Shown here piece after piece: positions 1-64,000 of a stretch of DNA of 64,000 bases (position 1 is its first letter; each line of letters begins with the position of its first letter). The notes beneath the pieces are model-generated. The model made no database searches and was not told the origin of the DNA. It saw nothing but the letters and a program-made list of their open reading frames with translations. The translations under genes were made by a program, and so were the position numbers. Source of the DNA: Endozoicomonas sp. Mp262 (lineage in GTDB: Bacteria; Pseudomonadota; Gammaproteobacteria; Pseudomonadales; Endozoicomonadaceae); NCBI RefSeq assembly GCF_025643335.1, contig NZ_CP092489.1:443501-507500 (forward strand). Reading direction: 5' to 3'.

Positions 1-858
1 TTTGCCAAGAATGCTAGCTGGAAAATTATTGGCGTCTATCCGCCAGTTCTCATAGCTTCCGGCACTGAAATAGCAAATAATCTTAGTTCCTCGTTGCTTT
101 AGCGTGGCAATGGTTTCGACAGGTGCATCAAACAGGTCAATATTGTAAATATCAGCGGAAATAGTCGTGTCGATTTCGCCACTTAGCTGCCATTGCCAGC
201 TAGTTCCAGGTTTGGGAATCCACCAACTACTATTAGAATCTGGGGGGACGTCCTGGCCTGTCTCATCCTCTGCTTCTGCTGGGACTGTCTTTTGGACATA
301 AGACAGAGATAAATAGTCAATATCACTATTATCAGAACCATTATTGCTCCAATAACGTAATTGAATGGTTTGTTTTTTACTAATGTATTGCTTAGGGTCT
401 CCGGGTAGTTCAAATTTCAGGTTCTGCCAGAACCAGGGTAATGCCCCTTCGTTTGTTCCCAGAAGCTGCCACTTTTGTTCCTGGTAGTTTAAGACAGCCC
501 ATCTCCAACGTTGATATGCCGTTTCAGGGCCGAGGTAGTTTACTTCCAGGGTCATTGATTCCAATGATATATTAGCGGGTACTCTAAAGTGGATGTAGCC
601 TCTGTAGCGCTTATTACTACTGGTAAATTCTATATAGGATGGCCAGTGGTTATCGTAACCCTTCTGATCTTTGTATTTCAGGACATCCAGTGACTGTTCA
701 CTGTGAGATCCATCTTTGCTGATAATCGAAAATGGATAGAGATTTTGTATATCGGTAGCATAATTAAAGGTCGGTATAGCAAAAAGAATACTGGCCAGAA
801 AAAAAACATTTATGATTTGTGCTGAGCTTTTGGCCCAGGCGGCTGAACGCTTCATCAT
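1..858 (-). CDS. Secreted GH114-like (endo-alpha-1,4-polygalactosaminidase family) protein, C-terminus beyond the window
   Basis: The reading frame is open from the ATG at 858 to the window edge (286 codons visible). Residues 1-36 form a signal peptide (VFFLASILFAIPTFNYA). About residues 40-195 look like an all-beta module rich in Trp, Tyr and Asn, perhaps carbohydrate-binding. After an acidic linker, WWIPKPGTSWQWQLSG begins at about residue 212 and leads to YNIDLFD and CYFSAGSYE. These are typical of the N-terminal half of the GH114 TIM barrel, whose characterised members cut galactosaminogalactan-type polymers. Its 5' end is duplicated at 1683-1966, which shows that it once followed motY directly. 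The substrate is inferred from the family only. The catalytic carboxylates lie mostly outside the window. Confidence 0.65.
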   Translation of the reverse strand, partial: MMKRSAAWAKSSAQIINVFFLASILFAIPTFNYATDIQNLYPFSIISKDGSHSEQSLDVLKYKDQKGYDNHWPSYIEFTSSNKRYRGYIHFRVPANISLESMTLEVNYLGPETAYQRWRWAVLNYQEQKWQLLGTNEGALPWFWQNLKFELPGDPKQYISKKQTIQLRYWSNNGSDNSDIDYLSLSYVQKTVPAEAEDETGQDVPPDSNSSWWIPKPGTSWQWQLSGEIDTTISADIYNIDLFDAPVETIATLKQRGTKIICYFSAGSYENWRIDANNFPASILGK

Positions 859-954
859 CCCTGATACTCCCTGCTTCAGGTTACTTCGAGGAACCTTTCA
901 TCCTTTTCAGGTTCTATTCAATAAATTGACAGTTTTATTGGGCTCAATTTACTA
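671..954. repeat. 284-bp direct repeat, left copy
   Basis: This covers the first 62 codons of the GH114-like gene and the 96 bp upstream of it. The same sequence recurs 1012 bp to the right at 1683-1966 with about three mismatches. The two copies flank an insertion at 955-1682. Confidence 0.9.
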
Positions 955-1682
955 GAGCGATACTAATAAACATAGATCGGCTGGATTGACTTGCAAGCAT
1001 GATTTATTTGTATTCATTACAATCAATTCTCCGGATATCTAGATCTTTATTTTTGATTAATTAGAACTTACGCATTGACAGCTCTGACAAAAAATGGTCT
1101 TAGCCATTCTTTCCCATTAGGGAAGCTTTCTATGAAATCCCAAGTAACCTGAGTTCGACATAAGCAACTGATTTTATATAGCATAGCTGCCAAGCTGATT
1201 AGGGATGGGGTAGTGCTGTGCTGACAAAGGTATTTTGCAAAGTAGATGACTTTTGCAAACAGTTTGAGCCAAAGTCTCTTCCAATATGAAATGAGCCTGA
1301 AGGAGAGAGCCGTTTCCAATATGGAATGAGCCTGCAAAATCGGGTCGATCGTTCATGATTACTGGATGAAAATAATCATGAACACACGGCTGATAAAAAC
1401 CCTCCAGCAAGTAGAGGAACTGCTTCAACAAGCCCCTAAGATTGAACCTAGACGGTAATTAAAAGATGAATGCTATCAATGGGTTGAGACTATCCTCAGG
1501 CACTTCAGATACCCTTCTCTGAACCGTACCGACAAAGGCGTCATCAGACGCTACCTACGGATTGTGACAGGCTACTCCAGAATCCAGGTATCCCGGCTGA
1601 TCAAGACTTACACCGTCACCGGTAGTCTGAAGCGCTAACAGCGGACAACCAATGGGTTTACACAGAAATACACCCAGGTCAG
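955..1682. mobile_element. Insertion of degenerate transposon DNA between the 284-bp repeats
   Basis: This 728-bp block separates the two direct repeats. Its right half holds a recognisable dead transposase (1366-1682). Its left half has no convincing gene. A minus-strand frame of 89 codons at 1068-1337 (SFRLISYWKRLWLKLFAK...) could be the decayed C-terminal end of another transposase, but I cannot assign it. I saw no clear terminal inverted repeats, so the element is probably a composite remnant. Confidence 0.6.
1366..1682 (+). pseudogene. Integrase-core (DDE) transposase, N-terminal remnant with stop codons
   Basis: One plus-strand frame starts at the ATG at 1366 and reads through two internal TAA codons. 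It contains VETILRHFRYPSLNRTDKGV, then IRRYLRIVTGYSRIQVSRLI and KTYTVTGSLKR. This resembles the helix-turn-helix N-terminus of IS481/ISNCY-type integrase-core transposases, where a '(L/Y)xxADKG...YLxxVSGYSRxQ(V/L)TRL' pattern is common. The frame ends abruptly at the junction with the repeat at 1683, so the catalytic domain is missing. It is not functional. Confidence 0.6.
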
Positions 1683-1870
1683 TTGTATTTCAAGACATCC
1701 AGTGACTGTTCACTGTGAGATCCATCTTTGCTGATAATCGAAAATGGATAGAGATTTTGTATATCGGTAGCATAATTAAAGGTCGGTATAGCAAAAAGAA
1801 TACTGGCCAGAAAAAAAACATTTATGATTTGTGCTGAGCTTTTGACCCAGGCGGCTGAACGCTTCATCAT
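1683..1870 (-). pseudogene. Truncated 5' fragment of the GH114-like gene
   Basis: This is a duplicate of codons 1-62 of the gene at 1-858, with the same signal peptide. It runs into the insertion at 1682 and stops one codon later. It sits 93 bp downstream of motY, which was probably the original position of the intact gene. At most it would make an exported peptide of about 60 residues. Confidence 0.7.
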
Positions 1871-1966
1871 CCCTGATACTCCCTGCTTCAGGTTACTTCG
1901 AGAAACCTTTCATCCTTTTCAGGTTCTATTCAATAAATTGACAGTTTTATTGGGCTCAATTTACTA
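1683..1966. repeat. 284-bp direct repeat, right copy
   Basis: This is the second copy of 671-954. It ends exactly at the TAG stop codon of motY (1964-1966). In this copy the GH114-like reading frame breaks off after the sequence SLDVLKY. Confidence 0.9.
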
Positions 1967-2818
1967 CCTTTTACTTCCATTCTTAATCAGTCGTATTTCC
2001 ACCCGCCTGTTTTTATGGGCGCTTTGTCCTTTCAATGGATAACGCGAACCATGTCCCCGTACTACCATTGTTTTGGAAACCCCTTGCTCCCGTAAAAAGT
2101 CCCTGACCCTGTTTGCCCTGGCAATTGAAATATCCCTGTTTCTAAGGGACTGGCCCGATGTATCGGTATGACCATCAATTTCGATACCAGTGACCTGAGC
2201 ATCTTCAAGAATATAATCCACAAGTAATTTCAACATTTTCCGCTGACTGGTGGTAAGGTGCGTTTTCCCCTGGCCATAAAGCAACCGGGTCAAACGAGCC
2301 TGTTCAAAATTCATCGTTAACAGGTTGGCCCGGCATTGGTTAAAATCGCCATAGACTTCTGTAAAGCCCACATTCATTACCCTTACCAACCATGATGGGT
2401 GTCCTTGGCGTTGGAGATCCAGTTCAATCCATCGCCCCTTTCGAAGCTCTTCAGCCATTTCAAGTACACCGTCTTCCATAACATTATCTGGAGCTTTTAT
2501 AGTCTTTTGACTAATATTCCTGCCAAAATCTTTCGATTCCCATGGAGCAACAACGCTTCTTAGCTTCAGCATGCCATTAAAGTTTCTCATCCAGCCAGAG
2601 TGAATTTCGATTCTTAAAGGTAAGCCAGCTTCTGCCACAAATTGAATAGCACCAAATCGGGGTACTTTATGTTCCAGCTCACACTGAAACCGTGACCCGC
2701 TAAAATACCACTGACTACCATCCATATTGGCACTGAACAGCTCGGTGCCAACCCCACGGCTAATAATAACCGGGCTGGTCATACATAAGATAATGATGGC
2801 TAATAATAATTGTCTCAA
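1964..2818 (-). CDS. motY: MotY-like flagellar T-ring protein with OmpA-type C-terminal domain
   Basis: MotY forms the periplasmic T ring that helps hold stator units around the basal body and binds peptidoglycan. The protein has 284 residues, close to the usual length of about 290. Residues 1-24 look like a signal peptide. The N-terminal domain carries the MotY-like stretch FSGSRFQCELEHKVPRFG. The OmpA-like peptidoglycan-binding domain lies at about 165-280, with IDGHTDTSG, RANRVRDFL and NRRVEIRL. It lies after flgN, at the end of the flg block. A sigma-28-like -10 box lies 39 bp upstream. MotY is known from Vibrio polar and lateral systems and from Pseudomonas. Confidence 0.85.
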   Translation of the reverse strand: MRQLLLAIIILCMTSPVIISRGVGTELFSANMDGSQWYFSGSRFQCELEHKVPRFGAIQFVAEAGLPLRIEIHSGWMRNFNGMLKLRSVVAPWESKDFGRNISQKTIKAPDNVMEDGVLEMAEELRKGRWIELDLQRQGHPSWLVRVMNVGFTEVYGDFNQCRANLLTMNFEQARLTRLLYGQGKTHLTTSQRKMLKLLVDYILEDAQVTGIEIDGHTDTSGQSLRNRDISIARANRVRDFLREQGVSKTMVVRGHGSRYPLKGQSAHKNRRVEIRLIKNGSKR

Positions 2819-2856
2819 TTTAATGGCCTTGACAATCAGCCGGAGGATTGTTGTTT

Positions 2857-2883
2857 ATATCGGCCTGAATGGATTCAAAACAA
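2857..2883 (-). promoter_or_regulatory. Possible sigma-28 promoter of motY
   Basis: On the minus strand GCCGATAT lies at 2864-2857, one base from the sigma-28 -10 consensus GCCGATAA, 39 bp before the motY start. The -35 position (TTGTTTTG) is weak. FliA control of motY is known in related bacteria. The assignment here is inference. Confidence 0.4.
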
Positions 2884-2924
2884 GAGGATACTTGTGGGAA
2901 AAGAGTTATTTTTAATTCCTTTTA

Positions 2925-3401
2925 TTATGCATTTCCAATTTCATGATGGCCATCCATTGGTATGGCCACACCATTGGAGGAGTAGGTACCAACCCGGTAA
3001 AAATGGTCATTCATCATATTTAACAGTCGACGGGTAACAGAACTCAGGCGGGCCTGAACTTTACCGTTTAGCTTGTTAAGCTCCTGGCAGTAGACAATGC
3101 TTTGCTCAAGTTTTATCCATTCTGACAGTGCTGTTTCTCTCTGCGAAACCGGCATTGTCGCTATCATTTTTTTAATTCCGACTCCACTGACTTCATACCC
3201 CATACCTTTTAACAAACGGCTTCTCAAGGTGGCATTTTGCCGGACCTTGCTCACAAAACCTGATTGCTCTTTAAGGGTTTGCTGAAGGGCTGAAATATCA
3301 CGGGATAACAATTGCTGATGTATCCGGTTTTGTATCGCCTGCAAAGCTAAAAATAACTCTCGTGCCTCAAGGACCGTATTCATAACCAATTCTGTGCTCA
3401 T
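2925..3401 (-). CDS. flgN: FlgN-type chaperone for hook-filament junction proteins
   Basis: FlgN binds FlgK and FlgL in the cytoplasm and brings them to the export gate. This 158-residue, mostly helical protein is rich in Leu, Gln and Arg, with long amphipathic helices (for example VLEARELFLALQAIQNRIHQ). That is the usual look of FlgN, which varies strongly in sequence. Its start overlaps the flgM stop by 4 bp, so the two are translationally coupled. The assignment rests on size, helical pattern and position directly after flgM. Confidence 0.75.
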   Translation of the reverse strand: MSTELVMNTVLEARELFLALQAIQNRIHQQLLSRDISALQQTLKEQSGFVSKVRQNATLRSRLLKGMGYEVSGVGIKKMIATMPVSQRETALSEWIKLEQSIVYCQELNKLNGKVQARLSSVTRRLLNMMNDHFYRVGTYSSNGVAIPMDGHHEIGNA

Positions 3402-3700
3402 AGGTCTTTTAGCTCATCCTGCATTTCCAGCATTTTTTTTGCTAACAGGTCATAATCAATGGGCAACCGGTCATCTTTAATAGCCTTACGAATCGCTTCA
3501 ACTCTAGCCTCATCAATTTCCGAAACAGACTCAAGGGATGACTGAAGCTCACTCAATAAAACTGCATCACTACTTAGATGTAGCTGATCGACACCCGCAT
3601 CCGCAGTAGTGTCTGCTTTATTTTTGACGGCCGCTGCTTTTCCGGATCTGGCAGTACGCCCCATTCGGCCACTGCCACCAACCCTGTCGATGTTCGACAT
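3398..3700 (-). CDS. flgM: FlgM, anti-sigma-28 factor
   Basis: FlgM holds FliA (sigma-28) inactive until the hook is finished, then leaves through the flagellar export channel. The protein has 100 residues, the usual length. Its N-terminus is flexible and basic (SNIDRVGGSGRMGRTARSGK). The helical C-terminal half carries DQLHLSSDAVLLSELQSSL and RVEAIRKAIKDDRLPIDYDL, the conserved sigma-binding part. A good sigma-28-type promoter lies just upstream, which would give feedback control as in enterobacteria. Its target FliA is encoded at 16440. Confidence 0.9.
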   Translation of the reverse strand: MSNIDRVGGSGRMGRTARSGKAAAVKNKADTTADAGVDQLHLSSDAVLLSELQSSLESVSEIDEARVEAIRKAIKDDRLPIDYDLLAKKMLEMQDELKDL

Positions 3701-3732
3701 TGTTTTAGCCTGAACTTTCTACTTGACTTAAA

Positions 3733-3759
3733 TTATCGACTAAAAATTGGCCATCTTGA
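3733..3759 (-). promoter_or_regulatory. Likely sigma-28 promoter of flgM-flgN
   Basis: The minus strand carries TCAAGATG, an 11-bp spacer and GTCGATAA, against the consensus TAAAGTTT-N11-GCCGATAA. Five of eight and seven of eight bases match, and the spacing is exact. The site ends 33 bp before the flgM start. It would let FliA drive its own inhibitor. Confidence 0.6.
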
Positions 3760-3784
3760 ACCATTCCATCATTAAAACAATGGT

Positions 3785-4924
3785 TCAACGAATATAATTG
3801 AACAATCCTAATTGATCGATGGAAGCATATGCTTGCTGGCTTGCCTGAAGAATCGCTTCCTGGAGTTTCATTCTGCTAATGGCTTCTGCCAGGTCAACAT
3901 CTTCAAGAGCGGTACGCAATTCTTCACCCAGTAATTTAATATCCTCATGGCTGGCTTTCACTGAACTCAAAATATTAAGTCTCTTACCCACCGAAGTCTG
4001 GGTTTCCCCAACCCGCGCCAGGGTATTGTCCACCATTATCAATGCTTCATCCCCATCAAAAGCACCTCCAGACTTGAGGTTATCTGAAAACTGTTTAATA
4101 CCACTCAAAATATCATTAGGTTTAATGGTAATGACATCTCCTGATACCGGGGCTGCCGTCAGTTCCACTGCAACCCCCTTAAGTGCAAGACTGGTACCTG
4201 CCGCTATATTCTCCACATCGGTGGAACCATCAAGCAGGTCATATTCTACGGTGAAGTCTGAACCATTATGGGTAATCCGGATTTCAGTATATTGACCAAA
4301 GACTTCCAGGTTATTGATATCATAGCTATTCAACTGCGGTGCTCCCGAAGAATAGCTGGCTGTCAGGCTCACATTAAATAATAGGGATCTTGCGGTGTCA
4401 TTGGCTGGAACCTTGGAAAAGGAGCTGATACTTACATTCCTTTGCTGATTATTGCCAGCGTATGAGAAGCTTCCGCTGGCTTGCTGGACGGGCTTTGTGT
4501 TTGTCCGGGTTCCGGAAAAAAGATACTGCCCATCGGCCAGCTGGTAATTACCGTAGCCTTGCAACTGTTCCACCAGCTCATCCAGTTCAACTGCCAACGC
4601 ATTCAGTTCGCCTTGCCCATAACTGCCATTACCGGCTTGCAAAGATATTTCCCGCATACGCTGGAGCACATTATTCATACTCCCCAAAACACTTTCTTCC
4701 CTGGCCAGATCACGCTCCAGGGTTTCAATGTTACCTTGATACTGTTCAAGAGCCGCCTTTTCATCACCCAACTGCAACAGCCTGACAGTATCGATGGGAT
4801 CATCCGCTGGCTGTAGAATCCGTTTGCCAGTACTCACCTGATTATAGGTTTCATTGAGCGCTGAGGAATTGCGCTGCATACTTTGAAACAGGATATTATT
4901 CAGCTGGGTGGTGCTGATTCTCAT
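3785..4924 (-). CDS. flgL: FlgL, hook-filament junction protein (HAP3)
   Basis: FlgL is the second junction protein between hook and filament. I start it at the ATG at 4924 (MRISTTQLNNILFQSMQ), which has AGGGAGG just before it. An ATG 13 codons earlier, in the flgK tail, lacks this support. The N-terminal coiled region contains the flagellin-like signature NQVSTGKRILQPADDP. The C-terminus is helical and ends ASQQAYASIDQLGLFNYIR. The length of 379 residues exceeds the 317 of E. coli, the extra residues being in the exposed middle. It follows flgK after 13 bp and is probably co-transcribed with it. Confidence 0.92.
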   Translation of the reverse strand: MRISTTQLNNILFQSMQRNSSALNETYNQVSTGKRILQPADDPIDTVRLLQLGDEKAALEQYQGNIETLERDLAREESVLGSMNNVLQRMREISLQAGNGSYGQGELNALAVELDELVEQLQGYGNYQLADGQYLFSGTRTNTKPVQQASGSFSYAGNNQQRNVSISSFSKVPANDTARSLLFNVSLTASYSSGAPQLNSYDINNLEVFGQYTEIRITHNGSDFTVEYDLLDGSTDVENIAAGTSLALKGVAVELTAAPVSGDVITIKPNDILSGIKQFSDNLKSGGAFDGDEALIMVDNTLARVGETQTSVGKRLNILSSVKASHEDIKLLGEELRTALEDVDLAEAISRMKLQEAILQASQQAYASIDQLGLFNYIR

Positions 4925-4937
4925 GTAACCTCCCTGT

Positions 4938-6890
4938 TCAGAACATTGCCAGCAATGTATCAAAAAGATTTTGTGAAACGGTGATTACCCTGGCATTGGC
5001 ATCATAGGATTGCTGGAACCTGATCAGGTTCACCGCCTCCTCATCCAGATTGACCGCACTAACGGAATCTTTTGCCAAGGTTGCCTTCTCTAGCAAAGAT
5101 ATACTGGTTTCTGATTCCACCTTGGCCTGTGCTGTCAATACACCAACATAGCCGACGGTTTGAATAAAACCTTCCATCAACGTGCTATTTCCCTGAATCA
5201 GCTGTTCACTTTGCAGCGCCAGCAGTTTCTCAAGATTGGTGTTATCTCCCGGAGGTGGAGCTCCTGCCGGATCCACTGCTGCAAAAGCCAGACTCCTTGG
5301 ATCCTTCATGGTCATACGAATGAGTCCGGCACCCTGTCGTGTTGGCTGCAACACAAACTGATCACCATTTGCCAGGGTTGATCCCCTGACAGCAACAGTG
5401 AATCCGTCAATTGAAACACCGGAATCCAGATCAGCCACGGCACCGCTCCAGGAAGTACCATCAGTCTGACGGGTAATGGTATAAAGACCGCCGCTGACAT
5501 GCAGATTATAATCACTGATTGTCAACTGCTTACTGTCGTTTATAACGACCATAACCTGACTATTACCGGAGTTAACCTCCTCAACAACCCTGGATGCAGC
5601 AGGGCTACCGGCAATAGGAAAATTAATCCTGTAAACATCACCATTCTGTAAAGTTCCCCCCAAGGCACTCTCAGTATGATGTTTCAAGTTCAACCCATTA
5701 AAACTCACTCCGGTTTGCAGGTCAGCTAAATTGGTGCCACTGGTTACCAGGGAAGAAGAACCTGCGTTGTCTATGGCATGAATTTCATAATTCGTTGCAC
5801 TGACAATCCGCAGTTCATAGTGGGCAACATCCTGGAGGGCTGTCATATCAGTAACATCCACCCCCAGTATGGCATTACCGGTCACCGGCTCTATCCGGCT
5901 GGCATCCTCCAGCCAATTAATATCCGCAAACAAATGATTATCCGGCGCCCCGGAAAACCCCGCCATATCAGCGCCACCGGATAAAGTCTGGTTAACCTGG
6001 TCGGCCAATATCAGACTGACACGACCGAGTTCATTACTGGCTCGACTGAGCACCTCAGTTTGATAACCCAGTAAGGCACCAATGCTACCACCAGGATCCG
6101 ATTTAAATACGGTTTGGGCCGTGCCATTATCCAGCAGAAAATCCAAATGTGCAGGGTCCTGAAGAGATTGCCTAACACCCAGGGTATTGTATTGACCATC
6201 CCCCATTACCAGCGGCTGACCACTTTGCAAGTAAACATTATAACCTCCATCCCCCTGCTCCAGAACGGTGATGCCAATATATTCTGCCAGCTGGGTAATA
6301 GCCTGATCTCGCTGATCCAGAAGCTCACCGGCTGTTATCTGACCTCCGGCAATAATATTTTTATTGTACGACGCAATTCTTTCAATCAGGGTATTCGCTT
6401 CACTAATACTCTGCTCAGCCTGCAAACCTGCCAATCGACTTTGGCTCTCAATATATTCATTCAAGGCATTAAAGCGTTGTGCCAGCAAATCTGCTGAGCT
6501 TAATGTTTCCTGTCGATAAGCTATTGAAGCCGGATCCGCTGAGGCCGCACTGATCTCGCCAAAAAAAGCATTAATACCCTGAGAAATAGATGAACTTTCA
6601 CTGCCAAGTACGCGATCAAGGCCATCCAGATACTGATACGTTACCTTTTTGCTACTGCTATAGCTGGTTGAATCCCATACCTGGGCGGTGAGGTAGTAAT
6701 CAGTTACCCTGGAAATATCCTGAACCAGAACACCCCAGCCCTGACCATCACCATACCCGGAAAAAGCTTCCGGGCGAACCCGCTGACGGCTATAGCCCGC
6801 TGTATTGGCATTGGCAACATTATGACTGGTAATCCCAAGGGCTGTTTGAGAGGCCAGCAAACCAGACTTGGCAATTTCCAACAGGCTCAT
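4938..6890 (-). CDS. flgK: FlgK, hook-filament junction protein (HAP1)
   Basis: FlgK joins the hook to the junction zone. The N-terminus (SLLEIAKSGLLASQTALGIT, then NVANANTAGYSRQRV) is the rod-hook family signature. The C-terminus (VNLDEEAVNLIRFQQSYDAN) is the matching helix. At 650 residues it is about 100 longer than the E. coli protein. The extra length is in the variable middle, where segments such as NYEIHAIDNAGSSSLVTSGT suggest repeated beta domains exposed on the surface. A perfect sigma-28 -10 box lies 41 bp upstream. Confidence 0.95.
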   Translation of the reverse strand: MSLLEIAKSGLLASQTALGITSHNVANANTAGYSRQRVRPEAFSGYGDGQGWGVLVQDISRVTDYYLTAQVWDSTSYSSSKKVTYQYLDGLDRVLGSESSSISQGINAFFGEISAASADPASIAYRQETLSSADLLAQRFNALNEYIESQSRLAGLQAEQSISEANTLIERIASYNKNIIAGGQITAGELLDQRDQAITQLAEYIGITVLEQGDGGYNVYLQSGQPLVMGDGQYNTLGVRQSLQDPAHLDFLLDNGTAQTVFKSDPGGSIGALLGYQTEVLSRASNELGRVSLILADQVNQTLSGGADMAGFSGAPDNHLFADINWLEDASRIEPVTGNAILGVDVTDMTALQDVAHYELRIVSATNYEIHAIDNAGSSSLVTSGTNLADLQTGVSFNGLNLKHHTESALGGTLQNGDVYRINFPIAGSPAASRVVEEVNSGNSQVMVVINDSKQLTISDYNLHVSGGLYTITRQTDGTSWSGAVADLDSGVSIDGFTVAVRGSTLANGDQFVLQPTRQGAGLIRMTMKDPRSLAFAAVDPAGAPPPGDNTNLEKLLALQSEQLIQGNSTLMEGFIQTVGYVGVLTAQAKVESETSISLLEKATLAKDSVSAVNLDEEAVNLIRFQQSYDANARVITVSQNLFDTLLAMF

Positions 6891-6926
6891 AGTGAACTCC
6901 TGTTCGCTATTTAGCGCTTCAAAAGA

Positions 6927-7262
6927 TTATTTATCGGCGGATTCCAGTACTGCTTCAGGGGATCCCCCCAGTTGACGCATCACCGCTTCAGCCAGCCCCG
7001 CCCCACCATCCATGGTAAGGGTTGAAGCCAGCTGTTGATCCAACATGGAACGATAGAATTTTTCCTCCCTGCCACCCATCAGGCTTTCCCCCGCCAGAAC
7101 ATCATTGGCTTCCCGCATACTCTTGATCAACATATTGACAAACAGGGACTCAAAAGCCTTGGCTGCTTCTTTTAATGACTCGGGATTATTGGGATTCTGT
7201 CTTATTTTGCTTAGCTCCGCCTGCTGCATCAGTGCATCCGGAGACATCCCTGTAATATCCAT
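6927..7262 (-). CDS. flgJ: FlgJ rod-capping protein, short form without muramidase domain
   Basis: FlgJ is the scaffold for rod assembly. This protein has only 111 residues from the ATG at 7262 (MDITGMSPDALMQQAELSKI), which has GAGG in good position. A longer frame would begin inside flgI. Conserved parts are AAKAFESLFVNMLIKSMREA and EKFYRSMLDQQLASTL. The glucosaminidase half found in E. coli FlgJ (313 residues) is missing, as in alphaproteobacteria and in several secondary flagellar systems. A separate peptidoglycan hydrolase is then needed, and none is encoded nearby. Confidence 0.9.
   Translation of the reverse strand: MDITGMSPDALMQQAELSKIRQNPNNPESLKEAAKAFESLFVNMLIKSMREANDVLAGESLMGGREEKFYRSMLDQQLASTLTMDGGAGLAEAVMRQLGGSPEAVLESADK
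6931..6957 (-). promoter_or_regulatory. Likely sigma-28 promoter of flgK-flgL
   Basis: The minus strand has TGAAGCAG, an 11-bp spacer and a perfect GCCGATAA -10 box. It lies inside the last codons of flgJ, about 40 bp before flgK. An internal class 3 promoter at flgK is also known in enterobacteria. Confidence 0.6.
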
Positions 7263-7272
7263 GGTGTTATCC

Positions 7273-8442
7273 TCACATAACGATAAGTTCAGCCCGCAAG
7301 GCCCCGGCAGACTCAAGTGCCTGCAGAATAGACATCAGATCCATAGGCGTTGCCCCCACTTTATTGATTGCTGTAACAATCTCCTGGAGCGAAACACTGG
7401 AAGGGATAATAAATGCCCTTGATGCCTTTTCATCAATACGTACGTCACTGGTATAGGTATCGGTCTTGTTTTCATCTTTCAACAGCTTTTCTTTATCAGC
7501 CGCACCTTGCCAAAAGGTTGTGCCTGTGGTGGTATCCAGAGTTTCCCTTACGGTAATTTCCAGGTTGCCATGACTCACCACCGCAGGCAGTACCCGCACA
7601 TTCTGCCCCATCACCACGGTTCCCGTTCTGGAATTGAAAATAACCCGGGCAGGAGGCAGGGATGGCTCCATTTCCATATTTTCCAGCAAGGCCATAAATG
7701 TCACTCGCTGGTTGGGGTCTTCCGGAGCCTTCACCTGAACATTGGCGGCATCAACAGCCGATGCCACACCGGGACCTAAAGTACTGTTAATAGACCTGGC
7801 TATAATCCTGGCGGTGGAGAAACTTGGACTTTTCAGGGTCATACTCACAGGGCCTTTTGCAAACCCTGTTTCAACCCGCCGCTCTACAGTGGCTCCATTA
7901 GGAATCACGCCAACCCGGGTATGGTTAATGGTAACGCTTGAGCCATTATTCCCTTCAGCAGACACACCACCCACCAGTACATTTCCCTGGGCAACCGCAT
8001 AAATTTCCCGATCCACCCCCTTCAAAGCCGTCATCAACAAAGTCCCCCCCCTGATACTTTTAGCATCACCGATAGAAGACACTGTTATAGTTAGCTTCTG
8101 TCCCGGACGAGCAAAGGCGGGTAAATCAGCATGAACTGAAACTGCAGCCACATTTTTAGCCTTGACGTCCTTGGTAAGAGAAATACCAAACTCCCGAAGC
8201 ATGTTTTTCAGGGACTGGTTGGTAAAATCAATACTTTTATCACCGGTTCCCTCAAGACCCACCACCAACCCATAACCAATCAGCTGGTTGGTTCGAATGC
8301 CTTGAATATCCACCAGATCCAGCAGCCTGTCTGCCTTGGCTAGCTGACATAAAAACGCTTGTACAAATAGCACCATTGCCAGCAGTAAGCCACCAGAGCC
8401 TGTTCTTATCGCTGTTTCTATCCTGGCAAAGTGTGTATTCAT
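7273..8442 (-). CDS. flgI: FlgI, flagellar P-ring protein
   Basis: FlgI is exported through Sec and forms the P ring in the peptidoglycan layer with help from FlgA. The protein has 389 residues. A signal peptide ends near FLCQLAKA. The family core follows: DRLLDLVDIQGIRTNQLIGY, then LVVGLEGTGDKS. The C-terminus LMSILQALESAGALRAELIV is typical. It lies 7 bp from flgH and 10 bp before flgJ, all in one operon. Confidence 0.97.
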   Translation of the reverse strand: MNTHFARIETAIRTGSGGLLLAMVLFVQAFLCQLAKADRLLDLVDIQGIRTNQLIGYGLVVGLEGTGDKSIDFTNQSLKNMLREFGISLTKDVKAKNVAAVSVHADLPAFARPGQKLTITVSSIGDAKSIRGGTLLMTALKGVDREIYAVAQGNVLVGGVSAEGNNGSSVTINHTRVGVIPNGATVERRVETGFAKGPVSMTLKSPSFSTARIIARSINSTLGPGVASAVDAANVQVKAPEDPNQRVTFMALLENMEMEPSLPPARVIFNSRTGTVVMGQNVRVLPAVVSHGNLEITVRETLDTTTGTTFWQGAADKEKLLKDENKTDTYTSDVRIDEKASRAFIIPSSVSLQEIVTAINKVGATPMDLMSILQALESAGALRAELIVM

Positions 8443-8449
8443 AAAGGCC

Positions 8450-9196
8450 TCAGAACGGGAACCATGGACTGTTTACAATTCGGGTCAGCCAGCCAGGTTT
8501 AAGGGCATCGCCCTGAGGGCCAACCCCCGAGTAAGTAACCCTGGCTTGAGCCAGCTTCTTTGATGACACCTCATTATCAGTGGTAATATCCTCAGGCCTG
8601 AGAATGCCACTGATACGAACAAGTTCTGCCTCATCATTCAGCATCAGCCAGCTTTCGCCCTGCACCATCAATGTGCCATTAGGCATGACACCGGTTACCT
8701 GTACGGCCACAGAACCCTCAGTCACTTTCGACTCTCTGGATAAATTGGTATCCCCACTGAACTTCCGAACCGGGGCCGGTATAGTGGAAGCAAGGGAGTA
8801 GCCACTGCCCAGAATGGAGGCACCGGTACGACCAAACAGTGTTGGGTCGCTGATCCTGATTTCACCATTTTTATTGATGGCTGAATTGGCATTTTTAGTG
8901 ATCTTGGTACCGCCCTCCAGATTCACTGTAAGAATATCCCCAACCCGATAAGCCCGCCGGTCCGAAAACAGCTGCACCGAATAATTGTGGCGAAACAAGC
9001 TGCCCGATTCAGTCATAGTCACTTCTTCAACAGAACGTTCCTGAATCATCTGAGGCAACTTCGAAGGATCTATCTTTACTGCCGAGGGAATCATTTCAGG
9101 TTTTACAGCCTCCATTTGCTGATGGGCTGTACAGCCCGTCAGCCCCCACAGGAGAGAATATAAAACCCATTGTTTAAGGGGTGATAAGCCCATCAT
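8450..9196 (-). CDS. flgH: FlgH, flagellar L-ring lipoprotein
   Basis: FlgH forms the L ring in the outer membrane. The protein has 248 residues and a lipobox LTGC near residue 22, so Cys22 would carry the lipid. The core YRVGDILTVNLEGGTKITKN and the end PEDITTDNEVSSKKLAQARV are characteristic. The start codon overlaps the flgG stop by one base (TAATG), which suggests coupled translation. Confidence 0.97.
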   Translation of the reverse strand: MMGLSPLKQWVLYSLLWGLTGCTAHQQMEAVKPEMIPSAVKIDPSKLPQMIQERSVEEVTMTESGSLFRHNYSVQLFSDRRAYRVGDILTVNLEGGTKITKNANSAINKNGEIRISDPTLFGRTGASILGSGYSLASTIPAPVRKFSGDTNLSRESKVTEGSVAVQVTGVMPNGTLMVQGESWLMLNDEAELVRISGILRPEDITTDNEVSSKKLAQARVTYSGVGPQGDALKPGWLTRIVNSPWFPF

Positions 9197-9981
9197 TAAA
9201 GTACCTGATTTGCGTACTTCATCATTTCATCTGCAGCAGCAATGGCCTTGGAATTCATTTCATAGGCTCGCTGCACCGAGATCATATTCACCAGCTCTTC
9301 AACAACACTCACATTGGAAGACTCAAGGGTATATTGTTTGACATTTCCGAGACCGTCACCTCCCGGAACCCCCACCACAGGGGCACCACTGGCAGCCGTC
9401 TGGATATAGACATTGCCGCCCTGGCTGGCCAAACCGGCCGGATTAATAAATGTAGCCAGGTTGACTTGTCCTACCTCTACAGGCTCAGCGCTGCCTGGCA
9501 GGGTCACCATCACAATGCCGTCATCACTGATGGTCAGGTTAGCAGCCCCTTCAGGAATGGTAATGGCAGGTTCCAGGGGAAGACCGGAAGCAGAAACAAA
9601 AGTACCTTCAGTATTTAGGTGAAACTGGCCGTTTCGGGTAAAAGCAGTGGTTCCGTCGGCCTGCAATACCTGAAAGAAGCCATTGCCAATAACCGCCAGA
9701 TCCAAAGGCTGGTTGGTGGTCTGGTAGTTACCTGCGGAGAAAATTTTCTGGGTACCGGTGATACGAACCCCTGTTCCCAACTGAAGACCGGAAGGCAAGA
9801 CATTTTGCTGATCCGATAAGGCACCGGGCATCCGCTCAACATGGTAGAAAAGGTCTTCAAAACTGACCCGGTCTCTCTTAAACCCGACGGTGTTAACATT
9901 GGCCAGGTTATTGGAAATAACCGCCATTTGCCGGTCCTGGGCACTTAACCCGGTTTTACTGATCCATAATGCTGGATTCAT
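9196..9981 (-). CDS. flgG: FlgG, distal rod protein
   Basis: FlgG forms the distal rod, the part that turns inside the L and P rings. The protein has 261 residues, the standard length. The N-terminus carries VISNNLANVNTVGFKRDRV and FEDLFYHVERMPGA. The C-terminus (NVSVVEELVNMISVQRAYEM) is the conserved helix. It is downstream of flgF in the rod-hook operon. Confidence 0.97.
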   Translation of the reverse strand: MNPALWISKTGLSAQDRQMAVISNNLANVNTVGFKRDRVSFEDLFYHVERMPGALSDQQNVLPSGLQLGTGVRITGTQKIFSAGNYQTTNQPLDLAVIGNGFFQVLQADGTTAFTRNGQFHLNTEGTFVSASGLPLEPAITIPEGAANLTISDDGIVMVTLPGSAEPVEVGQVNLATFINPAGLASQGGNVYIQTAASGAPVVGVPGGDGLGNVKQYTLESSNVSVVEELVNMISVQRAYEMNSKAIAAADEMMKYANQVL

Positions 9982-10047
9982 TTGTCATTGCCTCCCTGCA
10001 ATTAACTTATTCCTGCCACTCAGTGCAATAATGCTAAAACCGCTAAA

Positions 10048-10785
10048 TCATGACTCCCGTATCAGCTTGTCTCCGGCGGCTGCCAGCTCACTGGCGGTTT
10101 TCATGATTTTCAACTGAAATTCAAACTGTCGGCTTAAATCCATAATCTTGATCATTTCTTCAACAGCACTGACGTTACTGTCTTCCAGATAACCGGACTT
10201 CAACCGAATACGGTCTTCATGGGCCGCGGGTAAGCCATTCAAACTACGGAACATCCCGTCTTCATGCTTATAGATACCCATGGGTGTTGGATTAACCAAT
10301 TTCAGAGTCCCAACTTCTACAGGCTCTCCTCCCTCAACAGGAATAATCGAAATACCCCCTTCTGCACCGATCTCTACATCCCGATAGGGTGGCAATATAA
10401 TTTCACCGCCACCCACCGCAGAAACAGCCATGCCGTTTTCAGAGACCAATCGACCATCAAGGTCTGTGACAAAATGCCCCGCCCGGGTATAAGCCTCATT
10501 GCCTTCTTCATCCATCAATACAAACCAGCCGGGTCCCGGTAAGGCCAGATCAAGGTCACGCCCCGTCCTTGAGAGTGTTCCAACCGCCAGGCTACTGCCG
10601 CCTCCCTGAGTCTCCACCATAATCCGGCTGGGATGCCCCGCTCCGGGTAAGACATTGGCTACAGCATGGGAGTAATCCTTTCTGAACCCTTCGGTTTTAA
10701 TATTGGCCAGGTTGTTGGCATGTATTTTCTGGGCATTGAGTGCATGCTGGGCACCACTCATACCGGTATAAATAACCTTATCCAT
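10048..10785 (-). CDS. flgF: FlgF, proximal rod protein
   Basis: FlgF is one of the proximal rod proteins. The protein has 245 residues and begins MDKVIYTGMSGAQHALNAQK, followed by NNLANIKTEGFRKDY. Its C-terminal helix is NVSAVEEMIKIMDLSRQFEF. It follows flgE after only 2 bp. Confidence 0.96.
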   Translation of the reverse strand: MDKVIYTGMSGAQHALNAQKIHANNLANIKTEGFRKDYSHAVANVLPGAGHPSRIMVETQGGGSSLAVGTLSRTGRDLDLALPGPGWFVLMDEEGNEAYTRAGHFVTDLDGRLVSENGMAVSAVGGGEIILPPYRDVEIGAEGGISIIPVEGGEPVEVGTLKLVNPTPMGIYKHEDGMFRSLNGLPAAHEDRIRLKSGYLEDSNVSAVEEMIKIMDLSRQFEFQLKIMKTASELAAAGDKLIRES

Positions 10786-10787
10786 AA

Positions 10788-12083
10788 TCAGATAATGTTC
10801 ATCAGGGTTTGGGAAAGACTGCTGGCCGTTTCAATACTTTTGGCATTGGCCTGATAATTTCGCTGGGCCTCGATCAACTTGACCAATTCCTGGGATAGGT
10901 CAACATTGGAGGCTTCCAGAGAGGCTGTTTTCATTTCTCCCATGGTGCCGCTACCAGGGACACCAAACAGGGCGGCTCCTGATTGCTGAGTGTTAAGCCA
11001 TAAACTGTCACCGCCCGAAGCCAGGCCATTTTCATTGGCGAAGGCTGCCAGCACCACCTGGCCCTGGACAAAGCTGCGACCATTGGAATAAAGCGTTCTC
11101 AGGAAGCCATCATCACTGATCTGGATATTGGTTAGCTTACCGGGAGGAAAGCCATCCTGAGCTGAACGGGTGACATAAAAATCGGTTCCCATTTGGGTAA
11201 AGGAAGTGAAATCCACGGTAAGCGACAGGTCATCCACAGGGCCACTGCCTGCGCTTCCATCCCCTCCCAGATAATCATCACTCTCAATGGTAAAACCATT
11301 AATGGTGACATTATCAGCAGCAATGGTGGCACCCGGCAGCGTTGAGCCGGTAATGCTGGTTAATTCTCCACCATGGGAGAAATTAAATGTCAGCTCGGCA
11401 GGGGAAGCGCCGTCCATAATGGTATTTCCATCTATCTGAAAATACCCCGTCCACGCATTCCCTCCCCCCTTTGCCAAGTACATGCTCAAAGAATGGGCAT
11501 TACCCTGACTGTCATAGACATTAAAGGCCATGGAGGAGTTGTAACTATTCTGATTCAGAGGGTCAAAGGCAGTCCCCGAAGCAATCACCGGGTTCCGTGC
11601 ATCCAGGTTTGCGGCACCTTCCACATAAGTTGTCGCCTTACCGGTAATCTCACTGAAGTTGATGCCAAGGTCGGTAAGATTACCGCCCAGGATATTACCG
11701 TTGGCATCAGCGGCGTAACCTTGTAAGCGATAACCTTCGTTATTGACAATTTTGTTATCCGCATCAAGGTCAAAATAGCCCGCCCGGGTGAAAAACTGCT
11801 CGCCATCATCATCGCTCACCACAAAAAAACCGCTACCGATAATGGCCATATCCAGCTCCCGCCCGGTGGAATCAATACTCCCCTGGGTGAAATCCTGACT
11901 GACACTTGAGACCTTTACACCGGTTCCTACACTGTCATTGCCCAATGAATAGGCAAACAAATCGGCAAATTCACTCCTTGAGCTTTTATAACCCACAGTG
12001 TTGGAGTTAGCGATGTTGTTACTGATAACATCCAGATCATCCTTGGCCGCATTCAGGCCACTAAACCCTATTCCAAAAGACAT
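10788..12083 (-). CDS. flgE: FlgE, flagellar hook protein
   Basis: FlgE polymerises into the hook. The protein has 431 residues. The N-terminus is SFGIGFSGLNAAKDDLDVIS with NNIANSNTVGYKSSRSEF, and the C-terminus is NVDLSQELVKLIEAQRNYQA. The middle (about 100-340) is the variable outer domain, rich in Gly, Ser and Asp. FlgD, its cap, is encoded just upstream. Confidence 0.97.
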   Translation of the reverse strand: MSFGIGFSGLNAAKDDLDVISNNIANSNTVGYKSSRSEFADLFAYSLGNDSVGTGVKVSSVSQDFTQGSIDSTGRELDMAIIGSGFFVVSDDDGEQFFTRAGYFDLDADNKIVNNEGYRLQGYAADANGNILGGNLTDLGINFSEITGKATTYVEGAANLDARNPVIASGTAFDPLNQNSYNSSMAFNVYDSQGNAHSLSMYLAKGGGNAWTGYFQIDGNTIMDGASPAELTFNFSHGGELTSITGSTLPGATIAADNVTINGFTIESDDYLGGDGSAGSGPVDDLSLTVDFTSFTQMGTDFYVTRSAQDGFPPGKLTNIQISDDGFLRTLYSNGRSFVQGQVVLAAFANENGLASGGDSLWLNTQQSGAALFGVPGSGTMGEMKTASLEASNVDLSQELVKLIEAQRNYQANAKSIETASSLSQTLMNII

Positions 12084-12106
12084 AACAGTTCCCTCTGTTT
12101 TTTTAT

Positions 12107-12763
12107 TTACTGACTTATTGTCTGAATTGACGACAGCGAAATCTTTCCTATTCCCTTCAGGCTCAATAATGTGTCCTGTCCATTACCCGGAATGGTGACA
12201 CTTTCAACCTTTGCTGCCAGGTTAACCGGTGCATTAACATTTTCCCCATCAACATTTGCTACGGCAGTAATGGAGTAAACACCCGCAGGCAGCTCAACAC
12301 TGGAAAATGTCATAGCACCCGGATCAACATCGCCCATACTGATTTTATCCACCTCATTGCCTTGCTCATCCAGCACATAGAGGGTTAACAGGTCAGTATC
12401 CTCAGGAATATGGACCTCCCCTGTTAACCCGCCACCGTCATCCAGTTGAATGACATTGGCCGGAGCCAATACCATTTTGCCGATCAGCGCCTGGGCACTT
12501 AGTGACTGAGTCAACTGTAAGGAGCTGGTGAGGCCAGAAATCTGGGAATTAAGCGACTCCAGGTTTTCAACACTGGTAATCTGAGCCAGCTGACTGGTGA
12601 ATTCGCTATTATCCTGGGGGTTCAGGGGGTCCTGATTTTTTATCTGGGCCAATAAAAGCTTAAGAAACTGGCTTTTATCAAGGGCGTCTTCCGTGACAGA
12701 TGCACCGCTTGTCTGCCCCGAAAGCTGATTAGCCTGCTGTGTACTTATTCCCTGAATAGCCAT
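12107..12763 (-). CDS. flgD: FlgD, hook-capping scaffold protein
   Basis: FlgD caps the growing hook and is later replaced by FlgK. The protein has 218 residues. The N-terminal signature is FLKLLLAQIKNQDPLNPQDN, followed by SEFTSQLAQITSVENLESLN. The C-terminal part carries an FlgD Ig-like domain (LLTLYVLDEQGNEV; PAGVYSITAVA). It lies between flgC and flgE. Confidence 0.95.
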   Translation of the reverse strand: MAIQGISTQQANQLSGQTSGASVTEDALDKSQFLKLLLAQIKNQDPLNPQDNSEFTSQLAQITSVENLESLNSQISGLTSSLQLTQSLSAQALIGKMVLAPANVIQLDDGGGLTGEVHIPEDTDLLTLYVLDEQGNEVDKISMGDVDPGAMTFSSVELPAGVYSITAVANVDGENVNAPVNLAAKVESVTIPGNGQDTLLSLKGIGKISLSSIQTISQ

Positions 12764-12807
12764 AACCTTTCTCCCTGGTTCACGCTATACCCTGTTTTTG
12801 ATTGCTA

Positions 12808-13236
12808 TCACTGTCCCAATGCCAACAACCGCTGCTGCAGTTTCCTGGCAGTCACCATGACTTCCAGATTGGTCTGATAACTTCTGGAAGCAGACAACAT
12901 ATCTGCCATCTGCTCAACCACATTGATATTGGGATAAAAAACATACCCCTCTTCGTTCGACATGGGGTGTGTAGGCTGATAACGCATTTGTTCGTCACCG
13001 GTCTCTTCCCGATGTAAGTCTTTAACCTTCACCCGTGCAGCCAAATCTGTTTCCGAGCCAAAATCGAGGGTCTGGTCATACACGGCCTCAAAAATAGGCT
13101 GGATCGGTTTATAGGCTGCTTCCGCTGTTGTTCCTGCACTGCCTGCATTGGCCAGGTTACTGGCCACAGCATTGAGTCGTACGCTTTGGGCTGTCAGCGC
13201 AGAACCCGCTATTTCATAAAGATTGACCAGAGACAT
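12808..13236 (-). CDS. flgC: FlgC, proximal rod protein
   Basis: FlgC is a proximal rod subunit. The protein has 142 residues, slightly above the family's usual 135-140. It shows LNAVASNLANAGSAGTTAEA near the N-terminus, YPNINVVEQMADMLSASRSY near the C-terminus, and the motif PMSNEEGYV. Its start is 2 bp from the flgB stop. Confidence 0.96.
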   Translation of the reverse strand: MSLVNLYEIAGSALTAQSVRLNAVASNLANAGSAGTTAEAAYKPIQPIFEAVYDQTLDFGSETDLAARVKVKDLHREETGDEQMRYQPTHPMSNEEGYVFYPNINVVEQMADMLSASRSYQTNLEVMVTARKLQQRLLALGQ

Positions 13237-13238
13237 GC

Positions 13239-13622
13239 CTAGACCCTCCCATTGATAGCCAGTTCCAAAGATTTCAGTTTGGAATTAAGAAAGGTAAAAC
13301 TGCTCTGAAACTGCAACGAGTTACGGGTAAATTCTGCCTGCTCAAGGTGGAGTTCCACCGTGTTGCCGTCACTACTGGGCTGGCTGGGTATCCTGTATAA
13401 CGGATTTGACATCCCCCCTGCCGCTCCGATGGATATGTGTCCGGCGGAGGTTGTGCCATCTCCCTTCATTTGATCATTGAGCACCTGCTCAAATGAAATG
13501 TCTCGTGCCAGAAAGTTTGGCGTATCCACGTTAGCAAGGTTTGCAGCCAGTACTTCTGCCCGGTCTATTCTAAACCGAAGTGCTGCTGGATGAATTCCCA
13601 AGGCCTTTTCAAAACTAATCAT
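13239..13622 (-). CDS. flgB: FlgB, proximal rod protein
   Basis: FlgB is a proximal rod subunit and the first gene of this operon. The protein has 127 residues. RAEVLAANLANVDTPNFLAR is the family signature. The C-terminus (FTRNSLQFQSSFTFLNSKLK) is the usual helix. A sigma-54-like promoter lies 132 bp upstream and flgA is divergent beyond it. Confidence 0.96.
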   Translation of the reverse strand: MISFEKALGIHPAALRFRIDRAEVLAANLANVDTPNFLARDISFEQVLNDQMKGDGTTSAGHISIGAAGGMSNPLYRIPSQPSSDGNTVELHLEQAEFTRNSLQFQSSFTFLNSKLKSLELAINGRV

Positions 13623-13753
13623 GTTCTATCCCTGATCTGTCTAGCGCCCTACACCTGAAAAAGCTGCGTTTTTTTTCTTTACGTCATACAATGAGGTCAA
13701 TGGCTTAATTCAGCTGGCTCTTTTTAGCCTGGTTGTCTGATCACATTTACTTA

Positions 13754-13769
13754 AGCCAGAACCATGCCA
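13754..13769 (-). promoter_or_regulatory. Likely sigma-54 promoter of the flgB operon
   Basis: The minus strand reads TGGCATGGTTCTGGCT, against the sigma-54 consensus TGGCACG-N4-TTGCW. The GG and GC pairs are exactly 10 bases apart. The -24 half matches well and the -12 half has one mismatch. Early flagellar genes of Vibrio- and Aeromonas-type systems depend on sigma-54 and a dedicated activator, which is not encoded in this window. Confidence 0.5.
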
Positions 13770-13915
13770 GAAATAAAAATAAATTAATAAATGGATGATT
13801 TAATAAGATAAAAAAATAGATTTAGTGAATAAACCCAAGATCATGGAATGAAATTAAAACGCGAATCGGAAAATAAATTCCCCTTAATTTAATAAAAAGG
13901 AAAGGTTTTTCCCTG

Positions 13916-14632
13916 ATGATCCGGCATCTGGTTATTATTACTGCCCTACTATGGATGACTTTGGCGAAAGTCTCTGCCAATAATCCTATCGATACCACTG
14001 AACAAATCCGCCAGGCTGTCAACATGGCCCTTGAGCAGAAAGTCAGTGACTATGCTGACCAGCTGGGCGCCACACGTTATGAGCTGCACAGTCGGCTCTC
14101 TACGGGGCTGAATCGCCTTAAACCCTGCGCTAAAAAGCCCGAAGTGGTATCCATGGCCTATGGCAAACCCCTGCTCGGTGTTACCCGGCAAAAAGTGATA
14201 TGCAGGGAACCCGCTCCCTGGAGCGTTATTATTCAAACAAGGGTGGCAATCTACTCCCCGGTTCTGGTGAGTCGAAAAACAATCAGCAGCAGTCATACAG
14301 TCAATGGCAAGGATGTGGGTCTGGTGGAAATGGATCTGGCCGACCTTCCTGATAACTACCTGACCAGTGTCAAAGAGGTGATAGGGAAAAAACTCCGTTA
14401 CCGGGTCAGTGCAGGTAAAGTTATTACCTCTGACCTTTTAGAAAGAGAGCTACTGGTGAACAAAGGCGACAAGGTGGTCATTGAGTTTCATTCCACCGGA
14501 CTCCACGTCAAAATGTCAGGGATCGCCCTTGAGGATGGGGAACTGAATGAACAAATCAAGGTAAGAAATGCAGAGTCTGGCAAAATTATTGACGGTTTGA
14601 TTATGGAGGCCGGAAAGGTCAGTCCGCTTTAG
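13916..14632 (+). CDS. flgA: FlgA, P-ring assembly chaperone
   Basis: FlgA is a periplasmic chaperone that helps FlgI form the P ring. The protein has 238 residues with a signal peptide (LVIITALLWMTLAKVSA). The C-terminal SAF/FlgA domain spans about 115-238 and contains GKKLRYRVSAGKVITSDLLE and KGDKVVIEFHSTGLHVKMSG. It is the only flagellar gene of the left block on the plus strand, divergent from flgB. It converges on motB, whose stop lies 9 bp away. Confidence 0.93.
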   Translation: MIRHLVIITALLWMTLAKVSANNPIDTTEQIRQAVNMALEQKVSDYADQLGATRYELHSRLSTGLNRLKPCAKKPEVVSMAYGKPLLGVTRQKVICREPAPWSVIIQTRVAIYSPVLVSRKTISSSHTVNGKDVGLVEMDLADLPDNYLTSVKEVIGKKLRYRVSAGKVITSDLLERELLVNKGDKVVIEFHSTGLHVKMSGIALEDGELNEQIKVRNAESGKIIDGLIMEAGKVSPL

Positions 14633-14641
14633 CCTAATCAG

Positions 14642-15616
14642 TTATTCGGGAAAATTGGCTTCAGGCAGCTGATTTCTCCTGGCTTTATTGAGTGCCTGAT
14701 CCACCGTCTGCTTATCAACGGACTTCCTTTTGCCCTTATCCGCAATAGTCGTTCCCAGCATATTGGCTATTTTTTCTTCCTGCTCATCGGTAAGAACCAG
14801 TAATTCAACCCTTCGATTAGCGTTACTATCAGGATCATCATCCGCCGGAATGCGATCGGCCATACCCACCACAAATAAAATTTGCGCATTGTCTACCCCC
14901 CCGTAAACCAGTGTTTTCCTGGCAACCTGTGCCCGGTCAGAGGATAGCTCCCAATTAGAATAATCACTATTGCCAAAAGGCGTTGAGTCGGTATGACCGC
15001 TAATCATAAGGGAGCGTCGGGTATTACCAATAAATGGCGCTATTTCCAGCAGCAGATCCTCATACAGAGGGGTCAACTGACCGCTGCCACTGGCAAACAT
15101 TTCAGAGTTATTACTGTCCCTCAATACTATTCTGAGTCCCTCAGGTAATAAGTCCAGTTGAATGGCCTTTTGGGCCAATCCCCCTCTTAACATCTCGCCA
15201 TAACGCCCCTTACCCTCAAGATCCATTTTAGCTTCCAGCTCTTTTGCCAGGGCCTTGACTTCAACAATACCCTCATCCTCATTCAGACCCTCACTGCCCG
15301 CATCTTTATTACTGACGATATCAGCACCATCCATGGATACCGTGGATTCAGCCATGCTCAATATACTGCCAGTGCCGCCCAAATCGATGGGGTATTGACT
15401 GCCCGTGTGGCGGAAGGCTCCCTTGGCGGCAAAATACTGGGAAATTTCTTTTTTCTGCTCGTCATCCGTGACATTCAACAACCACAACAACAAGAACAAG
15501 GCCATCATGGCCAGTGCGAAGTCGGCAACAGCCACCTTCCATGATCCACCATGGTGTCCCGCATGAGCATGGGTCACCTTTTTTATAATAATTGGCTGTG
15601 CGCCGTCACCACTCAT
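14642..15616 (-). CDS. motB: MotB, stator protein (lateral LafU-type position)
   Basis: MotB anchors the stator to peptidoglycan and carries the ion-binding site. The protein has 324 residues. The single membrane helix WKVAVADFALAMMALFLLLW contains Asp32, the same residue number as the proton-binding Asp of E. coli MotB. The OmpA-like domain at about 170-285 has ISGHTDSTPFG and NRRVELLVL. A basic tail follows (KGKRKSVDKQTVDQALNKAR). The start overlaps the motA stop by 4 bp. Proton use is inferred from overall similarity, not proven. Confidence 0.93.
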   Translation of the reverse strand: MSGDGAQPIIIKKVTHAHAGHHGGSWKVAVADFALAMMALFLLLWLLNVTDDEQKKEISQYFAAKGAFRHTGSQYPIDLGGTGSILSMAESTVSMDGADIVSNKDAGSEGLNEDEGIVEVKALAKELEAKMDLEGKGRYGEMLRGGLAQKAIQLDLLPEGLRIVLRDSNNSEMFASGSGQLTPLYEDLLLEIAPFIGNTRRSLMISGHTDSTPFGNSDYSNWELSSDRAQVARKTLVYGGVDNAQILFVVGMADRIPADDDPDSNANRRVELLVLTDEQEEKIANMLGTTIADKGKRKSVDKQTVDQALNKARRNQLPEANFPE

Positions 15617-16473
15617 TCGCGAGACTCACTCAGCATTTGTTCCATCTCTTCAAAGGTAGGCCGATCTTCACTGAACAGAATTTTTCGACCGGTTTCCACA
15701 GAAACTTCCGGGGGTGTACCACCATGATGACTGGACAGCGCATTTTTAATTAACTCCAGCGCCTTGATCTCCGCGTGAATTGAATGCCCTATGGCTCCAG
15801 CCATAGGGCCAACCACACCATATCCCAGAAATACCCCCATAAAGGTTCCCACCAGAGCTGCCCCGATTTTCATACCCAGCTCTTGAGCTGGTCCCCCCAG
15901 GGAACCCATGGTAATTACGATACCCAATACCGCCGCCATGATTCCGAAACCTGGCAGGGCATCGCCCATACTCGTCAATGCCTCAGCAGAGCGGCTAATT
16001 TCTTTCTCGTAGTTATGCATTTCCTCTTCAATCAAGGCTTCCAGCTCATGGGTATGAATGGAGTCCTCAAGCATCAGACGAAGATTTCCCGTCAGGAATT
16101 CAGTCACTGACTGGGTAGCAAGCACCTTAGGGTATTTGGTAAACAAACTGCTGTGCTCCGGTTTTTCAATATGTTCTTCAAGGGCTTTTTTACCGCCCTG
16201 CTTGCGAGCCATATTGAACAGGGCACAAAGAAGATGCATTAATTCCTCAAAATAAGCCCGGTTAAAACCATTACCGGCAAAAACATATTTTAGATGACGG
16301 AGAATGTTCTTAAGGACTGACCCCGGATTGGCAATAATCACGGCCCCGGTGGCCCCGCCAAAAATAATCAAAATTTCAAAAGGGTGCCAAAGATGAAGCA
16401 TCTGGCCATTGGAGGCAACATAACCCCCGAATATACTGCCTAGTAATACAATGAATCCGATGACGCCGAGCAT
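15613..16473 (-). CDS. motA: MotA, stator protein (lateral LafT-type position)
   Basis: MotA is the membrane stator subunit that pushes on FliG. The protein has 286 residues with four membrane helices, two at the N-terminus (LGVIGFIVLLGSIFGGYVAS) and two after the cytoplasmic loop. Pro in LPGFGIMAAVLGIVITMGSL is part of the conserved helix 3. The loop has the charged residues that contact FliG. The start lies inside fliA, with a 34-bp overlap, so motA is likely read from the fliA message. Confidence 0.95.
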   Translation of the reverse strand: MLGVIGFIVLLGSIFGGYVASNGQMLHLWHPFEILIIFGGATGAVIIANPGSVLKNILRHLKYVFAGNGFNRAYFEELMHLLCALFNMARKQGGKKALEEHIEKPEHSSLFTKYPKVLATQSVTEFLTGNLRLMLEDSIHTHELEALIEEEMHNYEKEISRSAEALTSMGDALPGFGIMAAVLGIVITMGSLGGPAQELGMKIGAALVGTFMGVFLGYGVVGPMAGAIGHSIHAEIKALELIKNALSSHHGGTPPEVSVETGRKILFSEDRPTFEEMEQMLSESRE

Positions 16474-17243
16474 ATCGATTCACCTCCCTTGTCTTGCTTA
16501 TCCTCAGCCAAAATCTCTTTCAGCTGAGACAACGCCTGTCTGTGTAACTGGCAAACCCTTGCTTCAGAGATATCCAGCACCAATGCCACTTCTTTCATAT
16601 TCAACTCATGGTTGTAATAAAGACTCAGCAATAGCTGTTCACGGGCAGAAAGTTCAGTAATGGCTGAAGCAAGCGCCCTGGCGCCTTCTCTTTTAATGGC
16701 TCCCCTTTCCAGGTCACCATTACGACTTAAGAACGCCTCTCGTCCTGTCATCACATCATCAAGGCTAACCAGGTGGGAACTATGGCTATGGGCGTGTATT
16801 TCACCGTACTCCGCAACACTGATTCCCATGCTGTCTGCAATTTCCCGGTCTGTTGGCGCCCGGCCCAAAGAAGACTCCAGCTGCCTTCGAGCCTGGTTTA
16901 TCCTCTGTATATCTTCCCGAAATGCCCGCGGACGCCCATCAGACTGCCTTAGCTCATCAATCATGGCTCCCCGGACACGCAGCATGGCAAACTGTCTGAA
17001 TCCTGCCATTCCCTTGCCATCATAGCGCTGGGCAGCTTCCAGTAGTCCTAAAAGCCCTGCCTGAAAAAGATCGTCCAAAGGTACTCTCGAACCAATCACA
17101 CCCATCAAATGCAGCGCGACCCTTTTAACGATGGGCAAGAAGGTATCAATAAGCTCTTCCGGCTTAAGGTTTTGGGCCTGCTCGTAGACCACAACCCCCG
17201 ATCCAGCCACACTACCCTGAAGATCTTCCTTACTTTTACCCAT
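16440..17243 (-). CDS. fliA: FliA, flagellar sigma-28 factor (lateral LafS-type position)
   Basis: FliA directs transcription of the late genes (filament, motor, flgM). The protein has 267 residues. Region 2 shows RVPLDDLFQAGLLGLLEAAQ and FRQFAMLRVRGAMIDELRQS, region 3 SLGRAPTDREIADSMGIS, and region 4 ELSAREQLLLSLYYNHELNM plus the HTH EVALVLDISEARVCQLHRQA. The gene sits between fliL and motA, the position of lafS in lateral clusters. The Ser-rich C-terminal tail overlaps motA. Confidence 0.95.
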   Translation of the reverse strand: MGKSKEDLQGSVAGSGVVVYEQAQNLKPEELIDTFLPIVKRVALHLMGVIGSRVPLDDLFQAGLLGLLEAAQRYDGKGMAGFRQFAMLRVRGAMIDELRQSDGRPRAFREDIQRINQARRQLESSLGRAPTDREIADSMGISVAEYGEIHAHSHSSHLVSLDDVMTGREAFLSRNGDLERGAIKREGARALASAITELSAREQLLLSLYYNHELNMKEVALVLDISEARVCQLHRQALSQLKEILAEDKQDKGGESICSASSDSLYY

Positions 17244-17272
17244 AGGCCGAAAGCATTTTCCTCACTAGCCCT

Positions 17273-17800
17273 TTATTGAATCACCATATCAGTGATCAAA
17301 ATATCGTCCATTTCTGCGCCAGTTCGCTCTTCATCAAGAAGGGCATTGATTCTTTCCAGTAGCTCTTTTCGAAATACATCGATGGCATCCGGTTTAAGTG
17401 CTTCGTCTACAGAAAAACCACTCAGGTATTTGACAACAGTATTTCGGATCCAGGGTTGGTAGGCATTCAAAACATCCTCAGCCCCTTCCCGCCGGCTCAT
17501 AATGGTCATTTTTATTTGAAGAAAGCGGGATCTTTTTGCCCCTTGCAGACTCAGCACAAAGGGATCAAGTTTGTAGAAATTGGGTTTTGCTGCCAGCGGT
17601 GCCAGTGGTGTAGCTGCCGGAGCTGCCGCCGCTACAGGTGCCGCCGCGGGATCGCCAGGTGCTTCTGACTTTTTGCCCAACATTAAGACAGCAAATACGC
17701 CAACGCCAATTGCCACAAGTAGCACCACAATCAGAATAATGATCAATAACTTGTTTGAGGAGCCTGAGGATTCTTTTTCTTCCTTTTTGTCATTAGCCAT
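17273..17800 (-). CDS. fliL: FliL, basal-body-associated protein
   Basis: FliL forms a ring around the stator and supports motor output. The protein has 175 residues. It has one membrane helix (LLIIILIVVLLVAIGVGVFA), a low-complexity Ala/Pro linker (about 48-70), and the family core KPNFYKLDPFVLSLQG with RFLQIKMTIMSR. It lies between fliK and fliA, as lafF does in lateral systems. Confidence 0.92.
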   Translation of the reverse strand: MANDKKEEKESSGSSNKLLIIILIVVLLVAIGVGVFAVLMLGKKSEAPGDPAAAPVAAAAPAATPLAPLAAKPNFYKLDPFVLSLQGAKRSRFLQIKMTIMSRREGAEDVLNAYQPWIRNTVVKYLSGFSVDEALKPDAIDVFRKELLERINALLDEERTGAEMDDILITDMVIQ

Positions 17801-17915
17801 CAGTGAGTCCCTTTTTGACGATTTTGACCTTAAGATCCTTCGGGTCAGAAATCATAATTAATACAGGATAGCTTTAATCCACTACCCGATTCCTTCTCAT
17901 TGGTATAACCCCGTT

Positions 17916-19256
17916 TTATGCAAACGTATCAAGAAGCCCATAACCACTGGAGCCGCCCTGGGTTTCAGCAAGAGTCTCGGCATCACTGGGGTTATCATCG
18001 ACTTGGCCAGAGGAAACTGAAGATGGCGTGGATGCCAGCTGATATTTAGCACCACTTTGCGAGTCACCACCGGTGGAAACATTGACATTGACGAGGTTTA
18101 ACTCATGGCCTGCCATGGCTGTACGCAATCGATCTACCTGTTGGAGAATCAGATCCTTTACCGCAGTGCCTGAGGCATGAAATTGCACACTCACCTGGTC
18201 ACCGTCAACACTCAAGGCTATCTGTAATCGTCCCAGCTCTGGTGGATCAAGCCTGATTTGTGCCAGTCGTTGCTCTTTATTCACCAACCATGCCAGCCGC
18301 TCTCCCATAGACGACGGAAAGGACTGAAAATCCTTTAGCTTCATATCCATGGTTGATGGCATGGAAAATTTCTCTGGCTGTCGCTCTGTTATGGGGTTTA
18401 AAGGTCTGCTTTCTTCCAGGATTCCGGTGTCAATCTGGGCCGAATAAGAAACCGGCTTATCCCCTGCCAGCTCCTTTACCTGGTTTAAGTTAGGATGTTG
18501 CTCAATCACTGAAAACTGTCGCTTCGACAACGATTCAGTCAGCAGGGTTTCATAGTGACCGGTGGGCTTTTCCCTGACAGCCAGGCCAGGCAGCTTAAGG
18601 TCATGATCTGTGTTTTTGGCTTCATCTACCTTCGGGTTAAGCGCAAACTCCACACTGACCTGGTTAGTCGCCTTTGAGGATTCCGCTGATGGCTGAGATT
18701 CTGTGGTTACCGGCGATGCTACCAGCCTTGCCGATAAGGTTCGAAGCTCAACAGGTATGACCTGTTCATCAGGCAAGACTGTATTCACCTCGCCCATGCC
18801 CATATTCACCGCTGAATCGGCAGATGTTGTCATAACCGGAGCAAGCCATTGTTTCTTTATTCTGTCAGTGACCACTGTGCTTGTAGGGTGAACATCAACA
18901 ATATCCGGGAGTAATGGATCAACAGTGTTGCTTTTCACTTCTGGCAAGGCCACTTCTACAGGCTGTAAAGAATGATCCTCCAAAATATCTGGCGATAAAT
19001 TCCGGGGAATTTCATAGGATAACCCTGGCTTGAGAACGTCTTCAGGCGCTGACACCAGCTGCTGGAAAATATCCGGAAAATATAATGGATCGTAAGCTCC
19101 AGGCTGGCTGCCAGCGTCAGACCGAGAGGCAAGCATAACCGGAAATTGGGAAGGGGGTTGCCGGGTGCTGTCAGCTGCATCCGCTGCCGGAAGCCCGGAG
19201 GATGGCAAAGTACCTGTCAGTAACGACGATAAATCCAGTGCCTGTGAAACTTCCAT
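17916..19256 (-). CDS. fliK: FliK, hook-length control protein
   Basis: FliK measures hook length and switches the export specificity of FlhB. The protein has 446 residues. About residues 1-310 are Ser/Thr/Pro-rich and poorly conserved. The C-terminal Flg_hook domain (about 315-400) contains LAQIRLDPPELGRLQIALS and VSVQFHASGTAVKDLILQQV. The Gln/Ser/Gly-rich tail is typical. Its start touches the fliT stop, which suggests coupling. Confidence 0.93.
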   Translation of the reverse strand: MEVSQALDLSSLLTGTLPSSGLPAADAADSTRQPPSQFPVMLASRSDAGSQPGAYDPLYFPDIFQQLVSAPEDVLKPGLSYEIPRNLSPDILEDHSLQPVEVALPEVKSNTVDPLLPDIVDVHPTSTVVTDRIKKQWLAPVMTTSADSAVNMGMGEVNTVLPDEQVIPVELRTLSARLVASPVTTESQPSAESSKATNQVSVEFALNPKVDEAKNTDHDLKLPGLAVREKPTGHYETLLTESLSKRQFSVIEQHPNLNQVKELAGDKPVSYSAQIDTGILEESRPLNPITERQPEKFSMPSTMDMKLKDFQSFPSSMGERLAWLVNKEQRLAQIRLDPPELGRLQIALSVDGDQVSVQFHASGTAVKDLILQQVDRLRTAMAGHELNLVNVNVSTGGDSQSGAKYQLASTPSSVSSGQVDDNPSDAETLAETQGGSSGYGLLDTFA

Positions 19257-19573
19257 TATCGGTTACTCTCATAACTGTTAATGGCATGCTGCCGCTTTCT
19301 CAGCACAACCAGTTGATCCAACGCCTGCTTTTTTTCCTGGTTACACGACTCGGTGACTCTGTTAATAGCCGCCTGAAGGTCCTTCAGGATTCCCATTAAT
19401 TTACCATCCAGCTCTGGCGATACCCCTTCGGTTTCTTTAAGCGTATTTATTAACCCGGGTTCAATCCGTGACAGGGTTTTCCAGTCAGAATGATAACTGG
19501 CCCGATCAATGGCCTCCAGTAAAGACTCCAGCCGATCGCTTAATGATTTTTCTTCCGGGCTGTCATTCTTCAT
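19256..19573 (-). CDS. fliT: FliT-like flagellar chaperone (LafD position)
   Basis: FliT-type proteins are small helical chaperones for the filament cap FliD. This protein has 105 residues from the ATG at 19573; a GTG three codons earlier is also possible. It consists of predicted helices (LSDRLESLLEAIDRAS; KLMGILKDLQAAINRVTES). Sequence similarity to FliT is weak. The assignment rests on size and on the position between fliS and fliK, which is lafD in lateral clusters. It overlaps the fliS stop. Confidence 0.6.
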   Translation of the reverse strand: MKNDSPEEKSLSDRLESLLEAIDRASYHSDWKTLSRIEPGLINTLKETEGVSPELDGKLMGILKDLQAAINRVTESCNQEKKQALDQLVVLRKRQHAINSYESNR

Positions 19574-20015
19574 CGCTATCACTGGCCTGTTCAGGACCTA
19601 TCACTTCCACAAGGGCCTTATCAGAATGATTGTTATTCGATGTAATGGTATCCCATGCACTTTTTATTTCTGACATCAGGGCCACCACTTCATTAAGCTT
19701 TTCCACACTATTATCCGAGTTAGCCTGAATCAGAACCTGCATGGAATAGTGATAAAGGCCACTTAAGTTTTTAGCCATTTCACCACCCGCTTCCATATCG
19801 ATGGAACCATCCAGAACCACTATAATATCCAGCGCCTTTCCCAAAACCCTGGCCTTATCTTCCGGCTGCTTCCGCTCAATAAATCCCCGGGCCTGATAAA
19901 GATTCTTCATTAATGCATCAAACAACAGCTTGACCAGCTGCTCCGGAGATGCAATTTCTGCGGTTACCCTGCTTTGAACCTGCTGATAAGCGGAGAGCCC
20001 GGCTTGATTACTCAT
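19563..20015 (-). CDS. fliS: FliS, flagellin-specific export chaperone
   Basis: FliS binds the C-terminus of flagellin and prevents its early polymerisation. The family signature AYQQVQSRVTAEIASPEQLV and KLLFDALMKNLYQARGFIER is clear. The ATG at 20015 is preferred over a GTG one codon earlier. The protein has 150 residues, with an acidic C-terminal tail beyond the usual core of about 130. It would normally follow fliD, but fliD now lies 15 kb away in inverted orientation. Confidence 0.93.
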   Translation of the reverse strand: MSNQAGLSAYQQVQSRVTAEIASPEQLVKLLFDALMKNLYQARGFIERKQPEDKARVLGKALDIIVVLDGSIDMEAGGEMAKNLSGLYHYSMQVLIQANSDNSVEKLNEVVALMSEIKSAWDTITSNNNHSDKALVEVIGPEQASDSDEE

Positions 20016-20065
20016 CACTAAATAACCCTGTATAAGCGTGGAAATACTTTTTCACTAACAGCCAT

Positions 20066-20081
20066 TGCAAGAACAGTCCCC
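20066..20081 (-). promoter_or_regulatory. Likely sigma-54 promoter of the fliS-T-K-L-A-motAB operon
   Basis: The minus strand reads GGGGACTGTTCTTGCA. The -12 half TTGCA is perfect, the -24 half GGGAC is partial, and the GG-GC distance is the required 10 bases. It lies about 50 bp before fliS. If real, the operon has its own head even though fliC-fliD have moved away. Confidence 0.45.
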
Positions 20082-20338
20082 TTCCGGACAGGAAGACTCT
20101 TAGGTTCTATATCGCTCATGGATGAGTATTATTTAGGAAATTAACAATACTGGAGAGCGGTAATTGAATAGAGAGACGGATCAAAGACAAACCGCCAAAA
20201 GAGCGATACCAAGTCCGGCTTGAGAAAGGCCAAAGCATTGACTACCTGTTAGCTATTAAAACACCACCTGAATAAGCAAAAAGAGCTGATTAAACTATAG
20301 TATCAGAGGTGGATGAATCTCTATTGGAGGAAAAATCC
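20082..20338. other. Breakpoint-side intergenic region with possible transposase tail
   Basis: No gene is recognised here. A short plus-strand frame ending near 20275 reads RIKDKPPKERYQVRLEKGQ, which resembles an internal part of IS66-type transposases. It is too short to assign. It marks the edge of the region between fliS and the export genes. Confidence 0.3.
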
Positions 20339-20719
20339 ATGAAGAATATAGTTACATTCCTTGTATTCATGATTCTTGGGTGGAAAGTATCGGTATCGCT
20401 TGCATCAAATCCAGACGTAGAAACAACTGTGAAAGCTCTTAAATTTATACGGATGGTACATAAAGTTTATGACGCTAAAGTTGAGGGTTACTCTAACTAT
20501 CATGACCATTTTGCAGGTGGGGTTAATCCTTGGAGTAACCGAACCAGGCCAGGATATATCATTATTGAAGGCTACTACGGCACTCTGGTCAGCACAGTTC
20601 ATACACCACTTGGTTATATCTCAACCTGCGGCGGATCAGGCGGGACGCCAGACTCCACTGATGAAATTAATCAAGCAGTTAAAGATTTGCCTGGTATTAA
20701 ACTAAACCTGAATCCGTGA
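20339..20719 (+). CDS. Small secreted protein of unknown function
   Basis: I start this at the ATG at 20339, which has GGAGGAAAAATCC before it, not at an upstream ATG without such a site. The 126-residue product has a clear signal peptide (KNIVTFLVFMILGWKVSVSLA). The mature part of about 105 residues contains YIIIEGYYGTLVST and a C-terminal region CGGSGGTPDSTDE with a single Cys. I do not recognise the family. It stands alone between the fliS operon and transposase genes, and its base composition is more AT-rich than the flagellar genes. Confidence 0.65.
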   Translation: MKNIVTFLVFMILGWKVSVSLASNPDVETTVKALKFIRMVHKVYDAKVEGYSNYHDHFAGGVNPWSNRTRPGYIIIEGYYGTLVSTVHTPLGYISTCGGSGGTPDSTDEINQAVKDLPGIKLNLNP

Positions 20720-21098
20720 TTTCTTGATTTGCCCGGCAGTTTTGAAAATGTGCTGATTAATTTTTTCCTTTGAAAATAACTCGGGTTATTGATTGAAGTG
20801 TTTTTATGTCGTTTTTAAGCATAAATGCTGATCAAAATATCATCAAACTTGAAGACAGGTTGAAAGAAGCCCTACCGTTATCAATACAGTACTTTCTCAT
20901 TTATGGCATTTTTTTCTATCTCGCTATTCAATCAACAAAGTGCATGCTGGCAGCAATTCCCGCAAACCAGATTCCGGCTGGCACATTTTCAGTTAATTAA
21001 AAATGATTTTATCGCGGATGAACAGAGCCAGACTGCTGCTATATCGGCAGTCGGTTTTAATGACAGGTAACACAGGTCACAGGGCTAACATCAACGCT
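20720..21098. other. Gene-poor stretch with a weak 64-codon frame
   Basis: A plus-strand frame at 20806-21000 could give a 64-residue peptide with one membrane helix (IQYFLIYGIFFYLAIQS), but it has no clear ribosome binding site. From about 21000 the sequence probably belongs to the end of the adjacent IS. I could not define terminal inverted repeats. Confidence 0.3.
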
Positions 21099-22433
21099 CT
21101 ATGTCGTATCGACAGTCAGCAACTTCAAGCTCACACTTCGCCCTTCAATGATAGCTGTAAATACGTCTGTCCAGTTATCAATGCAGAACCAGTCAAACAG
21201 CCCTCGTATGGCATGCCAGAATGCCTTTTTAGACTTTTTTATCTTGAGCGCTTCCTGGAAGAGCTTGCAAGACAGTTGTTCTATCTGGTTGATGAGGAAG
21301 GCCGTAAAAGTCAGGCATGCCAGATTGCTGGCCAGATGCTGCTTTCCGTGCCCGTAATTGTGTTCGAGATGGTAGCCCTGTGTTTTCAGTGTATTGAACG
21401 TTTCGTTTTCAATTTTCCATTTAGCGCGTGCTCCTCGCATGAATTTATTCACGTTCTCGGCTGAAAGCTCAATGTCCGTGACCCAGGTGTTGACGTACTT
21501 CTTGTTGCCCTCTGGATCAATTTCTATATATTCGAGAAAGTTAACCAGCACATCCGGGTGTGACTTGTTAATGGGGGCACCATTCACAAACCGGAACCAG
21601 TGCGTAAACCCTTTATCATCGGTATATTCATAGCGCACCACTTTGTCTGCACAATCCAGCTCATCGACGGCCTGGTATAACGACTCATGGGTTGAATCCT
21701 TTGCCACCATAATGAAGCTATAGCCAAAGGACTTTACCAACTTGATGGTCGGTCCATCTGAGTACAGGTCATCAAAAGTCAGAACCAGTGGCAGGTGCGG
21801 ATGCTCTCTGGATAAATTCGCCAATAGCCGCTTGAGCGCTACCTTCTCACAATCATTCTTTGACGCATCAACTTGTTTGATGATGGGTTCAGGCATTAAA
21901 GGTAATACTTCTTTCTTGCCCGGCTTTACCAGACAGCAGGCCAGTAACTGATGGTAGTATTGCGGATTTTTGCTGCCTGGCTTTTTTACACAACACTCAG
22001 GACAACTAATCTTCCCTGAGCAAAAGTGCCCCGTACCATCGATAGGCGCAAGATACCCTTCCTCAAAATAAGTGAACTGCTTAAGCCGCCCAGATCGTTG
22101 CACAAAGGCAAACAGGCGGGTAAAGAACTTCCTTAAATAGCGTGTTTCGATAGGGTCAATCAGATCCCTCAGATAGGTATCACTGGGGACACAGCTGACA
22201 TTGTACATCGACTTTAAGTTCTTGAGCCTATCTGGGTTATTGACACAATCCTGATCAAAAGCCAGTAATGAAGGGTATTTCAGGTGCATGACTGCCAGGC
22301 CACTCATGACCGCATCATGAAGGACAATTTTGTCATGTTGGCTTTTCTTGCGAAAGTCTGGAATTTGACCCGCTTCATCAGAGACTATTTTGAGCAGTTT
22401 TTCAGCAATGGTTCTTGGTTTCGTTAGCGGCAC
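21099..22433 (-). CDS. DDE transposase, distant relative of the 1645-bp IS transposase
   Basis: This 444-residue protein is intact. The likely catalytic residues lie in APIDGTGHF, LTFDDLYSDGPT and WKIENETFNTLK, giving a D-D-E set of the IS4/ISNCY type. A Cys cluster (CSGKISCPECCVKK) follows the first Asp. The same architecture and many of the same motifs occur in the 466-residue transposases at 38392 and 45653, so the three are homologous but from different ISs. It lies at the breakpoint between fliS and fliP, next to an IS1380 transposase. Confidence 0.85.
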   Translation of the reverse strand: MPLTKPRTIAEKLLKIVSDEAGQIPDFRKKSQHDKIVLHDAVMSGLAVMHLKYPSLLAFDQDCVNNPDRLKNLKSMYNVSCVPSDTYLRDLIDPIETRYLRKFFTRLFAFVQRSGRLKQFTYFEEGYLAPIDGTGHFCSGKISCPECCVKKPGSKNPQYYHQLLACCLVKPGKKEVLPLMPEPIIKQVDASKNDCEKVALKRLLANLSREHPHLPLVLTFDDLYSDGPTIKLVKSFGYSFIMVAKDSTHESLYQAVDELDCADKVVRYEYTDDKGFTHWFRFVNGAPINKSHPDVLVNFLEYIEIDPEGNKKYVNTWVTDIELSAENVNKFMRGARAKWKIENETFNTLKTQGYHLEHNYGHGKQHLASNLACLTFTAFLINQIEQLSCKLFQEALKIKKSKKAFWHAIRGLFDWFCIDNWTDVFTAIIEGRSVSLKLLTVDTT

Positions 22434-22531
22434 AACATGAGCATCGTTATTATTATTGTGGTGAAATTCTACCGGATAGTCTGCGATTTTAGCAAGAGGC
22501 TACCAAGCTACAGCCCTTGTTATTAAGGGCT

Positions 22532-23884
22532 TTAATCAAGTCTGCGGGAATTGCTGGCATGCTGGCTTATTAATTGATGGAAAGACCTGAAACCAGGACA
22601 GTAACGACCAAAGCGTAGCCGGTATTGATGTCCTTTTTTCAGAAGACGGGCAGCCAGGTAGATGAGTTCCTGTATCACGGTTTTTAACCGGCGTCGTTTG
22701 GCTTTATGACGTACCGGCGCATCTGGCCCGAGCAAGCAACTCTGCCCCATGTAGCGCAGAATGTTATAGACCAGTGCACCCAAACACATCACCAGGTCGT
22801 TGGTGTCAAACTTGCCTGAAGGCAGGCGCTCTAAATCCATATCAGTCTTCAACTCACTGTGAAACTGCTCGCTGGTCGCATGATCCTCATAAAGATTAAT
22901 GATCTGATCATCGCTGTAGTCAGCTTCGCTGAGTGTTGTCCACCATCCTTCCAGCTCATAATCGGGTGTCAGAAATCTCTGCCCTACAGTATCAGTGGTA
23001 CGCTTGATAATGCGAATAATCAGACGCTGGTTACCATAGTTGGTTTCATAGACGGTTGAGAGTGTCGCATAACTCTTTCCTGGACGCGACTCCTCCCATT
23101 TGACTTGCTTTTCTTCAAAAATGGGGAGCCAGTGTTCCTTGGTGTGATACTTTCTTGGGTTGAGCTTGATAATGTGATTCACACCTTTGAACCCGGCGAT
23201 TTCCCGGCGCGATTCCTCAGCATCGTGGCCACTATCAAGGCGAACCAGAATAGGCGCTCGGGTCAAACGTCGGCTGCGGTGCAGCACTGCTTGTAAAAAG
23301 CCAATAAAATCATTCTGGGAGTGCTGAGAGCCTGGGCGTAATTCACATCCCAGGCACCAGCCTTCGCAGCCAAAGTAAGCGGCAATAGGGGCATAACCAA
23401 AGAATTTTTTATACGTGTACTCGACCCCCTCCTTTTTGGTATTGCTGTTATCCATAGGGAATACGTCGATATCCAGTGGTATGTGCTGCTTCTTATCGAG
23501 TTTTTTCGGAAGGGGTGTGACGGGCACCTGAAGATTAACCAGGACATCGGTAAGGCTGTCCTCGATGAAAGGAATCAGTTGGGCGGCATCTTCATTGAAA
23601 CGCTGTCTTAAGCGGCTGGCTGAAGGCATTTGTTTAATGCCCATTGCCAACCGGAACCAGTCGTTATCCCGGTTATTATCAACATTATCAAAATCACTTT
23701 TACCCTGAGCCAGTTGGCCGCAGTAAGCTCTGATCAGGTCGATATGAGTGATACGGTGCCTTTTTTTTATTTTGCGCAGGGATTTGCTTAACGCTGTCTT
23801 TTTGTTGAGTGCATGACCAACGAAATAAAGCCCTGCGACCGGTGTATAAAATTCCGTCTGTGATTGTTCAATTTTCAGTTTCAC
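22532..23884 (-). CDS. IS1380-family transposase
   Basis: The protein has 450 residues and is intact. Family features are DIDVFPMDNSNTKKEGVEYT, then YKKFFGYAPIAAYFG and ELRPGSQHSQNDFIGFLQ. PILVRLDSGHDAEESRREI contains the second catalytic Asp, and LYEDHATSEQFHSELKTDMD the Glu region. The sequence just outside (GTGCATTTTAACTTGGAACT at the right) may be the element end, but I could not match a left partner. Confidence 0.85.
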   Translation of the reverse strand: MKLKIEQSQTEFYTPVAGLYFVGHALNKKTALSKSLRKIKKRHRITHIDLIRAYCGQLAQGKSDFDNVDNNRDNDWFRLAMGIKQMPSASRLRQRFNEDAAQLIPFIEDSLTDVLVNLQVPVTPLPKKLDKKQHIPLDIDVFPMDNSNTKKEGVEYTYKKFFGYAPIAAYFGCEGWCLGCELRPGSQHSQNDFIGFLQAVLHRSRRLTRAPILVRLDSGHDAEESRREIAGFKGVNHIIKLNPRKYHTKEHWLPIFEEKQVKWEESRPGKSYATLSTVYETNYGNQRLIIRIIKRTTDTVGQRFLTPDYELEGWWTTLSEADYSDDQIINLYEDHATSEQFHSELKTDMDLERLPSGKFDTNDLVMCLGALVYNILRYMGQSCLLGPDAPVRHKAKRRRLKTVIQELIYLAARLLKKGHQYRLRFGRYCPGFRSFHQLISQHASNSRRLD

Positions 23885-24034
23885 AAAAATGCACCCAGGT
23901 GGTGAAAATTAGAGTGGGTGCATTTTAACTTGGAACTTACGTTTTGTGGTTGATCCAGAGGAGTTGGGCTACAGTGAACTCACGGATTCAGGCTAAAGTT
24001 AATCTGTCCAGAATACCTAACGGCTATAGGACAT

Positions 24035-24532
24035 ATGGGGCCTTGGTATATGCTAATGGAGCTTGATAACGAGGTTCTCGTAGACGATTCAGAGGTTCCA
24101 GATTGTGAATGGGATGAAGATGATATTATTCATAAGGATAGGATGGCAGACCGTTTTGAAAAGGAAATTAAGCCACGATTAAAACTACTCCATTCATTTC
24201 ATAAAGAAATGACATCTTACACATTTTTGCCCTCTCGCGAAGAAACAATTAGGTTGTTTGGCGAGGCACTTCAAATAGCTTTTACTAATGCTATTTTAAA
24301 CGACAACTTGGGAGTAGTTAGAGGTTTATTATCAGCTAAGGATCAAGACGAAGTAGAAAAATCCTTAAATTTACTTGGTTTCGAAGGTATAAAGGAAGAC
24401 AGCTATCTAAATCTCAATTTTAAAGAAGTATTAGCATGCTGGTTTACAGACAAACCGAAGGCTTGTAGAGCGCTACTCTCTTTATTATATTCTTCCTCAA
24501 TACCCAACGTTGAAAGCATAACAGCACAATAA
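24035..24532 (+). CDS. Hypothetical acidic protein, start uncertain
   Basis: The 165-residue product is acidic at its N-terminus (VLVDDSEVPDCEWDEDDIIH) and then mostly helical (ETIRLFGEALQIAFTNAILN). The frame stays open for about 18 codons above the first ATG, up to a TGA near the IS1380 end. The true N-terminus may therefore have been lost to, or altered by, the transposon. No signal peptide or membrane helix is seen. I do not recognise the family. It converges on fliP. Confidence 0.5.
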   Translation: MGPWYMLMELDNEVLVDDSEVPDCEWDEDDIIHKDRMADRFEKEIKPRLKLLHSFHKEMTSYTFLPSREETIRLFGEALQIAFTNAILNDNLGVVRGLLSAKDQDEVEKSLNLLGFEGIKEDSYLNLNFKEVLACWFTDKPKACRALLSLLYSSSIPNVESITAQ

Positions 24533-24600
24533 ATTCCCCTATCCTCATCATATATACGGAAGTTGATTGATGGAAGCAGTATAAACTCTTTCGGGAACAA

Positions 24601-25329
24601 TCAACCAAAGCTTGAGGCAAGGGTACTCATGGTCAGGGCCCAGCCATCAACCAGAACAAATAGCATCAGCTTGAAGGGAAGCGAGATCATTTGGGGGGAG
24701 AGCATAATCATACCCATTGCCATCAGAACACTGGCAATAACCAGGTCTATAACCAGAAACGGGATATAAATAATAAAACCGATTTGAAAGGCCGTCTTTA
24801 ATTCACTGGTAATAAAAGCAGGAATTAAAACCGAAAAAGGCACTTGTTCCACAGGAACACTCTCCTGCTCAGCAATTCGCATAAACATGGCCAGATCCGT
24901 TTCCCTTGTCTGGTTGAGCATAAAGTTTTTAATGGGTTCGGAACCCACTTTCAAGGCATCCATTAAAGGCAACTGCTCATTCAGATAGGGCGTCACTGCC
25001 TGCTGGTATATCTGACCAAATAATGGTGACATGATCATCAGGGTGACCGCCAGGGTAATACCAATCAAGACCTGGTTCGGCGGTGTCTGCTGAAGCCCCA
25101 TGGCTTGTCTTAAAATGGCCAGAACAATGATTATCCGGGTAAAACTGGTCAACATCAGTAACGCTGCCGGGATAAAGCTCATGGCCGTCATCAGCAGCAT
25201 TATCTGCAGGCTGGCGCTATACTGCTGTCCATCTCCAGAGTCTTTGACGGTAAAAAGGGGAATGCTGTCAGGTGCTGCCAATGCCAGCGAAGGAATGACT
25301 CCCAGAATCAGCACGATTAACCAGCGCAC
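24601..25329 (-). CDS. fliP: FliP, flagellar export gate protein
   Basis: FliP is the main pore subunit of the flagellar type III export gate. The protein has 242 residues with a cleavable signal peptide ([15 protein letters not shown]) and four membrane helices. Family parts are [20 protein letters not shown] and [20 protein letters not shown], with [11 protein letters not shown] near the end. It follows fliN after 39 bp. No fliO lies between them, and fliQ-fliR are 7 kb upstream, not downstream. Confidence 0.96.
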
Positions 25330-25368
25330 TCTGTTCCTCCTTTACAGACCACAATCTTTACCGGACTA

Positions 25369-25734
25369 TCAGGACACATTTTTAATCCACTCGGATTTGT
25401 GGACAACATCCAGCAACCGGATACCGTAGCGATCATCAACCACAACCACCTCGGCATAGGCAATCAGGGTGCCATTAACTTTGACATCCAATGGGTCAGA
25501 CGCGTCTTTTTCCAGTTCAACAATGGAGCCTTTATTCAGCCTCAATAGCTCCCCAATACTGATTTTTGTACTGCCAAGCTCCAGAGATAAAGTCACCGGA
25601 ATGTCCAGGATCAACCCCAGGTCAGGACTCTGGTCATCACCTCCAGCACCTTCTCCTGTTGCCGGAGTTTCATTACTATCCGCAGCTTCTGTAGCTACAT
25701 CTTCGTTATTGGTATTTTGTTCTTCTTCGCTCAT
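25369..25734 (-). CDS. fliN: FliN, flagellar switch protein
   Basis: FliN is part of the C ring and helps dock export cargo. The protein has 121 residues, with an acidic N-terminal extension (EEEQNTNNEDVATEAADSNE) and the SpoA domain: LILDIPVTLSLELGSTKISI, GELLRLNKGSIVELEKDASD and GTLIAYAEVVVVDDRYGIRL. The start overlaps the fliM stop by 4 bp. Confidence 0.95.
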   Translation of the reverse strand: MSEEEQNTNNEDVATEAADSNETPATGEGAGGDDQSPDLGLILDIPVTLSLELGSTKISIGELLRLNKGSIVELEKDASDPLDVKVNGTLIAYAEVVVVDDRYGIRLLDVVHKSEWIKNVS

Positions 25735-26714
25735 TCTGAACCCTCACCATCCCTAGCCATATTATTCTGATTCATATTGCAATAAACCTTCAGCGCCAAT
25801 ACCCCTCCTTTTTCACAGACACTTACTTGAAGGCATGGAATGCCTCCCACACTGACATCGATGGATTCAGGCATATCCGCCAGAATAATATCTCCGGTTT
25901 CCAGCTTCAGCACCTGCTCAAGGGACATTTGTAAATGGCAAAGCCTGGCATTAAGCTCCACCTTTGCGCCCTTTACATTACCCCAAAGTGTATTTCGCCA
26001 GGCGGAATCCTGGTTACTGGACTGAAAGGCATGGAGTTGCTCTCTCACCGGCACCAGCGCCTTATAGGGCAGTACAATATGAAACTCCCCTTCCCGATCC
26101 AGCATTTTGATGCGCATACGCGCCACCAGAATTAACTCCGAGCTGGATATAAAAACCCTGGATACAGGGTTCGAGTGATAATCCGGCAGGCTACCTTCAA
26201 AAGGTATAATCATTTCCCAGGTGGAGCACATATGCTCCAGGGCCATTTTCAGGCAGCGGCGAACCATTCTCATTTCTGCCGGGGTCATATCACGACCCTC
26301 TTCTATATCAACCTGGCCACTGCCGCCAAAAAAAAGATCCACCATGGATACAATCAGTGGAATATCCATGGCAAAGAAGCCGGAAAAATTCAGGGTGCTT
26401 TCATTAAAAAGGTGTTCCAGAAGCTTATTCTCTCTGGGTTCAGCCTCATAATCACCGTATTTAAGGGAGCTGACCTTATCAAAATGAATTTCGACATCAT
26501 GGTGTAAGAAGTTGTAGATACTGGCCTGAAAGCCACTGCTGAACCGGTGAAAAATCAGCTCCAGGATAGGCACCAGGTCATGGATTTTTTCACCGGGATT
26601 GGTGATATCCAGTGTTTTTACCTTGGCATCAGCGGCCTCACTCACTGCTTTTTGAGTGTTCTTCCTTGCCGCCTCCATCAGGCTGATGGCGTCGTCCATC
26701 ACTGATTCTTTCAC
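25731..26714 (-). CDS. fliM: FliM, flagellar switch protein
   Basis: FliM joins FliG and FliN in the C ring. The protein has 327 residues. The start is a GTG at 26714 with GGAGG close before it. An ATG five codons later has no such site. The core contains DIPLIVSMVDLFFGG and the middle CheC-like domain, and the C-terminal SpoA part has LETGDIILADMPESIDVSVG. The usual N-terminal CheY-binding motif (LSQxEIDALL) is not evident: the N-terminus reads DDAISLMEAARKNT. This suggests weak or absent chemotactic switching, as in lateral flagella. Confidence 0.93.
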   Translation of the reverse strand: MKESVMDDAISLMEAARKNTQKAVSEAADAKVKTLDITNPGEKIHDLVPILELIFHRFSSGFQASIYNFLHHDVEIHFDKVSSLKYGDYEAEPRENKLLEHLFNESTLNFSGFFAMDIPLIVSMVDLFFGGSGQVDIEEGRDMTPAEMRMVRRCLKMALEHMCSTWEMIIPFEGSLPDYHSNPVSRVFISSSELILVARMRIKMLDREGEFHIVLPYKALVPVREQLHAFQSSNQDSAWRNTLWGNVKGAKVELNARLCHLQMSLEQVLKLETGDIILADMPESIDVSVGGIPCLQVSVCEKGGVLALKVYCNMNQNNMARDGEGSE

Positions 26715-26827
26715 ACAGCCTCCTGCTTGTGTGGAGCGAACAAAATAAGGGCTGATTTTTGACTATACGGCTTGCTGCCACCTATTTTCAATAGTTTCAC
26801 CGCCTTATTTCCATTTAGCCAGCCTCT

Positions 26828-26933
26828 CTCGTTCCCGGCGTCCCCCGCCGGGAATGCATACGAGCACCTCAAACTAGTCCCAGACTCACGGCCTGGGGAG
26901 GTATGCATTCCCAGGCAGGAGCCTGGGAACGAG
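26828..26933. repeat. 106-bp palindromic repeat made of two hairpins
   Basis: The left half contains TTCCCGGCG-TCCCC-CGCCGGGAA and the right half TTCCCAGGC-AGGA-GCCTGGGAA. The outer ends CTCGTTCCC and GGGAACGAG also pair, with GCATAC and GTATGC inside. This is the look of a REP/MITE-like non-coding element. It sits between flhA and fliM, at one seam of the permuted gene order. Confidence 0.75.
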
Positions 26934-26961
26934 TCCACGATCGGCTAAGTCCGACAGGCTG

Positions 26962-29076
26962 CTAGCCTACCTTCCCAACAATAGTGACATCTTTATTTTC
27001 AGGCACCTCATTAAACGACAGTACATGAAGCCCCTGGGTACATAGCCGGGCGTATCGGGATAACATGGGCCTCAACTGCTGGGCCACCAGCATAATGGCT
27101 GCCTTTCCCTCAGCCTGTAACTGTTGATTAACCTCGGGCAAGTGCCGCTGTAACTGTTCTGCCACCCCGGGTTCCAAAGGCAAGCTATCCGGTGAAAACT
27201 GGCCGCCTTGCTGGGCCTGCTGCCAGGCCTGCATCATCAGCTGTTCCAGTTTTTCATCCAGGGTGACTACCGACATTTCCTGCTCATTGCCAATAAGATC
27301 GCCAACAATCGCCCGTTTTAACGCCACCCGCACCTCCCCTGCCAGCAACTGGGGATGGCTGTGCCGTTCAGTGGCCTCAAGCAGGGTACTGGCAATGGTT
27401 TTAAAATCCTTAATGGATATATTTTCAAGCAGAAGTTCCCTGAGAACCCGCATCACCTGACTGATCGACAGTTTCTTGGGCACCAGCTCTTCCGCCAGCC
27501 TTGATGACTGCTGGGCCAGCTTGTCGATCAGTTGCTGGACCTCATCATGACCCAAAAGCTCATGGGCACTTTCCGAAATCACCTTACCAAGATGGGTCGC
27601 CACCACAGTGGCGGGGTCAACCACGGTATACCCCAGAGAAATGGCATTATCCTCCAGGTCTTCTTTAATCCAGATGGCATCTAACCCATAGGCAGGATCT
27701 GTGGTGGGCAACCCTTCAAGCTCACCAAAGACTTCACCGGGGTTAATGGCCAGCATATGATCCGGCTCCAGCTCCCCTTCTGCGGCTTCAACCCCCATCA
27801 GGTATATTTTGTAGCCACTGGGCTTTAACCCCAGGTTATCCCTTATATGGACACTGGGAATCAAGAACCCCAGCTTGGTGGACATACTTTTGCGAATACC
27901 CTTAATCTGGGACAGGAGCTTGCCATTCTGCTTTTCGTTCACCAGTGGAATCAGGCGGTAGCCTAATTCCAGTCCCAGGGAATCCACCCCGGGTACATCA
28001 TCCCAGGTGAGGGGATCAGCTTTCTTATTATCCTTTTCCTGCTCCTCCGGAGCCTCTTCCCCTCCCTCAACAACAGCCTGCTGCCGACGCTGATAGGACC
28101 ACCAGGCCAGCATTCCTACGCAACCACCAAGAGTCAGAAACGCCAGGTGGGGCATACCCGGAACAATGCCCATAATAATGATGGTGACAGCTGTCACACC
28201 CAACGCTTTCGGAGAAGAAAACATCTGGTCTGCAATCTGGTTGCCCACATCAGCGGACTCGGAAACCCGGGTTACCATCATGGCAGCGGCGGTGGAAATC
28301 AGTAATGAAGGAATCTGGGCCACCAGGCCATCCCCGATGGTGAGCAAGGCATAGATTGAAAAGGCAGAAGAAAAATCCAGGTCATGGATGATAATGCCAA
28401 TACAGAGACCACCAATAATATTAATAGCCAGAATCAACAAACCGGCAATGGCATCGCCCCGCACAAACTTACCGGCACCATCCATGGAACCATAAAAGTC
28501 CGCCTCCCGCCGAACAATCTCCCGGCGTTCATGGGCTTCATTCTGGTCGATCATTCCGGCATTCAAATCGGCATCAATAGCCATCTGTTTTCCGGGCAAG
28601 GCATCCAGGGTAAAACGGGCAGATACTTCGGAAATACGACCGGCACCTTTGGTGACAACAATAAAATTAATAATCACCAAAATGGAAAAAACCACCAGGC
28701 CAACTACATAATTACCGCCAATCACCACCTCGCCAAAGGCCTGGATCACTTTACCGGCAGCATCACTGCCTTCATGCCCCTTCAGGAGAACCACCCGGGT
28801 AGACGCCACGTTCAATGCCAGGCGCATCAATGTAGTAACCAGAAGGATGGTAGGAAACACGGCAAAATCGAGAGGGCGAAGGGTATAGACCCCCACCAGT
28901 AACACCAGCAGGGACAGGGCAATATTAAAGGTAAATAGCATATCCAGCAGTAAAGGTGGGACTGGCAGGGTTACCATTCCCATAATGACCAATACAATCA
29001 GCGGTATGCCAATGTAGCCGCTCCCGGCTTTAAACAAATTGCCCAGATTCAGCGTTTCAGGAGGTTCCTTTTCCAT
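26962..29076 (-). CDS. flhA: FlhA, flagellar export gate protein
   Basis: FlhA forms the cytoplasmic nonameric ring and membrane part of the export gate. The protein has 704 residues, the standard length. About residues 20-320 hold eight membrane helices, with the FHIPEP-family stretch LRPLDFAVFPTILLVTTLMR and LNVASTRVVLLKGHEG. AKFVRGDAIAGLLILAINII and IGDGLVAQIPSLLISTAAAM follow. The C-terminal cytoplasmic domain (about 350-704) binds chaperone-cargo complexes. It is separated from flhB by an unrelated gene. Confidence 0.97.
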   Translation of the reverse strand: MEKEPPETLNLGNLFKAGSGYIGIPLIVLVIMGMVTLPVPPLLLDMLFTFNIALSLLVLLVGVYTLRPLDFAVFPTILLVTTLMRLALNVASTRVVLLKGHEGSDAAGKVIQAFGEVVIGGNYVVGLVVFSILVIINFIVVTKGAGRISEVSARFTLDALPGKQMAIDADLNAGMIDQNEAHERREIVRREADFYGSMDGAGKFVRGDAIAGLLILAINIIGGLCIGIIIHDLDFSSAFSIYALLTIGDGLVAQIPSLLISTAAAMMVTRVSESADVGNQIADQMFSSPKALGVTAVTIIIMGIVPGMPHLAFLTLGGCVGMLAWWSYQRRQQAVVEGGEEAPEEQEKDNKKADPLTWDDVPGVDSLGLELGYRLIPLVNEKQNGKLLSQIKGIRKSMSTKLGFLIPSVHIRDNLGLKPSGYKIYLMGVEAAEGELEPDHMLAINPGEVFGELEGLPTTDPAYGLDAIWIKEDLEDNAISLGYTVVDPATVVATHLGKVISESAHELLGHDEVQQLIDKLAQQSSRLAEELVPKKLSISQVMRVLRELLLENISIKDFKTIASTLLEATERHSHPQLLAGEVRVALKRAIVGDLIGNEQEMSVVTLDEKLEQLMMQAWQQAQQGGQFSPDSLPLEPGVAEQLQRHLPEVNQQLQAEGKAAIMLVAQQLRPMLSRYARLCTQGLHVLSFNEVPENKDVTIVGKVG

Positions 29077-29234
29077 AGAAGCGCAAGGTCAGAAATTTCA
29101 GCCCAGATGACTACAAGGTATCAGCCTTCCCGCTATTGTGCCAATTTTTATCCACAGACCAGGAGCCTGTTAGCCATAAAAATTGAGTCCCTTTCTATTG
29201 CCGGATACATTGAAAGTACCCCTGAGGATTTAAT

Positions 29235-30050
29235 TTAAGATTCAATAGTTAAATATGGGAAGTGGTAGTCTTTCAGCTCTTGATATAATAACCACAAATT
29301 TTGAGAATATCCTTCACTGACTGTAAATGGTAGCTGACCGGAAAGGACATGGTTTAGTAACACCATTAAAGGGTTAATATGAATCTTATTAAAACCCCAC
29401 ATTGATTTCAGGTCTGCAATATCATCAAAATCCGGAATAACAGTACTTTTCAAAACTTGCTCAAAATGATGAGATAAAGATAGTGACATTAGTGTGCCAT
29501 CTACAACTTCAGAGGTTGCAATATCACATATAAAATTTAAAACATCTCTTGGTATTTTTGAATTATGAGGATTTTCTTCATTAGCGTGAAAGCTTCTTAA
29601 CATAAACCTGACTGCCTTACTTTGAGGTTTTTGTTCTAAATATTTAGGAAATTCATCATATTCTCTAATAAGCTTTTCCTTTTCTCTTTCTTGCTCTATA
29701 TCATCTGGTAGGCCTTTAACTTTTATATCCTTTGCTTTAAATTCACTATCAATCCAGGCTTGATGTCTGGCATGATTTATTAAATCTCTAACCAAGTGAC
29801 ACATTATATCACGATCAATACCTTCTACTTTAGAACCCATACCTTTAGCTTTGCTTATTACTTCTGACCATAGCAGCTTAAAATAATCCTTATTCTCATC
29901 TAGCCTTTGCCATGCCCTATATCCTTCTAATGCTTTTAGTTCATCACAAACATCTTTGATCTTTAACTCTGCATATGACTTTAAGCTAAAGACACATAAA
30001 ATAACAAATGAGGGAAATAAGCCAACTTTACGCTTTTGAAAAGAAACCAT
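29235..30050 (-). CDS. Exported protein of unknown function between flhB and flhA
   Basis: The 271-residue product starts with a basic N-terminus and a hydrophobic stretch (VGLFPSFVILCVFSLKSYA), so it is probably exported. The rest is mostly helical and charged (KGLPDDIEQEREKEKLIREY). No domain is recognised. Its DNA is clearly more AT-rich than the flagellar genes on either side. About 150 bp of AT-rich non-coding DNA lies on each side, so it looks like an insertion into the flhB-flhA junction. A role in flagella is not indicated. Confidence 0.65.
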   Translation of the reverse strand: MVSFQKRKVGLFPSFVILCVFSLKSYAELKIKDVCDELKALEGYRAWQRLDENKDYFKLLWSEVISKAKGMGSKVEGIDRDIMCHLVRDLINHARHQAWIDSEFKAKDIKVKGLPDDIEQEREKEKLIREYDEFPKYLEQKPQSKAVRFMLRSFHANEENPHNSKIPRDVLNFICDIATSEVVDGTLMSLSLSHHFEQVLKSTVIPDFDDIADLKSMWGFNKIHINPLMVLLNHVLSGQLPFTVSEGYSQNLWLLYQELKDYHFPYLTIES

Positions 30051-30204
30051 TTTTATCTCATATAACTACAAAGTCAATCAAGAAAGGATGGTATAGAAGG
30101 TGACTTATTTCAAATACAAATGTCGTACTATTTTTTTTCAAAAAGATCAATCACCAAAAAAAACGACAAAAGTTTAATATTTTACAGATATACCAGCTAG
30201 AAAA

Positions 30205-31338
30205 TTACCGCTGGAATTTTTCAGGAATTTCAGGCGTGGCAGGCTTTTCAGGATAATGACTTCTACCTGCCTTGAATTCATTAAGTTGATGCACATAAGC
30301 CAGCACCTGGGCTACGGCCACATAAAGTTCGGTAGCCACCTCCTGATTAATTTTGGTGGAATAATACACTGCCCGGGTCAGGGCCGGTGATTGAAGAATG
30401 GGCAGGTTATGAGCCCGGGCTATTTCACAAATCTTCAGCGCGGTCTGTTCTGTCCCCTTGGCCACCACAAAGGGTGCCTTGGCCCGATCAAGGTCATATT
30501 TAAGGGCCACAGCAAAATGAGTGGGGTTAGTGATAATAACATCTGAATCCGGGACACCATCCATCATCCGCTGATTGGCCAGTTCTTTCTGAAGCTCCCG
30601 CAACCGTGATTTAACCTCCGGGTTCCCCTCGGTCTCTTTCATCTCATCCTTAACTTCCTGGCGAGTCATCTTAAGTTTTTGCCGATGGTCCCAGCTCTGG
30701 AAAGGCACATCGATTAAGCTCACCACAACCAAGGCACCGCCCAGGCTAAGTACGGCAATACTCAGTATGGTCAGGCTGTCTGAAACCGCTGACTTCAAAG
30801 GCAGGCGACTAAGGGATAACACCTCCTTATAGAAGTAACTAATGGCCAGAATCATGATGCCTGCTATCAGAACAACCTTGAGAACGGATTTCAGCAATTC
30901 AATCAGGGTTTTGGCTGAAAACATCCGTTTCAGCCCTTTAATCAAGCTGACCCTTTCCGCTTTGGGAAGTAACGGTTCCCCCGTAATAACCCACCCCCCC
31001 AGGGCCAGTGAGGAAAGAATAATAGCCAGCAGGATAAAACTGAAAAAAGGGATCAGTGCCAGGAACCCTTCAGATACGCTATTGGCGAGATAGCCCGCCA
31101 TTATGGATTCATCCAGCAGCATCTCCCTTGGCGCAGAAAAAGCTGCACGGGCAACCTGGCTGAACCTGTTGGCCATATAAGAACCTGTCAGGATCAGTGC
31201 CAACCCGCCACCCAGCAACATAACCACCGTGACCAGCTCCCTCGATCTTGGCAACTGGCCCTTACGACGGGCATCTCGCAGGCGCTTCTCTGTGGGTTCT
31301 TCTGTTTTTTCCTGACCTTGCTGATTATTTTCTGCCAT
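30205..31338 (-). CDS. flhB: FlhB, export gate specificity switch
   Basis: FlhB controls the change from rod-hook to filament export by self-cleavage. The protein has 377 residues: an N-terminal membrane part with four helices and a C-terminal domain with the cleavage motif NPTH in SDVIITNPTHFAVALKYD. The N-terminal tail EKTEEPTEKRLRDARRKGQL is a strong family signature. The start overlaps the fliR stop (ATGA). Confidence 0.97.
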   Translation of the reverse strand: MAENNQQGQEKTEEPTEKRLRDARRKGQLPRSRELVTVVMLLGGGLALILTGSYMANRFSQVARAAFSAPREMLLDESIMAGYLANSVSEGFLALIPFFSFILLAIILSSLALGGWVITGEPLLPKAERVSLIKGLKRMFSAKTLIELLKSVLKVVLIAGIMILAISYFYKEVLSLSRLPLKSAVSDSLTILSIAVLSLGGALVVVSLIDVPFQSWDHRQKLKMTRQEVKDEMKETEGNPEVKSRLRELQKELANQRMMDGVPDSDVIITNPTHFAVALKYDLDRAKAPFVVAKGTEQTALKICEIARAHNLPILQSPALTRAVYYSTKINQEVATELYVAVAQVLAYVHQLNEFKAGRSHYPEKPATPEIPEKFQR

Positions 31339-32114
31339 CAGCGCCTCCAGAACATGTTTAGTAGCTGCAAGACTTCATCGGTCAGTTCAATAAACAAACT
31401 TGAGGCCCCTATAAAACTCAGCATCAGTCCTAACAAGCCACAAAGCATGGCCATGGGAAAACCCAGTGAAAACAGATTCAGCTGGGGTGCTGCACGATTC
31501 ATCACACCAAAGGTCAGGTTAACCACCAGCATCGCTGTTACTGCCGGTAAAGAAACCAGTAGCGCCCCGGAAAAAACCCAACTGCCCAGCTTGCCCAGCT
31601 CCACCAGCATATCATCCAGCTTTGTTACCCCGCCCACCGGCATAAAATCAAAGCTTGCCAGCAGGAGATCAATAACCACCAAATGACCGTTAATAGCAAG
31701 GAACAGGAGAAAGGAGGCCAGCTGATAAAACTGACCAATGATAGGAATACTGATGCCATTCACAGGGTCCACCATTTCTGCCATGGCCAAGCCCATCTGG
31801 GTTGAAACCACCTGGCCAGCGCTGGTGAAAATAGCCATAAATATATGGAGTAAAAGGGCACCACTAAAGCCTACAGCCAGCTCATGAAGGGTAATCATCA
31901 ATGCCTGGGCGGAAAAGGGCTCCACCGCAGGCACATCCGGCACCAGGGGAGCCATAAGAAAAGCGATAGCCAGTGCCAGAACTAAACGAACCCTTGGCGA
32001 GACGGCCGCTGCGCCAATTAGAGGCATAAACATGAACAGGGAGCTGATACGGAAAAAAGGCCACAGAAATTGCCCGATCCAGGCCGTGATTTCTGCGGTT
32101 GTCACCGTGATCAT
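31338..32114 (-). CDS. fliR: FliR, flagellar export gate protein
   Basis: FliR is a pore subunit of the export gate. I start it at the ATG at 32114 (MITVTTAEITAWIGQFLWPF), which overlaps the fliQ stop as TAATGA-type coupling. An upstream frame of 23 codons lies within fliQ and is unlikely. The 258-residue protein has six predicted membrane helices. QMGLAMAEMVDPVNGISIPI is conserved in the family. Confidence 0.94.
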   Translation of the reverse strand: MITVTTAEITAWIGQFLWPFFRISSLFMFMPLIGAAAVSPRVRLVLALAIAFLMAPLVPDVPAVEPFSAQALMITLHELAVGFSGALLLHIFMAIFTSAGQVVSTQMGLAMAEMVDPVNGISIPIIGQFYQLASFLLFLAINGHLVVIDLLLASFDFMPVGGVTKLDDMLVELGKLGSWVFSGALLVSLPAVTAMLVVNLTFGVMNRAAPQLNLFSLGFPMAMLCGLLGLMLSFIGASSLFIELTDEVLQLLNMFWRR

Positions 32115-32383
32115 TAATAGATCAGCTCCGGGATGGCTCCATAAAGACGGGTGAACAGTTCCATCAGCTCCCGGATAAACCAATGACCATTAAGGCCGAT
32201 AACCAGAAGAGTCACCAACAAACGAGGGAGAAAACTCAGGGTCTGTTCATTAATTTGTGTGGCTGCCTGGAAAACACTCACCACCAAGCCCACCAGCATT
32301 CCCGGCAAAATAATGACGGACACCAGCTGGATGATAACCAGCAGCGCCTGTCGAAGCAGATCCACAACGATTTCAGGTGCCAT
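32114..32383 (-). CDS. fliQ: FliQ, flagellar export gate protein
   Basis: FliQ is the small two-helix subunit of the gate. The protein has 89 residues and the family pattern VIILPGMLVGLVVSVFQAAT followed by QINEQTLSFLPRLLVTLLVI. It is the first gene of the run fliQ-fliR-flhB, with fliP missing from its usual place directly upstream. Confidence 0.96.
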   Translation of the reverse strand: MAPEIVVDLLRQALLVIIQLVSVIILPGMLVGLVVSVFQAATQINEQTLSFLPRLLVTLLVIGLNGHWFIRELMELFTRLYGAIPELIY

Positions 32384-32699
32384 GGGCGATCCTTTGCCCT
32401 ATTGATACTGAAGATAAATGCGGGAGAAAGATGTCAAAACAGCCCAGCCCATCCATGAACTCTTGCTGATTTAACCTGCCCCCGCGATTAATAGTTATTA
32501 TTACTGATTGAATATTGGCACTATAACAGATAGTTCGAATAAAGAAATATTTTACTTATCTCAAATTGATCTTTAAGGGATTTAAGGGAAGGCACCGTTT
32601 TTCCGAGTAATTGGTTACGGAATCTATGGCCGTGAAGCGGCGTAGAGCCCTGAAGCCGAAGTAAAGGGCCAATAAAACGATTAATCGGAGAATAAGGAA
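32384..32699. promoter_or_regulatory. Divergent intergenic region fliQ / flagellin, with possible sigma-28 promoter
   Basis: No gene is seen in these 316 bp. On the plus strand TAAGGGAA at 32583 is followed, after 11 bp, by TCCGAGTA at 32602, a poor match to TAAAGTTT-N11-GCCGATAA. It is the best sigma-28 candidate before the flagellin gene, leaving a leader of about 90 bases. A GGAG-AATAAGG ribosome site precedes the ATG. A sigma-54-like -24 half (TTGGCACT) near 32514 lacks a proper -12 half. Confidence 0.35.
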
Positions 32700-33872
32700 A
32701 TGGCACTCACAGTAAATACTAACGTTGCCTCTATTAATGCCCAGAGGAATATGATGACAACCCAGTCAGGCCTGCAAACGGCCATGACCCGTTTGTCTTC
32801 AGGCTTGCGTATCAACAGCGCCAAGGATGATGCCGCTGGTTTACAGATATCCAACCGTCTGAACTCCCAGATTAAAGGGCTTGGGGTTGCGATCCGAAAT
32901 GCTAACGACGGTGTGTCTCTGGCCCAAACAGCAGAAGGTGCGATGCAGGAAGTCACCAATATTCTGCAGCGTATTCGTGAGCTGGCACTACAGTCTGCTA
33001 ACGGTTCTAACGACGCTGCGGACCGTACCGCACTACAGGCAGAAGTCACAGAGATGCGGGATGAAGTCACTCGTATCGCCAACACCACAACCTACGGTAC
33101 CAAGAACCTGCTGGATGGCTCTAACACCAGTCTGTCATTCCAGGTAGGTGCCTATGCCAACCAGACAGTAAGCATGAACCTGTCTGACCTGCGAGCCACT
33201 TCTCTGGGCACCACCACAGGTAAGTCCATGGACTTGAGTGCTGCCGGATATAACAACACGGTCGTCGGCGCTGCCGCGGAAACACTGACCTTTGCGATAA
33301 CCAACGATACAGGCACACACACAGTTGACGTGGCTGTAGCCCTGGGTGATGGCTTCGATACCGTTACCGATAACGTAAACGCAGCCCTGAACCAGTACGG
33401 CGTTTATGCAGAGATCAGCGGTGGTGATATTAAAATGGTGGCTGAAAACGAAGTGACTCAGGTGGATGCCAACAGTAGTATTGCTGGTGACGCCGGTATT
33501 TTTAACTCAGCCGCCACCACTATTACCCTGGGAGCTGCCGACTCTGACAACATTGGTGGTGCGCTCAGTACCATTACCGTCAGCACCCAGTCTGGTGCAC
33601 AGGACTCCATAGCCATCATTGACCAGGCCATAGCATCCATTGACTCCCAGCGTTCCACCCTCGGTGCGATCCAGAACCGTCTGACCTCAACCATCAATAA
33701 CCTCTCGAACGTACGTGAGAGTGTATCTGCTTCCCGAAGCCGTATCATTGATGCCGACTTCGCAGCAGAAACAGCCAGCCTCACCAAGTTCCAGATCCTG
33801 CAGCAATCCGGTGTTGCTATCCTGAGTCAGGCTAACACTAGCCCTCAGATCGCACTGTCCCTGCTGTCATAA
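32700..33872 (+). CDS. fliC: Flagellin, filament subunit
   Basis: This is the filament protein, exported through the flagellar gate. It has 390 residues. The N-terminal D0/D1 region is standard ([40 protein letters not shown]), and so is the C-terminus ([40 protein letters not shown]). The variable D2/D3 part covers about residues 175-290 and is rich in Thr and Asp. A strong terminator follows. Only one flagellin gene is present here. In the lateral layout it corresponds to lafA. Confidence 0.97.
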
Positions 33873-33887
33873 TGGCAGAAGCCATTT

Positions 33888-33928
33888 AAAGGAAAAAAGG
33901 TGGAGCTCTGCTCCTCCTTTTTTCCTTT
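33888..33928 (+). terminator. Strong hairpin terminator after the flagellin gene
   Basis: AAAGGAAAAAAGG pairs with CCTTTTTTCCTTT, and an inner GGAG/CTCC stem closes a five-base loop. The T-rich right arm completes a rho-independent terminator 16 bp after the stop codon. Confidence 0.85.
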
Positions 33929-33932
33929 ACCA

Positions 33933-33940
33933 GCCGATAA
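33933..33940 (+). promoter_or_regulatory. Possible sigma-28 -10 box of fliD
   Basis: A perfect GCCGATAA lies 37 bp before the fliD start, directly after the flagellin terminator. The expected -35 position falls in the terminator stem and does not match. It would restore fliD transcription after termination of fliC. Confidence 0.4.
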
Positions 33941-33977
33941 ATGAATTCTATAAAGCATTTATTTTCTGGAGAGGATT

Positions 33978-35333
33978 ATGTTTTCAATAAGTGGTGTCAA
34001 TAGCGGTCTTGATGTCAATGCCTTGGTGGATGCCATTGTTGCAGCAGAACGGGCACCGGTAGAAAACAGGCTCCAGCGTGCGGAACAGGACTATACCGTC
34101 GAACTTTCAGCATTGGGACAGCTTCAGGGCGCCATCAATGGGTTTTCCACGGCTGTGGATAACCTCAACCAAAGCGACACCTTTGACACTCGAAAGACCA
34201 GTGTTACCGATAGCAGTGTTTTTACGGCTACCGCCACCAGCAGCGCCGCTTTTGGCAGCTATAGAATACGGGTGGATCAGCTGGCCAGTAACCATTCCAT
34301 TGCTACGGCCGCTTTTTCTGATACCGACACATTCGGTACAGGAAATCTGGTACTCGACCTTGGCAGCGATAGCATGACCCTTGCCCTGGACAGCAATAAT
34401 AATACGCTTTCCGGCATTCGGGATGCCATTAATGCCGCTTCCGATAATCCCGGCATCAATGCAACCCTCTTAAACGACGGCGGCAATACCCGCCTGCTAT
34501 TAACCAGTGAAAAAACCGGTTTAGCCAATACCATTACCCTGGATACCGCTGGACTTACCCTGGGAGGCGGAGACAGTGATATCGGGACTGGCACCGTTGA
34601 GCTGAACGCTGCACAGGATGCCACAGTGGTGGTGGGTGAAGGGGCTGGCCAGCTAACCATCACTCATTCAGATAACAGTATTGAAGACCTGATAGAAGGG
34701 GTGACAATCAATCTGCAATCGGTGAATGCCAACTTCCAGACCATTACCATCGCAGAAGATATCAATGCCACCAAAACCAAAATCGAAAGCTTTGTCTCTG
34801 CCTATAATTCACTGATCAGCGATATCAATGCCCTCACTCTTTATCAGGAAGGGGTAGACCCGGGAGCCCTGATCGGTGATGCCACGGTTCGATCCATACA
34901 AAGCCAGCTCCGAAATGCCATAGGCAGTACCTATTCAGCGGGAAATATCAGCATACTATCTGACTTCGGCATCACTACCAGTGAAACCGACGGAACCTTG
35001 TCCATTGACTCAGCCACCCTGAACACCACCATTACCGATAATTACGACAATCTATCGACATTTTTTACCGGCAGTAACGCCATGGCCGGAACAATGGCCG
35101 GTATCCTTGATACTTATGATTCCTCCACAGGCGTCATCAAAACCCGAATGTCCTCCCTTGAAACCAGAATCCGCGACCTGGAAGACGATAAGGCGGATCT
35201 GGATATCAGGATTGCAAACCAGCGTTATTACTGGGAACAACAATTCCTCGCCATGGAAACACTGGTGGGACAATACAACTCAGCAGGCCAATATCTCAGC
35301 AGCATTCTGACTAACAATAATAGAAATAACTAA
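33978..35333 (+). CDS. fliD: FliD, filament cap protein (HAP2)
   Basis: FliD caps the filament and guides flagellin insertion. The protein has 451 residues. The N-terminus (SGVNSGLDVNALVDAIVAAE) and the C-terminal half (YNSLISDINALTLYQEG; LSSLETRIRDLEDDKADLD) fit FliD. GGAGAGG precedes the ATG. The stop overlaps by 4 bp the end of the convergent HsdM/S-like gene. In lateral systems fliD (lafB) is followed by fliS, which here lies in the opposite orientation at 20015. Confidence 0.95.
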   Translation: MFSISGVNSGLDVNALVDAIVAAERAPVENRLQRAEQDYTVELSALGQLQGAINGFSTAVDNLNQSDTFDTRKTSVTDSSVFTATATSSAAFGSYRIRVDQLASNHSIATAAFSDTDTFGTGNLVLDLGSDSMTLALDSNNNTLSGIRDAINAASDNPGINATLLNDGGNTRLLLTSEKTGLANTITLDTAGLTLGGGDSDIGTGTVELNAAQDATVVVGEGAGQLTITHSDNSIEDLIEGVTINLQSVNANFQTITIAEDINATKTKIESFVSAYNSLISDINALTLYQEGVDPGALIGDATVRSIQSQLRNAIGSTYSAGNISILSDFGITTSETDGTLSIDSATLNTTITDNYDNLSTFFTGSNAMAGTMAGILDTYDSSTGVIKTRMSSLETRIRDLEDDKADLDIRIANQRYYWEQQFLAMETLVGQYNSAGQYLSSILTNNNRNN

Positions 35334-37120
35334 AGAGACCAGACTTCCGAGTTAATCCCCTTGGCCTTATCCCTCAAAAAACGAATCTCTGCGTAAGCTT
35401 TTTTAATATCCTGATGGGTTCTTTGAACCTGCCGTTGCTGCTCTTCCGTCATCACCGGAACCGGTAAACGCTGAATATCCGTGGTTTGTAACAAGGGTAC
35501 CTTTCCCGTGCACTCTATTCGATCAAGCAACGCCTGGCCTACCGGCGAGCATAAATAACGAAACAGGACAACAGGGTCCTTCACCGGCCCTCCGTCTTTC
35601 AGGCGAATAATAATAAAAGCCTGACTGGCAACCCAGTTACTGCCACAGATTGACGAGACCAGCCCGACTTTTCCCACCTGTCCCTTCACTACCAGAAGAA
35701 TATCTCCTGGCTTTAAACGTTGTTGTCTCGCTCTTTCACACCCTCTGTTCACCGTTATCATTTTTCCCGGACTTTCCACCTCCCCCGCTTCATTGAAATC
35801 CACAGGCATCGCTTCCAGCAACAACACACCTTGCTGGCCTTCTGGCGTAATTGACTTGAGAGCCTGGGCCCGGGTTAAATGGGCAATATCAGACAATGGC
35901 ATTGAAGGCGTATCATCAATAACTCGCTGTAATTTCACCTGTTGATTGGACAGGACATAACGGGATACCTGCAAATTATATTGATTCGCCTCTATATCCG
36001 AACAGGGTATCTGACGGGCAAATTTAATGCTTTGTGCCTCACCGGCCTGTTCAATGAGTGTCTCAATATTTCTTAGCTGAAAGGCCTTACCCCTCTGTGA
36101 GTTTCTTCCCAGCTGGCGTTTAATAAAATACTCATTGGTGCCATCAATAAAGTTAATACTGCCGTATTCTCTGCTTTTATCAATAACCAGCAAAGCCATT
36201 GGTGGAATAGAAGACTGGCTAAACAACGCTGGCAACGCAATAACCGCCTTAATACATTTTTTTTCCAACAGACTTTTTTTACCTAACCGTTCATTCCCTG
36301 TTGTTCGTTGCAAAAATGACTGCGGTATAGCAATAACCGCTTTTTGACACTGGGCAATGATGTGATTGATGTGCAGTAAATCACCATAATGGCTGGCTAC
36401 TGAAAAGCGGCCGTACAGATCATTCAACTCGTCTTTTTGATAACGGGCATCCAGTGGCGGGAAAGCCAGACCCACATTAAAAGACTTCAAATGTCCGGGT
36501 TCCGTCCATGAAGGATTTGTTATGGGATTTCCCTGCACGGTTTTTAAAGCACCACTTCTCAGAATATTACAGATAATGGGTAAAATTGAGACCAATTCCA
36601 ACTCAATATAAATGCTGGGGCTTTTTTCGGCGGCAGCCAGCGCCAGGGAAAATGAACTATTAAAAGGACAATAAACACTATCCTCCCTCTTAGAGCCAGC
36701 CAACCCAATCATTAATTCAATCAGGTCATCAGGAACACTGACCGGGTGATATTTAGTCCCAACCAGAAGATCCATAAAGACCTGGGGCAGATCCTGATAG
36801 TTTAATAGTTGCTGCTGATGGGCTGTGACCAATGTGGTAACCAGTCTAGCCAGCTCATCTTCAGGAATGACCTTAAGTTCCGCTGCGTCCAAAGCAAAGG
36901 CAGGAGCATATGACTGGCCACAATGGGCGGAGATGCCTTGAAAGAAAGCGTTTATTTCATCAACACTCTTTGGCACATCAAAATCAAGCTCCTCTTTTTT
37001 CATTTGGTTATACAAAAACAACCCGGCAATCAGTTGCCCGGATAAAACCACATACCGATGGAACCAGGGCTTACCCTGCTTGCCGGAAGTGATCAGATTA
37101 TTGATTATTTCTCGACCCAT
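35330..37120 (-). CDS. Fused HsdM/HsdS-like protein with degenerate methylase motifs
   Basis: The 596-residue protein has the layout of a type I N6-adenine methylase joined to a single HsdS-type target recognition domain. The methylase-like part spans about 1-350. Its expected SAM motif region reads VYCPFNSSFSLALAAA, without the usual D-x-A-C-G-S-G. Its catalytic motif reads FNVGLAFPPLDARY, with FPPL in place of NPP(F/Y). Both key motifs are thus altered and activity is doubtful. About 400-570 resembles HsdS: RARQQRLKPGDILLVVKGQV, then a helical tail (EEQQRQVQRTHQDIKKAY). No HsdR gene is near. It may be a sequence-specific DNA-binding protein. GGAG precedes the ATG. Confidence 0.6.
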   Translation of the reverse strand: MGREIINNLITSGKQGKPWFHRYVVLSGQLIAGLFLYNQMKKEELDFDVPKSVDEINAFFQGISAHCGQSYAPAFALDAAELKVIPEDELARLVTTLVTAHQQQLLNYQDLPQVFMDLLVGTKYHPVSVPDDLIELMIGLAGSKREDSVYCPFNSSFSLALAAAEKSPSIYIELELVSILPIICNILRSGALKTVQGNPITNPSWTEPGHLKSFNVGLAFPPLDARYQKDELNDLYGRFSVASHYGDLLHINHIIAQCQKAVIAIPQSFLQRTTGNERLGKKSLLEKKCIKAVIALPALFSQSSIPPMALLVIDKSREYGSINFIDGTNEYFIKRQLGRNSQRGKAFQLRNIETLIEQAGEAQSIKFARQIPCSDIEANQYNLQVSRYVLSNQQVKLQRVIDDTPSMPLSDIAHLTRAQALKSITPEGQQGVLLLEAMPVDFNEAGEVESPGKMITVNRGCERARQQRLKPGDILLVVKGQVGKVGLVSSICGSNWVASQAFIIIRLKDGGPVKDPVVLFRYLCSPVGQALLDRIECTGKVPLLQTTDIQRLPVPVMTEEQQRQVQRTHQDIKKAYAEIRFLRDKAKGINSEVWSL

Positions 37121-37459
37121 AAGCCCGCTCCGATGCGTATTAATCCCTTCCCTGAAAAAACTGATCAGTCATTCCAGGCTATTTTGACAGCTGATTAAAC
37201 TAATTAGAACAGCATCATGATTTTCTGACAATAACTAGACAAATCAGAACAGGCTAAGTAAAATCAGAGGATGATTATTTTATTTATATCCTGATTAAGG
37301 TCATCAAGGAAAAATTTATGTTATTCATCATAAATTAAAATAATCAAAAGAATTATAAACCACCAAAAAACGACAAAAAGCAGGTTTTAGATACAGGCAA
37401 ATAAAAAATTACCTTAAAAAAATCATACTAACCCAAAACAAACAATAAGGACTCTTCCT
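37121..37459. other. AT-rich intergenic region upstream of the OmpW gene
   Basis: No reading frame is supported in these 339 bp. The right part would hold the promoter of the porin gene, but no clear -35/-10 pair stands out in the AT-rich sequence. Confidence 0.5.
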
Positions 37460-38155
37460 GTGAAAAAACTCCCACTTGCTGCATTTATTTCAACAATTGC
37501 TGCATTTTCTTCAATGACTCATGCCCATCAAGCCGGTGATATCATTCTTCGCGCAGGCGCAGCCCATGTTGCGCCAAGCAACGTCAGTAGCAGTACCATC
37601 ACAAAAGATTCTTCCTCGCTGGGGGCTAAAGTTGACTCTATAAACAGTAATACGCAGTTAGGCCTCACGGGAACCTATATGCTAACGGACAACATTGGCA
37701 TAGAGTTACTGGCTGCCACGCCTTTTAAACATACAATAAAGGGCAAGGGAGGAACCCTTGACTCTCTTGGTATTAGTGAGCTCGGCACAACAAAACACCT
37801 TCCCCCCACTCTCTCTGTCCAGTATTTCCCCTTGGATAATGACTCCAAATTTCAGCCTTATGTGGGTGTAGGGCTAAACTACACCAACTTTTTTAGTGAG
37901 GAGGCAGATGACAGCTTGACCACCACCCTAGGCCAAGAGTTTGATCTCGAGCTTAAAAATTCATGGGGAGTAGCTGCTCAGGCAGGTCTCGATTACGAAA
38001 TCACAGATAACATCATGGTGAATGCCGCCATCTGGTATATCGATATTAAAACCGAGGCCACCTTTACCGGCAAAAACGATGGCAGCAAAATCGAGGCTGA
38101 TAATGTATCCATCGACCCACTGGTTTATATGCTGGGGATTGGGTATAAATTCTAG
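37460..38155 (+). CDS. ompW: OmpW-family outer membrane protein
   Basis: OmpW proteins are eight-stranded beta barrels that pass small hydrophobic molecules through the outer membrane. The protein has 231 residues and starts at a GTG at 37460 with AAGGA before it. A signal peptide ends at SSMTHA. Barrel strands show alternating hydrophobic residues, including NIGIELLAATPFKH, PPTLSVQYFPLD and FQPYVGVGLNYTNFF. The C-terminal YMLGIGYKF ends in Phe, the usual outer-membrane insertion signal. Confidence 0.92.
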   Translation: MKKLPLAAFISTIAAFSSMTHAHQAGDIILRAGAAHVAPSNVSSSTITKDSSSLGAKVDSINSNTQLGLTGTYMLTDNIGIELLAATPFKHTIKGKGGTLDSLGISELGTTKHLPPTLSVQYFPLDNDSKFQPYVGVGLNYTNFFSEEADDSLTTTLGQEFDLELKNSWGVAAQAGLDYEITDNIMVNAAIWYIDIKTEATFTGKNDGSKIEADNVSIDPLVYMLGIGYKF

Positions 38156-38240
38156 CCCAACTCTTTCATAAACTGTTCTCAATCTTGTGTACAGCCACAT
38201 GGATGTGGTTGAGGGCTGAAGCTCACAGTCATGTCAAAGT

Positions 38241-39885
38241 CAGCTATTCCCGCATGATGAACGTCGATGATCGTTGGTATTGACAATAAGGCAGCAAAAA
38301 TAATGAAGCCGATCAAAACTGAGCCGCCAATTAACAAAGCGGAGCTTTAAAGAAAAAATGTCACCCCTGAACGTAGCTACGATATGGCCGGTTATGATGT
38401 ATCGAATGGAATCACCCTTTTCTCTTCAATACCATGAGTTACTGTGTAAAAAAGCCCCTCCCACGTTTTTATCAGCCAATGCAAAAAATAGCCCTGTATC
38501 CATTTCCATAATGCTATACGGACTCCTTTTGAGCGGGTTCTTAAAGCTTCCTGAAACTGGGGACAGCACAGTTCCTGTATTTGATCTACGAGAAAAGCAA
38601 GCATCGTCAGATAGGCCAGATTTGTGGCTAAGTGCTTCTCACCGTGACCGTAGTTATGTTCGAGATCGTAGCCTTGATTTTTCAGGGTGTTAAACGTCTG
38701 GTTCTCAATATGCCATCGGCAGCGCCCTCCTTTCATGACGGGTTCTATGGTTTCTTCGTTAAGCGGAATATCAGTCACCCAGCACCAGATATGCTGTTTA
38801 CCTTTTTTATCGGTTTCGACAAAATCAAGCACATTAACCTGTTCTGCATATTTTGCCTTGTTCAGCCTGACGTCATTGGCATAGCGAAACCACCACTTAA
38901 TTCCAGTCTCTTCATTAACTTTTTCAGCACGGTGAACTTTTCCTTCTTTATCCAGCTCATCCATCGCTTCAACCAGCGAGGCATGGTTGCCATCTTTCGC
39001 GACAATGATGTAATGCCAGCCATAACTCTTAATCAGTTGGACAGTGGGGTTGTCAGCATAAAGACTGTCCAGAAGAATAACGAACTTTAGACGTGGGTGA
39101 TGCTCTCGTATGGTGGCAAACAACCGTTTAATGGCATTTTTTTCACAGTCATTTTTGGTCGAACCGTCCTGGCAAACTATGGCTTCCGGTGCCAATGGCA
39201 AGACTGTTTTTTGATCCGGGTGAGCAATGCATGCTGCCATTAACTGGTGGTAGTGAGCTTCGTTGGCCTTTCCCTTATTTTTAGTACAGCACTCCTGACA
39301 AGGTTTTTTATTATTGCAGGAGTAAAATAGCCCAGTTCCATCGATCGGGAGCAAGTAGTGATTTTTCAAGTTCCCGCAGTGAAATTCGAATGCCTTCAGT
39401 AATCCGCCCCTTTGGACGTTAGACAGCAATGTCTTAAAAGGCTTTTTGAACTCTACGGGATCTATTGGATCCAGGATTTCCCGCATACTGGTATCACAGG
39501 GAGCACGTTTTTTTATCTGATACAGGTGCTCAAGGTTATGCCTTACTTCTTGCTCTGTTTTATCACGCTCAAACGAGAGGAGCGATGGGTACTTGAGATG
39601 CATCATGGCAAAAGCGGACATGGAGGCATCATGTATTGTTATTTTTCTGGAATCCTTGTTTGGTCGGACATCTGGAATTTGCTCATAACTTTCAGAAATC
39701 GTAGTAATTAAACTGTTTGCACAAAGATGCTTACGACTTTTTTGGAATGGATAAGCCATGAGAGACAGCCATTGATAAAGTATCCCTATCAAAAGTAGAC
39801 GTTATTTTGTGCGAAATCACTCCATTTGGAATTTACTGTAAGCCTTGCTGTTGCAGTGATTTAATTGATGTCACGGGAATAGCTG
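38241..39885 (-). mobile_element. 1645-bp insertion sequence, copy A
   Basis: The ends carry the inverted repeat CAGCTATTCCCG / CGGGAATAGCTG. The 9-bp target duplication TGTCAAAGT is present on both sides (38232-38240 and 39886-39894), so the boundaries are firm. One transposase gene fills the element. A second copy of identical length is at 45502 and a truncated one at 47968. Confidence 0.92.
38392..39792 (-). CDS. DDE transposase of the 1645-bp IS, copy A
   Basis: The 466-residue protein appears intact. Probable catalytic residues lie in LPIDGTGLF, VILLDSLYADNPT and RWHIENQTFNTLK. A Cys cluster (CNNKKPCQECC) follows the first Asp. It is identical in sequence to the protein at 45653-47053 and related to the 444-residue transposase at 21099. 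I place it in the IS4/ISNCY type; the exact IS name is not known to me. Confidence 0.9.
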   Translation of the reverse strand: MIGILYQWLSLMAYPFQKSRKHLCANSLITTISESYEQIPDVRPNKDSRKITIHDASMSAFAMMHLKYPSLLSFERDKTEQEVRHNLEHLYQIKKRAPCDTSMREILDPIDPVEFKKPFKTLLSNVQRGGLLKAFEFHCGNLKNHYLLPIDGTGLFYSCNNKKPCQECCTKNKGKANEAHYHQLMAACIAHPDQKTVLPLAPEAIVCQDGSTKNDCEKNAIKRLFATIREHHPRLKFVILLDSLYADNPTVQLIKSYGWHYIIVAKDGNHASLVEAMDELDKEGKVHRAEKVNEETGIKWWFRYANDVRLNKAKYAEQVNVLDFVETDKKGKQHIWCWVTDIPLNEETIEPVMKGGRCRWHIENQTFNTLKNQGYDLEHNYGHGEKHLATNLAYLTMLAFLVDQIQELCCPQFQEALRTRSKGVRIALWKWIQGYFLHWLIKTWEGLFYTVTHGIEEKRVIPFDTS

Positions 39886-40142
39886 TGTCAAAGTCAGGCT
39901 ATTGTGCGTTAACGTCCTGAAAAGCATAGATCAGCAATTTATGCCGAACAGTTCTTGCTTTTATTTTTCCACTGATCAAAAAATAGAACCACTGCTACCA
40001 GCAATGCTCCGATACCAAGCAGTACGGCATGGGTATACCGATTATTCAATTCATTCAGGGCAATCATGGTTTCAGGAGCGAAGACTCTGCCCAGCCCCGA
40101 AAGCAAAAACAGCAAACCTACAAACTTCCCCCAGTAGGATTT

Positions 40143-41263
40143 CCTGAATTCAAGTCATAAATGCATAACCCATGACTTTTCTTGCATTCACTCCAGTTAA
40201 CTCTTTGAATGCCTCATATGGTGTTTTGTAACCGAGGCATTTCCTGGGCCTGCTGTTCAGCTTGTCTACCGCAATGATAACGTCTCTTTCTTTGACGTTA
40301 TGAAGCTCCATTGATTTGGGAAAGTACTGCCTGAGCAGCCCATTGGCATTCTCATTCTGGCCTCTCTCCCAAGAGTGGTAGGGCACAGCAAAGTAGCTGT
40401 CGCAGCTCAAGGCTTTGTTGATTGCTTCATGCTGAGCAAATTCCTTACCGTTGTCGTAAGTGATCGTTTTAACAAACCTTTTCAGGGGCTTGAGTGTATC
40501 AATCACTGCCTGTTTAACCGCTTTTGCTTTCTTTCCTGGCAGCGGAACAGCAAGGCGCAGTTTAGTCTTTCGCTCATCCAGTGTGGCAATGGCACCCTTA
40601 TGGTTTTTGCCGATTACGGTATCCGCCTCCCAGTCACCAACACGCCCCCTGTTGTTGACGATCTCCGGGCGCTCTTCAATACCTACCCGGTTAGGTATGC
40701 CTGTTCGGTTATGAGCTGAACCATATCGCTTTCGGTACGTTTTTTTCTGATGGCGCAAGTGTTTATACAGGGTACCGTCAGTGCGCTTATCATCCTCTAT
40801 GAACTGGTAAATCGTCTCATGATGCAACTTGATTATCCCTTCTTTTTCAAGCCTTCCAGCCACTTGCTCAGGACTCCAGTCAGCCCGGATATCTTGAGCA
40901 ATCCGTCGCTTAATATCTTCCGTCAACTTCACCGCCTTGGGTTTTTCCTTATGACGCTGTTGAGCCTTACGATGAGCCTGCTGGTGCCTGTAACCACGCT
41001 GCCCTGTGTTGCGTCCTAACTCCCGTGACAGCGAACTCTGTGAACGCCCGAGTTTTTCTGCAATTTTATTTTGAGAAGTCCCATTTTTCAGTTCGATTTC
41101 GATATAATGTCTCTCTTCAGAGCTAAGGTGCTTAAAGGCCATCCTTGGCGTCCTCTGTTTGGTTTGGTTGCTTAACAGAGTACCCCTGAGTTCTGATTCA
41201 CTTCAAAGGCTCTGTAACAACCCTCTGGTTACAGAGGTTATGCATTTATGATACAAATTCAGG
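40143..41263 (-). mobile_element. IS30-family insertion sequence, complete
   Basis: The ends share CCTGAATT and TCATAAATGCATAACC in inverted orientation. The element has 1121 bp and encodes one transposase. It lies inside a small membrane protein gene with a probable 3-bp duplication. A second, truncated and interrupted copy starts at 45352. Confidence 0.88.
40150..41142 (-). CDS. IS30-family transposase
   Basis: The 330-residue protein is complete. The N-terminal HTH (LSSEERHYIEIELKNGTSQN; KIAEKLGRSQSSLSRELGRN) and the catalytic core (GDWEADTVIGKNHKGAIATL; TITYDNGKEFAQHEAI; SWERGQNENANGLLRQYFPK) give the D-D-E residues of the family. It ends within the left inverted repeat. Confidence 0.95.
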   Translation of the reverse strand: MAFKHLSSEERHYIEIELKNGTSQNKIAEKLGRSQSSLSRELGRNTGQRGYRHQQAHRKAQQRHKEKPKAVKLTEDIKRRIAQDIRADWSPEQVAGRLEKEGIIKLHHETIYQFIEDDKRTDGTLYKHLRHQKKTYRKRYGSAHNRTGIPNRVGIEERPEIVNNRGRVGDWEADTVIGKNHKGAIATLDERKTKLRLAVPLPGKKAKAVKQAVIDTLKPLKRFVKTITYDNGKEFAQHEAINKALSCDSYFAVPYHSWERGQNENANGLLRQYFPKSMELHNVKERDVIIAVDKLNSRPRKCLGYKTPYEAFKELTGVNARKVMGYAFMT

Positions 41264-41502
41264 TTTTCCTATTATTGCCCATAAACCAAGCACCGCAAGC
41301 AAAACCCCAATCACCTGTATGTTCACAGTGTCGCTCAGTATATTCACTGCAATATCAGGAAACAAAAAATGGAAAAAAGAGCTCAATACAAAAAAGCTAA
41401 TAATGCTAAGGAGTGAGTAAAGGGTATGATTAATCTTATTCATTGTTTAAGTTTTATTCGAATATTTTTGTGAAAGTAACTGGATATTTAACCAGCTCAT
41501 TA

Positions 41503-43244
41503 GTAAGTTCTCAATAACTGCTGGATAGCTGCAAAATTCTGATATACATCTATCCTTCCCTCATGCAACCCCCAATCAATCAAGAGCAAGTGTACTCACC
41601 TGCGAGATTACTGAATCTTGTTGCTCAGCAGCAAGGGCAGATTACTCAGCAGCAAGAGCAGATAGCGAAGCTTCAAGCGCTTGTTGAGGCACTGCAAGCG
41701 CAGATTCGTCGTCTTAAAAAACTGCCGCCAAAGCCTGATATCAGACCCAATACAAAACCAAAAGATGATGGTAAAAAGGGTGATAATGGTCCCGGTGATG
41801 ACAACGAACCGCCTGATAATTCAGGGAAACGTAAGGTTGAGAAGCCTGGCGAACGAACACGAAAAAATCGCCAACAGCCTGATAAGCCAGCAACAGAAAA
41901 AATCATCACCGTAGAAGTATCTGATGTCCCGTCTGGTTCGACACCAAACGGATTTAGCTCTTTTTCTGTACAAGAGCTGACTATTCAGGCGTTCACGGTC
42001 GAGTATCATTTGGAGCAATGGCAGACGCCCGACGGACAAACCATCACAGCAAAACCTCCCGAAAGCCTGCATGGACATCACTATGGACCACAACTCCAGT
42101 CCTATTTGTTGTACCAGCATCACGGTTGCTCGGTGACTCAGCCGCAGCTGTTGGACTGGTTGTGGGATATAGGAATCTCAATGTCCGCGGGAGAACTTCA
42201 TCGGCTACTCACTGAAGGTCATACTGACTTTCATGAAGAAAAAGACGCTTTGCTGGCAACAGGGTTCAAATGCTCCCGCTACATCCAGACCGATGACACC
42301 GGAGCTAGGCATAAAGGACAAAATGGCTACTGTACCATTATCAACAATGAGCTATTTGCCTGGTTTGAGAGCACAGGCAGTAAGAGTAGGGAAAACTTCC
42401 TGAGCCTCTTGCATCGCCCCTGGAAGACTTATTCCGTCACGCAGGACGCCTTGGACTATCTGGAAAAATTTGATTACCCGGAGAAGTGGCTAAGCATCAT
42501 CAGGCAATACATGGGCGTTACGTTTTTAAACCGGGAAGCCTGGGAAGCAGCCCTTAACGACCATGGGCTAACGGGAAAGACCCGGCGCAAGCAAGCAGCA
42601 GAAGCGCTTATTTACAGCAGCTTAATGGCTCATGGTATGGGACACCTGACCACATTCAGTGATGGTGCTCAGCAGTTCAACGTATTCAACCATGCTCAAT
42701 GCTGGGTTCATGCGGAGCGGGGATTGGCTAAAGTCCACCCGGTCAATGAGCAGCAAGCCAGTGCACAGTACTGGTGTCGTACATGGTTCTGGGCTATCTA
42801 CAACGATTTAAAAGTCTTCAAGGCCAGCCCCGATAAAAGTAAAGCTCAAAACATACGTCGCGATTTCAAGGCCCTGACTAATACCCAGGTAGACTTTCCT
42901 GATTTACAGGACGCACTGTCAGGGCTGGTCGTTATAGAGAAGGAATTGCTACAGGTACTCGATGCTCCAAGCCTTCCGCTCCATAACAACCTGAGCGAAA
43001 GCCAAATACGGGAATACGTGAAACGACGAAAAATCAGCGGCGGCACAAAAAGCAAAGCGGGAAGAAAGTGCCGGGATACGTTTGCCAGCCTGAAAAAAAC
43101 TTGCCGGTTGTACGGTTTATCGTTTTGGCATTATCTGAAAGATCGAATCATGGGCAGTGGCAGTTTTCCCTGGTTGCCCGACCTGATAGAACAAGCATCC
43201 AGCGACTTTTCGTGTGGGTTAACCAGCAGTTATTGAGAACTTAC
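41503..43244 (+). mobile_element. IS66-group element with a lone transposase
   Basis: The terminal repeats GTAAGTTCTCAATAACTG and its complement lie at 41503 and 43244. The 8-bp duplication GCTCATTA is on both sides (41495-41502, 43245-43252), as expected for IS66. Only the tnpC-like gene is present. TnpA and TnpB are missing, as in the ISBst12-type subgroup. Confidence 0.9.
41563..43236 (+). CDS. IS66-group transposase (TnpC-like, lone type)
   Basis: The 557-residue protein is complete. An N-terminal coiled coil of Gln repeats (LNLVAQQQGQITQQQEQIAK) leads to a charged linker. The catalytic part contains YIQTDDTGARHKGQNGYCTI and LSDALS-like spacing before the final LPLHNNLSESQIREYVKRRK, where the Glu of the triad is expected. 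It belongs to a different IS66 branch from the element at 55944. Confidence 0.88.
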   Translation: MQPPINQEQVYSPARLLNLVAQQQGQITQQQEQIAKLQALVEALQAQIRRLKKLPPKPDIRPNTKPKDDGKKGDNGPGDDNEPPDNSGKRKVEKPGERTRKNRQQPDKPATEKIITVEVSDVPSGSTPNGFSSFSVQELTIQAFTVEYHLEQWQTPDGQTITAKPPESLHGHHYGPQLQSYLLYQHHGCSVTQPQLLDWLWDIGISMSAGELHRLLTEGHTDFHEEKDALLATGFKCSRYIQTDDTGARHKGQNGYCTIINNELFAWFESTGSKSRENFLSLLHRPWKTYSVTQDALDYLEKFDYPEKWLSIIRQYMGVTFLNREAWEAALNDHGLTGKTRRKQAAEALIYSSLMAHGMGHLTTFSDGAQQFNVFNHAQCWVHAERGLAKVHPVNEQQASAQYWCRTWFWAIYNDLKVFKASPDKSKAQNIRRDFKALTNTQVDFPDLQDALSGLVVIEKELLQVLDAPSLPLHNNLSESQIREYVKRRKISGGTKSKAGRKCRDTFASLKKTCRLYGLSFWHYLKDRIMGSGSFPWLPDLIEQASSDFSCGLTSSY

Positions 43245-43252
43245 GCTCATTA

Positions 43253-43486
43253 TTTATTCCCTAATAATAAATATTTTCAGAAGATGAGCAAGACTCTTAT
43301 TTCTTTATCCAGACTTTTTACAAAGGAGGAAAATAAAAAGAACACCCAGTTCACCAAGATAAATCGGAAAGGAATAGTGGGCAGTTGTCCGTAATGACAA
43401 TCGTTAAGCTTTAATAGGAGGAATAAGCAAGGGCACAGCCATAAAACCGCACCCTGCCTTTATTTTCGGAACTTGCTTCTCAACAA
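43253..43486. other. Intergenic remnant between IS66 and the protease gene
   Basis: These 234 bp hold no supported gene. They probably once continued from the region left of the IS66 element, upstream of the broken membrane protein gene. Confidence 0.4.
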
Positions 43487-45007
43487 CTAGTTATAAAGAG
43501 CATCCAAGGCATTAATAGCACTGACCTTACCACCAGTAATACTCAGTGAACCAAAGTCAACGTAGTGTCCATCAGGACTCAGCACTGTCTTATCGCTATC
43601 ATCCTGCACAGTATCAAGTAATAGCTTTTTAACTTCTGCTCCATTCATCTCTGGTGCGTGAGACAGAACCAGAGCTGCTATGCCGGCAACATGAGGGGTA
43701 GCCATACTGGTACCATTGAATGAGGCCACACCGCTATCAGGAATCGTTGATACAATTGCAGATCCTGGTGCAAAGAGGTCTACTTTTGCCTTCCCTTCCT
43801 GGTTACCGAAGTTTGAAAATGATGAAACATAATCGTCACGCTTAAAGCTCTTTGTTGAAGAGCCTACTTCTATCCAGTGTCTTTTGACGTTATCACTCAT
43901 TTTAAAGCGAGTGGGGAAATTGGGATTATCACCAACGTCGTAACTTGAGTTACCTGCCGCATGCACCATTAATACTCCCTTACTGGCAGCATAGTCAAAG
44001 GCCTTGGCAACCTGCTTTTTCTCAGGGCTGAAATCTTTCCCGAAACTCATGTTAATGATTCGGGCACCATTATCTACTGCGTAGCGAACGGCATTGGCTA
44101 TATCTTCATCACGTTCATCACCATCCGGTACAACACGAACAGACATGATTCTGGCCTGCGGTGCTATGCCATCGGCGATTAATGCACCGGATTCATCTTT
44201 GCGCCCATTACCACGCCTTGCTGCAATAATACCTGCCACATGGGTTCCATGGGATGCATCAGGCCCCTGGACTTCATTATTGCCATAGAAGGGTTGTTTT
44301 ACAGATGGGTAATCCCGAATCGCCTTAGAGGCGTCATCAGGGTCATATGTTTCCAGAGGGTTAAAATCAAGGTTGTAATGATAGTTAATTTTATCAGGGC
44401 TGGTTGCTGTTTGGGCACCTTCTTCAAAGCTTGTCTTCACTAAAGCATCAGACTTAAGGAGCTTGCTCATGTCATTTCTGAAGGCCAGTGTTTTATCTCT
44501 GTACATCCTGGTTGCTTCAACATTTGCGTAGGCCTGATTCTTCCCAAGAAAGCTCCAGCCATGCACATCATCTATATAGCCATTACCATCATTATCAATG
44601 CCATCATCAGGTATTTCATACTTATTAACCCAGATCTTACCCTTTAAATCTGGATGACTAATATCGACCCCTGAATCAATTACTGCAACTACAACCTGAT
44701 TCCCTTTAATGCCGCTACCATATTTTCTGATCGCCTCATTAACACCAGTTCCAACCTTTGATGTCTTATGCTGCCAGTTTGCATCTTCAAGCTGCTTGGA
44801 TAGCTTATTACTATCAACAGTAACTGTCGTACCATCTTTAAAGACTTGCCGCTCAGAAAATTGTTCCGAAACCTGTTCCGAAAGCGTTGCACTCTGGAGT
44901 GATGGAATAATTGGTTTATATGGTTCTACGTGACCGGCAGAATAAACATTTTGCGCTGCCACAATGGCCAGAACAAGAAGAGAAGGACGGAATCTATGAT
45001 TGAACAT
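43487..45007 (-). CDS. Secreted subtilisin-like (S8) serine protease
   Basis: The 506-residue protein has a signal peptide (PSLLVLAIVAAQNVYSAG) and an N-terminal propeptide-like stretch up to about residue 90. The catalytic triad is visible: Asp in VVAVIDSGVDISHPDLKG, His in DASHGTHVAGIIAARRG, and Ser in ASFNGTSMATPHVAGIAALV. The Asn of the oxyanion hole lies in VHAAGNSSYDVG. DDGIDNDGNGYIDDVHGWSF is an acidic insert often found in marine subtilases. No extra C-terminal domain is present. It may act outside the cell or in the periplasm. Confidence 0.93.
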   Translation of the reverse strand: MFNHRFRPSLLVLAIVAAQNVYSAGHVEPYKPIIPSLQSATLSEQVSEQFSERQVFKDGTTVTVDSNKLSKQLEDANWQHKTSKVGTGVNEAIRKYGSGIKGNQVVVAVIDSGVDISHPDLKGKIWVNKYEIPDDGIDNDGNGYIDDVHGWSFLGKNQAYANVEATRMYRDKTLAFRNDMSKLLKSDALVKTSFEEGAQTATSPDKINYHYNLDFNPLETYDPDDASKAIRDYPSVKQPFYGNNEVQGPDASHGTHVAGIIAARRGNGRKDESGALIADGIAPQARIMSVRVVPDGDERDEDIANAVRYAVDNGARIINMSFGKDFSPEKKQVAKAFDYAASKGVLMVHAAGNSSYDVGDNPNFPTRFKMSDNVKRHWIEVGSSTKSFKRDDYVSSFSNFGNQEGKAKVDLFAPGSAIVSTIPDSGVASFNGTSMATPHVAGIAALVLSHAPEMNGAEVKKLLLDTVQDDSDKTVLSPDGHYVDFGSLSITGGKVSAINALDALYN

Positions 45008-45351
45008 TATTTAAACTACTACTCTGATTTTGTAAGTAAGGAATATTTTTCTTTGAATAAAAAGCCGACAACCCCTTACATTAACTTACATGCTGGAATT
45101 TTTCGTTAAGACACCTAATTAACTAGACATAGCCAACTACACCCTTATATATTGATCATCTATTTTTGAAGAACATAATTTAAACAATTCAAATCACAAT
45201 ATTGGATATGACCATACAAATGGCAAAAGAATATACTAAACTGGCCAAATATTGATTAAAAAGCATTTACTGGTTACGTCTATGCAACCCTTGTATTTAT
45301 TCTAATTTTTCTTATGTTTTGATAAAATAAAATTAACATGAAATACAATAA
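45008..45351. other. AT-rich region upstream of the protease gene
   Basis: These 344 bp contain no supported reading frame. They presumably hold the protease promoter and end at the inverted repeat of an IS30 fragment. Confidence 0.5.
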
Positions 45352-45501
45352 CCTGAATTTGTATCATAAATGCATAACCTCTGTAACCAGAGGGTTGTTA
45401 CAGAGCCTTTGAAGTGAATCAGAACTCAGGGGTACTCTGTTAAGCAACCAAACCAAACAGAGGACGCCAAGGATGGCCTTTAAGCACCTTAGCTCTGAAG
45501 A

Positions 45502-47146
45502 CAGCTATTCCCGCATGATGAACGTCGATGATCGTTGGTATTGACAATAAGGCAGCAAAAATAATGAAGCCGATCAAAACTGAGCCGCCAATTAACAAAG
45601 CGGAGCTTTAAAGAAAAAATGTCACCCCTGAACGTAGCTACGATATGGCCGGTTATGATGTATCGAATGGAATCACCCTTTTCTCTTCAATACCATGAGT
45701 TACTGTGTAAAAAAGCCCCTCCCACGTTTTTATCAGCCAATGCAAAAAATAGCCCTGTATCCATTTCCATAATGCTATACGGACTCCTTTTGAGCGGGTT
45801 CTTAAAGCTTCCTGAAACTGGGGACAGCACAGTTCCTGTATTTGATCTACGAGAAAAGCAAGCATCGTCAGATAGGCCAGATTTGTGGCTAAGTGCTTCT
45901 CACCGTGACCGTAGTTATGTTCGAGATCGTAGCCTTGATTTTTCAGGGTGTTAAACGTCTGGTTCTCAATATGCCATCGGCAGCGCCCTCCTTTCATGAC
46001 GGGTTCTATGGTTTCTTCGTTAAGCGGAATATCAGTCACCCAGCACCAGATATGCTGTTTACCTTTTTTATCGGTTTCGACAAAATCAAGCACATTAACC
46101 TGTTCTGCATATTTTGCCTTGTTCAGCCTGACGTCATTGGCATAGCGAAACCACCACTTAATTCCAGTCTCTTCATTAACTTTTTCAGCACGGTGAACTT
46201 TTCCTTCTTTATCCAGCTCATCCATCGCTTCAACCAGCGAGGCATGGTTGCCATCTTTCGCGACAATGATGTAATGCCAGCCATAACTCTTAATCAGTTG
46301 GACAGTGGGGTTGTCAGCATAAAGACTGTCCAGAAGAATAACGAACTTTAGACGTGGGTGATGCTCTCGTATGGTGGCAAACAACCGTTTAATGGCATTT
46401 TTTTCACAGTCATTTTTGGTCGAACCGTCCTGGCAAACTATGGCTTCCGGTGCCAATGGCAAGACTGTTTTTTGATCCGGGTGAGCAATGCATGCTGCCA
46501 TTAACTGGTGGTAGTGAGCTTCGTTGGCCTTTCCCTTATTTTTAGTACAGCACTCCTGACAAGGTTTTTTATTATTGCAGGAGTAAAATAGCCCAGTTCC
46601 ATCGATCGGGAGCAAGTAGTGATTTTTCAAGTTCCCGCAGTGAAATTCGAATGCCTTCAGTAATCCGCCCCTTTGGACGTTAGACAGCAATGTCTTAAAA
46701 GGCTTTTTGAACTCTACGGGATCTATTGGATCCAGGATTTCCCGCATACTGGTATCACAGGGAGCACGTTTTTTTATCTGATACAGGTGCTCAAGGTTAT
46801 GCCTTACTTCTTGCTCTGTTTTATCACGCTCAAACGAGAGGAGCGATGGGTACTTGAGATGCATCATGGCAAAAGCGGACATGGAGGCATCATGTATTGT
46901 TATTTTTCTGGAATCCTTGTTTGGTCGGACATCTGGAATTTGCTCATAACTTTCAGAAATCGTAGTAATTAAACTGTTTGCACAAAGATGCTTACGACTT
47001 TTTTGGAATGGATAAGCCATGAGAGACAGCCATTGATAAAGTATCCCTATCAAAAGTAGACGTTATTTTGTGCGAAATCACTCCATTTGGAATTTACTGT
47101 AAGCCTTGCTGTTGCAGTGATTTAATTGATGTCACGGGAATAGCTG
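45502..47146 (-). mobile_element. 1645-bp insertion sequence, copy B
   Basis: This has the same length and ends as copy A. The 9-bp target duplication CTCTGAAGA flanks it (45493-45501 and 47147-47155). It is inserted in the IS30 transposase gene. Being identical in protein sequence to copy A, it must have moved recently. Confidence 0.93.
45653..47053 (-). CDS. DDE transposase of the 1645-bp IS, copy B
   Basis: The 466-residue protein is identical to that of copy A at 38392 and has the same D-D-E residues. It is probably active or recently so. Confidence 0.9.
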   Translation of the reverse strand: MIGILYQWLSLMAYPFQKSRKHLCANSLITTISESYEQIPDVRPNKDSRKITIHDASMSAFAMMHLKYPSLLSFERDKTEQEVRHNLEHLYQIKKRAPCDTSMREILDPIDPVEFKKPFKTLLSNVQRGGLLKAFEFHCGNLKNHYLLPIDGTGLFYSCNNKKPCQECCTKNKGKANEAHYHQLMAACIAHPDQKTVLPLAPEAIVCQDGSTKNDCEKNAIKRLFATIREHHPRLKFVILLDSLYADNPTVQLIKSYGWHYIIVAKDGNHASLVEAMDELDKEGKVHRAEKVNEETGIKWWFRYANDVRLNKAKYAEQVNVLDFVETDKKGKQHIWCWVTDIPLNEETIEPVMKGGRCRWHIENQTFNTLKNQGYDLEHNYGHGEKHLATNLAYLTMLAFLVDQIQELCCPQFQEALRTRSKGVRIALWKWIQGYFLHWLIKTWEGLFYTVTHGIEEKRVIPFDTS

Positions 47147-47267
47147 CTCTGAAGAGAGACATTATATCGAAATCGAACTGAAAAATGGGACTTCTCAAAA
47201 TAAAATTGCAGAAAAACTCGGGCGTTCACAGAGTTCGCTGTCACGGGAGTTAGGACGCAACACAAAA

Positions 47268-47967
47268 CAATTAGGACACCCATAAATTTCACACTAAAAA
47301 CCAATAGACTTTGATAAATACTCTGTACTTTCAGGATAGTCAACAATTAGGACACCCATAAATTTCACACTAAAAACCAATAGACTTTGATAAATACTCT
47401 GTACTTTCAGGATTAGAGAAGCTTTGGCTAAATAAACTATGGCAACAAGAGGTAGGAATTAGCTGTGATTAGTTTGAAGTCATGCATCCAATCCTAATCA
47501 CGGTCTAAATAAGTAAGTGGTGTTTATAGAGAATTACTTGCAGGTTTGCATAAAGCGAAAAAAACAAGGTATTTAACATTAGTGCATCATGTATAACCGG
47601 CTACAGGCAGTCAACCCCCGCAGCCAGTTCCGACCTGTTTTTAACGCATGGGCTTTCATTGCCTGTAACCGGCCTACCGCCTGATAAAAGCGGTTATTCC
47701 ATCGCATAGTATTAATCCACTCGTTCGAATCAATACCAAGCCTGGAGAGAATAGGCGGGATATCATCAGCAATAGCCCCTCGTTTGTCAGCCCTGACTAC
47801 CCGGCCACTCCAATCAACCAGTTCCAGATAATGCTGAAGAATGAATGGTAACGCTACCTCCGGGCTTTGTCCCTGACATCGAAATGGTTTCAGGCTGGCA
47901 GGTTGTTTGCTGGTAGTGTTATCCGCAGCTTTCTCAATTCTCTCTTTGACAGAGGTGAAATCTGATG
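47268..47967 (-). mobile_element. Y1 (HUH) transposon fragment, 3' part with duplicated end
   Basis: The element end (CAATTAGGACACCCATAAAT) occurs twice, at 47268 and 47344, as a 76-bp tandem repeat. Then follows the 3' part of the Y1 transposase gene (from 47579), which is cut at 47967 by the third copy of the 1645-bp IS. The fused frame to 48064 begins inside that IS and is not meaningful. Confidence 0.8.
47579..47967 (-). pseudogene. C-terminal fragment of the Y1 transposase
   Basis: The frame matches the last part of the intact protein at 49325 (SDFTSVKERIEKAADN to the C-terminus LTACSRLYMMH). It is interrupted upstream by the 1645-bp IS, so the catalytic HUH and Tyr residues are absent. 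Confidence 0.85.
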
Positions 47968-49085
47968 CAGCTATTCCCGCATGATGAACGTCGATGATCG
48001 TTGGTATTGACAATAAGGCAGCAAAAATAATGAAGCCGATCAAAACTGAGCCGCCAATTAACAAAGCGGAGCTTTAAAGAAAAAATGTCACCCCTGAACG
48101 TAGCTACGATATGGCCGGTTATGATGTATCGAATGGAATCACCCTTTTCTCTTCAATACCATGAGTTACTGTGTAAAAAAGCCCCTCCCACGTTTTTATC
48201 AGCCAATGCAAAAAATAGCCCTGTATCCATTTCCATAATGCTATACGGACTCCTTTTGAGCGGGTTCTTAAAGCTTCCTGAAACTGGGGACAGCACAGTT
48301 CCTGTATTTGATCTACGAGAAAAGCAAGCATCGTCAGATAGGCCAGATTTGTGGCTAAGTGCTTCTCACCGTGACCGTAGTTATGTTCGAGATCGTAGCC
48401 TTGATTTTTCAGGGTGTTAAACGTCTGGTTCTCAATATGCCATCGGCAGCGCCCTCCTTTCATGACGGGTTCTATGGTTTCTTCGTTAAGCGGAATATCA
48501 GTCACCCAGCACCAGATATGCTGTTTACCTTTTTTATCGGTTTCGACAAAATCAAGCACATTAACCTGTTCTGCATATTTTGCCTTGTTCAGCCTGACGT
48601 CATTGGCATAGCGAAACCACCACTTAATTCCAGTCTCTTCATTAACTTTTTCAGCACGGTGAACTTTTCCTTCTTTATCCAGCTCATCCATCGCTTCAAC
48701 CAGCGAGGCATGGTTGCCATCTTTCGCGACAATGATGTAATGCCAGCCATAACTCTTAATCAGTTGGACAGTGGGGTTGTCAGCATAAAGACTGTCCAGA
48801 AGAATAACGAACTTTAGACGTGGGTGATGCTCTCGTATGGTGGCAAACAACCGTTTAATGGCATTTTTTTCACAGTCATTTTTGGTCGAACCGTCCTGGC
48901 AAACTATGGCTTCCGGTGCCAATGGCAAGACTGTTTTTTGATCCGGGTGAGCAATGCATGCTGCCATTAACTGGTGGTAGTGAGCTTCGTTGGCCTTTCC
49001 CTTATTTTTAGTACAGCACTCCTGACAAGGTTTTTTATTATTGCAGGAGTAAAATAGCCCAGTTCCATCGATCGGGAGCAAGTAG
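47968..49085 (-). mobile_element. 1645-bp insertion sequence, copy C, truncated
   Basis: The left end CAGCTATTCCCG is present, but the element breaks off at 49085 inside the transposase gene and passes into another Y1 element end. The transposase lacks its first 130 or so residues. The frame at 48119-49126 borrows a false start from the Y1 end and lacks the N-terminal region. Confidence 0.85.
48119..49085 (-). pseudogene. Truncated transposase of IS copy C
   Basis: From LLPIDGTGLF to the C-terminus the sequence equals copies A and B. The N-terminal part is replaced by unrelated codons from the neighbouring element. The catalytic residues remain but the DNA-binding N-terminus is gone. Confidence 0.85.
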
Positions 49086-49089
49086 CGAA

Positions 49090-50400
49090 CAATTAGGACA
49101 CCCATAAATTTCACACTAAAAACCAATAGACTTTGATAAATACTCTGTACTTTCAGGATTAGAGAAGCTTTGGCTAAATAAACTATGGCAACAAGAGGTA
49201 GGAATTAGCTGTGATTAGTTTGAAGTCATGCATCCAATCCTAATCACGGTCTAAATAAGTAAGTGGTGTTTATAGAGAATTACTTGCAGGTTTGCATAAA
49301 GCGAAAAAAACAAGGTATTTAACATTAGTGCATCATGTATAACCGGCTACAGGCAGTCAACCCCCGCAGCCAGTTCCGACCTGTTTTTAACGCATGGGCT
49401 TTCATTGCCTGTAACCGGCCTACCGCCTGATAAAAGCGGTTATTCCATCGCATAGTATTAATCCACTCGTTCGAATCAATACCAAGCCTGGAGAGAATAG
49501 GCGGGATATCATCAGCAATAGCCCCTCGTTTGTCAGCCCTGACTACCCGGCCACTCCAATCAACCAGTTCCAGATAATGCTGAAGAATGAATGGTAACGC
49601 TACCTCCGGGCTTTGTCCCTGACATCGAAATGGTTTCAGGCTGGCAGGTTGTTTGCTGGTAGTGTTATCCGCAGCTTTCTCAATTCTCTCTTTGACAGAG
49701 GTGAAATCTGATGTCTCCGGTGTATCCGCCAGTTTTGCCCTGACGGGGTTTAAATCCACATAGGCCATACAGGTCAACAGTGCGGCTTCATCCAGTAGCG
49801 CCTGGCTTTTAAATCGTCCTTCCCAAAATCGCCCACGACACTTATCTTCTTTATTCGCTTCTCTGGCCAGATATTCATTAAGACAGCGCATAAACCAGCT
49901 AATATCCTGAAGCCTAAGCCGATATTCTTCCGCAAACTCGTCAACACGACGCATTTCTGCTTTACTCAGCTTGGCTCTTCCCAAATACCGTTGGACTATT
50001 ACAGGCCCGGCAAATAATTGAGTCCAGCGTTTCAGAACGGAATCCCTGTTCCAGTCATTAGCTTCCTGCGCATTAATATGCAAAACCACATGGTAATGAT
50101 TAGACATCACGGCATAGGCACAGACTTCAATGGCAAAAATAGCAGCCAGTTCTGTCAGCCTATCCACTACCCACTGCCGACGGTGCTCATAATCCTTACC
50201 TGAAAAATGATCCTTCCCACAAAGATAGGCACGGCGCACACACCGAGCCATACAGTGGTAGTAAGGTGTGCTTTCAGGGTCAATCAGACTGTTACGGGCG
50301 CGAGTCATAAGCACTTTTGTCCACAGGGTTAAATTTTAGTGACAAAAGAAAGGTAGCTTATCTGGTAGATCAGTCAAATTTATGGATGTCCTTTAAGCTC
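49090..50400 (-). mobile_element. Y1 (HUH) transposon, complete copy
   Basis: The left end reads GGACACCCATAAATTT and the right end, inverted, GGACATCCATAAATTT. The element carries one Y1 transposase. Short repeats of this end sequence are scattered in the region (47268, 47344, 54048), which fits a REP-associated or IS200-like element. Confidence 0.75.
49325..50314 (-). CDS. Y1 transposase, REP-associated (IS200-like HUH nuclease)
   Basis: The 329-residue protein is complete. The HUH motif is seen as NHYHVVLHINA, with the preceding VCAYAVMSNHY typical of REP-associated tyrosine transposases. The region YLAREANKEDKCRGRFWEGR and CMAYVDLNPVRAKLADTPE is the family hallmark. Such enzymes cut single-stranded DNA at hairpin ends. 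The C-terminal 110 residues are an extension of unknown role. Confidence 0.9.
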   Translation of the reverse strand: MLMTRARNSLIDPESTPYYHCMARCVRRAYLCGKDHFSGKDYEHRRQWVVDRLTELAAIFAIEVCAYAVMSNHYHVVLHINAQEANDWNRDSVLKRWTQLFAGPVIVQRYLGRAKLSKAEMRRVDEFAEEYRLRLQDISWFMRCLNEYLAREANKEDKCRGRFWEGRFKSQALLDEAALLTCMAYVDLNPVRAKLADTPETSDFTSVKERIEKAADNTTSKQPASLKPFRCQGQSPEVALPFILQHYLELVDWSGRVVRADKRGAIADDIPPILSRLGIDSNEWINTMRWNNRFYQAVGRLQAMKAHALKTGRNWLRGLTACSRLYMMH

Positions 50401-50908
50401 GTTTAAATCGTCCTTCCCAAAATCGCCCACGACACTTATCTTCTTTATTCGCTTCTCTGGCCAGGTATTCATTAAGACAGCGCATAAACCAGCTAATATC
50501 CTGAAGCCTAAGCCGATATTCTTCCGCAAACTCGTCAACACGACGCATTTCTGCTTCACTCAGCTTGGCTCTTCCCAGATACCGTTGGACTATTACAGGC
50601 CCGGCAAATAATTGAGTCCAGCGTTTCAGAACGGAATCCCTGTTCCAGTCATTAGCTTCCTGCGCATTAATATGCAAAACCACATGGTAATGATTAGACA
50701 TCACGGCATAGGCACAGACTTCAATGGCAAAAATAGCAGCCAGTTCTGTCAGCCTATCCACTACCCACTGCCGACGGTGCTCATAATCCTTACCTGAAAA
50801 ATGATCCTTCCCACAAAGATAGGCACGGCGCACACACCGAGCCATACAGTGGTAGTAAGGTGTGCTTTCAGGGTCAATCAGACTGTTACGGGCGCGAGTC
50901 ATAAGCAC
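50401..50908 (-). pseudogene. N-terminal fragment of a second Y1 transposase
   Basis: It starts as the intact protein does (LMTRARNSLIDPESTPYYHC) and ends after GRFWEGRFKRA at the duplication junction. It retains NHYHVVLH but lacks the C-terminal part. Confidence 0.85.
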
Positions 50909-50994
50909 TTTTGTCCACAGGGTTAAATTTTAGTGACAAAAGAAAGGTAGCTTATCTGGTAGATCAGTCAAATTTATGGATGTCCTTTAAGCTC
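50401..50994 (-). repeat. 594-bp tandem duplication of the Y1 transposon 5' part
   Basis: This repeats 49807-50400 with several base changes, for example Lys to Glu in RAKLSKAEM versus RAKLSEAEM. It encodes only the first 170 residues of the transposase, including the HUH motif, then stops. The divergence shows the duplication is not very recent. Confidence 0.85.
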
Positions 50995-52236
50995 TTACTG
51001 CCCAGGGTTCGTCGGGAACATGACCTCCCTGAACAGGAAAAGGTCTGCTCCTGTTGCGGTAGCCATGACCTGCACAGGATCGGCGAGGAAGTCAGCGAGC
51101 AACTGGATATCATTCCCGCCAAGGTTCAGGTTATTCAGAACGTGCGCCCAAAGTATGCCTGTCGCCATTGTGAAGGCTCCATCCAGACCGCACCCATGCC
51201 TCCCCAGCCCATACCGGGTAGTATCGCTACACCGGGCTTGCTGGCCTACATTGCCACCGGAAAATATGTGGACGGCTTGCCCCTGTACCGCCAAGAACAG
51301 TTTGTGCTGAACCGGCTCGGGGTTGAAGTGGCCAGGGCAACCACAGCCCAGTGGATGGTGCGTTGCGGTGAACTGGTACAGCCCCTGGTCAACCTGATGC
51401 GAGATCATTTACTTGAATCTCCGCTGATCCATTGTGACGAAACCCATGTCAAGGTGCTGAGGGAGTCAGGGAAGAAAGCACAGAGCCTGTCGTACATGTG
51501 GGTACAGGTGGCAGAGCCTGTTCCAGATCACAGAGTCATTCTATTTGATTATGATCCCAGTCGGAGTGGGTCCGTTCCTGTCAGGTTGCTGGAAGGCTTT
51601 AAGGGGTATCTGCAAACGGATGGCTATGAGGGCTATGCTGCCATAGGCCGACAGGAAGGCATTATCAGCCAGGGCTGCTGGGCCCATGCCCGGAGAAAAT
51701 TCAATGAAGCGGTAAAAGGCCTGAAAAAAGGGGTAAAAACTGGAAAGGCTTATATGGGAATGGCCTATATCCAGAAGCTTTACCGTATTGAACGGGAAAT
51801 AAAAGACTGTTCCTGTGAAGAAAAGAAAATGATCCGGCAACAGAAAAGCCGGGACATTCTCAGTCAGCTACGACAATGGTTAGATAAATCGCTACCACAA
51901 ACGCCCCCTAAAACACTGTTGGGTAAGGCGCTTAATTACCTCAATAACCAGTGGGATAAACTGATTCGCTACTGCGATGAGGGTTATCTACGCATGGACA
52001 ATAATCTGGCAGAAAACGCCATTCGCCCCTTTGTCATCGGGCGTAAAGCATGGCTGTTTAGCACCAGTCAGGCAGGCGCTAATGCCAGCGCTAATCTGTA
52101 CAGTCTGGTAGAGACAGCGAAAGCCTGTGGCTTGGAGTCATATGCCTATTTAAAGGAGGTGTTTACCCAGCTACCCGCAGCAAAAACACTGGCGGATATT
52201 GAGCAACTGCTGCCATGGAATCAAAACTCTTCTTAA
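50911..52236 (+). pseudogene. Truncated IS66 TnpC with a foreign start
   Basis: From LPRVRREHDLPEQEK onwards the sequence equals the intact TnpC at 55972. The first 29 codons come from the Y1 transposon end, so about 95 residues of the true N-terminus are missing. The zinc-finger-like CSCCGSHDLHRIG and the catalytic D-D-E residues remain (for example IHCDETHVKVLRESGKK). The frame is open, so a chimeric protein could still be made. Confidence 0.8.
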
Positions 52237-52264
52237 ATCAAGGTGGGGTTAATTAATCGCTTAC
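50998..52264 (+). mobile_element. IS66 element, right-hand fragment
   Basis: It ends at the IS66 terminal repeat (TTAATTAATCGCTTAC, to 52264), the same end as at 55944 in opposite orientation. The left 1 kb with tnpA and tnpB is missing. To its right it joins an ISKra4-type transposase gene directly. Confidence 0.85.
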
Positions 52265-53337
52265 TTAATAATGCGCTCAACCCCATCGAGTTCCTCTTTG
52301 AGGACGTGTCGGTAAGTGACAAACTTTTCTTTGGACTTGATGCTGTTTTCTCCATAAGCCTGGTCAAATGCTTTCTTCAGGTGATCTGCTGCGTGGTAGT
52401 AATCAATAACCTCAACACCCGCTGGTAGTTCCTGGGAAAGGTATGACCAGTTGTCCTTGGCGCCATCAGCGACTTTGACCAGTGACAGCTGTGGCTTTTG
52501 TCGCAACGCTTCTTGCAATAGTGCTGACAAAGACTGCTTGAGTGTGAGTTTTTTAGTTTCTGGCATTCGTCCTATGCGGACTGTTGATAAACGCTCCCCC
52601 TGTTGATCGTAAAACGACAAAGTTCCGCAACTGGCCTCCTTGCAACCTGTTGGCCCTTGAGTCCGTTTGCCTTCAGAAGCGCTCCTGGCTCGCTTTTCTA
52701 CTCGTTTGCCATCTTTCATGGGCAGCATAACGCCATCCAGGGAGGCGGCTACTGTGACCGCATTGGTGGGCACGTTAAGTTTCTCAATAAGCATCTCTTC
52801 AAAAGGCTCACGGTGCTGTTCCCACTGAGTATTAAATTGCCTGGGGAAACGAGCAAGACTGCTTTCTGAGGGAGACATACCTCCCATGAGATCAAGGAGG
52901 CTTTTTGCTTCACCGGGAGACATTTGAGCAACAACCCAGGCAGCTTGCTTTGCAGCCCGAGGCGTCCAGAAGCCTTCCACGATCCCGGCTTTCAACTCCA
53001 TGGGTACGATACACGGCTCTTTGCCGTTACGATAAAGTGTTCGCATAACCCGGACTGAACCAACCGCTGTCTGGTAGGTTTTATAACTGCGCAACACCTG
53101 CTTATAAGTGATCCCGCTGACCTCAATAGCTGGAGTATCAATATCAAGCTCAGCCAGCGCCTCTGCTAAAAAATCTTGCTGAGCTTGATTAAAGAGAGCA
53201 TTAACGGTCTGCTCAAACCCTTCAAAGTGCCTGATAGGATTGCCAGACTCTCGCAGAGCCTGCAATTGGTCGCCTAACCGTTGAATCGCATCACAAGAAA
53301 TGGTGGCGGCTTCAGTCCGTAGCTGACATACTTCCAT
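52264..53337 (-). pseudogene. ISKra4-type transposase, 5' part, cut by IS66
   Basis: The most likely start is the ATG at 53337 (MEVCQLRTEAATISCDAIQR), after GAGAGG. The frame is also open up to 53451. Motifs include VAASLDGVMLPMKDGKR and VKVADGAKDNWSYLSQELPA and DYYHAADHLKKAFDQAYGEN, a D-D pair of the ISKra4 family. It ends GVERIIK at the IS66 junction. The missing C-terminus is present in the other half-copy at 54602. Confidence 0.85.
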
Positions 53338-53486
53338 GGGGCGGCCTCTCACTGGTAAGGTGTTGGGTGCTATCAACATCATACCTGTGATTGGCTGCCT
53401 TCTGTTTAAGCATTGAAAAAATAGCTGCCTACTACTTTCCCCGGTTGGCAAGCTGAAGAAGCCCGGTCAATTTGAGACTTTCACCC
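52265..53486 (-). mobile_element. ISKra4-type element, 5' half
   Basis: The right end GGTCAATTTGAGACTTTCACCC lies at 53465-53486 and pairs with the end at 54576 of the other half-copy. The left side is cut by IS66 at 52264. Only the 5' part of the transposase gene is left. Confidence 0.8.
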
Positions 53487-53564
53487 TTCCATTCTATACT
53501 CAGGAGTACATAATGAGGTCAACATGGCGATCACAGCAAAAAATGTTAAGGAGTTTCGAGATTT

Positions 53565-53828
53565 ATGGCTGCCTGTATAAGCGTAAAGTTAATTTTAGAT
53601 AAGATGTTTGAACTTGATCCCTTCTTTGCTAACTACGTTGAAAACTGGATTAAGCTAACCGATACTAATTTTGCTTTTGCTGAAACAGCTCTAAGGATGA
53701 AGGATTTAACTGAGTCTTTTAGCTCTCTGTTTCAGATAATCGTGAATTATTTCGGAAGTGAATTAATTTATAATCAAGAAGATATTTTTCAACTAGCAGA
53801 ACAATTAAAGAACTTATTTTCCCCATGA
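53565..53828 (+). CDS. Small helical protein of unknown function
   Basis: The 87-residue frame (LDKMFELDPFFANYVENWIK; FAETALRMKDLTESFSSLF) looks like a real helical protein, AT-rich and different from its surroundings. No ribosome site is clear. Another short frame (MAITAKNVKEFRDLWLPV) overlaps its start. It lies in the pocket between two ISKra4 halves and could be a leftover cassette or the remains of a longer gene. Confidence 0.4.
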   Translation: MAACISVKLILDKMFELDPFFANYVENWIKLTDTNFAFAETALRMKDLTESFSSLFQIIVNYFGSELIYNQEDIFQLAEQLKNLFSP

Positions 53829-54398
53829 ATTCACAACCCCTCGGGGTCGTCGCTCCCTTCGGTCACTCAAACCCCTCACGCTCGCAGCTTTGCTCATTTC
53901 TCTCGTTACCGATTCCACTGGTAAGCTCAAAACGTGCAGAAAGTTCGTTTGGTTAATCAGGGTGAGGCTTCGCCTCTGAGGTCAACATGGCAACCACTGC
54001 AAACACAAAATCACCGTCGTACGCCATATGACCTTGATTCAAACAGGAAATTTATGGGTGTCCTATACCCTCCTTTTGCTGAGAAATGCGCCCAACCATT
54101 GCTGACCTTGAGAATTTTACCCGTGCTGTTGCTGGCTTTAAAACCTTTACATTGAGCACTGAACAGAAAAAGCCACACGCTGTGAGCTAACGCTGCCATG
54201 CCCAACCTGTTAGTGCCGCAGCACTGGCAGCGACCGACTCCAAACCCACCGACAAGGAAGAGTTGAGAGCCACTGAAAACTTTTTGTTGCTTTGAGCTGA
54301 TAGGGAATAAAGTACAACCCCTGCAAATGGCACAACACCAAAAAGCTAATTTTAAAAACCTGACCCAACGGCAGATAGAAATTTAAATGTGTACTGCC
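53829..54398. other. Non-coding pocket with transposon scars
   Basis: A repeat of GAGGTCAACATGG occurs at 53517 and 53978. A Y1-element end sequence (AAATTTATGGGTGTCC) lies at 54048. No gene is supported. The stretch CTAACGCTGCCATGCCCAAC followed by CTGTTAG at about 54188 resembles attC core ends but is too short. Confidence 0.4.
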
Positions 54399-54470
54399 TG
54401 CTAACGCCGCGCTCTGCGGCAAGTTTGTAGCGCAGCGAAAAACTTGTCCGACAGAAGCGCCTTGTTAGCC
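54399..54470. repeat. attC-like integron recombination site
   Basis: The 72-bp site starts with TGCTAAC and ends with GTTAGCC, with inner inverted sequences (GCCGCGCTCTGCGGC; AAGTTTGTAGCGCAGC). A minus-strand gene fragment stops 1 bp beyond it, which is the usual position of a cassette gene. Confidence 0.65.
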
Positions 54471-54575
54471 CTAGCTGCATCTCTGCAATATTTCATTAAA
54501 CCAGCCAAGGATTTCACCATTTTGGTCTCTTTCATCAAGTCTTTCTTTAGTCATTTTCTTGGCTGCAATTCGATT
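54471..54575 (-). pseudogene. C-terminal end of a cassette gene, cut by ISKra4
   Basis: The last 34 codons read NRIAAKKMTKERLDERDQNG and EILGWFNEILQRCS, then TAG next to the attC site. The rest was lost or displaced when the ISKra4-type element inserted at 54576. The function is not recognisable. Confidence 0.5.
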
Positions 54576-55943
54576 GGGTGAAAGTCTCATATTGACCACA
54601 ACTAAACACTGCCACCTTTCTCTGGGAATGGTATGACATTGCTTGTAGCAGCCTTGGTGACTTTCTCGCAATAAGTTGCAGCAAATAACTTCCAGCCATT
54701 TTCAAACCAGTGGCTCTGAACTAATGACCGAAGCGTCAATACGCCCTGACCACCCGGATTTCGCCAGCGCATACCTGAGCACTTCATCCGCTGGGTAACC
54801 AAGGTTTTACAGGCTGCCTCTACCACACCAGAGCCGATCGGAAGGTTATTCGACAAGTGTTCAGCATAGCGCATACGCTGGCGATTTTTTCTGAAATACT
54901 CCAGCTCGGTCTTTAATTTTGAGCGGCGCGGATGCTTTTTATGCTGATAAGCCAGGGCTTTAATAATGCGCTCAACCCCATCAAGTTCCTCTTTGAGGAC
55001 GTGTCGGTAAGTGACAAACTTTTCTTTGGACTTGATGCTGTTTTCTCCATAAGCCTGGTCAAATGCTTTCTTCAGGTGATCGGCTGCGTGGTAGTAATCA
55101 ATAACCTCAACACCCGCTGGTAGTTCCCGGGAAAGGTATGACCAGTTGTCCTTGGCGCCATCAGCGACTTTGACCAGTGACAGCTGTGGCTTTTGTCGCA
55201 ACGCTTCTTGCAATAGTGCTGACAAAGACTGCTTGAGTGTGAGTTTTTTAGTTTCTGGCATTCGTCCTATGCGGACTGTTGATAAACGCTCCCCCTGTTG
55301 ATCGTAAAACGACAAAGTTCCGCAACTGGCCTCCTTGCAACCTGTTGGCCCTTGAGTCCGTTTGCCTTCAGAAGCGCTCCTGGCTCGCTTTTCTACTCGT
55401 TTGCCATCTTTCATGGGCAGCATAACGCCATCCAGGGAGGCGGCTACTGTGACCGCATTGGTGGGCACGTTAAGTTTCTCAATAAGCATCTCTTCAAAAG
55501 GCTCACGGTGCTGTTCCCACTGAGTATTAAATTGCCTGGGGAAACGAGCAAGACTGCTTTCTGAGGGAGACATACCTCCCATGAGATCAAGGAGGCTTTT
55601 TGCTTCACCGGGAGACATTTGAGCAACAACCCAGGCAGCTTGCTTTGCAGCCCGAGGCGTCCAGAAGCCTTCCACGATCCCGGCTTTCAACTCCATGGGT
55701 ACGATACACGGCTCTTTGCCGTTACGATAAAGTGTTCGCATAACCCGGACTGAACCAACCGCTGTCTGGTAGGTTTTATAACTGCGCAACACCTGCTTAT
55801 AAGTGATCCCGCTGACCTCAATAGCTGGAGTATCAATATCAAGCTCAGCCAGCGCCTCTGCTAAAAAATCTTGCTGAGCTTGATTAAAGAGAGCATTAAC
55901 GGTCTGCTCAAACCCTTCAAAGTGCCTGATAGGATTGCCAGAC
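54576..55943 (-). mobile_element. ISKra4-type element, 3' half
   Basis: It begins with the terminal repeat GGGTGAAAGTCTCA at 54576 and is cut on the right by IS66 at 55943. It complements the 5' half at 52265. Confidence 0.8.
54602..55943 (-). pseudogene. ISKra4-type transposase, 3' part, start lost to IS66
   Basis: The frame is open to the IS66 junction at 55943. A GTG at 55792 could serve as start for 396 residues. It shares the core with the copy at 52264 almost exactly and has the C-terminus (LPIGSGVVEAACKTLVTQRM; MRWRNPGGQGVLTLRSLVQS) that the other lacks. The region GSGVVEAACK holds the catalytic Glu. Confidence 0.85.
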
Positions 55944-55971
55944 GTAAGCGATTAATTAACCCCACCTTGAT

Positions 55972-57495
55972 TTAAGAAGAGTTTTGATTCCATGGCAGCA
56001 GTTGCTCAATATCCGCCAGTGTTTTTGCTGCGGGTAGCTGGGTAAACACCTCCTTTAAATAGGCATATGACTCCAAGCCACAGGCTTTCGCTGTCTCTAC
56101 CAGACTGTACAGATTAGCGCTGGCATTAGCGCCTGCCTGACTGGTGCTAAACAGCCATGCTTTACGCCCGATGACAAAGGGGCGAATGGCGTTTTCTGCC
56201 AGATTATTGTCCATGCGTAGATAACCCTCATCGCAGTAGCGAATCAGTTTATCCCACTGGTTATTGAGGTAATTAAGCGCCTTACCCAACAGTGTTTTAG
56301 GGGGCGTTTGTGGTAGCGATTTATCTAACCATTGTCGTAGCTGACTGAGAATGTCCCGGCTTTTCTGTTGCCGGATCATTTTCTTTTCTTCACAGGAACA
56401 GTCTTTTATTTCCCGTTCAATACGGTAAAGCTTCTGGATATAGGCCATTCCCATATAAGCCTTTCCAGTTTTTACCCCTTTTTTCAGGCCTTTTACCGCT
56501 TCATTGAATTTTCTCCGGGCATGGGCCCAGCAGCCCTGGCTGATAATGCCTTCCTGTCGGCCTATGGCAGCATAGCCCTCATAGCCATCCGTTTGCAGAT
56601 ACCCCTTAAAGCCTTCCAGCAACCTGACAGGAACGGACCCACTCCGACTGGGATCATAATCAAATAGAATGACTCTGTGATCTGGAACAGGCTCTGCCAC
56701 CTGTACCCACATGTACGACAGGCTCTGTGCTTTCTTCCCTGACTCCCTCAGCACCTTGACATGGGTTTCGTCACAATGGATCAGCGGAGATTCAAGTAAA
56801 TGATCTCGCATCAGGTTGACCAGGGGCTGTACCAGTTCACCGCAACGCACCATCCACTGGGCTGTGGTTGCCCTGGCCACTTCAACCCCGAGCCGGTTCA
56901 GCACAAACTGTTCTTGGCGGTACAGGGGCAAGCCGTCCACATATTTTCCGGTGGCAATGTAGGCCAGCAAGCCCGGTGTAGCGATACTACCCGGTATGGG
57001 CTGGGGAGGCATGGGTGCGGTCTGGATGGAGCCTTCACAATGGCGACAGGCATACTTTGGGCGCACGTTCTGAATAACCTGAACCTTGGCGGGAATGATA
57101 TCCAGTTGCTCGCTGACTTCCTCGCCGATCCTGTGCAGGTCATGGCTACCGCAACAGGAGCAGACCTTTTCCTGTTCAGGGAGGTCATGTTCCCGACGAA
57201 CCCTGGGCAGGGCTTCAGGTAATGGCTTGCGCCCCGGCTTCTTGCGCTGATGGGCAGGGACTGTGATTTCTGCCTCTGCTTTTGCCACTGCATCAGGATT
57301 GTCAGGCTGGTCCTGCTCGGCCTCATTGAACAGGCCGAACTGATTGGCTGGTGCTTTTTCGCTAGACGCGCCAAAGCGCTGCCGGATCAGTTGCCGGATA
57401 TGTTCCTCAAGAGTGGAAAGCCTGCCTTGCAGCTGGGCAATGTAGGCTTTGAGGATAGTGGGGTCATCAGGAAGATGTGCAAGGGTGTCGTTCAT
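55972..57495 (-). CDS. tnpC: IS66 TnpC transposase
   Basis: The 507-residue protein is complete. It has an N-terminal leucine-rich helix (LKAYIAQLQGRLSTLEEHIR), the zinc-binding CSCCGSHDLHRIGEEVSEQL, and the catalytic domain with SPLIHCDETHVKVLRESGKK, LQTDGYEGYAAIG and YLRMDNNLAENAIRPFVIGR. The last motif has the Glu of the D-D-E triad. A truncated chimeric copy lies at 50911. Confidence 0.95.
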   Translation of the reverse strand: MNDTLAHLPDDPTILKAYIAQLQGRLSTLEEHIRQLIRQRFGASSEKAPANQFGLFNEAEQDQPDNPDAVAKAEAEITVPAHQRKKPGRKPLPEALPRVRREHDLPEQEKVCSCCGSHDLHRIGEEVSEQLDIIPAKVQVIQNVRPKYACRHCEGSIQTAPMPPQPIPGSIATPGLLAYIATGKYVDGLPLYRQEQFVLNRLGVEVARATTAQWMVRCGELVQPLVNLMRDHLLESPLIHCDETHVKVLRESGKKAQSLSYMWVQVAEPVPDHRVILFDYDPSRSGSVPVRLLEGFKGYLQTDGYEGYAAIGRQEGIISQGCWAHARRKFNEAVKGLKKGVKTGKAYMGMAYIQKLYRIEREIKDCSCEEKKMIRQQKSRDILSQLRQWLDKSLPQTPPKTLLGKALNYLNNQWDKLIRYCDEGYLRMDNNLAENAIRPFVIGRKAWLFSTSQAGANASANLYSLVETAKACGLESYAYLKEVFTQLPAAKTLADIEQLLPWNQNSS

Positions 57496-57535
57496 CCCTG
57501 AAGGATACCCTAAGGCAGGAAGACAATTCCCTGCA

Positions 57536-57892
57536 TCAGATCATTGACGTGTAGGTCAGCGCAGGATGAGGTTGAGGAGGACGAATGTCATAGCCATCCA
57601 GCAGTCGGTTGAGAAGATCACCATCAATATGGGAGGGCATGCTATCCCAGTGCCATTGGAACCGGAATTTCTCCAGTCGCTTATACCAGAGGACAAAGCC
57701 ATTGCGCTCCCAGTAAAGCAGCTTCACCTTGTCTCTTCCCCGGTTGCAAAACACAAACAGCTTGCGGTCAAAGGGGGACAGAGCCATCTCCTGTTCCACC
57801 AGAGTGGCCAGGCCATTGATAGACTTACGCATATCCACGGGCTCACTATAAAGGAATACGTCAGTATCAGCCGCTGGACGAATCATAGGCAC
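57536..57892 (-). CDS. tnpB: IS66 accessory protein TnpB
   Basis: The 118-residue protein has the family signature VFLYSEPVDMRKSINGLATL followed by FVFCNRGRDKVKLLYWERNG and FVLWYKRLEKFRFQW. It overlaps tnpA by 10 bp and lies 40 bp before tnpC, the usual IS66 order. Confidence 0.95.
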   Translation of the reverse strand: MPMIRPAADTDVFLYSEPVDMRKSINGLATLVEQEMALSPFDRKLFVFCNRGRDKVKLLYWERNGFVLWYKRLEKFRFQWHWDSMPSHIDGDLLNRLLDGYDIRPPQPHPALTYTSMI

Positions 57893-58188
57893 TGCAACGC
57901 CTGAACCAGCCCAGGCACTTGCTCGACGGATACCTCCAGCTTGATACCAGAGGGCAGGTGCATGACAACCGGAGACTGAGAAACAAGGTCAGGCTTTGAC
58001 ATCCCAGCAACAGGAATCAGTTTTGGCTGTGCAGGCCTGGTCATCAACTTTTTCTTCCAATAACTGAACTGATGGGGAGACAGTCCCCTCTGGCGACACC
58101 AGGGAGTTTGCCTTATGCCAGATTGTTGCCAGTCCTTAAGGTGCTGCTGCCAAAGCTGTCTGAGTTTGGCGGCTTCATCTGTTTTCAT
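57883..58188 (-). CDS. tnpA: IS66 accessory protein TnpA
   Basis: The 101-residue protein has the DNA-binding pattern WQQSGIRQTPWCRQRGLSPH followed by QFSYWKKKL, typical of the first gene of IS66 elements. It starts 76 bp inside the right end of the element. Confidence 0.9.
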   Translation of the reverse strand: MKTDEAAKLRQLWQQHLKDWQQSGIRQTPWCRQRGLSPHQFSYWKKKLMTRPAQPKLIPVAGMSKPDLVSQSPVVMHLPSGIKLEVSVEQVPGLVQALQCL

Positions 58189-58260
58189 AGTAGGGTTTCC
58201 TAAAAAATAGAAAACCTAACTTTTTTGATTTGGAGTTTTAAGGTGGGTTTAAATTGGCGC

Positions 58261-58650
58261 TTACTTTACGTTGACTTCGGCAGGCTGTATATCTTGCAAT
58301 AATTTTTGCTGCTGCTCATAAGCCTTCTCTATCATGCGGTTATGATCAAGCTTATCCCCCCACTCAGTTACAACTCCATCTGTTAGGGTGATTGTTACTC
58401 TATCGTTAGCAAGCATTTCATTATCAACAGGGGTACAGCCATAAACAACTTCTGACCAGTAGGATAGTTCTTCAACTTTTTTACCTTGATGCATTCTCAC
58501 GGAGGTTCTCTTGGGTTGCCCAAGCAGTTGTATAACATCCTGCTTGGTCATAGCAAGAGATAGCTTTGATGCTTCCTGCGCATAATTAATTTTTGTCGAG
58601 GCGCACCCGACAAGCGTGAGAGAAAGGATAAGAGTAAGAATATATTTCAT
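58261..58650 (-). CDS. BamE-like lipoprotein, C-terminus replaced at the IS66 joint
   Basis: The 129-residue product has a lipoprotein signal with lipobox LVGC (Cys16). The mature part begins with Ala-Ser and has the BamE/SmpA-like pattern LAMTKQDVIQLLGQPKRTSV. The stop codon TAA at 58261-58263 is formed by the IS66 terminal repeat (GTAAGCG), so the original C-terminus is unknown. It starts 92 bp from an attC-like site and reads away from it, as a cassette gene would. Membrane anchoring is clear. A BAM role is not implied, because this fold is widespread. Confidence 0.7.
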   Translation of the reverse strand: MKYILTLILSLTLVGCASTKINYAQEASKLSLAMTKQDVIQLLGQPKRTSVRMHQGKKVEELSYWSEVVYGCTPVDNEMLANDRVTITLTDGVVTEWGDKLDHNRMIEKAYEQQQKLLQDIQPAEVNVK

Positions 58651-58741
58651 GAATATGTTTGTGTGTATTTATTGACAAAAATGGAAGTGTACCAAAGTAC
58701 AATCAGCTTGAAACCGGGTATTTTTAGTATGAGTTATGAGC

Positions 58742-58801
58742 ACCTAACGCCTCAAACACCGGCGCAGCTTCGCTGCGTCCGAGTGATTTGACTTGTTAGT
58801 T
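58742..58801. repeat. attC-like integron recombination site
   Basis: ACCTAAC and GTTAGTT bound a 60-bp imperfect palindrome with an inner GGCGCAGC-TTC-GCTGCGTCC hairpin. The ABC ATPase gene stops 5 bp to the right, and the lipoprotein gene begins 92 bp to the left, both on the minus strand. Confidence 0.7.
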
Positions 58802-58806
58802 TTTGT

Positions 58807-60498
58807 TTAAACACAAAAGAACTTTTCATCCTCATCAAGAGATAAGATTACATTTTTGGATATCTTCTTGTAAGTTTCTTCTGTTATTTTATCTGATAGC
58901 ATTGACAGAATCTGTTGACCCGGGAGCTTCTTTGCTTCTTTGAAAATATCTTCAATCTGTTTTTTGTCAATATCCTCAATACTGTCATGAAATATAAAAT
59001 TTGGTCGATTCAGCTTTAACTCATTAATGGCATATATATATGCAAAATCAAAAGCAATGACTTCAGCTTTCTTCTTCCCACCCTCAGGATTAGTTGCTGA
59101 ATTATTGAGCTCTATAGAACAAATACCACTATCCTTATTGAATTCTAAGTCTATGCTGTATTCTTCATCGTGAAGACTTTTGGTAAGAGATCCTAAATGT
59201 GTATTGAATTTCTTCTCAAACTCATAAACATTGTTAATCTCTTTGGAAATAGCCTCAAGGATTTTTTTCAATTGAGCTTCAGCTTCAGTTTGATCTAATT
59301 TTGCCTTGGACTGCTGCTCCATTAGACCTTCTAACTTTCCAAGCTCAACTTTAAGCTCACCAAGACGTTTCAGGTTTTTAGTCACATTGTCTAAGCTTTC
59401 CTTAGACCTCATATCAGAAAAAACTTGTAACTTATCTTTCCGTATTGAACTGAGCTCTGCTTGAAGACCCTCAGATTCCTCATTCAATTTAGGCAGGTCA
59501 ATCGTAAGAAAGTGCCTCTTTTTTTTAACGAGATTTCTATGGAACAAAATAACTTCTTCAAGTTCTCTTAAGGCTCCATCAATTGCTACACCAGAGAAAC
59601 TATATATAGCTTTAAGCTCGTTGATTAAATAGCCATCTTTGTCTTTGGATAATAGCTCGACAGTATGATTAATATTGTCTACTTTTCGCTGTATTGATAG
59701 AAGCTCTTCGGTATATCGGTCTTCTTTTACTTGTAGTTCTGAAAGCCTTTCTATTGGATTCGAATATTCTGACGAGTATTCGAATGTTAAAAGGTTGCTC
59801 TCTAGCTCTTTAGCAATTGCCTTATGTTTTTTGATCTCACTTTTTGGCTTTTGCTCTTTCACTAGAGCATTGATTGAAGTGGAATTCCTTTTTCGTCTAT
59901 TAACCAGATTCGTTGCATCTCTTTTCTCTGTAAGTAGAGACGTATTATTGAAACCGAAAAGGTATAAAAAAAGTTCGCTGTAATCTTTTGGGCCTTGTCG
60001 TTTATCAAGAAACTTGGTCGTACTTAACATTCTATGACTGTCATTTCTAATGAATTTAGGCGCTACAGCTCGAACAGAAGGCCTTCTAGTAGATATATTA
60101 AAGATTTTATCCTGAATAAATGACTCATATCCCTTTTCTTCAACAATTTCACCATTTACCCAGAATTTAGATTCAGATTCCCCTCCAATACATAGATTTC
60201 GAGAAATTTGATTTATTTTGTTTGAGAAGTCAAAAAAGTTGAGGGAAGCAGTTACAAAGTTGTTCTTGAAAAGCGCTTCTATCTCAAGATTTGGCTTTTG
60301 AAACTCTTCATCGATGTAAATATTGTCTATGCTTCCTAGCATTAGAAAATCAATCACTCTTGATAATGTTGATTTTCCGACGCTGTTTCCTGTACGACCA
60401 GAATTTGGCTTGTTTGTGATGAGGTTAAGGCCTGTCTCGAATTTAACCAATCTTTTTACTTCGCTATTTATCTTTATTTCAAGGCTGTCAAGCTTCAT
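58807..60498 (-). CDS. SMC-like ABC ATPase with coiled coil (DUF2326-type, ABC-3C system)
   Basis: The 563-residue protein has Walker A at residues 37-44 (GNSVGKST, within SGRTGNSVGKSTLSRV). A long coiled coil covers about 200-430 (for example LGELKVELGKLEGLMEQQSK). The signature region is NPEGGKKKAEVIAFDFAYIY, and the Walker B region RPNFIFHDSIEDIDKKQIED. This layout and the N-terminal N-S-V-G-K-S/T form fit the DUF2326 family, the ATPase of predicted ABC-three-component systems in biological conflict. It overlaps the middle component by 11 bp. The role in phage or plasmid defence is predicted from the family and not shown here. Confidence 0.8.
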   Translation of the reverse strand: MKLDSLEIKINSEVKRLVKFETGLNLITNKPNSGRTGNSVGKSTLSRVIDFLMLGSIDNIYIDEEFQKPNLEIEALFKNNFVTASLNFFDFSNKINQISRNLCIGGESESKFWVNGEIVEEKGYESFIQDKIFNISTRRPSVRAVAPKFIRNDSHRMLSTTKFLDKRQGPKDYSELFLYLFGFNNTSLLTEKRDATNLVNRRKRNSTSINALVKEQKPKSEIKKHKAIAKELESNLLTFEYSSEYSNPIERLSELQVKEDRYTEELLSIQRKVDNINHTVELLSKDKDGYLINELKAIYSFSGVAIDGALRELEEVILFHRNLVKKKRHFLTIDLPKLNEESEGLQAELSSIRKDKLQVFSDMRSKESLDNVTKNLKRLGELKVELGKLEGLMEQQSKAKLDQTEAEAQLKKILEAISKEINNVYEFEKKFNTHLGSLTKSLHDEEYSIDLEFNKDSGICSIELNNSATNPEGGKKKAEVIAFDFAYIYAINELKLNRPNFIFHDSIEDIDKKQIEDIFKEAKKLPGQQILSMLSDKITEETYKKISKNVILSLDEDEKFFCV

Positions 60499-60712
60499 TT
60501 ATAAAAACCTCTGTTCCATTAATCCCAATAGCCTTAATTGCAAACAACCAATCTAATGACAATATAATGTGATCAATCGATACTTTTAGTTCTGAAGAAC
60601 AGTCAGTGAGTATCGCATCCAAGGACGAATTTTCCTCTGCCAATTTCTTTAGAATTTTTGCCCCGATACTTACAACATTTATTTCTGGGTCACAACCATT
60701 TCTAGGAATCAC
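60488..60712 (-). CDS. ABC-3C middle component, MC6-like
   Basis: The 74-residue protein has the pattern VSIDHIILSLDWLFAIKAIG with NGTEVFINEA at the end. This resembles the small winged-helix-like middle component 6 proteins that accompany DUF2326 ATPases (typical: F-x-x-A-L-D-x-L-F-x-L-G-x-I). It overlaps both neighbours by 11 bp, so the three genes are translationally coupled. The MC6 call comes from memory of the family, without a profile search. Confidence 0.65.
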   Translation of the reverse strand: MIPRNGCDPEINVVSIGAKILKKLAEENSSLDAILTDCSSELKVSIDHIILSLDWLFAIKAIGINGTEVFINEA

Positions 60713-61286
60713 AAATTGGATTCTCCATAATTATGCACTCAATAAAAGCATGAGCGACAACGACATTCACGCCCAATTCAACATGCTCTTTGTAAACTGG
60801 AGTGTTTTTTGATTCAAATACAGTATTTTTTAATCTTTGAATAATAAAATCCAAAATGAACTCTGAATTTTCTCTGATTTTAGCGATGTCTATATCGCAA
60901 GTTAGATAGTCGATTTCAACAGCGTCTAAAGCATGATAATATAAATCGTTTAAATTTTGCAGGATTGTATTTTTTCCAAAAGTTATCAGTGAGTCTATCT
61001 CGGAATAGGCTTCTTCTACTTTTGAGGAATGATCTAAGTATTGCTTTATGATATGACTTTTAGCTTTAAGATTATTATGTTGAATCTTCACAACTGTCTC
61101 AGAGGACGGGCGTCTTCTGCTTTTCTTAAACGTAAACGGCTTATTAGCTAATGACTTTAGCAATTCATTTATAGCTGAGCTGATCTCATATTCGGGTGAA
61201 TTCCCGATTATGATATTTCCAGCATTACGTTCAACTTGAACTGTTTTATTTGCAGGGGGGGGGCTCCCTTCATTTCCTATGGTCAA
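60702..61286 (-). CDS. ABC-3C third component, putative effector or sensor
   Basis: The 194-residue protein starts with a low-complexity stretch (NEGSPPPANKTVQVERNAGN) containing NAGNIIIGN. It continues with a charged linker (FTFKKSRRRPSSETVVKIQH) and an all-helical C-terminal domain (about 70-194), ending VAHAFIECIIMENPICDS. The helical domain resembles the C-terminal domains assigned to ABC-3C systems. No nuclease or other catalytic motif is visible. It lies 10 bp after the membrane protein gene. Confidence 0.55.
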   Translation of the reverse strand: MTIGNEGSPPPANKTVQVERNAGNIIIGNSPEYEISSAINELLKSLANKPFTFKKSRRRPSSETVVKIQHNNLKAKSHIIKQYLDHSSKVEEAYSEIDSLITFGKNTILQNLNDLYYHALDAVEIDYLTCDIDIAKIRENSEFILDFIIQRLKNTVFESKNTPVYKEHVELGVNVVVAHAFIECIIMENPICDS

Positions 61287-61296
61287 GATTCAGTCC

Positions 61297-61536
61297 TTAC
61301 ATGTCAATTTTCATGCCGCCAGAGTTGTTCTTTGTATAGACATTTTTCTGGCCGTTTTGCATAACACTATCCTGACTATTATCTACTGTTGAATTCTTTG
61401 TTATTTCACCAATTTTTATTTTCAACTGTTTATTTTTCTTTGATGTAATCACAGCAAACAATGTACTTCCTACAGTACATAGCCAAGCCAGCGTGACCCC
61501 AATGTCTGATTTTACAAATTCAATGAATGTATCCAT
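61297..61536 (-). CDS. Small membrane protein leading the ABC-3C operon
   Basis: The 79-residue protein has one membrane helix (IGVTLAWLCTVGSTLFAVIT, residues about 12-31), then a Lys-rich segment (SKKNKQLKIKIGEITKN). Its polar tail reads QNGQKNVYTKNNSGGMKIDM. This tail resembles the NAGNIIIGN stretch of the next protein and other short Asn/Gly repeats of conflict proteins. It is the first gene of the operon, 38 bp from the attC-like site at 61574. I do not know a named family for it. It may anchor the system at the inner membrane. Confidence 0.6.
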   Translation of the reverse strand: MDTFIEFVKSDIGVTLAWLCTVGSTLFAVITSKKNKQLKIKIGEITKNSTVDNSQDSVMQNGQKNVYTKNNSGGMKIDM

Positions 61537-61573
61537 TTCTATCCTTGTTGATAAATGATGATGTTGATGAGAA

Positions 61574-61654
61574 AACTAACGCCTTGCAGCAGCGGCGCGA
61601 GCCGAAGGCGAGCGTCCAGCCCCGAAGGGGCGATGCTGGCTGCGATTGTTAGGG
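61574..61654. repeat. attC-like integron recombination site
   Basis: CTAAC and GTTAG bound about 80 bp with nested hairpins (GGCGCGAGCCGAAGGCGAGCG; CCCCGAAGGGG). It separates the ABC-3C cassette from the repeated non-coding cassettes on the right. Confidence 0.65.
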
Positions 61655-61777
61655 GGCTACCCGCACCTGTGATAATGGTGATTGTTAGCCAATGGCCTTA
61701 CAGCAACACCGAACTGAAAAAGCTGAGGCTTTGAAAAACCTTGCCACTGGCACAAAACAGAAACCTAGCACCTTGCT

Positions 61778-62993
61778 CTCTGTAGGGGACAATTATCCCT
61801 AACTCTTACTGTCGCAATGAGTGGCTGGCCTTACAGGCTGGCCAAACATCTCAATATGAAACATTAATTCTGTACTGGATGAAGTACGGTCAAACAGAAG
61901 GCTTGCCAGCCACTCCAGTCCATATCGAAAAATACTATTGGCAAGGCGTCCATGTTTTAGCCTTTTGATGGGCTTAATTTCAGCACGCCATTCTCCTGTG
62001 CAGTAAGCCCAACAATAGGCAAGGGTTACAATTCCCAGCAGGCGCTCAATACGCTCTCTGTCTGACAGGTGTGTACTCTCCAGATCGAAACCTCTACCCT
62101 TTAAAGCTTGGAATAGTGTCTCAATTTCCCATCGCCTCATGTAGTCACCCAGCGCCTCCTGACCTGCTTCATTGCTGATAATGATGACGCGTTCCTGCTC
62201 TGAGCGATAACAGGAAAGAAATACACGAACACCCCAGAGTTCCCGTGCATGATTCAGATGCATGCTTTCTCCCACTTTCAGACTGAAAAATCGATACGCT
62301 TTCAATTTTTCCGTTCGATGGCGGTTCATTGTGCGGGTGTCGTTTGGAATGCGGATACGGAAAGGAATTTTCTGCGCTATCAGCCACTTTAACCATTTTT
62401 CACCCCGAAACTCACGGTCTGCGGTTAAATACTGTATACGCTCTGTACCCAGTAAGTTGATAAAACGCTTCAGCAGCGTGATTCGTTCCTCCATGCTGGA
62501 CATGCCCTTTTTGGGAAGGAGCGTCCAGACAATAGGAATGGCAGTGCCTTTATAAGCAATTGCCACCATCATGATATTGATTTTGAACTTTCCAAACTGC
62601 CAGTTGGAGCGATCCAGGCACACAATCCAGTTGCCTTCAGGCACCATCCAGTCAACAACCATTCGTGCCACACAATCCAGCTCGAAGCCTTTCCACATCA
62701 GGAAACGTTTGAGGCGCTTACGTCTGGAGTCTATTTCAGTGTGGTGCCCCATCGTTTGAGCTATACGGGACAAACTGACCGTGCCAACCTGTATAAGGCC
62801 AAAGATGGCGAGAGCCATAAGGTTAATACGGGATTGATGCCAGTTAAAAGAAGCTTTAAGCTGTTTTTCCAGAGAATGAGTATGCTGCACAAAAAGTAAA
62901 CTGCTTGAGGTAAAGGACTTGCAGAATACTGATTGAAAGCAGCTCATTCTCCCTCATAGATCAACGTTTACCTCAGAATTGTCCCCTACAGAG
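61778..62993 (-). mobile_element. IS4-family insertion sequence, 1216 bp
   Basis: The inverted repeats CTCTGTAGGGGACAATT lie at both ends. The 9-bp duplication CACCTTGCT flanks the element (61769-61777 and 62994-63002). It is inserted in the first of three 378-bp cassette units. Confidence 0.93.
61799..62947 (-). CDS. IS4-family transposase
   Basis: The 382-residue protein is complete. The first Asp is in WIVCLDRSNWQFGKFKINIM, the second in IQYLTADREFRGEKWL, and the Glu in YMRRWEIETLFQALKGRGFD. The last fits the IS4 signature Y-(2)-R-(3)-E-(6)-K exactly. The start may be one of several Met codons near the N-terminus. Confidence 0.95.
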   Translation of the reverse strand: MSCFQSVFCKSFTSSSLLFVQHTHSLEKQLKASFNWHQSRINLMALAIFGLIQVGTVSLSRIAQTMGHHTEIDSRRKRLKRFLMWKGFELDCVARMVVDWMVPEGNWIVCLDRSNWQFGKFKINIMMVAIAYKGTAIPIVWTLLPKKGMSSMEERITLLKRFINLLGTERIQYLTADREFRGEKWLKWLIAQKIPFRIRIPNDTRTMNRHRTEKLKAYRFFSLKVGESMHLNHARELWGVRVFLSCYRSEQERVIIISNEAGQEALGDYMRRWEIETLFQALKGRGFDLESTHLSDRERIERLLGIVTLAYCWAYCTGEWRAEIKPIKRLKHGRLANSIFRYGLEWLASLLFDRTSSSTELMFHIEMFGQPVRPATHCDSKS

Positions 62994-63195
62994 CACCTTG
63001 CTTTATGCTGGCGTGGCACGGAAGGATAAACACTAAAGCCGCTTGCCAGCAACCACTGAACCTGAAAAACAGCATACTGCCTGTGCTGGCATTGCAAGAA
63101 AACACTTGGCACATACTTTCACGCCAGCTTTGCACCCACCTGTTTCTTTCAATTTGCACGGTGTTTGTTGTTTTCACCAGTGGATACCCAAAGCC

Positions 63196-63257
63196 GCCTA
63201 ACGCCTGCATGCGGGGCGCGAACGCAGTGAGCGTCCCGCACCATGCACTTGTTAGGC
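63196..63257. repeat. attC-like integron recombination site
   Basis: GCCTAAC and GTTAGGC, both perfect core sequences, bound a 62-bp imperfect palindrome (TGCATG/CATGCA and CGGGGCG/CGTCCCG stems with an unpaired base). The palindrome extends 3 bp outwards on each side. Confidence 0.8.
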
Positions 63258-63573
63258 GGCTACCCGCACCTGTGATAATGGTGATTGCTGGACAACGGCC
63301 TTGCAGCAACACTGAACTGAAAAAGCTGAGGCCTTGAAAAACCTTGCCACTGGCACAAAACAGAAACCTGGCACTTTACTTTATGCTGGCGTGGCACGGA
63401 AGAGTAAACACTAAACCCGCTTGCCAGCAACCACTGAACCTGAAAAACAGCATACTGCCTTTGCTGGCATTGCAAGAAAACACTTGGCACATACTTTCAT
63501 GCCAGCTTTGCACCCATCTGTTTCTTTCGATTTGCACGGTGTTTGTTGTTTTCACCAGTGGATGCCTAAAGCC
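63258..63573. repeat. Cassette unit 2 (378 bp with its attC site)
   Basis: The unit is repeated almost exactly at 63636. The long frames across it on both strands run through the attC sites, so I treat the unit as non-coding. Confidence 0.7.
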
Positions 63574-63635
63574 GCCTAACGCCTGCATGCGGGGCGCGAA
63601 CGCAGTGAGCGTCCCGCACCATGCACTTGTTAGGC
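63574..63635. repeat. attC-like integron recombination site
   Basis: This is identical in sequence to the site at 63196, with GCCTAAC and GTTAGGC cores, exactly 378 bp to its right. Confidence 0.8.
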
Positions 63636-63951
63636 GGCTACCCGCACCTGTGATAATGGTGATTGCTGGACAACGGCCTTGCAGCAACACTGAACTGAAA
63701 AAGCTGAGGCCTTGAAAAACCTTGCCACTGGCACAAAACAGAAACCTGGCACTTTACTTTATGCTGGCGTGGCACGGAAGAGTAAACACTAAACCCGCTT
63801 GCCAGCAACCACTGAACCTGAAAAACAGCATACTGCCTTTGCTGGCATTGCAAGAAAACACTTGGCACATACTTTCATGCCAGCTTTGCACCCATCTGTT
63901 TCTTTCGATTTGCACGGTGTTTGTTGTTTTCACCAGTGGATGCCTAAAGCC
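63636..63951. repeat. Cassette unit 3
   Basis: This is the same sequence as unit 2. It ends in an attC site that differs inside from the previous two. Confidence 0.7.
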
Positions 63952-64000
63952 GCCTAACGCCTGCCAGCAGGGGCGAGTGAAACGAGTCCAGCCAGCTTGC
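63952..64000. repeat. attC-like site, cut by the window end
   Basis: GCCTAAC is followed by GCCTGCCAGCAGGGGCGAGT. The inner sequence differs from that of units 1 and 2, so a different cassette follows outside the window. Confidence 0.6.

Follow-up and report, generated by a model that had tools for sequence, protein, structure and literature searches.

Controller (C) proteins of type II restriction-modification systems are small helix-turn-helix proteins that exert autogenous control over their operons via operator sites. Type I restriction operons have a repressor of their own in RptR, a small four-helix protein that binds TAGCTA (PMC12255303). The HsdM and HsdS subunits of type I systems also occur as M-S or M-half-S fusions, natural or engineered (7eew of Vibrio vulnificus; CC398-1, PMC6158711). 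Engineered M-half-S fusions form dimers that remain active and recognise palindromes, and a likeness between half-HsdS dimers and the regulator BmrR has been pointed out (PMC6158711). Here we describe a gene, called X below, that has the same domain order and folds as these fusions and for whose family we found no published description in the open-access literature. It lies in a stretch of 64,000 nucleotides (the window) from Endozoicomonas sp. Mp262, contig NZ_CP092489.1, with the following features:

35330..37120, minus strand: CDS of X, a degenerate HsdM-half-HsdS fusion of 596 aa with an ATG start and 15 full-length orthologues
35942..37120, minus strand: pseudo-methyltransferase part of X, residues 1-393, with an HsdM fold (AlphaFold2; structure match to 7vru_A)
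35333..35938, minus strand: single HsdS-type recognition domain and C-terminal dimerisation helix, residues 395-596 (match to 8vsq_A; best-conserved part)
36650..36670, minus strand: degenerate motif I, CPFNSSF (residues 151-157) for DPxxGSG (profile alignment to solved HsdM)
36452..36463, minus strand: degenerate motif IV, FPPL (residues 220-223) for NPP(F/Y) (profile alignment to solved HsdM)

A Pfam scan placed N6_Mtase on residues 193-393 of X (E 1e-18) and found no helix-turn-helix domain in the protein, and weak NCBIfam and PDB matches pointed to HsdM and, for the C-terminal part, to HsdS-type proteins. The AlphaFold2 model, built from 17 aligned sequences, predicted the fold with good confidence (mean pLDDT 85, pTM 0.79). 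Its residues 1-393 had the HsdM fold of type I methyltransferases, with a match to the HsdM chain 7vru_A (VIA; Z 32.5, rmsd 2.7 over 377 residues) and further matches to the type I M subunits 2okc_A (Z 31.6) and 3lkd_A (Z 30.9). Residues 395-596 matched the half-HsdS 8vsq_A Esub1 (Z 19.5, rmsd 2.6 over 191) and include a long C-terminal helix at residues 559-595. The M-S chain 7eew_A spanned residues 3-596 at an rmsd of 23.5, so that the domains in the X model are placed unlike those in 7eew_A. As modelled, X joins a single M domain to a single recognition domain and a C-terminal helix; it has the single recognition domain (395-596) and predicted dimerisation helix of a half-HsdS, and not the two recognition domains per chain of HsdS. 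The original prediction of an HsdM/HsdS fusion was thus right about the HsdM fold and the recognition domain, the S part being half an HsdS and not a full one. It had also noted that the recognition domain seemed intact, which the sequence bears out.

In the profile alignment with solved HsdM proteins, VYCPFNSSFS (residues 149-158) stood opposite motif I of 7vru_A (VYDPACGTGG), and AFPPL (residues 219-223) stood opposite ANPPF. This confirmed the register of the replaced SAM motif I and NPP(F/Y), which had been called from X alone, without misalignment. The comparison of motifs I and IV in homologues that had been proposed as a check gave the same answer, since both were absent from 16/16 orthologues. 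Their replacements differ by clade (LSGDGAF and LPNANSF; ALLPI and GVLLH), and both motifs were intact in seven HsdM genes scanned alike with a regular expression. X therefore lacks SAM motif I and the catalytic NPP(F/Y) that define a type I methyltransferase. Could it nevertheless be an active methyltransferase with unusual motifs, which marks DNA near the flagellar genes as an epigenetic switch? The intact predicted HsdM fold and the Pfam N6_Mtase match would suit such an enzyme, but we find this scarcely credible, because the Asn of NPP(F/Y) is gone in all 16 orthologues, the glycines of motif I are gone too, and positions 151-157 and 220-223 vary by clade, as expected without catalysis.

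Full-length X was present in 16 of 37 Endozoicomonadaceae genomes, the named carriers including Endozoicomonas, Parendozoicomonas, Kistimonas and Sansalvadorimonas. These loci came from an alignment-based contig search; a single-protein query returned none. When more genomes of the family were sought as an additional test set, no new carriers turned up, and viral contigs contained no X. Among 767 genomes from class and phylum samples, only the window's own genome and one partial match were recovered at the strict threshold of 1e-40, which suggests that at this strictness the X family is rare and scattered in those samples. The surroundings of X in the window are flagellar:

33978..35333, plus strand: fliD (filament cap), tail to tail with X (sequence, synteny)
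32700..33872, plus strand: fliC (flagellin) (sequence, synteny)
24601..32183, minus strand: fliP, fliN, fliM, flhA, flhB, fliR block of the flagellar cluster (FliP, FliN, FliM and FHIPEP by Pfam; flhB and fliR by sequence and synteny)
1964..20018, no single strand given: rest of the flagellar island, with motY, flgN, flgM, flgL-flgB, flgA, motB, motA, fliA, fliL, fliK, fliT and fliS (MotY, FlgN, FlgM, MotB, MotA, FliA and FlgA by Pfam; others by sequence and synteny)

Flagellar genes neighbour X in 14/14 carriers with a long enough contig (in two carriers the contig stops just upstream of X), and they do so in three arrangements. X follows fliP in G007, G009, G014 and G015, follows flgA and faces fliP in nine genomes, and stands beside fliD in the window, where the two genes overlap tail to tail by 4 bp. 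The fliP proteins linked to X are 69-75% identical to that of the window, as against 47-61% for the fliP-like proteins of other family systems compared. Three carriers (G009, G015, G020) have a second flagellar-type locus, and X occurs only by the first kind; G002, of the same genus, has a fliP of 68% identity and no X. The remark in the original prediction that no restriction gene is near was borne out, as neither hsdR nor hsdM occurs around X within the window (type I loci lie elsewhere in the genome), and no hsdM, hsdS or hsdR adjoins X in the flagellar clade. The flagellar linkage of X is a conserved family trait and not a chance neighbourhood.

Several other observations concern this island and its surroundings. 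The order fliS-fliT-fliK-fliL-fliA-motA-motB is one that we take to be reminiscent of lateral flagellar clusters. The fliE-fliI genes of this flagellar system lie ~15-20 kb before the window (G000:C1, ~423-430 kb; L097, L098), adjoined by an NtrC-family activator of the FlbD/FleR kind and a PelF-like glycosyltransferase. Between flhA and flhB, a 271-aa ORF (29235-30050) has a signal-like start and no Pfam match. Insertion elements abound in the right half of the window, where two transposase-like ORFs that share their length (466 aa) and N-terminus (38392-39792 and 45653-47053) are accompanied by several more IS-like ORFs at 38-58 kb. At 63005-64000, three consecutive short ORFs share near-identical stretches (MLAWHGR..NTK..CQQPLNLKNSILP) in a tandem repeat of ~378 bp that runs off the window. 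We also considered X as a stand-in for a missing LafK/FlhDC master regulator and rejected this: FlhC is indeed absent, but a FleQ-like gene is present and the NtrC-family activator sits beside fliE.

X is under purifying selection, with dN/dS values of 0.05-0.20 in nine orthologue pairs (0.006-0.20 for the recognition domain) by a quick Nei-Gojobori count. Within the flagellar clade, mean identity was 52% in the recognition domain versus 33-38% in the pseudo-methyltransferase part. Since X is present in 16/37 genomes and degenerate in all of them, with dN/dS of 0.05-0.2 and flagellar linkage in 14/14, its degenerate state is, as judged from sequence, old and selected. Relatives of X in two type I operons (L075 and L079) allowed a comparison with genuine type I subunits: HsdR was 88%, HsdM 82% and the true HsdS 42% identical between the two, versus 78% for the X recognition domain, which means that this domain does not track changing restriction-modification specificity. 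This conservation pattern, as read from the alignments, is the reverse of that of diversifying HsdS genes. It bears on the idea that X is a lone specificity subunit which, by drawing on an HsdM of the host in trans, alters methylation specificity, its flagellar location being inherited and not functional. Its fold and single recognition domain would suit an S-like partner, hsdM genes exist elsewhere in the genome, and type I-linked relatives directly adjoin hsdM. We nevertheless regard this as quite improbable, as the pseudo-M domain of X itself sits at the docking place of a partner HsdM, all 14 carriers with contigs that show its surroundings have X in a flagellar island and none has it next to hsdM, conservation and not diversification marks the recognition domain, and the palindrome before X, described below, would be left unexplained.

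To find candidate binding sites, we counted all split palindromes before flagellar-island genes. One of them, AATCA-N5-TGATT, occurred upstream of X as an exact match in 14/16 genomes and with at most one mismatch in 16/16; in random segments drawn from these loci, no five-base pattern was shared by more than three genomes. Found in nine genomes, the motif was then exact in five of the seven others (shuffle p 0.0005-0.002 each); this split was set after a first look at all 16, and the nine alone gave the same top motif. The half-sites were separated by N5 in 14 genomes and by any other spacing in at most two. One-mismatch copies numbered 38 in 41 kb of intergenic versus 36 in 503 kb of coding DNA, and in aligned X promoters the sites formed conserved islands amid divergence. 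The copies in the window are:

37262..37276, unstranded: predicted operator AATCAGAGGATGATT (AATCA-N5-TGATT), exact match, ~150 bp upstream of the X start
37281..37297, minus strand: second, degenerate operator-like site TAATCAGGATATAAATA, 2 mismatches, 20 bp upstream of the first
13786..13800, unstranded: one-mismatch copy between the divergent genes flgB and flgA; chance alone predicts 3.8 matches of this kind per window

The first of these lies between X and a divergent ompW-family gene; the near-match at 13786 may be due to chance. X thus has a conserved candidate operator in its own promoter region, as would be looked for in a regulator. A promoter scan gave two promoter-like sites versus 4.9 expected from shuffles and terminator-like signals at about shuffle level, and a weak -10-like hexamer stands beside the candidate operator.

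The site is often doubled. Within the g6/g7 subclade, seven of nine genomes had a pair of exact copies spaced by 39 bp; in G013 and G020 the pair had the same spacing, with one copy exact and the other off by a single mismatch. G009 and G014 had no exact site and two degenerate copies, also 39 bp apart, and a further copy 20 bp away was found in G007 and the window. All nine subclade genomes also had the motif ending at the fliD start codon (TAATCAGAGGCTGATTATG; one with a GGGGC spacer). At fliD or any flagellar promoter of the window's genome no exact motif was found; only the X/ompW intergenic site is exact in this species, and a direct flagellar target there is putative. Counted genome-wide, AATCA-N5-TGATT had 15 sites in the window's genome. 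The exact 12-base form TAATCA-N5-TGATTA had 34 sites across the 16 genomes, 18 of them at X or fliD; the remaining 16 were about as many as the X-less background (15 in a comparable quantity of sequence), and the majority of the inspected ones were intragenic. Exact-site counts across the 16 genomes thus gave no wider regulon, the density outside X and fliD equalling that in X-less relatives.

These counts also speak to the possibility that the palindrome serves a different regulator as operator, or acts as an RNA element, and in that way controls X and fliD, X having some other role in the flagellar island. At fliD the ribosome-binding site is exactly enclosed by the palindrome (TAATCAGAGGCTGATTATG), so that an RNA hairpin is possible there. 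We consider this reading unlikely all the same, because the motif follows X through three gene contexts, because its count outside X and fliD is background and the same with and without X, unlike that of a general regulator, and because the spacer varies among X sites, unlike an RNA-binding loop.

Taken together, we think it probable that X is a dead type I enzyme turned into an autoregulated DNA-binding regulator of its flagellar locus. As a pseudoenzyme, X would neither bind SAM normally nor methylate adenine, and would have kept the recognition domain and dimerisation helix. Pairing of two chains via their C-terminal helices would let them recognise a split DNA sequence with inverted halves; a split palindrome is indeed the target expected if X dimerises with one recognition domain per chain. 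The best candidate target is TAATCA-N5-TGATTA, whose 10-base core precedes X in all 16 genomes (exactly in 14, with one mismatch in two). We infer that X binds its own promoter region and thereby governs its own expression, probably by repression, and that paired sites 39 bp (or 20 bp) apart could allow cooperative binding. In the nine-genome subclade X would also cover the start of fliD and so restrain expression of this filament-cap gene, and in the window's species it may act on its own promoter, on ompW or on near-matches such as flgB-flgA at 13786. The earlier suggestion of a sequence-specific DNA binder, perhaps a regulator, gains from the lost motifs, the best-conserved reader, and the palindrome at its own promoter and, in nine genomes, at fliD; its other half, an anti-restriction factor, does not share in this support.

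Relatives outside the family mostly adjoin type I hsd genes. They include copies in Kushneria, Salinicola, Rheinheimera, UBA5122 and three further genomes, and plasmid copies of Aromatoleum, Sulfuricurvum, Oscillatoria, Roseovarius, Roseomonas, Salimicrobium and Lactococcus; several other plasmid relatives had no hsd genes in the stretch seen. The X homologue is mostly the first gene, as in X-hsdM-hsdS-hsdR. These distant relatives are homologous to X over the full length and likewise lack NPP(F/Y), with one possible exception (Salimicrobium L124, in which the motif IV Asn is retained as NFPF). As distant relatives in type I operons are already degenerate, degeneration was not an event of the window's species. 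The Lactococcus and Salimicrobium copies retain part of motif I and may be less degenerate. The flagellar-linked copies formed one clade (support 98/92) in a tree whose root is not fixed, and with that reservation the flagellar location looks derived. Such surroundings would fit an anti-restriction or anti-phage factor carried by chance with the flagellar island, since relatives occur in type I restriction operons and on plasmids. We judge this very improbable, as X in this family has no surrounding hsd genes and is strictly tied to one flagellar system, and the PADLOC matches of X were to type I M, type I S and MADS S models only. The anti-restriction guess of the original prediction accordingly found no support, with no dedicated anti-restriction PADLOC model matched.

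A palindrome was also seen before some type I-linked homologues. TAGTAT-N5-ATACTA occurred upstream of the X homologue in Rheinheimera (with 16-bp arms), in its relative L079 and twice in Lactococcus (L118, L125), that is, at only four loci in two lineages. Within 500 bp it was the sole palindrome of its kind common to L075 and L079, its own overlap aside. The copies lie upstream of 8344 in L075 and ~50 and 190 bp upstream in L118 and L125, in the forms AACTACTAATTAGTAT-N5-ATACTAATTAGTAGTT and TTAGTAT-N5-ATACTAA, in two unrelated lineages. N5 palindromes were not generally enriched at 21 type I-linked loci (5 vs 2.7 expected; 39/300 shuffles as high), and an operator reading of the shared palindrome is suggestive only. 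Extra first genes in type I operons were noted at L075:8344-20188, L118:7452-17206, L116:5506-15173 and L114:7587-14495; they are degenerate M/S fusions under the label 'subunit M/S' or 'N-6 DNA methylase', occur in proteobacteria and as far afield as Lactococcus, and are a candidate for an undescribed fourth component of type I operons. The Kushneria pseudo-M/S type I operon has a macro-domain gene two genes away (L072:6987-8120), and the window's genome itself has type I loci at three separate places (L080, L081, L082), which carry hsdM and hsdR-like genes. It is conceivable, though we hold it only tentatively, that X belongs to a regulator family derived from type I enzymes, with a dead scaffold and a split-palindrome reader, that ancestrally governed type I operons (candidate operator TAGTAT-N5-ATACTA) and of which one branch was captured for flagella in marine symbionts.

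Type I recognition domains constitute a large supply of split-site DNA readers, and a dead enzyme whose reader became a dedicated regulator would, if true, be a route from defence to gene control. The X family offers a directly testable DNA site. It would, if the proposal holds, also give a handle on flagellar control in Endozoicomonas, a genus in which E. marisrubri is reported to turn down its flagellar export and assembly genes when it meets coral tissue extract (PMC9296628). By extension, a first gene of a type I operon that carries the label 'N-6 DNA methylase' or 'subunit M/S' may encode a regulator and not an enzyme.

Compared with the systems introduced at the outset, X would share with C proteins the autogenous control via operators, although C proteins are helix-turn-helix proteins and X has no such domain by Pfam. 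The type I-linked relatives of X resemble RptR by analogy, in being mostly the first gene of the operon, a putative homodimer and, at some loci, associated with palindromes in their own promoter; RptR is not homologous to X, being a small four-helix protein as opposed to 596 aa with an HsdM/HsdS fold. With M-half-S fusions X has in common one recognition domain per chain, from which a dimer with a split palindromic target is expected. M-S and M-half-S fusions are, however, active methyltransferases, whereas X has neither the SAM nor the NPP(F/Y) motif and no hsdR or hsdM nearby. The 'subunit M/S' and 'N-6 DNA methylase' genes on plasmids of Sulfuricurvum, Oscillatoria, Lactococcus and Aromatoleum and on chromosomes of Kushneria and Rheinheimera are full-length homologues of X in which the canonical motif IV is already gone; these genes accompany hsdM-hsdS-hsdR, whereas X of the Endozoicomonadaceae resides in flagellar islands free of hsd genes.
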